DNA of 64,000 nt, taken from assembly GCA_037043015.1 (NCBI GenBank), contig CM073330.1, positions 5,357,263-5,421,262 of the forward strand, read 5' to 3'. The notes under the pieces are model-generated. The model was not told the origin of the DNA. It ran no database searches and saw only the letters and a list, made by a program, of their open reading frames with translations. How positions within the stretch are numbered: the first letter of the stretch is position 1; each line of letters opens with the position of its first letter. The DNA comes from Bryum argenteum. Its lineage: Eukaryota; Streptophyta; Bryopsida; Bryales; Bryaceae. A program made the position numbers and the translations under genes. Shown one piece after another: positions 1-64,000 of the stretch.

Positions 1-627
1 CCAGCGGCCTCCATAGCGGTATTCGGTATACTCATGCTTTTGATCTGGATACCGATATACGATCTGCTCATCATGAAGTGGCTGAAAAAAGCTTCAGGCA
101 ACGAACGAGGTATCACGCCGTTGCAGCGCATTGGCACAGGGCTCCTGTTAGCAATTCTGTCGATGCTTGTTGCAGCGGGAGTGGAGATTAGGCGACGAAA
201 CGCAGCGCACGAACATGGCCTCCTGGACCGACCAGATGTGACGATCCCCGTCTCCGTGTTTTGGTTAGTACCCCAGCATTGTCTCTTCGGATTGGCGGAA
301 GCGTTCGTGTTCGTAGGAGAACTCGAATTCTTCTATGATCAATCGCCCGAAAGCATGCGGAGCACAGGGACCGCGCTGTTCTGGAGCACCTTCGCCATTG
401 GCAACTATGTCAGCACGGTCATCGTCACCATCATCAGTGACAAGACGAATTGGCTCGTCAACAACTTGAATCGAGCTCATCTTGAGAACTTTTACTGGTT
501 CCTTGCTGTTCTCAGCACCGTCAATTTCCTGTGTTTCCTCTTGTCCGCTCACTGGTTTCGGTACAAGAATGAGGGATCGCAAGATTCGGAGCTTGAGGTG
601 CTTCCTCCTAAAGGCGAAACGGTGTAA
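1..627 (+). CDS. NRT1/PTR family (NPF) transporter, C-terminal part
   Basis: Proton-coupled nitrate/peptide/hormone transporter of the plant NPF (POT/PTR2) family, a 12-helix plasma-membrane or tonoplast protein. The window opens inside the last exon. The frame is open from base 1 and gives 208 residues before TAA at 625. The start reads PAASIAVFGIL, the usual NPF sequence at the beginning of transmembrane helix 8, followed by IWIPIYD. Five hydrophobic segments fit helices 8-12, including WLVPQHCLFGLAEAFVFVG and the FFYDQSPESMRSTGTALFWS loop, both diagnostic of the family. The tail after the last helix is short and polar. About two thirds of the protein, including the ExxER motif, lies upstream of the window, so the subfamily and substrate cannot be called. 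Family assignment is firm. The exon boundary upstream is not visible. Confidence 0.92.
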   Translation, partial: PAASIAVFGILMLLIWIPIYDLLIMKWLKKASGNERGITPLQRIGTGLLLAILSMLVAAGVEIRRRNAAHEHGLLDRPDVTIPVSVFWLVPQHCLFGLAEAFVFVGELEFFYDQSPESMRSTGTALFWSTFAIGNYVSTVIVTIISDKTNWLVNNLNRAHLENFYWFLAVLSTVNFLCFLLSAHWFRYKNEGSQDSELEVLPPKGETV

Positions 628-3214
628 ATACAATACATTACACTAGCTGGTTGATTTTTATCCGTATTGACAATTTTGTGACTGCCTCAAGCAGCATTGT
701 CACAAGAAGCTTTTGGTTGATGAATTTATGTACACCGATTCAGAAACACTCATTATTTGACATTAACGGGAAATTTTGAATCTAATTCTAACAAGATACT
801 ACTTACATTTTCAAGCTGTTCGTCTGGTCGAGTACTGAAATACCATACGTAGTCACCTCGTACACGTGAATCTTGATAAGTAAGAAGCACAAAGCACGTC
901 TTTGAGCCGTCCGTCTGGTCGAGTCTCTCAACTTCCGCACCCGGTCACCTCGTAGAAGTGCGAAGAATTTTAGACATGACTTTCTACTCCGCTTCGAGTG
1001 AAACTTCTTACATCGAACCGGATCGAAATTTCTTGACAAAATACAGAAAAGGCAGGCGTCACTAACTTGAAGAGCGAGATGTAGAAAAGAGCTCAGGCAC
1101 CAGAATTCTTTACCTCAAAATGTGACGACAAGAAGCAGACCAAAAAAACAGGACTATTCATATCTAACAACGAACGGATTTGCCTTAACAGCATGCATAC
1201 ATGTAAATACGCATAGAATCATCAAAAAATATCAAGATTATTCCCGGGGAGACGAGAATTTTTCGGATTTTTTCAGCAGCAGTGTATCAATAATCTGAAT
1301 TCGTACACGCTATTGTTCGTCTCTCTTCATCAGAAATTCGACAGGAAGCATTGTTTACTGCCGGAAAGGAGGTCAAATCTTATTCAAAATCGATCGGCTT
1401 TGCCTCAACTGCATGCGTACCTGTTTATGAAGCTCAAGTAAGTACAGAACAGTAAGAATCTATCAGAAATCATCAAGGAGACGATAATTTTATCGAATTT
1501 TTCGGCTTAATGCATCGTTACTGTTCATCATATCAAGTTTGCCATCCCTCGAGTAGCTTCATCAAAATTCCTACCGTAACATTGCCTCTTCAGCACATCT
1601 CGATTCCATTCCGAAGCACAGTCATCTTGAAGTACCGCCAGCCTAATTCGAATTCAAACGACCGCTTCCCGCTTGAAAGCCCTCCTCTTGTTTCCTTGCT
1701 ACCTTATCCCTTGTTCTGATTACCCTAATTGTTCAGAATCTTAACTTACTAATTTACCACCCAAGGAACATTCAAAGGGGCATTTTATAAGAAATGGAAC
1801 GGTGGTGAAATATAAACAATTTATCTTGTGTGTACCTAATGATTTGATTTTTAATTATATTCTTTGATATTTTCAAGTGACTATAGAATTGGAGTGAGGA
1901 TACAAAAATTTGAGAGTTTAAGAAGGTTGGATGATATAAAGTAGAGGATTGTGGATGGAGCTATTTCTTTCCATGGGTGAAAAGGTAAATTAGCGAATGA
2001 ACAATATTTGGAAGTCACTTCATTGATGATTATAAGACTACATGATGCATTTGAAATTTGGTTCCCAAAAGAGTAATCATGAAAGCCTCTAACTTCGTAG
2101 TAAAAACATGAAAACTCTTAGAATAATTCGCTCAACTTATTTTTCAAAATACTACAAGTTTAGAAATTGTATCTTACAATTCGGGCTCATAACACTTTAA
2201 AAAATTGCTTTGAGATGTAATTAGTATTTAAGCTTGTCAAATGATAGTAACCCACTCTAATTTTCAAAAGTGTAAGAGATCGTGCCTAGATTGGCTTGTC
2301 CCTCACCAATGCATTCAACCAACTACCTCCGCGTGTTTTCAGCTCCTTCACTCCATCTTTGTTACCTTTGCATGTTCTCCGCTCCTTTGCTCCATCTTGG
2401 TTACCTCGGCGTGTCCTCCGCTCCTTCGCTTCATTTTGGTATTATAAGTGGCTCCAGTCACTCATTGTTGGCTCCACCAACTACCTTTGCGTGTTCTTTG
2501 CTCCTTCGCTCCATCTTTGTCTCATAAGTGGCTTTAGTCACTCATTGTTGGCTTGGAGTTTGTGACACATCGAAAGGAAATTACGGCATAAAATAAATGA
2601 CTATAATTGCAAATCACTTTGAATCAATTTTGTATGATCGATAAGATTGGACATGTTTTTCTATGGTAAATATATATTTTACCATATATTATTTCATATA
2701 CTAATTTATCTATAACATTCTAGAATATACACAATTTGTTCTAATTATATACATAGTAATATAAGTTTAAAAAAAATATTCATTAGTTCCAAACTATAGG
2801 TTCGGGCACATTAAAACTAAGAAGTATTATATTGCTCAGGTAATTGCATGATTTAAATTACAAAATCTAAGATCAATTGAAGAGGAAATCTTTTAGGAGA
2901 CATAAATACATAAAACCAAGTTAGAAATTCTAACCTATGACGTAATAAGTCAAATGAATATATTGATTTTAATATTATTCACACATTAACTTTAGCCCAT
3001 TTTTCCTAATTATACAATAGCTTACTTACCTTCAGAGTACCCAAACTAAAAACTTTGAGCCACCCACAAATGGAAGTTGAAAAGGCTTGGAAAATAATCT
3101 AGTGTTTCGTCTTCATTGTTTTAACAGAAAGCCTAGAGGGTTCGAATTTTCCGGCAACACTAATAAGACTAACTGCCGACTGAGATTGAGTGTTGCTTGC
3201 AGATGAGCGTCGAG
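628..3214. other. Intergenic region with diverged tandem duplications
   Basis: No gene is supported here. After the NPF stop there are two diverged copies of a roughly 91-bp unit (CGTCTGGTCGAGT at 821 and 912, each followed by a TCACCTCGTA motif). A second imperfect duplication of about 110 bp lies at 1165-1280 and 1393-1507 (shared TTGCCT.AAC.GCATGC, GGAGACGA and TTTTTCGG). From 1740 on the sequence is AT-rich and unremarkable except for the short repeat block at 2325-2560. Short frames here look like chance ORFs. Confidence 0.6.
2325..2560. repeat. Short tandem repeat, about 40-bp core
   Basis: Four diverged copies of a unit built on CGTGTTCTCCGCTCCTTCG followed by CTCCATCTTTGTTACCT. Two copies are interrupted by a second motif, AAGTGGCTCCAGTCACTCAT. 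The block leaves two frames open on the + strand by chance, but the predicted peptides are only the repeat read in frame. Confidence 0.75.
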
Positions 3215-3246
3215 AAACCCTAAACCCTCGAGAGTGCTAGGGTTTG
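3215..3246. promoter_or_regulatory. Palindromic telo-box cluster upstream of the TPR gene
   Basis: Two AAACCCT motifs are followed after a short spacer by AGGGTTT, so telo-box motifs face each other. Telo-boxes are known in plant promoters of genes active in dividing cells. Further TTAGGGTTT motifs lie at about 3495 and 3745. Whether they act on the TPR gene starting at 3961 is an inference. Confidence 0.4.
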
Positions 3247-3388
3247 AGAATCCATCGCCATTGCGAACTTACTTTGCTGTACAGGAGCTCTACTGCAGTA
3301 ACGGATCCGCATTTCACTCGCCATTGCCAAATTTTGTAAGTTATCGTCTTCCTCTGAATCCGGGGTACAAACATTAGGATCTGAGGTT

Positions 3389-3850
3389 TTTTCATTTCGA
3401 TTCACGGTGTATTGATGTTTTGAGTCACGGTTTAGAGGAACTTGTGGTTGTGATATTCCGGAGTGGCTTATGTTTTTGGACGATTCCGAGTAAGTTAGGG
3501 TTTTAGGAGGGCAACAATTTTTCTTCAGAAATTCCTGACTTAGCACTGGCAATATTCCGTGATTCACTAGATCAGTGGCCGTCTTACTGAAGAACGCGGC
3601 TACATTTATCTGGACCCGCGGTATTTTCATTTCGATTCCCGCTGTATTGATGTGTTAGAATCAGGGAGATTGGTGGGACGGTACCGTTGTGAAATCTTAT
3701 CATTCGATTGAAATGGCTAACAATTTCCAGTAGTCTGTGCCCCAAGTTAGGGTTTGAGGAACAGAGCAATTCTCCATAGAATCATTCTTTTTATTGACCT
3801 GTCTCGAAGAAATTTTCGTCATTCACTACATCAGAGGCTCGCTTACTGAC
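3389..3850. repeat. Imperfect direct duplication of about 235 bp
   Basis: Two copies begin TTTCATTTCGATTC at about 3389 and 3632. Each then contains a TGTATTGATGT motif, a GTTAGGGTTT telo-box, a GAGCAATTCTCC/GGGCAACAATTTTTC segment, and a TTCACTA.ATCAG end followed by CTTACTGA. The copies sit directly upstream of the TPR gene, so the likely promoter and 5' UTR region has been duplicated. Minus-strand frames over this block (3220-3630 and 3584-3769) are attributed to the duplication, not to genes. Confidence 0.65.
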
Positions 3851-3960
3851 CCGAGGGTTAAATTGGTAGGAACGAAGCATCGGATCAGAGTTCTGTGGGA
3901 GCGAAGTTATCACATTGGTCCTCCCTCATCCTTCCTCCTCGAAGTTCTTGTTCAGAGAAC

Positions 3961-5417
3961 ATGGTGTTGATCGAAGAAGAGATTTCTGAGGAGGAGGAGC
4001 AGAAGCCAGTGCGGATTCCGAAGAAGTCCGCTTCTCCTGTTACCAAGCCGATTCCGAAGTCGGCTTCCTCTGTTACAGAGCAGAGTCCGAAGTCGGCTTC
4101 CCCTGTTACAGAGCAGAGTCCGAAGTCGGCTTCCCCTGTTACAGAGCAGAGTCCGAAATCGGCTTCTGAAGAAGCGGCTCCTTTAAGAACAGAAAGGAAG
4201 GACTCCACTGATCAATCTGGCTCGGAAAACCCTAAATCCAAGAAGAATGAGGGAGATGGATGGGAGACAGCAAGTGAAGGCAGTGATGATGATGCCACGA
4301 AAAACAAAGTAGCAACATCGACATCAGGAAACAATGAGGAGCAGTTCGAGGACGCATTGACAGAGGAGGAGCTTCGGGCGGTAAGCACCATCCCCATCTT
4401 TTTCTATACATATCCCTTTCATAAATAATTGAAATTAATGGTGAGTGTTTGATACAGAAAGCTATATCAGTAGCAAATGCAACGAAGGCACAGGGCAACA
4501 CATTATACGCAGCTGGCAAATTTTCTGAGGCTTTGGATTGCTATGGTAGTGCATTGGAAGGAGTAGCGAACGATCCAAATGCAAATGAACTTCGTGCACA
4601 GTGCTACTCCAATCGAGCTATCTGCGAGATCAAGCTGGTAATGAATGTTCTTAACAAAAATTTGGAGCTATTGAGTGAGTTTTCGATGTCTCTTACGAAT
4701 TGTTTTGTTTTTCAGCAAAATTACGCTGCTGCAGTGACAGAGAGCACGAAAGCCCTAGAGCTTGACCCCAAGTATGTGAAAGCTCTCATAAGACGCTCTG
4801 ACGCTAATGAGAACCTCAAGAAATTCGAGGAAGCTCTCAGTGGTATGTGCCCATGTAGTTATCTTCATCCTAAAAGGGGTTAGTAGTCCTTAGTTAACCA
4901 TTCGTGTAAGCATAGATATTCAAGAACAATTCAAATAAATTCCTTATTCACAGAGATTAATAGTCCTCAACCGTTGGTGTGGTGTGGCCATAAAACATCA
5001 GAAAGTTTGCATGAGCCTGAGAAACATCCAAGGATAGGTCAAATGAATCCTTTTGCTGTTAGCAATGCTGCAGGTCATACAAACTAAATGTGTCCTTCCT
5101 CATGCAGATCTGAAGAAGGCTCTTGAGATAGACCCTTCTAACAAAGCAGTGAGAGCATCCATTATCAGACTGGAACCGATTGTTGCGAAGAAACGAGAGG
5201 AAATGAAGGATGAAATGATTGGTAAGACAAGTCCTCCCTTAAGAAACCACAACATCACTCCTGTTTTCTGCACAGAGAATTGATTCATATTTTGTGAGCA
5301 GGTAAGTTGAAGGAGCTTGGTAACAATGTCCTCGGGAAGTTTGGCATGAGCGTGGATGATTTCAAGGCAGTGAAGGATCCCAACACTGGAAGCTACTCCA
5401 TATCTTTTGGCAAGTAA
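3961..5417 (+). CDS. TTC1-like tetratricopeptide repeat protein
   Basis: Soluble TPR protein of the TTC1 family, thought to act as an HSP70/HSP90 co-chaperone adaptor. Exons are 3961-4380, 4458-4637, 4716-4842, 5108-5221 and 5302-5417. All junctions are GT-AG, phases close, and the product is 318 residues. Residues 1-140 are acidic and disordered (EEEISEEEEQ; WETASEGSDDD; EDALTEEELRA) and hold an 11-residue repeat. Three TPRs follow at about residues 147-182 (KAQGNTLYAAGKFSEALDCY), 186-221 (QCYSNRAICEIKL) and 222-257 (KYVKALIRRSDANENLKKF). The C-terminus ends GMSVDDFKAVKDPNTGSYSI, the hallmark TTC1 tail. The start at 3961 (MVLIEEE) is preferred. An in-frame ATG at 3895 would add 22 residues that lack the acidic character. 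Confidence 0.92.
4018..4170. repeat. 33-bp coding minisatellite in TTC1-like exon 1
   Basis: Four to five in-frame copies encode an 11-residue unit of the form PKSASPVTEQS. CCGAAG recurs at 4018, 4054, 4087, 4120 and 4153. Unit length is a multiple of three, so copy-number change would keep the reading frame. The repeats fall in the disordered acidic N-terminal region before the TPR domain. Confidence 0.85.
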
Positions 5418-6962
5418 AATTAAGCCTGATCCTCATTGAAGCTTACTACACCTACGAATTATTATCAGTAGATTTTTATTTTGGAAAAGGTATGCTTCCT
5501 GTATAGCATTTTACTCGTTGGATTGCTGCTAATTTTATATGCAGTGACAGCAATTGTTATCATCCGGTTTAGGAATAAAAAGTTTGTCGTAACAGTCGCT
5601 TATAGTCATGGCTTTACTGAGTTGGTTAACGATTGTGCGAGGGACTTGCTTCTATATCCAGTTTTCTTCAGTGAGCTTGCTATGTATTTTTGTGTTGTAC
5701 TCACGTCGAGTAAAGTAACGTGATTTTGCATTCAGTTCAGTTCCATAGTGATTTTTTAGTCTTTACGCGGAAAGCAACTACTGTGAATACCATGTCATGT
5801 GCACCTTTCAAAAGTACAAGTATCAAAGAAGTAGGAGAACTGCAAACCTATTTGAGGCTGGCTGGCGTGAATTGAATGTCCGTTTGACCGATGCATGCCT
5901 TGAGCTCCTAACTCCAATGGTACCAATGGTGAGACTACCTCCTCTTGGAGTGGTACCAATGGTGAGACTGGAGACTGCCAGTTCCAACCTTGCCATTAGT
6001 GCCTCAGAAATACTCAGTTCCAACCTTGCCATTAGTGCCTCAGAAATACTTAAGGTTTCGTTGCGATATTTCAAGGGCTTTGAAATACTTAGAAATATTG
6101 CAACGACTTTTTATCTCTAAATAATTTCTCTCGCACCTCCCAATTTATCTTGGCACCCCTATGCCCAACTGACCATGGAAGCCTTGAGATGAAGGGAGCA
6201 AGTGGGGAGCAAGTGCTTTGGTGGAATAGGGGAGAAACTTGATTTGACGTAAGGGCGTTCAAGGGCATCCTTTATTGGAGTCACGAGTTCGAATCCTCAT
6301 CCTGAAAAGCCTCAATTTATCTCTAAATAATTTCTCTCGCACCTAAAAATTTATCTCTAAATAATTTCTCTCGCACCTAAAAATTATAACTTGTAAAGTT
6401 CCCAACCCCTTACACATGAACAAAAATTCCTTACACGTCTAAACTTGCATCAGAATCTACATTCTGACTTTCGGAGCACCACACCTCAAGATTTTCTGCA
6501 TTTTTTTCAGGTTGTATGGATATTCTTAATAAAGTGTCACAATGCCACTTGTCATGTCACCTTCAACAACCTCATCAGGATCACTTCAAAGTATGCACAC
6601 CATCCAGCCCGATTCAGTTGAGAGCAGTGCCCGCCATAACTCAGCTAGCATAGTTAGTTTGTTAGAAGAATGGAGTGCTAATTAAGACGTTTGGTGAGGA
6701 GATTAGGAATACCATGTGGAGAATGAGCGCTCCTCGGTTATGGGTCCTCATCAAAGTAGTGTCACCATCCTCGCGGCCAAACCCTAACTGCTGCGGCAGA
6801 GCAGTCAATCTTGGTGCAGGATTGCATCATCGCGGCGGTGAGCATGGACTCTCGTGGTCGCCAGGTGCCGCGGTGGTGCGGCGGCGGTGGAGTGCCGCGG
6901 GACGCGCCGATGTCCGCGCCGGTGCGACCAGTACTACGGAGGACGTCGTTTCTGGTAACAGA
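5418..6962. other. Intergenic region between TTC1-like and ICME genes
   Basis: No gene seen. Small direct repeats are clear. TGGTACCAATGGTGAGACT occurs at 5918 and 5951. A 36-bp unit starting GTTCCAACCTTGCCATTAG occurs at 5981 and 6017. TTATCTCTAAATAATTTCTC followed by TCGCACCT occurs at about 6110, 6317 and 6353. A stretch near 6285 (GAGTTCGAATCC) matches a Pol III B-box. From about 6760 the sequence becomes GC-rich and leads into the first ICME exon. Confidence 0.55.
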
Positions 6963-9900
6963 ATGGTGACCATGGAGGAGAAGGAGCAGAATGTGGCCGT
7001 GGACATGGAGCGGAATGGCGGGCTTGGAGGCTCCACTCCACTCCTAGCGCAACGGGTACGAGAATGCCGATGAATTTGAGCTAGTGTTTCTTGGATTTGC
7101 TCTACAATGTTGAGAGGCAGAGTCTTGAGGAGATAGGAAGTTGTTTAGTCTTGTAGCTGGCGGTGTTAGTTTGTTCAATGAGATTTTATGACTTTGGAGG
7201 GAAATGCTGGTAGTGATTGAGTGAAAGAGTTATCCATTATGAGAGAGTTAGCTGTTATTCGAGGACATGCTTGGAAGTCATGAGAGAATGTGGAATTCTA
7301 AGGACAGAGCAAAGAAAGAGGAAGTTTAAGATCGCGGGGGAGTGAATGAGTCTGGTGAGGAATTTTATGGAGAAGAATCTTATTTGGCAGGGATAATGTT
7401 GAGAGAAAGAGTAGTCCATTATGAGAGAGCTGAAGGAAATGAGGAATTTTGAGGATAGAGCAAAGAAGAAGGAAACTTAAGATCGCTTAGAGTGGACGAT
7501 TCTGGTGAGGAATCATATAGAGCTCCTTCAGCGGGGATAACCTTGAGAGGAAGAGTAGATCATCATGAGAGAGCTAGCTGCATGATTAAAAGTCATGAGA
7601 GAAAGAGGATTTTCATGGATGAAGCCAAGAAAGAGGAGTTTCAAGATCGCTGGGGAGTGTATGAGAATTTATGGAGAAGAAGCTCCCTTAGCAGGGATGA
7701 CCTTGAGCTCTGCCTTCTTCCGAGTTGCGTGACTTCCTAAAGTAGTTAGCGTAGATGTCAGCACATAACTTCGGAATGTTCTCGCTTGGAGATTTTGGCA
7801 TTTTTTTGCGGGACGGTATGCATTGTGAAGTTGCTTAAGGCTGATAGTGCTTGTGTTCGGTGTAGTGTGCATAGACCAGTGGAATGAATGAGATAAGAAT
7901 TTGCACTGAAGATTTCATTTCTTTCATTATATTTAGCCCGGAGTGTGACAATCACGTACGTAATTATGGAGCAGAAATCTTTAGCTGGAGCAGAGTACCG
8001 GCGACGTAAGACCTTCTCGGGACTAGGTAAATCTGGTGGCAATTGTTCTCATCGACAAGGTTCTTTGAGGGAGTTTACGCACCGCGCAGCTTCTGAGACT
8101 TACTTGGTTACTCGATTAGCTATTACGCTATTGAAGTTGCTCGGGTATGTGGGCATCACCTTTTTGCCTTCGTTTTGTCTTCCCCATGGTGTAGTAAATT
8201 TTTCAGGCTGGAGATTGGACACGGTTCTCGTAATCTTGCTGCACATTCAGCTTCATATTGTTGTCGGCTGTTGAGGAATATGATTGCGATTGTGATGTCG
8301 ATGTAACAGAATTGGAACGCGATGGATCGGCAAGTTCATTCGACTCAGCCTTTACGCGGTTTTCCTCATGCCAGGATTCATACAGGGTGAATTTGACATC
8401 TCTTCCCTTTACTGCTAGGTTCATTTCCAACCTTCTGGCACTTCGAATTAACCAATGCCGGTGTATGTGGTTGCATGCACCCTATGAGGATCTACGCTTT
8501 TTGTTCTTATTTAGAAGATTGCGGAGCAGCAAAGTGTCTGTGAAACCTTTGAAGCACATAGGCTTCACTTATATCCGCTGTCAAATTTGTGTACCAGCCC
8601 GAAGTGGAACTGTCAGTGTAGCCCGCACTAGATAGTCAAACAATGTAGTACTTGGCTACAACCAGAAAGTGTTGATGGCAACAAGTATGTGTACTCTGAG
8701 TCTGTTGAGGGTATTGAGTAATTCGTTGACGAAGGACCTTAAAGTACTTGCTGTCTTTGTAGGCTTGGCTGTTTTCTGTCTCTAAGTAAGGACAACCTCC
8801 TGAACATGTTCCTGAGATCTGGCACACCTTAAATGGTACTGTTTCATAATTGCAGTGGGATACTTTTATTATTTCGACAAGCGTATCCACCGAAGTATCG
8901 TATATGGAGATCAACCTCGAAACAGGTTAGGAACATGTTGTTATTGCGGTTCAGTATATTTCGTATACCCAAGTTCTTCACCTGGTAATTTTTATTCTAT
9001 GCTTTCTGTCTAAACTTTTCTCTATTGACAATGATGACAGGTTTGACTTATATCTACCACCTGACAGTGACAAACCGAAGCCATTAGTGATATTCGTAAC
9101 TGGTGGAGCTTGGGTCATCGGGTAAGCTGAGATCTTATGATAGTTGTTTTGCACTTCCTGCTTTGTCTACTTTGTTCCATGCCTAATTCTTTTTCCACCT
9201 CAGGTACAAGGCGTGGGGATCTCTATTAGCGCAGCAACTTGTAGAACGTGACATCATCGTTGCCTGCATCGATTACAGGTGCAAGCTCAATCCTTTCTCG
9301 TCAGCATCAAACAGAATGCACTTGCTTAGCTCATGGGCTGGTTTTTGTCGTATGAAACAAGTGATTTGAAGCAATCAATTTGCAGATTTTCTCGATGCTT
9401 TCCCGATTTCTGTCATACTGGTGTAACAAGTTACGATGGAATGGTTGATTAGGAAATGTTGGTTCAAGTGTAATGATTGAAAGACCTTCGCTAGAGCGTT
9501 GTAATGTGATTATAGTGTTCAGTTGAGTCCCCGATATTTGACAAGTAGGTTGTTGAACTTGCAGAAATTTCCCCCAAGGGTGCATTAGTGATATGGTTTC
9601 GGATGTGACGACGGGAATTGGTTATGTATATCAGAATGTCGAGAGCTATGGTGGCGATCCAAACATGTGAGTCAGACATGGTTCTGATGCTTGGTTTCAG
9701 GATGTGGAGCTTCTCTTGATATCTATCATGTAGCTCGTACTAGCTGGCTCCTGCATAAGCATATTTTACTTTTCTTGTCATAATATTTTGCCTCCTGCAT
9801 ATGGTGTAGGGTGTACCTAGCAGGTCAATCTGCAGGAGCGCATCTCGCTGCTTGTGCCTTGTTGATGCAAGCAGAGAAGGAAATACATGGAGACCCAGCA

Positions 9901-11264
9901 AAGCTTACCTGGAGAGCATCCCAAATGCAAGCATATCTGGCCATATCAGGCGGGTGAGTAGGTCACACTTGCTCATAATTAGGGAGCTGTTAACGTTTCA
10001 TTTTTGTACATCTCAATTGCCTACATACAACCCTGTCCTCCAGCTGTTCGCAGTCATTCATTGTTTGAGTTAGAAACTTCTGCTTTAACTTCATGACATA
10101 TATCCTATTTCGTAAGCTTTAAGAGGTTCATGGCAGTCACTACTTTCTCGCAATGACTACACTTCTTTTTAGAGCTCATCGTACATTTTCACCAATAAGC
10201 TGCCAGTTCATACGACAACACGTAGTTGCCAGTATGTTGTTGGTGCAGTATGAAAGTTTTGCAAGATTTAATCAACACGATAAGGTGTAAGGCGATCATG
10301 TTGTTGTTCGTGTAGTATTATTTCTCTGGTCAGGTTACAATAACTTACTTCAATTGATATTGGTATGTAAGGTATCGTATCTTGGGGTTCGCAGATACAA
10401 CTTGATAAAGCTTGTGGAGTATTTTCATTCAAGGGGACTTTATAAGTCAATAATGCTAAGGTAAACCCCTACTTTAGCTCAAAAGCTCTATTACGATGGA
10501 AGATTTCAAAATTGTGTATTGTAACATCAGCTCTGCAAGCATTTTTAGGCAGTAGTTTGCATGATTTCTCTAATTTTTCTGTTCGCATAAGTGTAGGGTG
10601 ATGGAAGGAGAAAAGTCGTTACCAGTATATTCTCCAGAGTACATAGTTAGAACACCCAAATTCAAAGAAGCCGTTCCCTTGCTACCTCCGATCACGTTGT
10701 TCCATGGAACTGGAGATTATTCCATTCCCCATGAAGCCAGGTATCGAACTCCCAAGATTCCGCGATTTGATGTCAAGCTTGTATAATTTGTTTTAAAGAT
10801 CTTTCACTGTATCGCAGTAGTAAACTTTTTCTGAAAAATTTGAAGTTTAGATTCGATACTCACTCGAGTTGTTTGAATTTTGGCGTGTTACAGTGAAGCG
10901 TTTGGGGCTGCGTTGGAATCGGTGGGCGCGAAAGTTAACACGGTTTTTTACCCTGACAAGTCGCATACAGATTTGTTTCTTCAGGTTTGCCTCTTTCCAG
11001 CTCCCAGACACAGATGTCTCCATAGGTCTGTTTTCTGGTCTATTTCTATTGGATGATTCAGGGATTTTCATCCAAAAAACTCCCGTTTTCTGAATGTAGG
11101 ATCCTATGCGAGGTGGGAAAGATGAGTTGTTGCATGACATCCTAGCTGTAGTCCATGCAAACGACGCCGAAGCGAGAGCTGAAGATGTGAAGCTTGCACA
11201 TGCCCGGCGGCGTCTTGTTCCCGAATTTCTCCTCCAACTCGCCCGTAGGGTAAGCCCTTTTTAG
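6963..11264 (+). CDS. ICME: Isoprenylcysteine alpha-carbonyl methylesterase
   Basis: Membrane-bound alpha/beta-hydrolase that removes the methyl ester from prenylated cysteine at protein C-termini. In Arabidopsis it affects ABA signalling. Exons: 6963-7055, 7975-8144, 8310-8386, 8856-8925, 9041-9121, 9204-9278, 9565-9666, 9810-9953, 10395-10460, 10597-10740, 10894-10984, 11100-11264. All are GT-AG, phases close, and the product is 425 residues, close to Arabidopsis ICME as I recall it. Visible motifs: hydrophobic segment [16 protein letters not shown] near residue 100; oxyanion-type VTGGAW (157-161); nucleophile elbow GQSAG with Ser230; HGTGDYS with Asp333; KSHTDLF with His365; C-terminus [15 protein letters not shown] then VSPF. 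The start at 6963 is a choice: the frame is open upstream to 6675. Intron 1 (919 nt) holds a tandem repeat. Confidence 0.93.
7100..7730. repeat. Tandem repeat of about 150-165 bp in ICME intron 1
   Basis: At least three diverged units. Each runs through GTTGAGAG.AAGAGT, CATGAGAGAG, a GCAAAGAA.GAGGA segment and AAGATCGC, followed by TCTGGTGAGGAAT or GAGAATTTATGGAGAAGAA. AAGATCGC lies at 7328, 7479 and 7643, giving spacings of 151 and 164. Part of the array is open in one + frame (7492-7740), but no splice signals tie it to the ICME frame, so I treat it as intron. Confidence 0.75.
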
Positions 11265-11713
11265 TTGAATTCATCATTCATTCAAATGAGCGAGTAGTTA
11301 CTGCTGTAGTTCTTCATAGACCAATTGCGGTCCTCACGCAATTGCTGTAGATATGTGAAACATTCATTTCTTCGTTGTGATTGTATACTTTTTTCAACTT
11401 CGAGGTGATCGCGATAGATCTGATCAAATGAACATATTGTGTGTAATGTAGTGTATGGTGCTTGAAGCATTTACTTACAGCGTTGCCTTCCTAGTGCTGA
11501 TAATGACGGCCATTCACTCGATGGGTTAACACTTCGAGTAAGATTGGCCCGTGCTTTAATTTTTTTCTGTTATGCAATCTCTATTTACAACGTGTTCTTT
11601 TCTGAAGAAAGTGTCGTTACATGCTTAGACCCGATGGATGCAAATAATCGCAGATAGAAACGATCAAGGTAAGAGGATTCGTTATGAATAGAGGTACAAC
11701 AGTAGTCATAATT

Positions 11714-14255
11714 CTATGCATGAACAGGAGCTTCCTCACGCTCGATTTGCCAGCTTGTTAGCTGGCCTTCAATAAAATCATAGTGCATTCCATAAATATG
11801 CAACTTGCCGGCCTTGACGCGCTCCTCAATAAATGGGAAGGTGAGCAAATTAGCCAAAGAGACATTCACTGCTTCCTGCATTCCAGTCCCGTTCCGTCCC
11901 ATTAACATTCCATTGTCTACACCCCATAAATAAACGTAGAAACAAAACATGGGAATCATCACATTGCAACGTCTGCGTGAACAAGAACCACATGAACATG
12001 CTCTAGTGAGTGCAATATTCTTCCATTACCGAGCAATGGACTCTGAGAAACATATGTTATATGATTGGGTGAAAGTAGAAGAAAATGCGGGCTCTTTCAG
12101 AAGAAGGCATACCTGCTCACAGAAAGTACACTGCTCTTGGAGCGGCTTTCCTGACATCACCGACAGCGTCTTCTTCTTTGCAGGAAGTCCAATCCTCACC
12201 CAACTCCCCACGAAGTCACTGCAATGAATGGCATATTAGTCATAATCCATTCATCAAATGTATAGAGTGGATACAATTAAGTACCCTTGGCTCCTCAAAT
12301 CGGAGAAAATGTCAGAACTCATTTGGCCAATTTATCATTCAGAGGTAGATAAAGTGTACCCTGAGTAGGATTCTCGAGTCATAAGCGCCTTGATACCTCC
12401 ACAATTGCTATGCCCCATTACTACTATACGCTCCACCTGGAAACATCACCCATACAACCTCACCCTACATTTGAGTGCAGCCCATACCAACTATGATAAT
12501 GAATCAACTACTTTTGGTACTTATATTCATCAAATATTTTTTGATTGGAAGCAGCATAATTAGTGGCAGTGCATACAGACCTGAAGGACGGTGACAGCAA
12601 ACTCGATAGCAGCACTTGTGCCGTGATGCTCACCCTGTACACAAACGATCTGCCTCAGTACCTCACACAATCAACTGATGACCTAATCATTTGATACAGA
12701 TTTTTTAAAGAGACAATCTGGAAAGCATGTGCACAGACCGATCCTTCGCATGGAGGCACCAGATTGGCAACATTGCGAACTATGAACGCCTCGCCTGCCT
12801 CCAATCCATGTAACATTGTCGGACATACCCGAGAGTCTGCACACGTGATCATCATCACCTGCACCAGCACTGACCTTGCTTAAGAGATTGAACAAAATAT
12901 TTCGAAATTTAAGTAAAAATTGCTCAGAATACTGATATTGTCAAGTGATAGAGAGGTCACCACAGTAGCAATGTATCATCGACCTAGACATAAGCCCTAA
13001 ACCCTTAACCTGGACATAAGCCCTAAACCCTCAACATACTCGTAGTATGTCGTAACAAAAGCTAAGGACACTGAAGATATTTGACTGTAAACTGCTCGAA
13101 ATCATGATATTGTTATGTGATTAACGAGATATGGAGGCCACCACGGGAGGAATGTAAGATCGCTGATAGACCTGGTGATAAACCCTAAACCCTGCAGCAT
13201 GCTTGTAGCACTTCGTGCCCCGGCTTACTTCAGACCTCCACCAGGTTATGAAATTTTTTACTAGATCAAGAAGGATAAACTTCAAGAATATGATTTTACT
13301 TTGCTGATGTAACATTGAACCCGAACTAATGATAAACCGTAAACCCTGCCGCATGCTCGTAGTTTTCCATGCCCAGGCTTACTACAACGTCAAAGCCTAT
13401 GCATGCACAAGTATCAATAAAGTCAACTAAATGAAGAAGCATAAACCGAAAACTACTCAAAACTGTTCAAACTTCTGATATTCTCATATGAGTTACAAAG
13501 ACCACCATGTAACTAGTGGACCTGGTGATAAACCCGAAACCCTAGCGCATGCTCATGCCCGGGCTTACTACAGATATCAAGCTCGTGCATGCACACGTTT
13601 TAAAATCTTGAACAAAAATTAGGAAGATTCATCAAAAACTAATCGCAATCAAAGCTTAAAAGGGAGATACTGTCATGGGATTAACTTAAAGACCACCGCA
13701 TTAATGGACCTGGACATAAACCCAAAACCCTAAAGCTTGCTCATACCTTCGGTTCCTGCCCTTCAGCAAGCTTGGCGTACAACTCTGGCTTCTGGCTGCA
13801 CAATAGAATCACTAAGTTAGTACTGTCTTTGCTGGAAATAATAAGTGATCGCAATGTGAATGAAAGCGGTACTTGAGCTAAGGGAATGGCCAAGCTCCTG
13901 ATCGATCACATCACTCTAGTTAAAAGGGATTTAAAAGGAAGAAAGAAGGAGGCACGTACTTGTACTGAGTCTTTTTAAATTTCTTGAACCCATTCTTGAG
14001 CTTCTCAATGACATCGCCCGTGTTTTCCACCGCCGAATGCTCATCCACGATGCCGTGGTTGCGGAGCACGTACCCCTGCTTCAGCGATCCGCCTAGGCCG
14101 TGCATCATGGAAGCTCGAGCAATAACAGAAGATCGGCTGCTAGCATTAGACACCTGAAGGGACCTCCTGGTGGGTGTTGTTGCCGTTTGGGCGGCTGCAG
14201 GCTTGAATTGAAAGCCGGGAGTAAATGCGCTCTTCCCCAGCAGCAACGCCTCCAT
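11714..14255 (-). CDS. Beta-class carbonic anhydrase, probably plastid-targeted
   Basis: Zinc enzyme interconverting CO2 and bicarbonate. Exons, in transcript order: 14255-13960, 13795-13747, 12858-12739, 12634-12581, 12436-12360, 12218-12113, 11875-11714. Phases close and give 287 residues. Zinc and active-site residues are all present: CADSR gives Cys121, Asp123 and Arg125; GHSNCGG gives His182 and Cys185. Other family sequence: GEAFIVRNVANLVPP, GTSAAIEFAV, WVRIGLPAKKKT, and EAVNVSLANLLTFPF then YDFIEGQL near the end. Residues 1-50 are rich in Ala, Ser, Thr and Arg with few acids, as in a chloroplast transit peptide. The gene is convergent with ICME, with about 450 bp between stops. Intron 2 (888 nt) carries a telomere-motif repeat array. 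Confidence 0.93.
12985..13745. repeat. Degenerate array with telomere-like motifs in CA intron 2
   Basis: About five diverged units of roughly 160-195 bp. A typical unit runs: GACCTGGTGATAAACCCTAA or close variants, a GCATGCTCGTAG segment, TGCCC.GGCTTACTAC, TGCATGCACA, then AT-rich sequence and AGACCACC. CCCTAAACCC-type motifs occur near 12995, 13023, 13173, 13332, 13531 and 13720. The whole array is inside an intron between exons 3 and 2 of the minus-strand carbonic anhydrase. Confidence 0.7.
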
Positions 14256-17200
14256 GACGATCCAAAGAGAGTGATGGGTCTAGCTCGTGTTAGAATGTGA
14301 CTGGATTCAAAACGAGAGGGAGTGTGTTTGTGATTATGAAGGATTGGAATGCAGTTTCATGTCTCTCTAGAATCACGAGAGGTGTAATCGTGTCACTGCA
14401 GAACGATCGGCGATGGAATCTCAAGCGGAGTAACCCATGCTTCGAGACTGCCATTCTCAATGAGAGATGGATGGATGAGGATTCATTGCGCTCATCAGAT
14501 GGATGATAATCATCGCAACTCAAATGATAATGCAAATCATTACAAATTGAAATGTTTATTATTCAGAAGTTGCAAAAGCAAAAAATCCATTCGAACTTAA
14601 CTAAGAATCAAATGAAAATTTAAAATGAATGAATAGGAAGAAACCTTTGCCCCTACAAATTCAAATGTTTCTAGGATTTTCTATCACCTTGTTGAAATTT
14701 GGGATTGATCATATACTTTACTATTGTTTTTTTTACATGGCAAGGCTTGTGGTCCCAAACGAACCTCATATCAAATTCAAAATTACGTTGCATATGTTTA
14801 TAAACTTAGTCGAAAAAAAATCTATATGGTTTTGAATAGAAAGTGCCACCTTTGATTTCTAAACTCTTCAAATAGTGATGAAGCAAAAATACGCACCTTG
14901 TAGTATTAAAAAATGAGCAAAAATCTCATGCAATAATGATAATTTTAACACCTTCATCTAACATGCACAAAAAACCGATTTGGCTTTTTGAGGATAGTTA
15001 GGGGTTAACCCCTAAGATCTACGGCCACCAAGCCTACTTTCTCCTATTTCGAGAAACCTAGATGAAGGCGTAAGAAGTAATATTTATGCATAAGAGTTTT
15101 ACAGCGTGCTTCCAATACCTTACCGCAAAGTGTATGCGGTAAAATTTCCAAAAGCAAATTACATTCTTATAACCTTCATTTAGAAATTTTAGATTTCAAG
15201 TCCAAAACAAGCGGTTTAGATATAAATATTTGTTTTGAAATATATATTCATCAAAAAATCACTACTCAAGTTGATTAATCTCCCCTATTCTACTAATTTA
15301 ACTGTTTGTAGAGGTTTTTGAATTAGTAAATCTTGATTATATATAATCACGAAAATTTTAATGTGAAAACTTGAGCAAGTGAGCTGGATATAAAATTAAG
15401 GTGAAGGAGACATGTGAAGGGAACGGTTTAAGAGGGTTGGTAGTATAAGTCAACCTACGTTAGCGTTCAAATATAAAAGTTTGATTATTGATAATGAAGG
15501 TAAGTTATTTGGATCTTAACGGTATGGTCTTATAGTATATACTTATTGTAAGTCATGTAGATTAAATTTTTGAGTTATGTGGTCTTATTGATTTCATGAT
15601 AATATATATTTGTGCCAGAAAGAAGAAAAAAGGAAGAGGATTTCATTATTTTCACTTTGGAGTGAAATTGCTAGTAGTGCAATTGAATCGCCTTCAACTA
15701 AAAAGTTCATTTCAAAAACACTCTTGCACCAAAATAATTTCTTGCCTTAAATAAAGGTCTTAGTAAAAATTACCTTAAAATTTAGAGTTAAAAAGAGTTC
15801 AATATGAGAGTCTATTCAGAGTCTATGCATTGAATTGAATGCAATATCATCCTTTCATCTGAGTGTGAGCAAAGATTCATACCACAAAAGCTATATTTCA
15901 TTAGGATTTGAACCTAACAAGTAAAGATGGAAATCAACAAGGAATCCAAGAGATAGCTTCTCAAGAACTATGTGTTTTTTAGTGCACAAACATCATTGTA
16001 AATTTACCATTGAAACATTTATATCAAAAATCCTCCAAATGAAAAGTTGTAGGACTTCATCTCAGATTTATACTTATTATAAAGTATACATAAAAATTTG
16101 CTTCTGATTTCACATAATTGGCTTGCAATAGTAGAACATGATTTGTGTTCAGAAAGTGTTGTCTTCATGAAAATGCATGCCATAATCCATACCAACCTCA
16201 ATTCCGATATGGTTTAGTTTTGCAAAAATAACAAACTTTAGGGTATTCAGAGAGTCTCAAAAAATGTGGGTTTTGACCTTTTCACAACCTTACAGTGTTC
16301 ATCAAGGGTTGTTTACAAACATTCCATATTCAAAACGTTTTTAAACATGTATAATTAGGAAATCTAGTGATGATATTACATGAATCAAGTACAGCACATG
16401 ATGAAATCTATACTACAAAGAGCAAGAGTGATTATAGAGGACTATGTTATTTTGAAAACATAACTAGAATGATGCCTATAAGATGGCATGCCGGCCAAAT
16501 TGGCACATGGAATAACCCCATCAAAACAAATCAAAGGTATTAATGCAATTTTTATCACACAAACTAGACTACTAGAACGAAGCAAATTTCATCGAAAGCG
16601 GAGGGACGACGATGAAGCTATGGCTCTTCAAAATTTTAGCTTATTCTACAAATTTTGAAATTTGAGCCCATTTAGAGTTAAACCCTGTAATTATTTCTTG
16701 GTTTGGTTTACAAAATTTCGATAATTTAGGAAACTTCAATGTTAATTTTGGCAACTTCAATTTATGTCTCCCTCCTTTTCAAACCATTGTAACAAATTCA
16801 AACAACTTCGTAGGAAGCTAATTACTACGAAGAGGGGACTTACGATGTAAAAACTGCCAATACATCCACAAGTAAGACGAACATAACCACAACCTGGATG
16901 AAAACGCGTAGACATTGACACAGGAAGATGAACAGAACCCAAAACCGGATGAGACTTCATCTTCTGTAACTGAAACGCCCACACAGATGGATGAAGAAAA
17001 CTCCCACTAAACATCCACGACGATGGATGAACCTAATACGCTCTTGATAAATATTCAAGCAGTGGATGAACGTGCTTTCGTTTTCTACCGTAATTTGCAA
17101 GAAACGTTTTAAAGAACACCAATTGGATGAATGAAAACTACACAGACGAGGATGAACGAAGCCAAGATGGATGATAATCGTCCTGCGTACTAGGCATCCA

Positions 17201-17286
17201 CACTGGACGAACGAACCCGCGATGGATGAGAAAGCGTCGAAGCATCCAGACGAGATGATCAGAACGTAAAAGTAGACTCGGAGTAG
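14256..17286. other. AT-rich intergenic region
   Basis: No gene seen over 3 kb. From 14,530 to 16,800 the sequence is AT-rich with no long frame and no recognisable transposon ends. The last 400 bases contain many GGATGA motifs, listed separately. Confidence 0.6.
16885..17235. repeat. Degenerate GGATGA-rich repeat
   Basis: At least ten occurrences of GGATGAA, GGATGAG or close variants at spacings of roughly 25-45 bases, often preceded by CAGA, CGA or CA and alternating with CATCCA. Units are too diverged for a consensus by eye. Location is just upstream of the KE-rich gene. Confidence 0.45.
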
Positions 17287-17349
17287 TTAACTGCGGTTAA
17301 AACGTAACTGCAGTTAAAGGCCTTTTACGTTTGGGCGGGGGCATAAATA
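17287..17349 (+). promoter_or_regulatory. Paired MYB-type palindromes and TATA-like box
   Basis: TTAACTGCGGTTAAAACG is followed at once by TAACTGCAGTTAAAGG, two copies of a near-palindrome matching the plant MYB core (CNGTTA/TAACNG) on both strands. A TATA-like GCATAAATAT follows at 17341, about 120 bases before the ATG of the KE-rich gene. The element-to-gene spacing suits a promoter. Function is inferred. Confidence 0.5.
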
Positions 17350-17468
17350 TCAAACTCCTTTTACTTCCAAGCTCACATTTGCCATTTGCCATATTTGCCT
17401 TCCTCAGCTTTTGCTCTCACGCTCTGAGCCCTTTTCACTCTTGCGCTTATTCTAATTATTTGGTAAAT

Positions 17469-18134
17469 ATGACTACACTAATTACTCCTATGGGCATTTT
17501 AATGCTCACATTCAAGAGATTTGTGGAGGAAGATTTTCAATTGCATGGAGCCCCCTACTCCTTTGTGGAAGAGCCTCCCAAACTATCTAATTCTGGAAAG
17601 AAGGATTCCTACATTGTTGTGGAGTCCCATTCTTCATCAAATTTGGAAAATTGCATCCATCACCCGCCATCAAATGAGGGAAAATGGAGAAAATTACATG
17701 AAGAACCTAAAGGGGAAGGTCCTAAATGGCAATCCAAAAAACAGAATCTTGAAGAACTAAAAGAAAAACCTGAGGAAACTAAAGGAAATCCTAAGGAAGC
17801 TAAAGAGAAACCTGAGGAGGCTAAAGAAAAATCTGAGGAGGCTAAAGCAAAACCTGAGGAGGCTAAAGAAAATCCTGAGGAGGCTAAAGAAAATCATGAG
17901 GAGGCTAAAGAAAAACCTGAGGAGGCTAAAGAAAATCATGAGGAGGCTAAAGAAGTCCCAAAATGGCGACCCAAGTGGCAGAGTATTGAAGAACTTAAAG
18001 AAATTCCAAAATGGGAATCCAAAAGGATGAAGCTTGGATTACAATCAAAGTCATATTGTCGGGCATTTTCATCCATTGATGTGAGGAATAGACGAAGAAA
18101 TCAAGTGCCTCCCGCCCATATGTGTGTAATGTAG
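17469..18134 (+). CDS. Lysine/glutamate-rich heptapeptide-repeat protein, unknown
   Basis: Single-exon frame of 221 residues that I do not recognise. The start is the first ATG after the TATA-like box (MTTLITPMGILMLTF). Upstream in-frame sequence is open but has no ATG. Residues 1-60 are mixed; then comes a charged region with two related KW-motif blocks (GPKWQSKKQNLEELKE and PKWRPKWQSIEELKE) on either side of nine 7-residue repeats of the type PEEAKEN. The repeats should form a long charged helix. The end is basic (RNRRRNQVPPAHMCVM). The repeat strand, frame and unit length are consistent with selection, and the two KW blocks bracketing the array suggest a real design. Nevertheless expression is unproven and a repeat-driven chance frame remains possible. 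Confidence 0.5.
   Translation: MTTLITPMGILMLTFKRFVEEDFQLHGAPYSFVEEPPKLSNSGKKDSYIVVESHSSSNLENCIHHPPSNEGKWRKLHEEPKGEGPKWQSKKQNLEELKEKPEETKGNPKEAKEKPEEAKEKSEEAKAKPEEAKENPEEAKENHEEAKEKPEEAKENHEEAKEVPKWRPKWQSIEELKEIPKWESKRMKLGLQSKSYCRAFSSIDVRNRRRNQVPPAHMCVM
17769..17957. repeat. 21-bp minisatellite, nine copies
   Basis: Unit CCTGAGGAGGCTAAAGAAAA plus one base, starting at 17769 and repeating every 21 bases to 17937. Later copies alternate CCT and CAT at the first codon (Pro or His). The unit is in frame with the 221-residue protein. Confidence 0.9.
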
Positions 18135-18394
18135 GATTTACGCTAAATCATAAGGTTTACAAATTTAGTGTGATTAGGGTTGATATAGAAACCTAGATCC
18201 GTATGAACAAAGGAAGCAATTTCTTCCCCTTTGTAAGAGATCTACTTTTGTAAGAGACTGTATTACATTCAAGCATGGAAATTGCTCTGGTATACAAATG
18301 TAATTTTTAAATGCTAATGTATAACTTTAGAATTTTAGAATTAATGGTTTCTAAAAAAGCTCTACCTGTATCATATATTTATGTCTGCTGATGG

Positions 18395-18480
18395 TATGCA
18401 CGATGTATGGACATGATATGCATGATGTATGGACATGATATACATGATGTATGGACATAATATGCATGATATATCTTAAT
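18395..18480. repeat. Short tandem repeat, 24-bp unit
   Basis: Three to four copies of GCATGATGTATGGACATGAT plus ATAT-type ends, downstream of the KE-rich gene. The rest of 18,135-19,210 is AT-rich and holds no gene I can support. Confidence 0.8.
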
Positions 18481-19210
18481 GGTACGGATGATATTTGTAT
18501 AATGCATGTGAAATGTATGTTTCTTAAGTTTTTCTTTCATAACAATTAACATATCAATAAACTTCTCAAACACCCTAAGACAAAAGTTGCCTTTTCTGTG
18601 GATGTTTATCATTTGCAAGATCATAATAGAAAAGTTTGTGCAAAAGATTTTACCAAATTTTCAAAAGCTTTGAAGCTTGCTCTTATAAAGTTTGACTTTT
18701 CAAATCTTCATGCAATCCATTTTCCTGAAGAAGTTAGATATAAAATTTCATCCATATTCTAGCATATTGAATGTTTTCTATACGACGGTCCACAAGAGAT
18801 ATCAATCTTAACACCATTTACGGGTTTCATGAAGCTCAAATTTGTTACGATTAGAAGACATTTGGCATTTGTTAATTATTGAGTTCTGACCGAATCCAAG
18901 TTCTTACTTTGACTTCGACAAAATATGTGCATATAGTGCAATTTTGTGCAATAAGGTGCCATAGCAACATAGTCTCAAATAAGCTTGAAGCCATTCTCAC
19001 AGAAGGTCTTTCAAAAATCTACACTATCTCACACTATACACCCTACTTACATTTTTAAAACAGAAATATTACACAACATACTTTTTTTTATGAATAATCA
19101 CCTATTCACACCGAGTAAAGGAGAGATTTACAAAAGGGAGGGTCCACAGTCATTGTAATGCTAAGAGCCTCGGAAGAGACAGAGAGAGAGTTAACCATGG
19201 TTAACACAAT

Positions 19211-22708
<3,498 letters not shown>

Positions 22709-22804
22709 TTATAATATGCTACTCCTACAAAAGTCAAAGAAGTCAGATGAGAGACAATTGAACGCACCGATCATCAAGAAAAGGAAGCAACCAAGCGACC
22801 AGTA

Positions 22805-22820
22805 ACCCTAAACCCTAACT
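22805..22820 (-). promoter_or_regulatory. Telo-box upstream of GDH
   Basis: Sequence CCCTAAACCCTAACT, read on the minus strand as AGTTAGGGTTTAGGG, placed 127-142 bases before the GDH start codon. It fits a plant telo-box in a promoter or 5' UTR. It could also serve the divergent plus-strand gene starting at 23299. Confidence 0.5.
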
Positions 22821-23027
22821 AACCAATAACCATAAATACACCAAAACAGACTCACTTACTCCACTTACAAGTCACGATAATTGCAAGTTTCAAAACATTC
22901 AAACAGATCCAAGTCACCGACAGTTGGAAATTTTCCTTTCCACTTACACCATCTTCAATGGAGACTTATTGGACTCTAACTGATTTTTTTCCGATTGAAA
23001 GTACCATAACGTAATTGGAAATTGAAA

Positions 23028-23300
23028 GCCTAAATGCTGCACTTGATCGTCAATTGCACTTCCGTAATCGCACCTTTTGCGTCAAATGCCTTTAACTGAG
23101 TCCTTCTTGGTGCAGTACATGAGCTCAATTCTGAAAGCGGAAAGTCTAAAAGATATTTGGAAGTTGTAACCCAAGAAGGCGACCCCAATGCTGCACTCGA
23201 TCGTCGATTACACTTCCTAAAACGGACCTCCTTAAAATCAGTAGTTCTTGGTGCTCAATTCTGCAATCGAAACCTGGAACTCAGGGTCAAGAAGTTGTAT
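23028..23300. repeat. Duplicated segment upstream of the SKWPKT gene
   Basis: AATGCTGCACTTGATCGTC with following CACTTCC occurs at about 23032 and again at 23187 (AATGCTGCACTCGATCGTC), a spacing near 155. Each is followed by TTCTTGGTGC and CTCAATTCTG. GAAGTTGTA with AAGGCGACCC also occurs twice (23160 and 23291); the second copy contains the proposed start codon. The unit is shared with the partial gene copy at 28.24 kb. Confidence 0.65.
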
Positions 23301-25715
23301 GGAAGGCGACCCTGATATCGAGAGAGACGATTCAGCTGCAGAAGATGCATATTGGAAGATAATTGGTTCGATGAGTAGGTGGCAGCAAGTTCCGGAATGG
23401 ATAGCCATGAGGTGTAATGGGGCCCCCGGCCGGCCGGCATGGAGGTGCAGCAGCAGGGGCGGTCATGGTTACCCATTCGATTGACAAGTGTGTGAGATTG
23501 GGATTCTTAAGTTAGTTTTTCAAGATACTTGCATTGGAAAAATTTGATCCGACTGTAGCTACGGAAGCGCGAGTCATGCTTGCATGATGCGACGTGAAGG
23601 GTTCCTTGATTCTTTCGGTGCTGAGTGATCAGCTCCTCCGAAATCGCTCTGTCAATCTCATCAATCTCGACGCCTTGCGTGGTTCTCCGACATTTTCCTC
23701 GACGATAGTTTCACGCTCGTCCGACTTTCGTTCAACTTTCGTCAGTTCCTTGAGGCGATCCACAGTGAGTAGATTTCACGAACAGGTGCATTACCGGCAC
23801 TCATAATCTACCAATGAGAGTCCCAGAAATCTTGACGTGGTTCGTTTTATAACGTCTAAGACCCAGTGAGTGCGTCCCAGTGGGGATGCTAATCGGCACC
23901 TTACACTCTTCCTTCACATTCCTTGTGCCCGCCATAGCCATCTCGAGCTTCATTACAAGCAATCAACCATTCAGTCCTATTCTTGCCCTCTTCTGCTACC
24001 CGGCGCTAATTCATCAACATCACAAGGTAAGCTATCTGAATCCGAAATCCTGCAGTAAGCTTATCGGGATAATCAAAGTTGAATGCATGTTCTAAGAGGA
24101 ATTGACCACACAGAATCGTGCATACTTTGAAAATATGCAGTTTGCCAGATTAGTATCCAATACGTAGGATAAGTTTAAATTTGCGCAGGTCGATCAGTAT
24201 TCGATACAGAGGATGGTATACAATTTGCTGTACTGGAATTAGGGTTTTACGACTTCTTACTTTCGTGCAGGTAATTGCGACATCCTAGATGTAAGATCCC
24301 AACTCACAGTGTCTGAAAGCACAATGCAAACAATAGAAGATGCAGTCACATTCACTTCCGGTGGATTGGCATCCATGGTGGCCAACACTTCGGCGTGCAC
24401 GTTTGAGGTCGCCGAGTTTTTTGTAAGCTGGCAAGGAGTTCTTACTATTGCGTATACTGGATTCCCAGATGTTCTCCTGGAGGTAAGGATCACTTGATTT
24501 TTAAGACCTATTCCTAGGATAGATTTCGAAGGTATCAGCTCTTTTGCACCAATGTTCCTACGAGTATGACTCATTCATTATAGCAGTAACTTTATTGCTC
24601 CCTATCACTGACTTCTGCAATTCCGGATCAGCTTAAAAGCCGCATAGCTGAGATCTACCCTGGCTTAGTGAAGGAGTTTCCGGGATCAAAGTGGCCGAAG
24701 ACCAGCATTGGTTGCCTACAGGACAACAAACGGCTGAGTAGAGAAAATCTTGAGAAGCTGCGTGTGATCTGCAGGTAGCGCTTGATCTTCAACATGCTTC
24801 AGGTCTTCCCAGCTTCAGTTCATCATGTTAGCTGTGTAATGATTTGCCAATTTTGAATCGGGATGGAAATCTGAGCATGTATTGTTTTGATCTTTTCATC
24901 TTGCAGTGAAGAAAACTCGAAGTTGACATCCACAACGCCACCGATTGACGTGAACGAGCTTTCGATCGTTTTGTATGGGAATTGTTGCTTGGAACAAACA
25001 CTCATGTCAACGGAGATTAGCCTCAAACTTCCTCCTTGTACAAAGAAGCCTAACAGTGACCATATCGGATCTGTGAAAGCTGTTCTTGCTGAGTTTCGAC
25101 GTGAGAATCTTGACAACTATTACTTCAATGCCTCCAAGGATGGTATGTTTGCACTCTCTGCTTCGTTTTTGCATTAGTCTGCCCCGCTTGCCGTACATTT
25201 CTACTCATTATCTGGAAGTCCAACCTTGATAACTATTTCTTCAATGCCTCGAAGGATGGTCTGTTTACACTCACTGCTCGTTTTTGTTCAAACAGCTTGC
25301 TTCGTATCGTATACACGTCTACTCTTTGTCTAAAAAGTTCCGAATAACAGATCTAATGCTGATAATGTTGACTTCAATGCCTCTGTGGACACTTACTGCT
25401 GCAGTTTTGTTGAGTCTAAGGTACTAGATTTAACTCAGCTTGGGTTGCATGCGTGACAAACCCAACCCTAATTATCCTAGAGAATAAAGAAGTAGAGGGG
25501 CAAGAGTATTGACAGCCTTGTTTGTGATGGATGTTGCAGGGAATCGGACAGCTCATTATAGAGCATTCAAGACTGGGGTGACTATGGTGCACTTTTTGAA
25601 TACCATTCCGAAAGCACTTGTTGCATTTAGGCAGCGTGTGGACAAGGAGCTGCCGAATATGTATGACTGGTTTGCTGACGAATCGTTACATGTTACAATT
25701 CGAGCTATAATGTGA
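23299..25715 (+). CDS. Unrecognised plant gene with SKWPKT and SLHVTIRAIM motifs
   Basis: Family not recognised. The 3' half is clear. Exons 24632-24774, 24907-25142 and 25540-25715 join with correct phases, and an exon ending at 24482 (FPDVLLE, donor GTAAGG) precedes them. The protein reads YPGLVKEFPGSKWPKTSIG; VNELSIVLYGNCCLEQTL; VTMVHFLNTIPKAL; and ends ESLHVTIRAIM. The 5' half is uncertain. A start at 23299 (MEGDPDIERDDSAAEDAYW) is supported by the same segment in the copy at 28.3 kb. In the segment 23546-23762 the frame running KFDPTVATEARVML to SVLSDQLLRNRSVNLINLD has an in-frame TGA within an 18-nt stretch absent from the other copy. A hydrophobic stretch at 23887-24030 may be another exon. 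The gene may be partly decayed. It is the most complete member of the local duplication. Confidence 0.6.
25108..25405. repeat. Threefold duplication of an exon end and splice donor
   Basis: The end of the exon finishing at 25142 (CTTGACAACTATTACTTC then AATGCCTCCAAGGATGGT) recurs at about 25224 (GATAACTATTTCTTCAATGC) and, more weakly, at about 25357 (GATAATGTTGACTTCAATGC). The second copy also repeats the flanking intron (CACTCACTGCTCGTTTTTG). Spacing is about 115-135. The second copy reads GGATGGTCTG, so it lacks the good GTATGT donor of the first. Confidence 0.7.
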
Positions 25716-26140
25716 TTCATCATCAATGTAGATTAGAACCAGGTTCAATATCATTCAACTACAGTACTTAGTGTACCTTTGGTTCATTGGAAGATCTAAA
25801 GTGATCAATATTGAACTGCATATATGTACATTTCCTTGTTTACGTAAGAGGAAGACCTTCTCTTGAAGCTCCCAGGTCTTGTTGCGGCAATGCTCCCTTG
25901 CACCTGATTTGCTTTCTGTATATCCTGCAAACGGAAACTCAAATCAGGCTGAGAACAGTATGCTACTTTCACGAGGAAGCCTATTTCTTAGGGTGCCTTC
26001 GAGGTTTCTACTTGCCACCTGCTCAAAGATGAGTACATATCGATAGTAAGCGCTCAGGTGCGAAAAGTGAACCGAACTTCTGGATTATAGTAAATGATAG
26101 GCTTACAAACCGTCTCCTGCTTCGTATCCGATTCACCATG

Positions 26141-27791
26141 TTAATCCTTCACTTGTTTCAAAACATTCAACTGATCCGTCACAGGAGCTACACTCGACGG
26201 CACTCCTTGCGGATTGCTGACCGGTTTCACGCCCGGCGGCTCTTCAGACAGATTGTTAACCGGATTCGTCACAGGAGCTACATTCGGCGGCACTTCATAC
26301 GAATTGTTAACCGAATTTACACTCGGCGGCTCTCCATACGGATTGTAAACCCAATTGTCACTAGGCGACTCTCGAAACGGATTGCTAGCCGGATCCATCA
26401 CAGGAGCTGCAGCCGGAGACGTATTCAGCGAAAGGACTTCACGAAAATTTTGAATAGTTGCAGCCTTCCTCATATTCCACAGAATGTCTTCATACGATTC
26501 GTCAGAAGCTGCAGCCGGCGCCTGCCACTTCTCCCACGATATGTCTCGATACAAATCGTAAGAGTATGCCGGCGACATATCCCACGGCTTAAAATCATTA
26601 GTCGGCGGACCGTACGGATGGAACACAGGAGCTACATGTTCCGGCAATTCACTCCGAGTGGAACCCGAAGGATTGAACATGTAGAGACCCGTAGCCGACA
26701 CAGGACCCGTAGCCGGCAACATTTCCCACGAATCGGTGGAACGGCTGCTCGGCGGCACGCCATATCGATGGTTGATCGGATGCGGAAGAGGAGGTAGTCT
26801 CGGTGGCACTCCATACTGATCGTTAACCGGATACCTCGCTGGCGCTCCTCTCGGCGCCAGTCCATACTGTTCGTTGAATGGATACCTCGCAGGAGCTCCT
26901 CTCGGCGCCAATCCATACTGATCGTTGAATGGATACCTTGCAGGAGCTCCTCTAGGCGCCACTTCATACTGATCGTTGAATGCATACCTCGCAGGAGCTC
27001 CTCTCCGCGTCACTCCATACTGACTGTTGAATGGATACCTCGCAGGAGCTCCTCTCGGCGCCACTCTACACCGATTGTTGAATGGATACCTCGCAGGAGC
27101 TCCTCTTGGCGCCACTTCATTCGGATTGTTGACTGAAGGAGCTTTGGGTATCGGCAATTCAGTCCTGGAACTCACCAAAGTCCGCACTCCATCCGCATCG
27201 ACAACTGGAACTACACGTTCCGACACACCAGACCGCAAACCAACCGAAGTCTCCGAAGGTTTTCTATACGAATGTGCATCATCCGGATTCATCATAGGAG
27301 CTACACTTGGCACTGCATTTAGCGGATTCGTCACAGGAGCTACACTCGCCAACGCATCTACCGACTCTGCACTCGAGGCTGAATCACGAAGGCCCTCGGG
27401 TGGCGATTCCTTCAACAGATTCAAAATATCAAGCCGGTTAACACACACTACTACGTACGAGTACGAGGTTCATACTGCCACGAGAATGAGTTTATGCAGC
27501 AGACATCAAACCCTGACTACGCACCTGCACGTTTTGTTGTTGATTCATCGAAATATTGTCATCATGGGGAGTTCCGGCACCGGCAGTCCTCTGAGGACCA
27601 GGCTGATTCTGATTCTCGAGGACCGTGCTAGGCGTCCACATCTGGTGCGAGTACAGCCATTGCAGATGTGGTGGAACGAGAGGCGCTCTTACCTGTTTCT
27701 GTTGCTGCAGGACCATCGGAGTTACTGCTCCGGTCGAAGTTGCTAACTGCTGAGGATCGCTCCCTGCGGAAGCAGGTGGCCGCTCCGCCAT
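26141..27791 (-). CDS. TAF12-like Q/P-rich paralogue, copy 1
   Basis: Two-exon model: exon 1 27791-27525 (89 codons, MAERPPASAGSDPQQL..., Q-rich, donor GTGCGT) and a long exon 27409-26141 after acceptor TTGAAG, with matching phase, giving about 511 residues. The long exon starts ESPPEGLRDSASSAESVD, then has a 17-residue repeat (APRGAPARYPFNDQYG), then a proline-rich tail of NPxxxPPxVxPV motifs. No domain is recognised in the long exon. Identity as TAF12-related rests on copy 4, which shares exon 1 and continues into a histone-fold start. The frame is open over 1.3 kb and agrees with copies 2-4, supporting past or present translation. It converges tail-to-tail with the SKWPKT gene. It could be a non-functional duplicate with a lucky open frame. 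Confidence 0.45.
26779..27120. repeat. 51-bp minisatellite in the copy 1 long exon
   Basis: GATACCTCGC recurs at 26830, 26881, 26932, 26983, 27034 and 27085, a spacing of exactly 51. Adjacent text is AGGAGCTCCTCTCGGCGCC and CATACTGATCGTTGAATG. On the minus strand each unit encodes 17 residues of the type VAPRGAPARYPFNDQYG. Outer copies are more diverged. Confidence 0.92.
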
Positions 27792-28113
27792 CGCTGTAAT
27801 CCCTTGCTGCTGCTAGTACTGATGATAAACCCTGCTGCTCCTGCTTAGAACTCTAACCTTTGTTCCTCTCCATTGCCTTGCTGCATTACCACATATTCGC
27901 CAAAGCCACCAAAATTATCATAGCGAGCATTACGAGGTATGCCTGAGGCGATTCGAGCGATTGGGCGATAGAAGCATAAGTGAGCAAGGAAGCCTTGGAG
28001 GCAGGTCGGTAGCGCGGGAACGGAGATTCAAATCGGGGCACGTGCAACAATCGCATCACATATTCAAACTTACTCGGTAATTCCGAGAAATCCCTTGTAG
28101 CGATCATCACCAA
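27792..28113 (-). other. Conserved leader shared by Q/P-rich copies 1, 2 and 4
   Basis: The 5' flank of copy 1 is closely similar to 30,756-31,072 (copy 2) and 58,969-59,240 (copy 4). Shared landmarks on the minus strand: CCGCGCTACCGACCT, GCATACCTCGTAATGCTCGC, GGTGGCTTTGGCGAATATGT, then GGGATTACAGCG just before the ATG. In copies 1 and 2 one frame gives a short peptide ending PQAYLVMLAM...VALA.MW; another gives GGFGEYVV.QQG. Either could be an upstream ORF, and neither is proven. Confidence 0.55.
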
Positions 28114-28249
28114 TATTTATCATCCATAGTTTTCAGCAATTTACAGTGACTGATTCATGTTATCATTCATTCTTGCTCAGGTGTTCACGTCGGGCACTTC
28201 CCACCTCCTTGAACAACACAGACACAAATCCGCCTCTTAAGTACGTACT

Positions 28250-28792
28250 TACTGGTGCAGCACACGAACTCAATACCGCAATCAAACCTGGAACTCAAAG
28301 CGAATAAAGTTTATGGAAGTTGATACTCAACAAGGCGACCCTGATATCGAGACAGACGATTCAGCTGCATTTGGAAGCCATGGGTAGGTGGTAGCAAGTT
28401 CTGGGATGGATAACCAAGAGGTGTGATAGGGCCCTCGGCCGGCTTGGAGGTGCCATGGTTACCCTTTGATACATTGACAAGGAATTTGATGCGACTGTGG
28501 ACTCGAAAGTGCGAGTGCTGCACCAGTCGTTGATTCATTCGGTGCTAAATGCGAAGTGATCCATCGCTGCTTAGTCTTCAACTTCCCTCTTGTACTATGA
28601 AGCCTAACAGTGACCATATCGAATATGTTCGAGCCATTCTTTCGACTTGAGAATCTTGACAACTATGACTTCAATGCCTCCGGTCGAGGATGGCAGCAAC
28701 GAGGCAGTGACTATACCAGCATGCAAAGCAAGCCGATTGAACAAAAACGAGGCAGTGAATCGTTCCACGTTACAATTCGAGCGATAATGTGA
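28250..28792 (+). pseudogene. Internally deleted copy of the SKWPKT gene
   Basis: Starts with sequence matching the upstream region and first exon of the gene at 23299 (AGGCGACCCTGATATCGAGA), continues through a segment read as EFDATVDSKVRV, then jumps to the end of the later exon (CCTAACAGTGACCATATCG; ENLDNYDFNAS) and closes with SFHVTIRAIM and TGA at 28790-28792. All sequence corresponding to about 23,650-25,020 of the complete gene is missing, and the early frame stops after GSHG. It cannot encode the family protein. Confidence 0.8.
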
Positions 28793-29232
28793 TTCTTTAT
28801 TCAATATCTGATCGTTTCACTATAGATTTGAACCAGATCTACTTGTTTTGATATCATAAGGTAGTGTACCTTCGGTCCATTGGAAGATCTAAAGTGATCA
28901 CTATTGAACAGCACATATGCTCATTTCCTTACATAATCGGAACACCTCGTCTTGAAGCTCCCACTCAGGTCTTGTTGTGGCAATGCTCCCATGTGATTCG
29001 CCTTCTGTATAACCTGCAAAGAGAAACTCAAATCAGGCTGAGAACAGTATGCTACTTTCACGAGAAAGCCTATTTCTCAGGGTATCTTCGAAATTTCTAC
29101 TTGCCACCTGTTCAAAGACGAGTACATATTGATAATAAGCGCTCATGTGCGAAAAGTAAATCGATCTCCTGGATTGGAGTAATCATGGAAGGCTTACAGA
29201 CCGTCTCCTGCTTCGTACCCGATTCACCTCCT

Positions 29233-30755
29233 TCACTGGTTTTCTTTTTTCGGTTTTTCTTCTTTTCCTTCACTAGTTTCAGAGCGGTAAACTGATTTGT
29301 CATCGGAGCTAGTACTCTCCGCGAGCACTCCAGATGGATTGTTCGCCAGATTCACACTCGGATTGCTGACCGGATTCTCACTCAGAATGTTGACTGAATT
29401 CTCACTCGGTTTGTCGACCGGATTCACACTCGGATTGTTAACACGAGTGTCGGCTGGATTCTTCACACGGACCCTAGACCCGAATGGTTTCTTGACCGGA
29501 TTCTTCCTAGGAGCTACATTCGGCGGCCTTTTATACAAAATCACAGGAGGTTTTAACCGGGGGTTCCGGCAAGTAGTTACAAGTTCGCCGGTTAATTTTG
29601 AGAATTTCTGAAAGAAATAGAAAAGTATCCGGAAAAACCCGTAGAAAATTACACTAAAATCTTCTATAATCCGTATGATATGACGCAATAGCCAGATTAG
29701 TATCATGAAAGACCACCTGGACATGGACCGTACTATAGGATTTAAGCGGGTAAGGAGAAAAATCCCTCTCGAACTGTGCACAGGAGGTACATTCGGCGGC
29801 TCTTCATGCGGATTGTTGACCGGATGCACATTCGGCGGCACTCGAAATGGATTGTTAACCGGATTCTTCCCAGGGGCTGCATCCGGCGGCCGCATAGACC
29901 ACGCATTGGTAGCCGGACCCATCACAGTAGAAGATCTCGGCGGCTCTCCCAATGGAGTCAGTGCAGGAGCTACATGTTCCGGCAATCCAAACCAAGGGAT
30001 CCCCCAAGGATGTACACGTGCTGGCACTCCAAACCAATTGTGAAACGGAGGGGCTACATGTTGCGGATACACAAACCTATGAGGACCCCGATTCATCACG
30101 GGAGGTCCTCTCCGAGGCACTCCATGCTGACCGACATTCGAATACCTCACATGCGCTCCTCTCGGCGGCACTCCATACTGACCTTTCGTCGGAAACCTCA
30201 CAGGCGCTCCTCTCGGCCACAATCCATACCAATCGTTCATCGGAAACCTCACAGGCGCCACTATCGGTCGCAATCCATACTGATCTTTCATCGGAAACCT
30301 CACAGGCGCTCCTCTCGCCCGCAATACATACTGATCGTTCATCGGAATCCTCCCAGTCGCTACTCTCCGGGGCATAGTTACCAGAATCGTCACAGGATCT
30401 ACACTCGAGGTTGAGTTACTTAATATGCCCTGGGGTGGCGATCCCTTCAACACATTCGAATATCGGACCCCGTTAACACATTATTACGCACTAGTACGAG
30501 GTTCACAATTCGACAAAAATGAGTTATTCAACAAACATCACACCCTGACAACGCACTTGCATGTTCTATTGTTGCGTAATCAAAATATTGCCATCATGCG
30601 AGAGTTCTAGCGACAGTAGTCACCTGAGGAACTGACGGAATCTGATTCACGGAGTGCTGTCCAGCCCTTTGCTGGACCGGTGGAGTTGTCGCCCCGGTAG
30701 AAGATGTTAACTGCTGCGGATCGCTATCTGTGGAAGAAGCTGGCCGCTCCGCCAT
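29233..30755 (-). pseudogene. TAF12-like Q/P-rich paralogue, copy 2
   Basis: Exon 1 begins at 30755 (MAERPASSTDSDPQQLTSST) and matches copies 1 and 4, but a small insertion near 30,600 shifts the frame into a stop after 52 residues, and a further in-frame TAG follows near 30,570. The long exon is still open over 1.2 kb (30444-29233): GSPPQGIL, 17-residue repeats (LRPIVAPVRFPMNDWYG), a hydrophobic stretch (MILIWLLRHIIRIIEDF, then FYGFFRILFYFF), and a tail with NPSVNPVDKPSENSVN-type repeats. The open long exon next to a broken first exon is odd. Either decay is recent, or translation starts differently. Confidence 0.6.
30050..30350. repeat. 51-bp minisatellite in the copy 2 long exon
   Basis: Five or six units related to the copy 1 array: CGGAAACCTCACAGGCGCTC, CTCTCGG and CCATACTGATC, with 51-base spacing. 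The encoded unit is RGAPVRFPMKDQYGL-like. Copies here resemble one another more than they resemble copy 1, which suggests separate expansion or homogenisation. Confidence 0.8.
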
Positions 30756-31072
30756 CGCTGTAATCTCTTTCTGCTACTGGTACTCCTGAGAAATTAAGCT
30801 TGCTGTTCTTGCGTGGAACTCTAACCGGTGCTCCTCTCCCGTGCCTTGCTGCACTACCACATACTCGCCAAAGCCACCATAACTACCATAGCGAGCATTA
30901 CGAGGTATGCCTGAGGTGTGCTCGGCATTCGAGCAATTGGGTTCACGATGGAATTATGACTGAGGTTCATGAGCACCGATGCCTTGGAGGTAGGTCGGTA
31001 GCGCGGGAATCGGGATTCAAATGGTGACAATCGCAAGAAACAGTTTATTCCGAAGCCAATTAAGTGAACCAA

Positions 31073-31791
31073 ATTATAAGATTGGTAAGTTTACCTATTT
31101 TTTACTTAGTAAGATTTTTTAGTATAAAACAATAAGTATCTTAACGAAACTCGAGTATGTGGTCTTGGACATTGAATTAACTAAAGCAATTTACTCATTA
31201 AATTTGAGAATGAGAATGTTCAAGGTCTAATTTCATGTATAGACAAATATTGTGTCAAGTTTCTAAAAGTTCCAAAATAACAACAAAAATTTGAATATTG
31301 TAGCCTCTACTAGATTTTGATCTTGTCAAAACGAAATAATTATTAGTTATCACATGCAACTTTCATGGCCCAAAAGTTAAGAAACATAAAGTTTTAAAAT
31401 GATGAATATTAATCGCATGAGATTTTGAAAGATTTAGGATTATATTGGTTGAAAATTTGAAGATTTTTTTAATTTTGAGATAATTAATTCTTTATTGCAT
31501 AAATATGGTAGAGGTTTAGATATTCTAATTTTATCTTTTGACTTTCAAATCACATGAGTGTATTTTAAGCTTCTCATTCAAATTCCACAAGTAGCTTTGA
31601 TAATACACGATGAAAAATGTAACACCATGTTTATTGATATAAAGAGATCATAATACTTCAATCTTTATATTCTTTTAGAGTAAAAGTAGATGAGTCAGTG
31701 TATTTCTATCTTATTGTTTAGTGAAGGAATTTGGCAATCTGGGTGATAGTAATATTGATTTCGTTGTAGGAGTAATAAAATTATTGTGATT
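31073..31791. other. AT-rich spacer
   Basis: AT-rich sequence between copy 2 and the third duplication remnant. I see no reading frame, repeat or transposon end. It probably fills a deletion, since the SKWPKT gene body that should lie here is gone. Confidence 0.5.
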
Positions 31792-31817
31792 GCGGTTACA
31801 ATTCGAGCTATAATGTG
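31792..31817 (+). pseudogene. Terminal remnant of the SKWPKT gene, third copy
   Basis: GCGGTTACAATTCGAGCTAT then AATGTGA reproduces the last seven codons and stop of the gene at 23299. It is followed by 3' flank closely matching that of the two other copies up to about 32,280 (for example AGTGATCAATATTGAAC and ACAAACCGTCTC). Nothing else of the gene is left. Confidence 0.8.
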
Positions 31818-32283
31818 ATTCTTTATTCAATATCAGATGATCGTTTCACATTAGATAAGAACCATTTTAATATCATCCAATGAAATATGGTACCTAGTGT
31901 ACCTTGGTTTATTGGACCACCTATTTAAGTGATCAATATTGAACAACATATATGCTGATTTCCTTGTTCACATAAGAGGAACACCTTGTCCCACAACTCC
32001 CGGGTCTTGTTGCGGCAACGCTTCCTTGCACCTAATTCGCCTTCTGTGTAACCTGCAAAGAGAAACCCAAATTAGACTGAGAAGACTATACTATTTCACG
32101 AGGAAGCCTGTATCACTTTTTCAAGGTGGCTTCGAGGTTTCAGCTTGCCACCTATTTAATGGATGAGTACGTAAGCGCTCATGTGCTAAAAGTGAATCGA
32201 ACAACTAGATTGTAGTAATCATGGAAAGATTACAAACCGTCTCTTGCTTCGTATCCGATTCACCACCAAGTTCATCCTTCACT

Positions 32284-32286
<3 letters not shown>

Positions 32287-32319
<33 letters not shown>
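32287..32319. repeat. Poly-T tract
   Basis: An uninterrupted run of about 31 T residues, followed by AT-rich sequence and TTTCTTCTTTTTTCC. On the minus strand it is a poly-A tract downstream of the copy 3 frame. The corresponding places in copies 1 and 2 have only short pyrimidine runs. Confidence 0.85.
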
Positions 32320-32320
<1 letters not shown>

Positions 32321-33355
32321 ATTTTTCTTCTTTTTTCCTTCTTGTCTTTCACTAGTTCCAAATCGGTCAACTGATTTGTCATCAGAGTTGATATCGTCGA
32401 GCACTGCATAATTATGGATTGTTGCCCAGATACATACTCGGATTGTCGACCATATTATCACTCAGAGTGTCCTCTAAATTCATACTCGGCGGCTCTTTAA
32501 ATGAATCGATAACCGGATTCACACTCCGAGGCGGCTCTCCAGATGAATTCTTGACCAGCTTTTCCACACGACCTATATTCCGGGACGGCTCTCTAGATGG
32601 ATTCTTGACCGAATTTTCCACACAATCTACATCCGGCGCCACTCTATAGAAAGTGTTGGACGGATTCATTGCAGAAGCAATGAATGGGGGGTACCGGTAT
32701 TTACTTAGAAGTTGGCCGTTTGAATTTATTAATTTCCAAATGAAATAGAAAAGTTTCGGAAATAAACCGATGAAAACTACAAGAAATTTTGCTATCATCT
32801 GTATAATATGAAGTAATAGCCATATTAGTTTTTTGAAAAACCGCCTGGACATGAGTACTATATGATATAAGCCGGGAAGAGGGAGATTACTTTCCGAACT
32901 ATGCACCGGAGGTACATTCGGCGGCTTTCCATACAAATTGTCAATTGGATTCACACTCGACGGCTCTCCCAATAGAGCCATTAGATGACCTATATATCTC
33001 GGCAATTCATTCCAACTTTCCAAGTGATTATCCCCAAAGCATCCACACGTGCTGTCATTTTAAACGAAAGGAGAACTGGACGAGCTACATCTTGCGGACC
33101 ATAAGGACCCGGATTCATCATAGGACCTACCTCTCTACGGCACATCATACGGGTTGTTAATCAGAAACCTCGAAGGAGCTAAACTCGACACATCATACGG
33201 ATTGTGAAGTGGAAGAGCTACAGGTGCTCTAGTCATGTAATTGAAGAAAGTCCGTTGTGCAGATGGATCGACAACATCAACTACACGTTCCGGCCATCCA
33301 GAACTCACTTTTTCCCGATCATTGGTGGGAGGTTGAGGCATGAATGACAAGTTGA

Positions 33356-33592
33356 CCGTAATGACTTGACTGTACTAATGACACAAAGTGTCAGTTTTAA
33401 TTGTGCTTCTAATAACATCAAAATAAATTATGATATTTGTCACATTTTCTTAGATTTATTTTGGTTGTAATAAGCATAGCACACCCTAATAGATTAGTAA
33501 AAAAATTAAGGAATTTAAGTGACTAATATGATAATTTATTGGAAGCACACTTAAAGTACGCACACTCTGTCATTACGGTCAAGTCATTACGG
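33356..33592. mobile_element. MITE-like inverted-repeat element, about 237 bp
   Basis: Left end CCGTAATGACTTGACTGTAC then TAATGACA is mirrored at the right end by TGTCATTACGGTCAAGTCAT then TACGG. The inverted similarity goes further inward: TTTTAATTGTGCTTCTAATA on the left against TATTGGAAGCACACTTAAAG on the right. The centre is AT-rich and non-coding. I could not identify a clear target-site duplication, so the superfamily is open. Related sequence occurs at about 59,920. Confidence 0.6.
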
Positions 33593-34496
33593 CCGTCACT
33601 TTTAGTGTCATTTTCTACTAGTCTCATATATAGAGATTCCAAGATATTCTTATTTTTGATTGGTATAAAGCATGTTCTGTTGTTGCGTGCTGAGAATATT
33701 GCCATCATGCGGAGTTTTAGTAACAATAGTCCCCTGAGAATTAGACAGAACGTGATTCACGGAGGACTCGAAGACACACGTCTGCTGTCCAGGCCTTTGT
33801 TGTCGCTGTTGTGTAACGGGAGGCGCTTTTTGTTGTGGCTACTGCTGTCCAGGCCCTTGCTGTGGTTGTTGTCCAACCAAACGCTCTCTTTGTCTTGGAA
33901 ATTGCCAGTGCGCTCCACGAAATTGTTGTGGTTCAACGAGAAGCACTATTGGTGGTTGCCGCCATTGCTGTTGTTGTCGGACCAGTGCAATTTAAAGTAC
34001 GCACTATCTGTCATTACGGTCAAGTCATTACGGCCGTCACTTTTAGTGCCATTTTCTACTAGTCTCATATATAGAGATTCCAAGATATTCTTATTTTTGA
34101 TCGGTATAAAGCATGTTCTGTTGTTGCGTGCTGAGAATATTGCCATCATGCGGAGTTTTAGTAACAGTAGTGTCGTGAGAATTAGACAGAACGTGATTCA
34201 CGGAAGACTCGGAGACACACGTCTGCTGTCCAGGCCTTTGTTGTGGCTGTTGTGTAACGGGAGGCACTTTTCGTTGTGGCTGCTACTGTTCAGGCCCTTG
34301 CTGTGGCTGTTGTGTATCAAGAGGCGCTCTTTGTTGTGGCTGTTGCTATCTATACAAATGTTGTTGCTGTTGTCGAATCAAACGCTCTCTTTGTCTTGGA
34401 AATTGCGAGTGCGCTCCACGAAATTGCTGTGGTTCAACGAGAAGCACTGTTGGTGGTTGTCGCTATTGCTGTTGCTGTTGTTGCCGGACCAGTGGA
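33551..34496. repeat. Tandem duplication, units of 440 and 505 bp
   Basis: Unit 1 (33551-33990) and unit 2 (33992-34496) both start TTAAAGTACGCACT, include the right end of the MITE (TCATTACGGTCAAGTC), then TCTCATATATAGAGATTCC, CATCATGCGGAGTTTTAG, GACACACGTCTGCTGTCCAG and glutamine-coding repeats (CTGTTGTTG), and end CGGACCAGTG. Unit 2 is longer through extra CTGTTG-type repeats. Similarity is high throughout, so the event is young. Confidence 0.85.
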
Positions 34497-34678
34497 GTTG
34501 AGGATGGTGATTGCTGCGGATTGCTATCTGTGGTTGAAGGTGGCCGCCTTGCCATCGCTACAATTTCTTGCTGCTTCTGGTACTCGGTGAAAGCACACTA
34601 GACCCATCTACTTTGGGGGTCACAAACACAAATTCTGGAAGGTTTCAACTTTGTACTTCTGTTTTACATATGTAGAAT

Positions 34679-34820
34679 CACTACTAGATTACAGCACTGT
34701 GAACTACGGTAAAAACGTAGCTAAATACACTGGGCTCGGCCGAATTCGCTCTCCCGAAATCGTCATTTTCGTAACAGGCGGTCGTAGCTATTTAACAAGC
34801 TACGTTGGGGTGTAGCATCC
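34679..34820. repeat. Left TIR and subterminal repeats of the CACTA element
   Basis: Terminal CACTACTAGATTAC, then subterminal copies of the motif in both orientations: ACGTAGCTAAAT, TCGTAGCTATTT, AAGCTACGTTG and GTGTAGCATC. In En/Spm such repeats bind the TNPA protein. The same role is inferred here. Confidence 0.8.
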
Positions 34821-35750
34821 GTTACATTTTAGACCTGTGCCGGGTACTGCTCGTTCCCCAGCATTTGGAGTTCCCAAGCGCAAACGTTGCACGTGGCAGG
34901 GTGGTGGCCCACTTCTGTGATTTGCCAGATATGTACGTAAATCTCGCATTCTGAACTTTTCAGCTCGTGAGGAAAATAGTAAACAGTTACGGTAATAGAT
35001 AACGGGGTGAATTACATTGACTGCCTGGTAAATATTAGAGTTTGCGGTAAGTACTCCTTTTGGTTAATAAATGGTGTAGTTGACTTTGTCAAAAGAATAC
35101 GGGAATGTAACAGCCAGAAATAGATTTACTTAGGATAATAATAGAAATTTTGGGGGAATTTGGTTCATTCGATGATGTTTGTATGCGTTATATCTGCGAG
35201 TAACAAAGTGGCGTGATATTGAGACGTGGATGTGATTGAGTCACCGATTGGATTGTTAAATTAAGTAAGGATAACCATTCCCGATTGGAGGATCGGCATA
35301 CCCGGCCTGTCGACATTTTCCACACAATGCATAGCATGTTCCTCAATTTCATAATGAAATGTACATTGCATCCTAAAATCCTCAGTTTTGTACATCACCA
35401 TAGAAATTAACACATGATAATTTAGATACTAATCCATAACACATTATAGGAGTCCGAAATTGCATCCTCGGTACGAGGACGTAAAACCTGCTGAGTTCAG
35501 AAAGGTCGAATGCCCCGCATTACTCTGCAGTACATTTTAGAGAATACAGTATGGTCTGCAAGAGTCATATATAAAAACATAATACCACATATATTGCCTC
35601 TGTCAATGGTCTCTATTGTATTCACAACATATACATGATTTACGTAGCATGTCTGAGAATCTGCAAAAATGTCGAATTCCTCTACCAGATGATGCGTTAG
35701 TCGCGATCGTCAGCACTTGTATCCTCCGAAGATGACCCGACTTGCTCTTT

Positions 35751-38700
35751 CTAAGTTCCGTCCTCCTCCGAATCGTTGGCCTTGAACTCAGCTTCCGCCT
35801 CGTCGACGTCCTCCTGTCCCTCTTCCTCACTGCTGGCCGATTTCGAAGAGCCTGATCCGCACGACTTCTCCTCCTTAGATGCCTCACCCTCCTCGTCATC
35901 ATCTGATGAGGTTCTTGCACTATCCTCTTCGGTGTCAGCTGACTCCTGAGACTGCGTTTTTTTCTGGGCTGATTTCGGATTGGCCGCATGCTTTATTGCC
36001 AACACTCTGTCTGGCTCCCCTGCCTTCCTGTTGTAGCGCCTGTGAGTCATCTCGAAGAGGCTCCGAATCCCATCGCGCTTCCCTATGGCCACCTCGTCTT
36101 CCGTGGGCACCCTCTTGAACTCATCCTCCTAAAACGGGTGTCATTACAGCATATGTCAATGGTGAACTCAGCACTTGTGCATCCTAAGGATAAAAACCTT
36201 AAAGTTCCAGTGTTAAACTAATTCGGTCACAGCACTTCATACTTCAGAAGTTCCCGCACTCTCTCTACCTTGTTACAAATGAACTCTATTGTACCTGGAA
36301 TGGCAACAGTTTTCGGCAAACTTACAAATTTTGCAAAAGAAATTTAGAACTATAACTACCTATAAACATATGAGTCTGTCCTTGCCATTAACTTCTAGAA
36401 GTACAGGAAAGCACTGAGTCCTAGCGATGTGAAGATCGGAACTGGAACATCTGATATTACAGATGTCGAGAAACATAATCAGGTGGAAGGTGGCAAATGG
36501 ACTGAGGGAAGGGCTAGTTTCTACGGCGGCCACTCCTGCCAGCACGAGTTGAAACCTGCCGCCCCCGACAGTCATTGGGGCCCTGGTCAAGTCCATCTTC
36601 GCTGGGGTGGGATTCTCCACGAGTGCCGCGATCAATCTTCGCCGCCCCGACAGTCAGTGTGGCCCTTCTGAAGTAACCATCGCTGGGGTGGGCTTGTCCA
36701 CGGATCAGATGTCACTCTCTCAGGTACGGATACTCAACGGCCCTCATAGAAAGGCACGCATTGAGCTCAGAGAAAGGATCCAAAACGCAACAATCAACTG
36801 TAAATGGAATTGCAAGGAATATGGAATGGATACTTACAAATTTTTTGATCAAGCCTGCCACTCCCAGCGAACCGAGGCGGTGAGTGTATCCCATTCGCTC
36901 TGTCCTTGCATCCGCGGCCCTTTTGCATTTGTTAGATTTTTCCTGGTACGATCGGTTAGAAATGGAGGCCCAGATATTATTCCAGGCCTTGACGGTAAGA
37001 CCATGAGCAATGGGGGTATACTTCTTCGAGTTATGTCTCTTCATATGATTCCTAGTTCTCTGTCTTCTCTGCCTAATATTTGTCGCTACATCTTCTAGTA
37101 CATAGTCTATATCATAGTTCCCCGGGTACAAGGACTGGACTCTATTGGCAAATGCTCTTTTTAGTGCTTTGTCCTGATGAGGCCATGATACGTCCCATGG
37201 AAAAATCCAAGGAGCTCGTGCATGCGTGTAACTCTGCATATGTTTCCAGAAAGTCCCTATGGGTTGTCCCAACGCATTAACCTCGCATGGAGGGACATCC
37301 TTAACAGTATCCCACATGCCTATGGAATGGACATCGCTAATGACGTTGCTCTCGCTCGGCAAACTTACAGCTGAGGATTCTATGGAATGGGTATACATCC
37401 TCCCCGCGACTTGGCTTACCTGGCGGCCCTTTGATGCCTCCTTCGTATGCACAGACCGCTTTGACGCTTGTCCCTTGCTGCTCTCTCGAGGTGAGGGCAC
37501 TTCCTCTCCTTTGCTTTTCTTCTTACCTTCAGCCTCCAGTGCCGCCTTTTTTTTTGCCAAGTCCCGCATTGCCTTCTCAATACTCTCCATTTCGGCCTGT
37601 TTCTCTGCCGCCCTCTTTTGGCGTCTTAACTCCTTCTTGGACAGCTCTGGACTTGCAGGCGGTGTTTCCTCTTCCGGCAACATCTCCTTCCTCTTACTCT
37701 TCGACTTATCTCCAATTTGACAACTGTCAGCACCGCCATCCTGCACTCTAGTTCCTCCTAGCTTTTCTTCGAGCATCTGCATGTGCAAAGACGGTAACTG
37801 TTAGTGCAGGAAGAACTGCATCTACAGCAGCTGACATGTCGACTACATGCACTGGCAGTTGAAATAGGAAAGAAATTCTCTGGGAAGTCACATACCTCCG
37901 CTTTGGCTCGCAGGTACTTCGCTTGCTCTGTCGGCGATAGCTTGCTGAGGATTGCGTCGAGGTAGAGTTTTGGCTCTTCCTTGCTCTTCCCTGCCTTCGA
38001 CGCTGTTTTGCTTGGGGACACCACAGGCACTAATGCCATTGGTGGAGGAGAGGCCTTTCTCCGCGGCTTGTTCTGTCGTGGTGGCCGAGAGCTTGGAGTT
38101 ACCTGCGGTTGAGAAAGGGGAATCGGAGATGGGCTACGGGATCTTCCTCTAAACTCTGCCAAGCACTTTGCTACTGTTAGGTGACATGCCTTTGGCTTCG
38201 TCTGAGGCTCAGGGCTGCAAATATGAGCATCAGTTTCGGGGAATTCAATCCCAACTAAGACCGGCGGTGTCCGATTCTGGCTTCCCGTCTCGGCATGAGG
38301 CGCTGCGGAAGGGCTTTCAATGATTGCATCAGTTGCTGCTTGTTGGCTTTCGAAGTCTTCCTGACGCGCTGCTGTCGACCTTCCTAGCTCTCCATCTGGC
38401 GCGTCATTTGGGCTCCCGACCTCCACCAGAGGCGCTGCTAACGGGCTTCCCATGTCTTCATCTGCATGGGGGAACTCAATCGTACTTGAGGTGGGCGCTC
38501 CTTCAAGTAAAGGTTCAGAAAGCAAACCCAATTCCCCTGCGTGCATCCTACCCACGTTAGTCACTTCGGAATTTTTAACCAATGATGCTGCAGGTGGAAG
38601 GTGAGGTGTGATTTCAGTGCTTGTAGCCGTTGTGCCGCAAACCACTTCCTTTTCTGTGCCTCGGTGAGTGCTGTCTTCGCCAAGCAATACCGCATTGGTG

Positions 38701-39771
38701 ATCGGCATTGCGTTCGACAGACTTGCGTACAGATTCAGGGACGGCTCCTCCGAGGACGACACTTTGCATTGTACAGCACTCGGGGCACCCTTCAGAAGAG
38801 TTGCGTTGGTGACATCCCCGGCTGGTACTTCTCCTCTCTCTTGTGCATGTTGTGGAATCCCGCCATCTGCTTCGTGTGTGTTTTTGTCCACATGCTGCTC
38901 TTCACTCTGTGGGTGTAGACCTGGGAAGGTGAACCCTGCGTGTGGAACCAACGGAATTTTATATCACTCTAATTACATAAGCTCAGAAATGCACTTGGAA
39001 TTCAGAATTTCTACGTGGTTGTATACCTTGGCCGTCTGCTGAACAAGTACCGATTGGCGCATTCTCTTCTGGCTGCTTATCCGCATCCAGGTACTGCTGC
39101 AAACTCCTGCGTGCAATCTCGGTCCCCGACCTTTTCCCGCTGCTTTCCAGCAACTGCGTCCTTGCCGAGTTGTCAACGTTGTCGTCCAGCACATGAATGA
39201 GCATCTCCGGCTCCTTCTTCTTCCTCGACCCTCCAGATTGCTGCAACTTCTGCATAGTTTCGGAGGAACCTGTGCATTGTTCCGTGCCACCAGTTGATGG
39301 TCCAGTCGAGGTGGCAGAGACAGAGATTTTTGATTGGCGCCGGCTTGTTTTCTTCCTCTTCGCTGGCGATTTGATCGAGACATCGATCACAGTATCTGCA
39401 CTCCGCAGGTACATTGATATTGTCTCCTGCTCCTCAAAGGCTCCGTTCTTCTTGCGCAGGATTTTCTTCATCCAGAGTTGCTGCTGCCCTCTTCCAATCT
39501 TCTTCCGCTTTCCTCGCTTCGTTTCCACACGGGCTTCGGTACCTCCTGACGCCCCCGTGTCCATTGCTCCTGGTGTAGGTTTGGGACTTCGCGTCGCATA
39601 CGGTTGCTTCACAGGCATGGGAAGATCTGTTTTCTTGTACAAGGTATCCACCTCTTTCACTCTCAGATCATCTCCCTCGCAATTGACACCAGTGTCATAA
39701 ACACTCCTACACTGCTGTGACGGCGCATCCCCAGTACCTCCGCCACTTGCGGCTATTTCTACCTCTCCCAT
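35751..39771 (-). CDS. TNPA-like protein of the CACTA element (Transposase_24 type)
   Basis: Second protein of the CACTA element, expected to bind the subterminal repeats. Exons in transcript order: 39771-39027, 38935-37896, 37776-36838, 36128-35751. GT-AG junctions and phases close, giving 1,033 residues. The start MGEVEIAASGGG is preferred over an upstream in-frame ATG. Residues 1-600 are low complexity with basic clusters (RGKRKKIGRGQQQ; PPRQNKPRRKASPPP). A coiled, charged segment follows (LSKKELRRQKRAAEKQAEME). The recognisable domain is at about 790-905 (LGQPIGTFWKHM; AWNNIWASISN; EKSNKCKRAADARTE; GYTHRLGSLG), the plant En/Spm-associated Transposase_24 pattern. Residues 910-955 (RSLFEMTHRRY) precede an acidic tail (SEEEGQEDVDEAEAEF). 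No frame break was found. Confidence 0.82.
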
Positions 39772-40249
39772 TGAAGAGAGTACTGTAAGTGACAAGGACA
39801 AGACAGGTTGAGGCGGGGTATGAGAAGAACTACAGCAGAGCACGAAAACCTGTGTCTGTAGATAGAACAATGCGGGAACCGAAAAATGCTCAAACTAAGC
39901 CCACAAGAAGTAACAAGAATCAGAGAAGGAAATATGTCAAGCAGCAGTGTCACTGTACACCCGAGTGCATATCAACGACAAAGAACAACGTCTGCATCAC
40001 GGCAAGAGGAATGCACTACGGGTTCTACATGCAATTGCAATGTTAGATGAAGTTAGTAGCGCGAATTCTTGTCTTCAACTCTGCGACTAACCACCGCTCT
40101 CTGTATTCACAGGCCTGAGTACTCACTACACTCCCGACGCTCTAGACTCAGCACTCCCTCACAGCACAGACAGATCACCCTCGACACAAACACTGCACCC
40201 TGGACACAGAGACAGACAGAGCACTCCCAACACAGAGACAGAAAGAGCA

Positions 40250-40715
40250 CTCCGGACACCGACTAAGGACACAGGACTTAGCGACTCAGACACTGGACGA
40301 CTCCACCTCTATATACTCAGCACTTCACCGACTCCTTAGACGAGGACGGACTACCGAGACTACACTTCGGAGACAGCACTCCTGCAGAGACAGAACTCCT
40401 GCCTTACAACACTCCTGCCGAGACAGTACTCCTGCCGCACTACCGAGACAGTACTCCTGCCGCACTACCGAGACACCACTCCTGAGACAGCACGGATTAC
40501 CGAGACAGCACGGACTACCGAGAAGGTGACCACTCCTCGACGCAAAAACCGAGCGACTCACCGCCTCTGCAGACAACGCTCCCGCCGAGACAGCACTCCT
40601 GCCGCACTTCAGAGACACCACTCCTGAGACACCACGGCTTACCGAGACAACACGGACTACCGAGAAGGTGACCACTCCTCGACGCAGAAACCGAGCGACT
40701 CACCGCCTCTCCTGC
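40250..40715. repeat. Tandem repeats in the divergent promoter of the CACTA genes
   Basis: Short units such as CCGAGACAGTACTCCTGCCG and GACACCACTCCTGAGACA recur many times. A longer unit starting GGACTACCGAGAAGGTGACC followed by ACTCCTCGACGCA occurs at about 40,510 and 40,657, 147 bases apart. The block lies between the start of the TNPA-like gene and that of the transposase, so it may be a shared regulatory region. Frames across it are artefacts of the repeats. Confidence 0.75.
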
Positions 40716-41494
40716 CAGCCCTCAAAACTCACAGCAATTGCGATTCGCGACTCAGGACTCTGCGACTCAGCGACTCGAAGACTCCTGGACTCAGCGCTCA
40801 AAAGAATAATCGAGTCGACAACTCGCCGGAATCAAACACCTCGCGGGGTCCACACTCAGCACCCTCGAAGCAGACGCTCTCGCACTCGCATAGTGACCTC
40901 ACTACTCCAGAATCAACAATGCTCTCCACTCGGACACACACTCTCCGTAATCTGCGTAATCTACGACGATGAGAACAGAAGAATCGCTCGGAGCGTATGC
41001 AGGGGGGGAGGAAGCAAACTGAAGTGGGAAAAACGACTCCAGCAGGAGGAGGTGCGGCGTCGGTAACGGCCATTCAATGCAAGTCATCATTCACAGCACT
41101 CTGTACTTCCCATCACTCGCCGGCCCCTAGGTATGACTACTGTAATGAATTGTGTAACGCTTGCTACTCGATTCGGAATCGTACCCACTCATGAAAATTG
41201 GATTAGCCTAATCTATTGTTTGAAAAACAAAATAATGTGGGTCAAACCGGTAATGCATTTAAAAAATCTAAGTAATACGTACTGATTTGTATGAATATAC
41301 ATGTAAGCTTGGGATACGTATTTCTTTAAGTATGTATTATATGCTTTTAATATATTATATTAACCATAACTTTGTTTTGAATTTTGAGGTAATGTTAATG
41401 AGATTAATTTTTTTGGTCAAATTATTTCCTTATTTTTGGTAATGTGTCACATTACGTATGTTTTGTATCATCGACGTATTGTAGGTCTATAAGA

Positions 41495-44400
41495 ATGCCT
41501 CGCCGACACAAAGCTGTTGGGGTTTCTCAATTCACTCCTCCCACCCCAACACCTATACCCTCAAATACAGAGGACATTCCATCCTCGCCGCCCAGAACAA
41601 CATACTCTAGAAAAAGAAGAAGACGGGAGGAAACAACATTGGAAGATGAACCCGATATACCAGAGTTCAAGGTCTACTGCCCATGCTGTAAATGTGCACA
41701 ATTGGATAAGCCAAGTATGAGATATATCTCCATTGTTGATAGTCATATTGATCGTTATAAGATGTCCGATAAGTATCAGGTGAATCCTTCACAACTCTTA
41801 TCTTCAATTCCTGAATAGTATGATTCTTGTAGTTACAGTATAAAAATATTATAATATATAAAAATGAAATTTGTAATGACAAGGTACGGTGTGCACTTGG
41901 TATTTCAAGGGGGTTGACAATAACTTCCAATAAACAAGGGTTTATGTCGAAATCGTCAAGTACTATTTCATGGAGTTTTGAAGGTTTTTTGGATCGCAGA
42001 TCAATTAATTTTCATTCTAAGGCAATACAACCCTAATTTTTTCCTCTGTCGCAGAGATTGTATGAGGCTCAACGGTTAAGTGTGGACCCTTCCAGTTTGG
42101 ATCATAGTTTTGACGGCACAGAAGAAGTGGAAGGCAGTGAAGAATTATTTCAGGAGCATGATATATATCGAGACGACAAGTTTGTATTAGAAGAATACAT
42201 GGATCTTCTTCGTGATTTCGATGCACAGGGTCTTCAAGGAAATGACCAATTTCCTCAAGACATGAAGGCTAAACTTTCGGTACTTGAACAAGAAGCTTCC
42301 ACCATGATTTTTGATGGGGCAACATCAAGTCGTTTATCAATTATCTTCTTGTTCCTAACCATCCAGGTGATAAATGGATCTCAAATGTTGCCATGGATGC
42401 CATTTTTAAAGCAATTTCAGAGAAAGTAATCCCTCCGAATCTAAACTCCAAAATGCCTACAACAAGAGTCAAGCACGCAAAATTGTAAGTGATGTGGGTT
42501 TTGACTATATCGTCTATCATGCATGTCCTTGTGACCTAACCCTTTACTATGGCCCTATCAAGAAGGACTTGAAATTCTGCCCCAAATGTAATCTTTCCCG
42601 GTATAGTGAAACAACACAAAGCAAAACATTTCCACGTAAGGTATGTTTCTGGAGCCTATTTAATGATTGTTTCTCATAGTTACGTATATGTGACAAATTC
42701 TTCGTAATTCGTATTTAGCCCATATTAGATGACTTAATAAATACACATTATTTTTCAAAGATGTAGTACAATTTAATTTGTGACATTAATTTGTTGGGAT
42801 CAAAACATTGACTGTATAGAATGTTGATAACGATGTCGGCTACTTCACATGCGATTACTGTTATAAATTAGGTATGGTGTATTGTTATTGTAATCACATC
42901 CTTCCCAAAATATGTGCAACAAAGATGCGTCATGGATACTTGAGTCGTTTGTATTAGTAAATTGCCTAAATCCAATGCGAAATTGTTTATATTAGTATAT
43001 TCCCGAAATTAAAGGCATGTATGAAATCGGCAAAGCTAAAGTTCTATAACGATGAGTATAGAATGTGGGGAAAATAAATAAAAATGAGATTCCGGTTTTT
43101 GTATTTCCAATTAAATCTTTGTCAGAGTGAGTTCAATCCCGAGAGAATGAAAAATGTTTTTAGAAGAACCAAACGTCACACTCCAATTTTATAATAAACA
43201 AAGTCTGTTAGAATCTTTGAAGTTCTCGAGTGCTCGAGTATTATCCCAAGAATTAATTACATTTGTTGTTACTATGCAGAGAATGTGGTATTTCCCTATA
43301 ATACCACGCCTTCTTGCTTATTACCGGAGCCTGAGTTTGTCTCCTCGCATGATATGGCATCGTGACAATAGAAGTCTTGATGAGGTTATGCGGATACCGG
43401 CTGATAGTCCAGCTTGGAAGGCAATGGAGGATAAGTACGACAAAATGAAGGATGCCCGAAGTGTTATGTTACAAATTAGTACGGACGGTATCAACCCCGC
43501 TGGGTTGAATTCAACAAGCAATTCGCTATGGCCTATTACATGCACTTTGCTTAATTTGAACCCTAAGCTTGGAATGCATAAAGGACACATTCTTTTGTCG
43601 ACTATCGTTCCAGGTAATACTCCGAACATTAAGTTTTTGTCCATCAACTTTCATTTTTTTTCCAACCTTATTTTTTCTTCAACACATTTGTTACTCACTA
43701 CTATATGAGATTGAGTTGTGACTATAGTCATAGAGTACCGATTTCAACAACACCTCTGTCACGGGGCATAATAGTTCCTTTGGGAACCTAGTAAGAGTAC
43801 AAAGATTGAAGGTACTTATTATAAAGGCCGACGTTTAGAAAGAACCAAAATTCGGTTCAATAAGGAATAAAAGACTAATTGATTGTGACCTTTGTGCAGG
43901 GAAAAAAAAAGTTAAAAATTTTAACACATACATGGAGCCGTTGATAGATGAGCTTTTGAGGTTGTGGGTGGATGGAGTTGAGGCCTATGATGCGAACACT
44001 AAAGAAAATTTCAAACTTTATGCTATGATGCTATGGTCATTGCATGACTTCCCGGGGTATGGAGTATTTTCTTCTTTACAAACTCAAGGGTTGAAAGCTT
44101 GCCCCCCTTGTGGCCCAAATGTGATAGAGTCAAAATACTGTACGTACTTGAGAAAAGTAGTATATATAGGGCATAGGAAATACCTCCCTATGAAGCACAA
44201 GTACCGGGCAAATAGAAACCGACACAAATTTGATGGTTCTTCATATAATAAAGTTCCTAAGCCGGAGAGAACAACAGGAAAATTTTGGCTCAAACAATGG
44301 AGGAAGGTTGAAAGAAATAAAGTTCTCCTCAAAGACTCAGGCATGAAGGAAAAGTCGATCTTATTCCGTCTTCCTTACTACAAGGTTAGTACTATGGAGT

Positions 44401-47146
44401 TATTTACCTTTTCCCTACTTGTCTCTTACGTGCAATGCTATAGTTACTTGTACAAAGTTCCTCCGTTTAAAGAGTAGTACACATCAGAATATGAGGAAAC
44501 TAGGTCACTAGAAAATGCATGATAGAAGTAGTAGTGAGAGTTTGGAATCTTTACTAAGAAACGAGTTGATGGCCAATATATTTGGATGTTGTAGTTCTGT
44601 AACTTCTTCACTAATTGTATTATAAAGTTTTGATTACATAGTTAAACCGGTAGATATTTAGTAATGAGAGATGATATGAGTTTGTAATACCGTAGTAGTA
44701 GGCATAAAAGATGAAAGAATACCTCACCAACAGATTACACAATCTTCACATAATCTTTTGTAGATGTAATATTTACAACTAAGATAAGGTGTCATCACAT
44801 TGAATATACAAACATTTACCATTTGTTACGTAGATATCTAAAAAGTGTGTATAAAAGCAAGGGGCGTTTATAATATTCCAGATAACAGTCATATATATAA
44901 TTCATCATTACTACACTTAATGCCCTATTGTTTCACCCGAAGTAGTATAATAGTTAAGTTCCGAAAATAAATTATTAGTAGAATTTCATGAAATTAAGGT
45001 TGAATTAGTTAGGAAATTTGTAGTGTATGAAATAAGACTCAGATACATAACATTTATGAAATTGATGAATTTCATCTTTGTGCTTCAATTTTCGTAATCA
45101 TGTAAGCGACCATAAATATTGTTCACTATGCATGACTCCTTAATTATTGTTTTCACATACTTCTAAGTTCGACCTTTTTTTGTCTACCAGCACCTGCTCG
45201 TCCCTCATTTGCTAGATGTGATGCATACGGAGAAGAACGTTTCAGCTTCTTTGCTAAAAACATTCTCAAATTGTAAGGGGACGAAGTCCGATTCACTTGC
45301 ATTACGCAAGTCTTTACAACAATTCAATGTACTGCAACGATTTCACCCGGTAGAAGATGGAGTTGATGAGAAGGGCCTAACGAGATGGACATATATGCCA
45401 GCTGATTGGATTTGGAAGGCTCAAGAGTACGATAATATCATCCACATGATATCATCAACGCGTACTCCTTTCGGCTATGGATCAAGCTTCCGCCACAAGT
45501 TCAACAATCGTAAGCTTGTAGGTTTCAAAACCCATGATTATCATAATGTGCTTCATGATTTACTACCCATTGCCGTTAGAGGTACTCTGACGCCCGGTAT
45601 TCGAAGTATTGTATACCGGCTATCCGCCCTTTTCCGTTGGGTGTGCTCAAAAGAAATTAAGATATCAGATTGTCGAAATATGAAGAAGGAAGCGGCTGAG
45701 ATATTGTGTGAAATGGAAATACATTTACCTATTTCTATTTTTGACATACAAGTCCACAATATCTTGCATATAGTAGAAGAAGTAGAACTTGCAGACCCAG
45801 TTTCTATAAGATGGATGTATCACATTGAGCGATACCTTAAAGTATTAAAAGACTTTGTAAGACAACGAGCTAGACCGGAAGGGTCGATCGCTGAAGGATA
45901 CATATGTGCTGAATCTATGTTCCATGTGAATGAATATACTCAAAGGTTGGATAGGTTTGCAACCCGATTACAAAAACCAACAGAGGAGGATGTACGATCG
46001 AAAGGGATAGTATTGCCAAAGTTATCATCTCCTAAACCTTTGGATCCAATTTTCAGGGAACAAGCACATAGGTTTTTATTACTTAATGCTCCATGCATGG
46101 AACCTTGGAGGGAGAGATATGACTTAGAGTGTGGGGACTTGGTACATAAACCTTCATTCAAGGATTGGGTTCAAGATACAGTTCGGAATGACATATCTAA
46201 AAATAAGACAGTGTCCCAAATGGTTTTAGATATTATACTTGGTCCAGGAGACAAGGGCCATTTCTACAGTATGTGTTGGGCCTACGGAAGTCACTATCGC
46301 ATAATGGCCAGGGATTTGACCAAAAAAACTACCTTTGACAGTGGGGTATCGGTTCTATACGACATTGGAGGGGACAAAATAGAGTTTTATGGCTACATAG
46401 ACAACATTGTGAAGTTGAATTTTGATAGCTTTGAATCAGTTTTGTTCCGTTGCGAATTTTGGGATTCTATCATTAGGCAACATGGCTCAAATGCCACTGT
46501 ATTAGAGGATGAATGTGGTTTCGACCGTGTTAAGGCAGGGGAATTCATAAGGTCATCGGGAGTTGAAGATGATCCCTTTATTTTTCCAAAGGATGTGAAT
46601 CAGCTGTTTTACGTAGATGATCCTATGAACCAAGGCTGGAAGTTAGCTATTAAAGTGAAGCCGCGATCAAATCTGGTAGTATACAAGAGGCCAGAGTTGT
46701 TGGCTACAGCATCAGAGGTTGAAAATGTAAATACTTTACCTTTTCAAGGAAATTTGCCAGGACCGGTCACTGGTGAAGGAGGTGCAGAATTGTTAATTCC
46801 GGATGCAACAGTATCGGAGTTGCTGACTGTTGAAGCTGATGATGATGCCGGGGAAGATCTGGGCGTTGACGAAGAAGATGAGGAAAACAACACAGTCCTT
46901 GCGGACATGACAGCAAAGGAATATTTCTCCGATCAAGAAGAAAGACCGGCTGCCTTCTTAGATGACCCAGAGGAATTCGAGCAATTTGCGAGTGAAGATG
47001 AGTTACTAGACATCGAAAGTGATGGCGAAATGGAGAATGACACACCACTGCATCGTCTGGGTACTGCGGCTTCCGTGTCGACTAAGGTACAATACCAGGA
47101 ACTCATCAAAACTACCTTTTCTTGTTGTCTCTACAAAAATGTTTAA
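41495..47146 (+). CDS. TNP2/TNPD-type CACTA transposase with frameshifts
   Basis: DDE/D transposase of the En/Spm superfamily. Exons: 41495-41779, 42055-42640, 43280-43613, 43900-44384, 45191-47086; the last short exon is unclear (a stop comes soon after 47178 in any joined frame, or at 47146 by read-through). Domain order: zinc-like CPCCKCAQL near residue 61; Transposase_21 region with YHACPCDLTLYYG, FCPKCNLSRY, STDGINPAGLNSTSNSLWP, EPLIDELLRLWVDGVEAYDA and LLDVMHTEKNVSASLL; DUF4218 (LLPIAVRGTLTPGIRS; RARPEGSIAEGYICAES); DUF4216 (YDIGGDKIEFYGYIDN); acidic C-terminus. Exon 2 needs two shifts: near 42,340, after GATSSRLS, and near 42,483, where a GTAAGT follows AKL. Otherwise the frame is long and intact. 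Family call is firm, activity doubtful. Confidence 0.85.
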
Positions 47147-48009
47147 TTTCTACGTTTTCATTCTTCTGTACATTAGGGACGCGAAAAGTGAGGACGTTGG
47201 GGCGGCAAGTACACCGTATCTTTATTGGCTATGGTGGCGGCGTTTTCGACTGGAACGCCCCTGTTTGTCGCTCCCAGCCTTGAAGTCAAGGAGCGGGACC
47301 ACTCATGTGGCCAAGGAACAGCAGTTACAGCACCAAAACCTCCACATGTAGCCGAAAAGGCTGCGAGCACGTCATCGGGAATATCCATCCTCCAATGAGG
47401 GTATTCCAGTAAGTAATCCTGTAAACCGTAATCGGGTAATCTTTCGAGTTACTAATTAAGTATCACCGAGGCTTTCGTCATTCGGCATCTTTGCTTGTCT
47501 CTCTCGTTAAACAGCAAGGTTGTTGCAGAGCCATACGAACAGGATGTGAAGATGTTGTCCCAGTTGCAGCGATTTGAGTTCTTGACTTAAGAAGCACAAG
47601 TGCAACGAGTAGGAGAGTAGCCAAAGACGGTGTACAGGGAACCGGAAATTGGCTGGCCTCATACCCAGATATCCAGGTAATACTGAATCACGCCTCCACT
47701 GGTGCAATCCAAATTTCTACATCACTCTGGACTGTCTATCGGCAGATGTAATCAGATTTTGTGGGAACCTCTACGGTATGGTGTGCTGATGGATTGGAAG
47801 CTCGTTTTGTATCTCTGCTGGTTTCATGTATACACACAGGGAACGGAAACAGAAGGTGCCGCAGTTTTAAAAACATGCTCCTGTAGTTTTCTGGTACGGC
47901 AATCGCATTGCCTTGAAATATAGAGAGCAGAAGTTGATAGCATTGTGTCAAACATGAAGTGCATGAGTTCTGACGTGTACTCTGTCGTGTAGGGAGATCT
48001 CAACATATA

Positions 48010-48435
48010 GTGGCCCGTACGGATTCTGGTATCCGTCATACACCGACTACTGGCAGAACGACAGTCCGTCACTTAGGAACTGAATACCAAATTCATGGTG
48101 GCAGCAAGACAGTAACCGTAGAGCAAACACTGAAGCGAGCGAGTGGGGACGTGGACTTTGTTCCGCATCATGGATTTGAAGGCAGTGAACTCCTTCCAGC
48201 AATCCCTAATGTCATTGTGGCTGAAGAAGTGTGGCCCAAGATCTGCGGCGATAACCATTCTAGTCAGATACAGAACATGTTTAAAATGAGATTAGTGTCT
48301 AAGTTTTGGTGCGCCTTCATTGACAATACGGAGCTCATGGACCGCCTTCAAATGTCCAAGTATAATGCGGTTGGTCCATGGAGATGTAAATATGCTCCAG
48401 GCAGGTTTCAGATTTTTGCTCGCCTCTTAGAGTAG
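48010..48435 (+). CDS. F-box-like reading frame inside the CACTA element
   Basis: Open frame of about 141 residues with no ATG at its start, so an upstream exon or a later start is likely. The centre resembles an F-box: LPAIPNVIVAEEVWPKI, then KMRLVSKFWCAFIDN, with the usual Leu-Pro, Trp-Pro and RLVSKFW spacing. The frame ends ARLLE with TAG and has no repeat domain after the F-box. It is on the same strand as the transposase, 0.9 kb downstream, and may be a captured host fragment or a third element gene. The stretch 47,150-48,009 has no supported exon. Confidence 0.45.
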   Translation: MARTDSGIRHTPTTGRTTVRHLGTEYQIHGGSKTVTVEQTLKRASGDVDFVPHHGFEGSELLPAIPNVIVAEEVWPKICGDNHSSQIQNMFKMRLVSKFWCAFIDNTELMDRLQMSKYNAVGPWRCKYAPGRFQIFARLLE

Positions 48436-49479
48436 TGCAGATTGATGTCTTATTTCGTGACAATGCATTAGTCTCGTGAATGCCAGTCCATGATGCAACT
48501 AGGACTCTTTTTTGAAAAGGTCAGGGCCAAGTTCAGAGGGGGCTCGTTCTGAGGAAGGCAATAAAAGCCGCAGTAAGCCTCACCCGATGTTAATCGTAGG
48601 TATTATAAAATTTTCATACCAGAAGAGCTGACAGAGGCGATGATTTTCTCCCTATGTGGAGCAGTGGTGGTACATTCTGATAGTGTTATTGCGTTTGTTA
48701 TATTTATTTTGAGTTCACCGGTTTTTTAAGAATCATCGAGTTTAAATGAAAATGTTTTACCAGGGCCGTTAGTTTGGCAGATTTTCGGGACATTACTTAC
48801 AATGAAAGTAAATCGGAGTTCTAAATACGGATTGTAGAAGAACACAATACGATAATCAGACATTTAGCCTAAAATTTGGCCGAAGTTTATATGTGAGAAC
48901 GGCACCCCCTATCCTAAACGTATACTAAACGTAGACAAAATTACCTCTCCATAAATCAATTTTTACAGATGTGATGGGCAAACCTCGTTATTAGCATTGA
49001 TCGGTTATCCCAGTTTTGTTACGTTCGGCAAGATAACTTACATACCACCTTTTATCCCTAAACTTATGTTCAGTAATCTAAATTATAGATTTGCTAAAAT
49101 TTCGCACAAATTATACAATGTCTCGAAATATGATATCACAATATATGTATCTGAATAAAAGGGTAAAATAATTCAAACTCAATTTCATCATTTACCTCTT
49201 CCTAGTAATACCCAATCATCTAGTTAAACAACTAAGTGAAATCTGAATCTACATAGGAGGAGGGATTAATTTTATTTTTTTTTGCAACTGTTGTCAAAGA
49301 TCCAGGTTTAAATTACTGTAAGAACCCGCTTTCCGGATAAGCAGCTAGGTAAGACGGAGTTTACTCAGTTTAAAATGCTACGGTTAATGTATAATTGCAC
49401 AATCTCAAGCTGTAGCCCGCTCAGTACTGGACACGTGTTTTGACAGTTCACGTAAGGATGGCGACTACAGTACTATAGC
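48436..49479. other. Non-coding right part of the CACTA element
   Basis: AT-rich sequence with no gene, repeat array or frame of note between the F-box-like ORF and the right subterminal zone. Confidence 0.5.
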
Positions 49480-49678
49480 CGCACACGAAGGGAATCCCGT
49501 CGGAGGGAACGTCGCGTTCTCCGGATGTTGAGCAGTTCTCCACGAACGTAGTGCGAACGTAGCTCCGGACAGCCGGTTTTCGATATTTTTAAAAACGTAG
49601 CCCACATCATCCGTAACGTAGCAAGATCCGGAAACGTAGCATGAAAAACGTAGCTACCAGGGTAGTATTCTAGTAGTG
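49480..49678. repeat. Right TIR and subterminal repeats of the CACTA element
   Basis: Six direct copies of the ACGTAG motif within about 120 bp: GAACGTAGTG, GAACGTAGCTCC, AAAACGTAGCCC, GTAACGTAGCAAG, GAAACGTAGCATG, AAAACGTAGCTACC, then the terminal GTATTCTAGTAGTG. The density is higher than at the left end. Confidence 0.85.
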
Positions 49679-49681
49679 AAT

Positions 49682-51287
49682 TTATATTTTTTGATATGTT
49701 TTGCATGATTTGGGTGACATAATGGTTGAGGATGATTTTCCAACAACCAAAGTCAAAAAATTCCTTAGATTTCTATGTGTACTTAGTAGATTTGTCATTT
49801 TGTTCCTGGGGTCACAGTGAAATTAAGAATGCAAATGTACTCACCACGAGCTTATTACAACATGAAAGTTGTCAAGTGTACTTGTTTTGAAAGCATAATA
49901 TGAAGCTCTTTTAGATACTTGAAGTTGATATAGTGTGGAGAGCCTTAATTTTTGTGGTTTTGCAGTTTAAGACCAAAATTCTTCATCAAAGCATAAATGC
50001 CTCAAATTTTGACTTTTTTTCGATTTTTTTAAGTGGAATCGTGCGTACCGGAATGAGTTCTTCCCTCGAACAATGTCAAAATTTTGAAAAAACCATCGTA
50101 ATGGCAATTCCAGTTTTCGCTGTTTTTGGGCATGAAAAGTACTGTTGTGTACACTCAATACATCATGTACACTATTTTGATGACGTGGCAAACTGAAACA
50201 CCTCGTTGTGCAGTAAAGGCACTTGTCAAGCCGTCATTTGCCACCAAGTCGGGGGCCGCCACCTCTGACGTAATATTGATTTTGGCGGTTATCTTCTCCA
50301 ATCCAATGTACGCATCTTTGCTTCTAATTCATGTTCTTTGTCGTTACGGAAAATTCCTTGTGCAATGTGCACGCATGTTCTCGTTTATGAAGTGGGAGCA
50401 AAACATTTGCATGCTTGTACCGATAAGTCCTAGGTAGATTGTTGCTTGTCTATGTTCAACGTCCAAGACTATTACTTGGCGATCTGTTTCCTACTTTTAT
50501 GCGCTTCTTTTGCGTTTAGGTTGGATCCAGGGCTGGCAAGCCAGAGACACCCGCGTCTACGGAGGAACAATCGCACGCAAGCTTGACTATGGCTGTAATG
50601 TAGTGAACGGACAATCGATTGACCGGTAAGCCGGTGAGGCGCGTTGCGAGCAAGTCAGGATTCACCAAGGGCACGTGATTGATGTTGCGCGTCTTGGGCC
50701 TGACCTTTGCCTGTGTCAGAATATGAACGACAGCTCGACATACCCGGCTTGGCTTGAGGCGGAGATCTCGCTTGGAAGTGAGCGTCCAGTCCGGCTGTTG
50801 CGCTGCGCTATCGTAGCAAGGCTCAGCTGAGTTTGGTTCGACCGAAATTGAATTGCAGCCAGGTCTTTGGCCATTTGCGCCGCCGATCCCGCGGTCGGCA
50901 GTCGATGTGCCCCTGCCCTTCCGCTGCGCTCCGCTCTGCACTCTCATTAGTTACACAGTACACGCAGGCTACTTCTAAACCCATCCATCGTGAATTTTGC
51001 TTTCGTTTGGTAATGAATAATATTGGAAAAAGACGCCGCGTGCGTGAGGGAGTGTCCCGTCCAGGTCCCGCCCAACGACTTGCAGAATGTGCAGAACGTC
51101 AATGCGATTACGGTGCGAGCGGTGAGCGGTGAGCAGTGAGCAGATTTTCACGAGCAATGAGCCAGTGAGCAGATTTATAGGGAATATTCTGGTCCAAAAG
51201 TGAATATTAAATGATTTTATTCGAACAAATTCAATATTAGTGTACCCCTAAAACCGTGGAAAATGCGTCGATACATAACAATCTAGA
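49682..51287. other. Intergenic region with a GC-richer island
   Basis: 49.7-50.5 kb is AT-rich and empty. 50.52-51.17 kb is clearly more GC-rich and has a 143-residue minus-strand frame (50947-50516) and several overlapping frames, none of which I recognise. GTGAGCGGTGAGCAGTGAGC and related short repeats lie at 51,116-51,172. It may be the remnant of a mobile element, but I see no domain. Confidence 0.45.
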
Positions 51288-51393
51288 CCCTATAACCGTG
51301 GTGTATTGGAATTGGAATTTAGACCAATTGGCAATTCGCCACGGTTGTAAGGTCTAAATTCCAATTCCGACCCTTCAACCGTGGCGAATTGCC
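51288..51393. repeat. Two overlapping hairpins
   Basis: Arm A GGAATTGGAATTTAGACC (51308-51325) has its exact reverse complement at 51351-51368. Arm B (51330-51354, GGCAATTCGCCACGGTTGTA plus AGGTC) has a near-exact reverse complement at 51369-51393. A further partial copy of the B complement (GACCCTATAACCGTGG) sits at 51294. The order is B', A, B, A', B', so the two hairpins exclude each other. Confidence 0.9.
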
Positions 51394-51779
51394 TCAATGA
51401 ATCCGTTGTTTGCCTCTTCACCCTTTGGGGCCGAGCTTGATTTTGAGGGCTGAATGAAAGTAGAGGGCACTGAAAGTGCGCAACTAATGAGCCCATGCAC
51501 AGTGAATTTGAAGCCCACTTGGCCCCACAATGACAACAAGATGGTCGTCAGGAAGCACACGAAAAATGTGAAGTCCGATTCGAAAAGGAGGACCTGCATA
51601 CACACCCCAAGGTTGTCATATCAGGCGTGTTGAGGTAATCGGGCGGACTAAACGGACGTACGATTGTCCCGGACGGACGGGCGTGCCCGCCCACCTTGAT
51701 TGTAGGGGGTGTGTACTTTTTCCATGGGTAACAAACTTTGTAGTAAAAAGCCACGTAAGATGTGACGTGTAAGTCCATC

Positions 51780-52445
51780 GTGGCGTCGGGGCGGGTGAAA
51801 TTGTGCCAGGGCGGGTAAACTTTTGTTAGGGCGGGTGAACTTTAGAGGGGGCGGGTGAACTTTTGAGGCGGGTGACAATGGTGGGTGAGGGGGTATGGTG
51901 GAGTGCGGGAGGGGGTATGGTGGGTACGGAAGGGGGAGGTGGGGCGAGTATGGGGGGTGGGGCGGAGTGAGAGGGAGGTGGGAGGCGGGTATGGGGGGTG
52001 AGGCGGGTGCGGGGAGGGGTGGGGTGGGTATGGGGGTGAGGCGGGTATGGGGGGGTGGGCGGGTGCGGGGAGGGGTGGGGTGGGTATGGGGGGGTGAGGC
52101 GGGTAGGGGGTGGGGGGGGTCCGAACTCGGATCTGAGGTGTGGCGGTTCCGGGGGTAGGGCGGAGTTGGAGGAGGGGGGCGGGTGCAGGGGGTAGGCGTG
52201 TCTGGGTGGGTAGGGCGGGTCTGGGAGAGGTAGGGTGGGCGCGGGGGGGGGGGTGTGGCGGGCACCGGGGGGGTAGGGCGAGTATCAGGGGGGGATAGGG
52301 CGGATACCGAGGGGGATAGGGCGGGTACCGAGGGGGGTAGGGCGGGTACCGGGGGGTAGGGGGAAGGGCGTTAGGGAAAGGGGGGTGTATGGGAGTAAGG
52401 GGGGTAGGGGAGGGGGAAAGGAGGGGTAGGGGAGGGTGTAAGGGC
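51780..52445. repeat. G-rich low-complexity array
   Basis: Degenerate repeats of GGGCGGGTGAACTTT at the left end grading into GGGGTGGGTATGGGGGTGAG and finally GGGCGGGTACCGGGGGGTAG units. Runs of three to nine G are dense, so G-quadruplexes are likely on this strand. The large proline-rich minus-strand frame here is a consequence of the composition. Confidence 0.85.
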
Positions 52446-52479
52446 TGTTACTACGTTTTTTAAACTTTTTTAATTTAAA

Positions 52480-53300
52480 AAATAAATAAAAAGAATTGAA
52501 GAATAATGAAATAAACAAAATACCACCCACCAGTATATTCTTTAGTCTTAATATGAATTTTGAGCGTAAAATCAAATATATGATTAAACCATTAGGATGA
52601 TAAATTCATTTGTAATATAGTATTGAGAAGAAGAATCAAATAAACATAATACCACCCACCAGCATATTCTTTAGTCTTAATATAAATTTTGAGCGTAAAA
52701 TCAAATATATGATCAAACCATTAGGATGATAAATTTATTTGTAATAAAGTATTGGGAAGAAATATCAAATAAACATAATACCACCCACCAGTATATTTTT
52801 TAGTTTTGATATAAATTGTGAGCGTAAAATCAAATATATGATTAAACCATTAGGATGATAAATTTATTTGTAATATAGTATTGGGAAGAAAAATCAAATA
52901 AACATAATACCACCCACTAGTATAATCTTTAGTCTTAATATAAATTTTGAGCGTAAAATCAAATATATGATTAAACCATTAGGATGATAAATTTATTCGT
53001 AATATAGTATTGGGAAGAAAAACCAAATAAACCTAATATCACCTACTTGTATATTCTTTAGTCTTAATATAAATTGTGAGCGTAAAATTAAATATATGAT
53101 TAAACCATTAGGATGATAAATTCATTTGTAATAAAGCATTGGGAAGAAGAATGAAATAAACATAATACCACCCACCACTATATTCTTTAGTGTTAATATA
53201 AATTGTGAGCGTAAAATCAAATATATGATTAAACCAATAGGATGATAAATTTATTTGTAATATAGCATTGGGAAGAATAATGAAATAAATATAATAGAAG
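52480..53300. repeat. 129-bp satellite array, about six copies
   Basis: TACCACCCACC or its variant recurs at 52521, 52650, 52779, 52908, 53037 and 53166, always 129 bases apart. Each monomer also contains TATATTCTTTAGTCTTAATA, TGAGCGTAAAATCAAATATA and AACCATTAGGATGATAAATT. Monomers differ at only a few sites. The array begins and ends inside a monomer. Confidence 0.95.
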
Positions 53301-53589
53301 GTGGGATTGGAGAGAAATAGCACACATTTTAAGAAGATCATTTTTTGGGGATGTGGTAGCTCGAATTTGAAATAGAGGGGGGAATCCGTTTGTGGTGAGG
53401 CAAATTTGAATAAGAGGGGGAAGTACGGAAACTTCAATTCTCTCTTTTCTTGGATCCCCCCTTGGCTCCTTCTTCCACCTACCGGGTATTTTTAGAGTAA
53501 TGAAGTCCAAACATTCCTCACGAAAGCCGGGATTTGGACTTTCCCAGATATAGTGGGGGGGAATGTTTGACTTTTCTACGATTTAATTG

Positions 53590-53765
53590 ACTATGCCTTC
53601 CCTTCCCTCCTCTTCTATCTCCACTCCCCTCTCACCCCCCTCACCCCCTCACTCCCCCTTACCTCCTCCGACCTACTCCCCCGATATCCGCCCTACCTCT
53701 CCGGTACCCGCCCTACCCCCCCCGGTACCCGCCTCTCTATTTCCCTATACATCTTGCACTTCCCC
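53590..53765. repeat. C-rich arm, inverted relative to the G-rich array
   Basis: CTCTCCGGTACCCGCCCTAC, then CCCCCCCGGTACCCGCC, preceded by ATATCCGCCCTAC. Its reverse complement matches the right end of the G-rich array (GGGCGGGTACCGGGGGGTAG). The earlier part, CACTCCCCCTTACCTCCTCC, is also the complement in kind. Confidence 0.75.
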
Positions 53766-54369
53766 ATGGCTCAAATAGTAGCCTTGCAATGATAAAAATT
53801 GCCAAATATGTTACAAAGTAATCAATATAGTTGAAACCTAGATCCCTAGCACTCAAATTATACCTTATCTTCAATATATCTTCAAATGGATCTAGGTTTC
53901 TATCACCAATACAACACTTTAATTGGAATCCATTCTAAAAAATAAATTCAAAATCTAACGGTGGTTGAAGGAGATCTATCTCTTCAAAAATCATCCACTT
54001 TTTTACTTTTTTCATCGTAGAAATATCATTGCAAAGGCAATACTAAAATTATCTGGATCAAAATACTTCCAACTACAAAGATTGTGGGATGCATCTAAAG
54101 ATCACACTTGTGTAAAAAAAATCATGCAAAAACATTTTTGATGTCACATAATAGGCTTACAATGGTAAAACATGCCAAATGTTTAAAAACCCAAAAAAAA
54201 ACACTCCCTTCACTAAAATGCATGCCATTTTTTCATACTTAATTGTATGGGTCTGCAATTTCTAGTATGTAGACTAGACTTAATTTGACACCCAACCCAA
54301 GTGATTTCGTCAAAAACAAAGTCCAAATAAAAAAGTTATGGCTCTTCAAAGTTCATGTCCTTCGTTCAA
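53766..54369. other. AT-rich spacer
   Basis: No gene or repeat array seen between the C-rich arm and the 151-bp repeat. Confidence 0.5.
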
Positions 54370-54790
54370 AATGTTCATGGGCGATTGGGCGACCGGCGGT
54401 CCACAGGGCGACCGCCGGTCCTTGCCCATCAGGTAGACCACCGGTCGCCCTCTGAGCTATGTTCACCCATCAGCTCGATCGGCGGTCGCCCCACTGAGCA
54501 ACATTCACCCATCGGCTGTATCGGCGGTCGCCCCAACAGGAGGGGTACAAATAGGCTCGCGGACACTTTGTCCTTGCCCATCTGGTAGACCGCCGGTCGC
54601 CCTCTCAGCTACGTTCGCCCATCAGCTGGATCGGTGGCCGCCCCACTGAGCGACGTTCGCCCATTGGCTGTATCGGCGGTCGCCCCAACAGGAGGGTTAC
54701 AAATAGGCTCGCGGACACTTTTTCCTTGCCCATCAGGTAGACCGCCGGTCGCCCTCTCAGCTACGTTCGCCCATCAGCTGGATCGGCCCT
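54370..54790. repeat. GC-rich 151-bp tandem repeat, about 2.8 copies
   Basis: CTTGCCCATC recurs at 54421, 54573 and 54724. Each unit contains GTAGACCGCCGGTCGCCCTC, ATCAGCTGGATCGG, CCCCACTGAGCGACGTTCGC and CAGGAGGGTTACAAATAGGC. Smaller GGCGGTCGCCCC-type modules repeat inside the unit. Confidence 0.9.
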
Positions 54791-54912
54791 TTTTGCAATC
54801 GGGAATTCTCTCACCTATGTTGCATGTGACTATGCGAGTCCATAAGGGTTCGTATCAGCTCTTAGGAGCCCCGGGAGATCACTATCGCTTTTTAGAAATA
54901 TACGTGAGTTAA

Positions 54913-55785
54913 AATATAGGGTCTATTTAATTCAAAAGGGAGATTTTTATATAATGTGTAGGACTACTATAGGGTCCATAAAATGCTACATACTCTATTA
55001 TATATAAATTAGGCTATATAAAAACAATGTGTAGTATGATATTTTATTTATAAGTTAGCCTTCACAAATAGGAGCCTTGATTCTTTTTTATAGTAGGACT
55101 AGTATGTCCCCGTGTCCTTTGGACACACGGAGAAAAACATGAAAGATAGTAATTATCAATGTGACTTAAGTTTGGAGTTTTTAGTTTGGAGTTGTTGTAA
55201 GCATGAAAGGAGTGAAGGCAAAATACAACAAAGCGTTATATGCACTAAGTAGCATTTTAAGTCCCAAGAACCTTATTTTGTGTCGATTTAACGAATATGA
55301 CCTTTTGTGCTATGTTTAAGTTTTGGTATGTTGCAACAATCAAAGTAAGACAAAATCTTTGGCCTTGAGAGCAAATTTTTGTACAGGGCTGGAAAAAATG
55401 CACCCATAGCGTTTATATGTAACATAGCCTCAAGTAATTCAACAGATGTATGAATTTATAAAACACCATAGGGTACCGAGAATACGCCCCTAGTAGCTTC
55501 TTTTGTAAATATACAGTCATCTAAAACACAAAAACAAATGTAAATAGCCCCACATCAAATACCCTCTTAACTCAGGTGTATACCTTAAATTACAAGGAGT
55601 GATCTCCATGGGCTTAGGAGGATGAGATGAGGATGAACATTGGATGAGGGAGGGGTAAAAGAGCCATGTAGTTTTTAATGTATTAGTTTAAATTAACAAG
55701 GAGTAGGCACATGCTAGTAATTTGGGATCATTGGTCCCATAATTCCCATTTCATGATCTTTCTGTTCATAAAAAATGGACATGAG
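54913..55785. other. AT-rich spacer
   Basis: No supported gene. GTGTCCTTTGGACAC at about 55,116 is a small palindrome. Nothing else stands out. Confidence 0.45.
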
Positions 55786-55955
55786 AGGTCTAAAGCGGAC
55801 CGGCGATCGCTGATGCGAGGTCTAAAACGGACCGGCGATCGCCCATGTGGGACCCGCGGTCGCCCATTCGGGACCGGCGATCGCCCATGCGGGACCTGCG
55901 GTTGCACATGCGGGAACCGGTGTCGCCCATGTGGGACCCGCGGTCCCCCACACAT
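55786..55955. repeat. GC-rich minisatellite, about 21-bp unit
   Basis: Seven or so diverged copies of CGGGACCGGCGATCGCCCATG, with variants GACCCGCGGTCGCCCAT and GAACCGGTGTCGCCCATG, in otherwise AT-rich DNA. It shares the CGRTCGCCCAT core with the 151-bp repeat 1 kb upstream. Confidence 0.85.
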
Positions 55956-55959
55956 GTAG

Positions 55960-56873
55960 TCTCTTAGAGTGACGTGTATTTTTTTTTCCACGTCATTATC
56001 GACCCTACGCCACGTATGAAAATAACTTTTTACCTCAATGTCAATCTCAACAAGTTTTTACTATGCAATTTCTGGTACGGTCGACATTCCCGTCGAATCA
56101 GACATCAGACAGACATGTCCAATACGACAATTCAGACAATTCAGACAGACATTCCAAAAAGTGTGTCTAATAAGACAACCCTGGTCTCAAATAGCAATAA
56201 TATTAGTAATATTGAAATATTCATAATACTATCTATACCAATGATATAATATTAAGCTCCAATAATACAACATTTCTTATTCATTTCCTCAAGAATAATA
56301 AAAGTTGTGATTCTAAGGACCTTGATGTGATAAAAATCTAAATAAATTCAAATGTTGAGCATGAAGCAAAGATTAAATAACACCTTCCAAACCTCATAAA
56401 AGCACTTGGACTGATTGAGTTAAATGCATAGAAAAAAAGATACACACTAACCCTATTTTGAAGCCAGCGTGAATAACGTTTGTTTGTAGACCTGAACTAT
56501 TCTTGAATCAATGTTTGCTCAAGGATTATAATACCAATGATGGAACTAGTTGTACTATTGAATGGACACACACTTTAATATAACAAACTTGTACTAGCTT
56601 CTCTGTCCAATATTGTTTATCTTTGGTAATAAACATTTTTACTACAAGACTTCATCATGAACACACCTCACCCCCTAAACTTTTGAAATACTAAATATTA
56701 GAGGTTTGGACAAAGATAAAAGATGAGAAAAACTTCATTCATTTGTTTACTCTTATACAGCCCAATTTTTCTCAACATATCCTTACTTTCATTCTTGGGT
56801 ATACAATAAATTCCTCCACTTCAACACCTTTTACTTTAGACAGTCTAGATATGTTGACGTCCCTCTAAACTAA
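55960..56873. other. AT-rich spacer
   Basis: No gene. Short CAGACA/CAATTCAGACA repeats occur at 56,100-56,160. The rest is featureless. Confidence 0.45.
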
Positions 56874-58968
56874 TCAATCTAACTTGAATCCAACAAAGAG
56901 CACGCCACAACTCTTGAAACTGTCTTCCACGTCGGGATCTAGCGTCTCTGTAGGAGTAATCTGCGCCTGCAAGTTTTGCATAAACACCTGCTCAGAATGC
57001 TCCTTGGTTCATCCAGAGGCTCGGTGGGTGCAACAATGGCAACAGGTGCTGATGAAGGCAGGGAGTTTTGTGGCTCAGCTGCTGCTCCAGCAGTGCCCAG
57101 TCTTCCATGATTGTTGGTGGCCAACGACGTCGGGACCATCTCTGGTTGAGCCTGCTGCTGTGGTTGCTGCGTTGCTACTCCTTGCATCTGTACCCCTGTG
57201 GACGACGCCCTTGCAAGCATGGTGTTACCTGCATTCTGTTGCATCTGCTGCCCATGCGCCTGTTGAGCCCTTCCCTGCTGCTTCGGCATCTCAAGACGTT
57301 GTTTAGTGGGCTGCTGCTGAGCGAGCAATGCCTGTTGTTGCTGAACCTATTGGAAAATATGCAACAAGGTAACTACAAAAATTGTGTTGCAAACACATGT
57401 ATCAGGGTCACGAGCAGAAGGACAAGAAACTCAATGAGGGAGGGAAATATATCTCAAACCGAATTACTACAAGTACTCAATTTTTATCCTTTTAATTTAT
57501 ACAAAAAAAGCATAAAGTAAAAACCTCAAGTGTCTTGAACAGTAGCTGTCGTTGCTGCTGAATGGTGAGAGGATGGGTCTTTCTTGACGCTCTTAGGATT
57601 GATTGCAGCGTATGTCCCAGGTCCTGTAATTGCGCCTGATCCACAATCTGACTAACCTGCAGGTGGAACTCAAATCAGGTTAGACTGCTAGCTGAGAACA
57701 CTGTCAGTGATACTTACAGGAGAAAGCATATATACTATTTTCTCAGGGTGACTGTATTCGAGGGTTCTACTTGGCACCTAATCGATGAGGAGTGCATGTT
57801 GATGTTGAGCGGTCATGTGCGAACTGTGAATGAATTATCGAATTTTTAGCTTATGGTATCTATGAAAGGTCTACAAACCGTCTCTTACGTCGCATCCGGT
57901 CCTAACGACAATTCATGTTTCGACTGAAGATCACAATGCAACTCGATGCATTCAATCGTTTGAACTTTCTTTTCATTTCATATGTCGATGCACGAATACG
58001 AGGTTGGTACTACCACGAGAGAAGGATAATTTAAATATTCAGCTCGGCGCTATCATCAGGTCAAGAGCGAAAGATTCATCGAAATGAATAGCGTATAAGA
58101 TCCGTGACAGGCCCACAGATCCCATTTCGCATCTTTGCTGATGGTATTTTCCGGAACTCCGTTTCGATCCAGCTTGTCAGCAATACGGCATGATACATCT
58201 CAGTACCAAGCAGCGATTCTATACGCCTTACATCATGCTCATCCACCACTGAGCTCAAATTGTTCGATACCGAAACAAACAAATAGCTACACTCCGCGAC
58301 ACTCCAAACAAATCGTTAACCGAATTCATCAAAGGAGCTCCACTTGGCGGCGCTCTACACTAATCATTAACAGTGGGAGGAGATGTTCCGGCACTGAATT
58401 CCAGAATTTAACAGGATTTGCGACTGGAGCTACACTCGCCACTACATTTCTCGATCTCCTGACAGACTCTGCAGTTGAGGCTGAATCACAAAGGCTCTCG
58501 GGTGTCGATCTCAAACATCAAACCAATTCAACACCCAGGTCTACGCTCGAGTACAACGTTAACACTGCCTTAAAAATGACTTTACTTAACAGACGAAAAA
58601 ATCGAACAACGCACCTCCATGTTCTGTAGTTCTGCTATCTTGCGATCATACGGAGTTCCAGCACCAGTTGTCCCCGGAGGATCCGACCGAATCTGATTCG
58701 CGGAGGGCACGGAGACCGTGCGAAGTATCTGCTGCTGGGTAAGATCAGCAAGAACTTGTTGCTGTTGTTGTTGATGTCCGACGGAAGTCACTCGTTGCTG
58801 TAGCTGCTGTTGCTGTAGCCCTTGCCGTTGCTCCTTTGAATATTTAGAAATAAACCGAATTCTTAGTCGTGGCTGCTGCTGTTGTTGGACCAGCGGAGTT
58901 GTCGCCCCGGCAGTCGTTGGTAACTGCTGCGGATTGCTATTTGCGGATGAAGATGAGCGCTCCGCCAT
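56874..58968 (-). pseudogene. TAF12-like gene, copy 4, truncated in the histone fold
   Basis: TAF12 is a TFIID/SAGA subunit that pairs with TAF4 through a histone fold. Exons in transcript order: 58968-58615 (MAERSSSSANSNPQQL to AELQNME), 57656-57525 (VSQIVDQAQLQDLGHTLQSI to FKTLE), and from 57346 (VQQQQALLAQQQ). All introns are phase 0 with good GT-AG signals. The third exon is Q-rich and reaches DEPRSILS near 56,990. A one-base shift there puts FMQNLQAQITPTETLDPDVE out of frame. That segment matches the first helix of the TAF12 histone fold (pattern LQxLVxxxDPxExLDxDVEE). After EDSF the match stops and the sequence becomes the same as that at 63.65 kb. A remnant of the long exon (STPESLCDSASTAESV, 58,520-58,330) lies in intron 1. 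Probably dead. Confidence 0.6.
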
Positions 58969-59240
58969 CGCTGTAATCCCTTGCTGCTGGTGGTACTGCT
59001 GAGAACCTTGCTGCTCCTGCTTAGAACTCTATCCTTTGCTCCTCTCCATCGCCTTGCTGCATTACCACATATTCGCCAAAGCCACCATAACTACCATAGC
59101 GAGTATTACGAGGTATGTCTGTGGTGCACTCGGCATTCAAGCGATCGGGCAACGGAACTATGATTGAGGTTCAGGAGCACCGAAGCCTCGGAGGTAGGTC
59201 GGTAGCGTGGGACTCGGGATTTAAATCGCGGCCATCGCAG
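58969..59240 (-). other. Conserved leader of copy 4
   Basis: Matches the 5' flanks of copies 1 and 2 on the minus strand (CCCACGCTACCGACCT; CATACCTCGTAATACTCGC; GGTGGCTTTGGCGAATATGT; AGCAAGGGATTACAGCG). The frame ending in VALA.MW in copies 1 and 2 is interrupted here, while the GGFGEYVVMQQG frame is kept up to a TAA. Confidence 0.5.
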
Positions 59241-59299
59241 GAAACATCCGAACTTCTTGGTTCAAATGTACATTTATTCTCTTTAAGGAAATTTTGGTT

Positions 59300-60032
59300 T
59301 GCGTAGTAGAATTTTTGTGTGTATAACTCTATACTTCAAAGTCTTTAGTGAATTTCCTTGAAGAAAATTGAAAGGATTAATACTAAGATAATCGAGGATA
59401 TTGGATTTCCTTATGTAAGATCTTGAGGTTAGTTCACCTATTTCTATATATAAAAAATCTAATTAAAAAAAGTACGTATAATATTGAGGCATGAGCATGT
59501 GATCTTGGACAGTGAAACGGCGAATTTTCATTTCGAGAAGGGAACTTAAGGTTCAATATCATAAGTTGACCTATATTATATCTGGATATATATAAATTAG
59601 AGTGGTTTGAATGTTAATTACAATATTATATTCTCGGACCATAAAAGAAGATGAGTATATTTTGAATGAGTTTTTCAATCTTTCATTAGTAAATCTCTAA
59701 TCATGTATGATGCAGAATAAACACCTTCCAAATAAAAAATAAGCACTTGGGTTAATTGGATGAATGCACATGTATTGCATAAAAGATGACTTCCAAACCT
59801 ATTTTGAGGCCATCAAGACACTAGTAGGAATTTGCAAAAAAGCGACAACATAAATGACAATAATTTGTTAAGGGCTTTGCAACAAGTGTCTCAAATGACA
59901 AACAAAATTCACTGTCATTCCCGTCAAGTCATTACGGATTTACGGCCATTGTGTCATTTTGGACAATCATGAGGTGGGACCATAGTTAGAAGTCCTAGGT
60001 AAGTAAGGGGGAAATGGATTACCATGCCTTGT
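59300..60032. other. AT-rich spacer with a MITE-like fragment
   Basis: No gene. At about 59,918-59,960 GTCATTCCCGTCAAGTCATT and ACGGCCATTGTGTCATTTT resemble the end of the 33.4-kb inverted-repeat element. Confidence 0.45.
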
Positions 60033-60440
60033 TTTGAGGATTTCAGAAATCTTTATATAAATAAAGTTTTTGAGGATTGTGGCAAAGTAGGAATTTTAAA
60101 ATCTTCATACATGCTGAGTTTGGTTTTGAATATTTTGTCACATTAGAATTTTAGAAATCTTCACACATGCTAAGTTTAGTTTTTGAAGATTGTTGCACAT
60201 TAGGATTTCATAAATCTTTACATATGCTGAATTTATTTTTTGAGGATAGTGTGGTAGATGAGGATTCCGAAAATTAATCCTCATACAGGCGGAATGAGGA
60301 ATTTGAATTCTTTTTACAAGTTGAACTTTTTGAGTATGGTGGCAAATCAGGATATTCAAAATCTTCATATATGCTGATTTTTGATGTTTATAGCATATCT
60401 TCATACATGTTAATTTTTGCGGATCGTGGCAATCTTCATA
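60033..60440. repeat. Degenerate tandem repeat, about 57-bp unit
   Basis: Six or seven units of the form GGATTTCAGAAATCTTCATA then CATGCTGAGTTTAGTTTTTG and AGGATTGTGGCAAATTA. Spacing is 55-60 except for one expanded unit at 60,260-60,330. A 112-residue minus-strand frame here is a product of the repeat. Confidence 0.75.
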
Positions 60441-60645
60441 CAAGATAAGCTCCATCACAAGTGAGAGTAGAACCATTGCTCACCTTCACAAGCAAAGCAT
60501 GTTCCCTAGGTAGTACATACAGTTATAGCTACATCTATTTAAAGACCTACTCTACGCCAATAGAAAGAGCCGCGTGAGAGTTGAGACCTAACACTAACCG
60601 TCAGTAAGTACACAAAAGAAGCATCCCTCACCGGCAAAACCTTAC

Positions 60646-60647
<2 letters not shown>

Positions 60648-60711
<64 letters not shown>
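60648..60711. repeat. (AAAG)n microsatellite with poly-A
   Basis: About eight AAAG units followed by about 32 A. Confidence 0.95.
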
Positions 60712-60718
<7 letters not shown>

Positions 60719-63645
60719 GAATATACAAAAATTGGACACTCCATAACAACGGCAATTATAATAATTATGCAAAGCAACCTTTATACTCAAGAGAAAATAA
60801 TTGCACAAAGAAATAGCAGGGAAGAAAAACAAAAATAAGACATTCATGATCCTGTCATAAACTCATAATCTCTTACAAAGACAGTTATTTTGGTCTAAAT
60901 AACAGCAACAAAGTTGCGGCTCTCACACACACGTATCTCTTAATAAAGAACTAAATCCTCTTCTATCATGTGAAAACTAGCAATATTGGAACCCCTGCCA
61001 TCCAAACTTAGCATTACTAAAAGAGAACTTCAAAAAAGAGCTTATAACCGCCACCTCCACAAATACAAAACAAATTCAAGGCGCGCCTTTGAATGACCTT
61101 TTTTGAATATTACTAACTTTCAGTTGGATAAATTGTGCCGGTACATAAATTGAGGAATATGATTGTAGTGGCGTTTTAAAAAGCCATTTATAAATTGTAG
61201 ATTTGTAAAGTAGGAATGAGTAAACATAAATTGACATGGTCAAGGGCATGCCTCTTTGAGGTGCCCAAGGGCTCCCCTTAAGGTGCTCAAGGGCGTGCCT
61301 TGAAGAAGAGATAAAACTTAAAAGTAATATTATTGCCTAAAATTTCCACTAGATGCTCCCTATATTGCAAGGTGTATGTCGAAATGAGAACATAAAATTT
61401 TGACCTAAAATATACATAATATAATTACATTGATATAGTTTACTCAAAAGTAATATTGGGTTGAAAGTAAAAGATAAATGAAACTTAGATCTAGAAGTAC
61501 TTTAAAGTTCTATTTTAAAATAACCTCAATTCCAGTAAAATGGCACTATGCCATGTGCCATTTTGTCACACCAAATCTTACATATGCGCTCACATGGAGT
61601 AGTGTATTGTGTAATAGCACATTTTTTTTTGATAATATCACTCTTTTAACTACATTGTCACTCATTTTCTATAATATCACCTTCATATTCTGATATATCA
61701 TATGGTTTTTGAAGTGCGGTTCAGAAAGTTTTAGCGGCATAACGCCATTTTAACGGAATTGGGGATAAATGTAATATCGGCTTCATAGTAAAACATTAAC
61801 GAAACTTAAATTTAGAAGTACTTCAAGTGCCAATCAAAAAGTAAGATTGGTAAATAATGTCATGACAAATTAAGGTCAAACTATGGTATATTCTCATATA
61901 TTTTCATAATTTTCCTAAAAGAACTTCGCAATATACAAGTTCCCCCATTTCTAGTAGTGACCATTCCAAGAGCGCACAGATTAGCCATTAAGTAAATTAG
62001 AACCAAAGCCATAAAAATAAAATATGAAATCTAAGATTACCTATGATTCAAGTGTAAAAGCCCACATGTTAGAGGTGGTCCATCCGTCCATGTAGTTAGG
62101 ACCTTTTTACCTCTTGTCTCAAAAGCTGTCATTTTGGACATAAATTGACAACCTGTCACTTAAGACACAACTCACATGTGTTACAAACATCGTCATTATG
62201 AACATCAAAGTGATATCCTGTCATTCAAGACACTTCTCAATGCTTTGTTTTTGGCCAATTCCTACTCATGAGAATAGTGATTGTTTGACCTATCCTTGAA
62301 TGTATGTACGCTTGGAGATCATAACACCAATGATGGAACTACCTATATAGTTAGAGGGTACGGTTCTGATATGGGTACCCCTCCAAAATAGTGTGATTTT
62401 TTCTAAACTACTTTTTTGATAAAAAAACAATATTGAAAAATTTTTCTTACCAAATGGTATTACAGGTGAGACGGATATAGTTGTATACATGTAGTTAAAA
62501 AATGGAATTTCTAGCACATATATTAAGAATTACACATAGGTCACACATAATGAGACGCGTCTTAGTGACCAGTACCCATGGATATCAGAACCGTATCCTA
62601 AATGCACATACAAATCAATATAATACTCTTCTTTGTTCAGTATGTGTTATCATTGGTGGTAGAGACCTTGATTTTACAACAATCTGACTCTCACTTAATT
62701 CCCACCTAAAACTTGGAGTTCTTTAAAACTCCTTAATAGGGTGGAAGCACACTAGGTTGGCATACTTACGGACAAGTGCTATGTACTACAAAGTACAAAG
62801 TACCAAAAGTCATTGCCCCTAAATTGCCTAATTTTACCAGTTACTCTACTAGGTATTGACACTCTAAGAATGTAAATTGACATAAAATGCAAGTAGTGTT
62901 ACACAGTGGTGCTTGGATTAGATAAACGTTTTCGGACAGACAAAAACGTTGATCTTATCCAAGGGTTGACCAACGAAACAATGCCTCTTTGCATAATAAT
63001 AAAGGGACAGGGACAGAGACAACGTTCTTAACTAGACTTTGATTTTAACAAGGTTGATCTTATCCAGGTAGTACCATTGTATGACTGTGCTCAAAGTAAG
63101 GGGAATTAAAGAGAATTAAGGGAATTCTATTTGCTATTCTTGATTGATGATAAAAGTCACAATAATTGTAACCAACTCCACTAAAACTTTCAAATATTGA
63201 TACTAAGAGTTCAAACAAAGTACTAAATCTTGAATATCTTGCATTTCTCATAAATAGAATTTTGTGTTGAACAAGCTAAGTTACTGAAATTCCCCACATG
63301 TGGATTGAATTAATTCTTTACAACAATATTCTGTACAACAGTATTTATTTTAATTACTATTTCTATACAACAAATACCTTCACTACAATTTTCTAAAATT
63401 GTTCCCTGACTTCCCTCTAAACTCAAAATACCCCAACACCACCATCTTGTATTACACCACATGTCACATCCTCCAACTCTAGTTGTTCAATACTAAATTA
63501 CAATCATTCACACATTCAAAAATCATCGGATTCCAAGAAAGTAAAGAAAAAACAGGAAAAAGTAAAAATAAAAGGTGAACTGAAAGAAGAGCAGGCATGA
63601 ACCATCTATGAATACGAGTTGAGAAATATGAAGTATCACCACACT
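60712..63645. other. AT-rich intergenic region
   Basis: Nearly 3 kb with no supported gene. Weak direct repeats around 62,120-62,240 (AAGACACA.CTCA; TGTCA.T.AAGACAC). No transposon ends identified. Confidence 0.5.
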
Positions 63646-63690
63646 GTTGAATACTTTAATCCAACAAAGAGCACGCTACAACTGAACTGA
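63646..63690 (-). other. 3' flank shared with copy 4
   Basis: AATCCAACAAAGAGCACGC then TACAACT matches 56,888-56,914 with one substitution (T/C). It lies downstream, on the minus strand, of the partial CDS at the right edge, consistent with its 3' UTR. Confidence 0.5.
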
Positions 63691-63914
63691 TTGTTCCAAG
63701 AAAACCCTCCTTAATATCATTATCTTTTCGGAGCAAAAGTACCAATACTATCTGACAAGGTATTCGAAACTTTCTGATGCCTAGTGTGCAAAGTAACAAG
63801 CCAATTTGAATCGCTGCAAAAACATGAAGAAGCTCCACTTCTACAAAATTCACATTCCTGCTCATATGTTCATGCCAACCAGTCGTACTATACCCGGGGC
63901 ATCCTGGGCATGCC

Positions 63915-63998
63915 TCACGGGGATGGTGAAGGCGAGGCAGCTGCAGTATCAGCCGGCTTCACAGGGGTGGACGCATTTTCAGAGGCTGATGCAGAAGC
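63915..63998 (-). CDS. C-terminal fragment of a minus-strand gene, possibly the parent TAF12
   Basis: The minus-strand frame entering from the right edge gives an A/S/P-rich tail (ASENASTPVKPADTAAASPS, then PSP) and ends TGA at 63915-63917. The other two frames close earlier or lack this composition. The sequence is GC-richer than its surroundings, as in other exons. Sequence 225-270 bases further downstream matches the end of copy 4, so I infer that this is the last exon of the gene from which the Q/P-rich copies derive. The frame alone is too short to prove it. Confidence 0.4.
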   Translation of the reverse strand, partial: ASASASENASTPVKPADTAAASPSPSP

Positions 63999-64000
63999 AA

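Follow-up and report, generated by a model that had tools for sequence, protein, structure and literature searches.

By combining the structure of the element's ends with its relatives and its unoccupied target sites elsewhere in the genome, we conclude, with a probability of about 0.95, that positions 34679–49678 of the window (the whole 64,000-nucleotide stretch analysed) hold a full-length member of the CACTA (En/Spm) family, exactly 15,000 bp in size, which from its sequence would have inserted, by a cut-and-paste mechanism, into one copy of a dispersed repeat of about 1.5 kb and whose mobility genes have apparently decayed since. The element carries the CACTA...TAGTG ends, the 3-bp duplication and the Transposase_21 transposase of the superfamily, together with direct and inverted subterminal repeats that are clear at the right end and thin at the left (Table 1). 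The insertion is ordinary in kind, yet unusually well proven within one genome by a sister copy, by 3-bp duplications read copy by copy and by empty sites; it is the gene set, not the insertion, that is the interesting part.

Table 1. Features of the element and of the repeat that it interrupts (window coordinates).
Feature	Position	Strand	Evidence or remark
Dispersed repeat, left part	34586..34678	+	Flank alignments to other copies
Left AAT target-site duplication	34676..34678		Empty sites have one trinucleotide at that point
Left terminal inverted repeat, CACTACTAGATTAC	34679..34692	+	Family copies start there
Left subterminal repeats (ACGTAGC at 34715, inverted GCTACGT at 34799)	34715..34805
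ORF2, last exon, acidic C-terminus	35751..36128	-	dN/dS 0.09–0.22 in 7 of 7 pairs; junction to next exon inferred
ORF2, conserved exon	36838..37788	-	dN/dS 0.14–0.17 in 6 of 7 pairs; 0.77 against the C7 copy (frame shifted there)
ORF2, middle part, poorly conserved, open in the window copy; exon limits and frame uncertain	37761..38963	-	dN/dS 0.49–0.62 in 7 of 7 pairs
ORF2, first exon region	38986..39894	-	dN/dS 0.18–0.32 in 6 of 7 pairs; 0.46 against the C7 copy
Minisatellite between the two divergent genes	40195..40802		Unaligned gap there in 8 of 10 long copies
Transposase gene TNPD	41498..47086	+	Pfam domains, homologues; exact exon limits mostly inferred
TNPD, matched and tested stretches	41498–41800, 42253–42640, 43289–43630, 43839–44474, 45185–47086	+
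ORF3, a third conserved gene of about 142 aa; window copy without ATG	48007..48435	+	Frame conservation, genome co-occurrence
Right subterminal ACGTAG(C) array	49546..49654
Right terminal inverted repeat, CACTACTAGAATAC (complement)	49665..49678	-
Right AAT target-site duplication	49679..49681
Dispersed repeat, right part	49679..51099	+	Flank alignments to other copies

The initial annotation had described intact termini, a perfect AAT duplication and dense subterminal ACGTAGC repeats. The termini and the AAT on either side stand as described, and the terminal inverted repeats are 14 bp long with 13 of 14 positions identical. With up to three mismatches allowed, the end pattern matches 19 times in the window against 8.8 matches expected from shuffles; just the two element termini are exact, while the remaining 17, five of them inside a 129-bp tandem array at 52.5–53.3 kb, carry two or three mismatches. 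The subterminal repeats are indeed dense at the right end, whose outermost 150 bp hold ACGTAGC five times in either orientation (maximum of two in 2,000 first-order Markov simulations), but only fair at the left, where a count of two in 150 bp was equalled in 5 of 2,000 such simulations. In the interiors of 11 long copies, 131,665 bases in all, the motif occurs twice.

A search of the genome (258.8 Mb in 25 contigs) with the left 400 bp and the right 350 bp of the element returned 34 and 40 matches, respectively, each including the element itself. Twelve other copies, 10 long and 2 short, were excised and compared with the window copy. All 12 share the same left start, and the right stop is the same in the 10 of 10 whose right end was found. 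Perfect 3-bp duplications flank all 11 copies, of the 13, in which both ends are readable (AAT, GAT, TGA, ATC, TAG, AAC, AAG, CTA, AAA, GTC and ACA); the C6 and C1 copies stand outside this count because their right end is missing from the fetched stretch. Aligned pieces of 11 of the other copies are 68–90% identical to the window copy, the exception being the much closer copy on C7. The two short derivatives measure 2,608 bp and 933 bp. The latter (C2:31665278-31666210), which has the duplication ACA and an altered first base, keeps both ends and is possibly a MITE-like form.

The target itself can be read from places that the element does not occupy. Its flanks (92 bp on the left, 400 bp on the right) adjoin at 10 other places in the genome with coordinates that overlap by two bases, and at the three of these where the bases were read a single AAC stands where the window has AAT, the element and AAT; at a fourth, the alignment passes straight through the junction. 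The AAT is thus a true target duplication. An empty site holding one AAT had been anticipated, and the single trinucleotide was found, but as AAC, so that one target base either differed in the interrupted repeat copy or has changed since. The initial annotation had further placed the insertion in a duplicated gene cluster. This is not supported: because the flanks adjoin at those 10 other places, the target is not gene sequence but a copy of the dispersed repeat, which begins GGTGAAAGCACAC and whose 10 copies with both flanks are 87–96% identical across the right 400 bp. Tandemly duplicated sequence adjoins the repeat on its left.

The transposase gene TNPD matches Transposase_21 (PF02992) in two exons (E = 4.1e-18 and 1.6e-30), DUF4218 (PF13960; E = 1.2e-28) and DUF4216 (PF13952; E = 9.7e-8), and it has plant homologues; no grasses appear among the named relatives of the transposase piece in the 120 listed of 135. 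Across seven copies, dN/dS is 0.10–0.32 in the later exons (43839–44474 and 45167–47143; one value undefined), 0.19–0.73 in the stretches before these, and 0.36–1.11 in the first exons, the very first scoring 0.40–1.11 and 0 against the C7 copy; for the first exons the sequence comparison thus offers weak evidence of selection. A GT donor-like site closes the frame near 47086 in all 11 copies, as AG/GT in 10, and may explain part of the stops seen at 46701–47143 in 8 of the 11.

The antisense gene ORF2 has three conserved exons with dN/dS of 0.09–0.32 against six copies and of 0.15, 0.77 and 0.46 against the C7 copy. Control frames give 0.27–2.57 for three frames antisense to ORF2 (two of them mostly 0.27–0.49), 0.30–2.75 for an overlapping same-strand frame and 0.42–1.20 for three frames in or near non-coding parts; since these ranges overlap, dN/dS alone does not cleanly separate coding frames here. 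In the middle part, the majority frame meets at least one stop in each of 11 copies, and some of it may therefore be non-coding. The exon at 36838–37788 has five unnamed homologues of 56–64% identity. Pfam returned no known domain in ORF2, no solved structure matched at E ≤ 1, and a fold model was weak and helical (pLDDT 55). A resemblance by eye to a TNPA of the Transposase_24 kind was set aside, as PF03004 gave no match up to E = 10, with the exons taken apart or two joined, and a profile comparison with four PF03004-bearing proteins reached a probability of just 0.2%.

Downstream of the transposase, the frame of ORF3 extends over 423 bp with no indel in any of the 11 copies and no stop in 9 of them, against 3–13 stops in the other five frames, and its ATG is present in 9 of 11 copies, being missing from the window copy and from C1. 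Its dN/dS is 0.21–0.45 in six of seven pairs (the C7 pair has zero synonymous changes), a range that overlaps the control frames, so that the case for the gene leans more on frame conservation. Matches to ORF3, with identity down to 24%, number 82 in the genome, or 76 once merged, and for 59 of these 76 sites a same-strand transposase exon stands no more than 15 kb upstream, while 17 have none; random placement gave a mean of 0.24 such sites and a maximum of 3 in 1,000 trials (the best 79 transposase matches were used and some contig sizes were estimated). This proximity makes an origin as a captured stand-alone host gene unlikely. Counted from the transposase side (150 of 399 candidates scored, 147 of the 150 used and three overlapping ones dropped), ORF3 follows within 20 kb downstream of 52 of 57 transposase matches at 70% identity or more, the window included, of 9 of 22 at 43–60% and of 0 of 68 further ones at 36–49%, where its absence may reflect lack of sensitivity.

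The same-strand position also fits a reading in which ORF3 forms the final exon of TNPD, or of a transcript produced from TNPD by alternative splicing, comparable to TNPA in maize En/Spm. The donor-like site that closes the TNPD frame and a TAG/G acceptor-like site before ORF3 in 9 of 11 copies speak for it. The stretch between donor and ATG, however, varies in length out of frame among copies, which together with the kept ATG and the indel-free frame fits an independently started ORF; we regard the spliced exon as a plausible competitor that we would nonetheless bet against.

The F-box profiles PF00646 and PF12937 matched 2 of 17 ORF3 members below the cut-off (best E = 0.062 and 0.14), and the unrelated family HEM4 did equally well with 4 of 17 (best E = 0.036). 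One member with such an F-box match, L068, has no transposase exon in its 15-kb neighbourhood. The window copy gave no F-box match, and the fold predicted for it was too poor to use (pLDDT 35). Among solved structures, the sole hits to ORF3 were four designed proteins, with E down to 1e-7 when summed over repeats, which we discount as composition matches. We offer tentatively, as an idea unlikely to hold in full, that the element belongs to a three-gene CACTA lineage with a transposase, a divergent second gene and a short third gene that is selected, confined to the lineage and perhaps F-box-like. If so, the third gene could influence the transposition complex or counter host silencing, which would make it a candidate helper or anti-silencing factor; kept in frame and tied to the lineage, it would add a new component to a classic transposon system.

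The nearest comparisons are with other CACTA elements and families. En/Spm of maize and the 20.5-kb Tgmt* of soybean have CACTA ends of about 13 bp, a 3-bp duplication, a tnp2 transposase and deletion derivatives, and Tgmt* has asymmetric subterminal repeats, 4 on the left and 24 on the right (PMC2613891); our element resembles both in its ends, duplication, asymmetric subterminal repeats, transposase and derivatives. In contrast to these systems, in which one complex gene is described as yielding both the transposase and a DNA-binding function (PMC2613891), it has an antisense conserved second gene and a short third gene after the transposase. CACTA families with two ORFs, a transposase and an ORF2 described as of unknown function, have been reported (PMC4158355; two ORFs also in PMC8195511), and the antisense ORF2 layout may already be known; the first of these sets shares the transposase and second gene with our element, in which the conserved third ORF is extra. 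Chenopodium CACTA elements combine ORF1 with a variable ORF2 and carry added Transposase_24 or Peptidase_C48 domains (PMC8978399); the variable second gene is a likeness, whereas Pfam found neither domain in the element studied here. Coe1 of Beta vulgaris likewise counts a Tnp2-domain transposase among its three ORFs, but the other two are described as retroelement-like and the element is a composite inside LTRs (PMC2426827), while our ORF2 and ORF3 gave no retroelement-like match. A search of mostly open-access literature showed no CACTA lineage that has an F-box or in which a third gene is conserved; the accounts name one further protein besides the transposase, and by that measure a lineage-tied third gene would be new.

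We propose that the element moves by cut and paste, with TNPD, encoded on the plus strand, acting on the CACTA ends and an element-encoded DNA-binding protein probably assisting it at the ACGTAGC repeats, as in En/Spm. Candidates for this helper would be the antisense ORF2 and the downstream ORF3, neither of them identified by homology. On entry into the dispersed repeat, a 3-bp staggered cut, itself deduced, would have been repaired to leave the AAT on both sides, the duplication that the empty sites display. The copy would have been mobilised while a working transposase, its own or one supplied in trans, was available.

The transposase gene of the window copy is interrupted, a property that bears on autonomy and not on family membership. 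It lacks one base near 42367 and another near 42471, deletions that none of 10 other copies shares; at 42253–42640 these copies have no frame shift in 10 of 10 and no stop in 9 of 10. The element had been called complete, which describes its ends but not its coding sequence, given these deletions and an ORF3 without its ATG. Since the TNPD and ORF3 frames have decayed after insertion, movement today would occur only in trans. It is improbable, by our estimate, that the element is still autonomous, its TNPD deletions and lost ORF3 start being assembly errors or being bypassed by splicing. Elsewhere in its tested TNPD stretches, and throughout the three ORF2 exons that are conserved, the window copy does lack stops and shifts (in the C7 copy the tested TNPD stretches are open and ORF2 is frame-shifted). 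Divergence from the C7 copy is moreover clustered, as sequence errors can be, with 27 substitutions in the 500 bp from 42679, a cluster that may stem from gene conversion or assembly error; the deletions fall within about 350 bp of it, and could be sequence errors. Both deletions nevertheless lie outside homopolymers, in the stretch that shows no shift in any of the 10 other copies, and the ORF3 ATG was changed by a transition.

The C7 copy (C7:5110951-5126272, 15,322 bp) covers all 15,000 bases of the element in unchanged order and differs at 242 of 14,950 aligned bases (1.62%), besides a 346-bp stretch that is absent from the window copy. When five other copies serve as the outgroup, 80 of these changes are assigned to the window copy and 83 to the C7 copy, and 79 stay undecided. 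At a grass rate of 1.3e-8 changes per site per year, which may not be that of the host, the two copies diverged about 0.6 million years ago, a figure that dates neither insertion exactly. Relative to the other copies the window copy is young, which bears out the earlier view of a recent insertion. A chance AAT match around two unrelated half elements joined by rearrangement into a 15-kb unit drew no support and is vanishingly improbable, given this sister copy and the contiguity of the flanks at the unoccupied sites.

Two further repeat-rich regions lie in the window. The interval 51789–53733 comprises a G-rich array, 6.2 copies of a 129-bp unit and a C-rich array; a query with 51090–53800 found at least 445 genome matches, with 40 out of 1,016 candidates scored; some of the matches stand in tandem, for example at C4:5551415-5556248, and the region is a separate satellite-bearing dispersed repeat. 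At 26141–30453, two long antisense ORFs, with no Pfam match, run across 51-bp and related tandem repeats.
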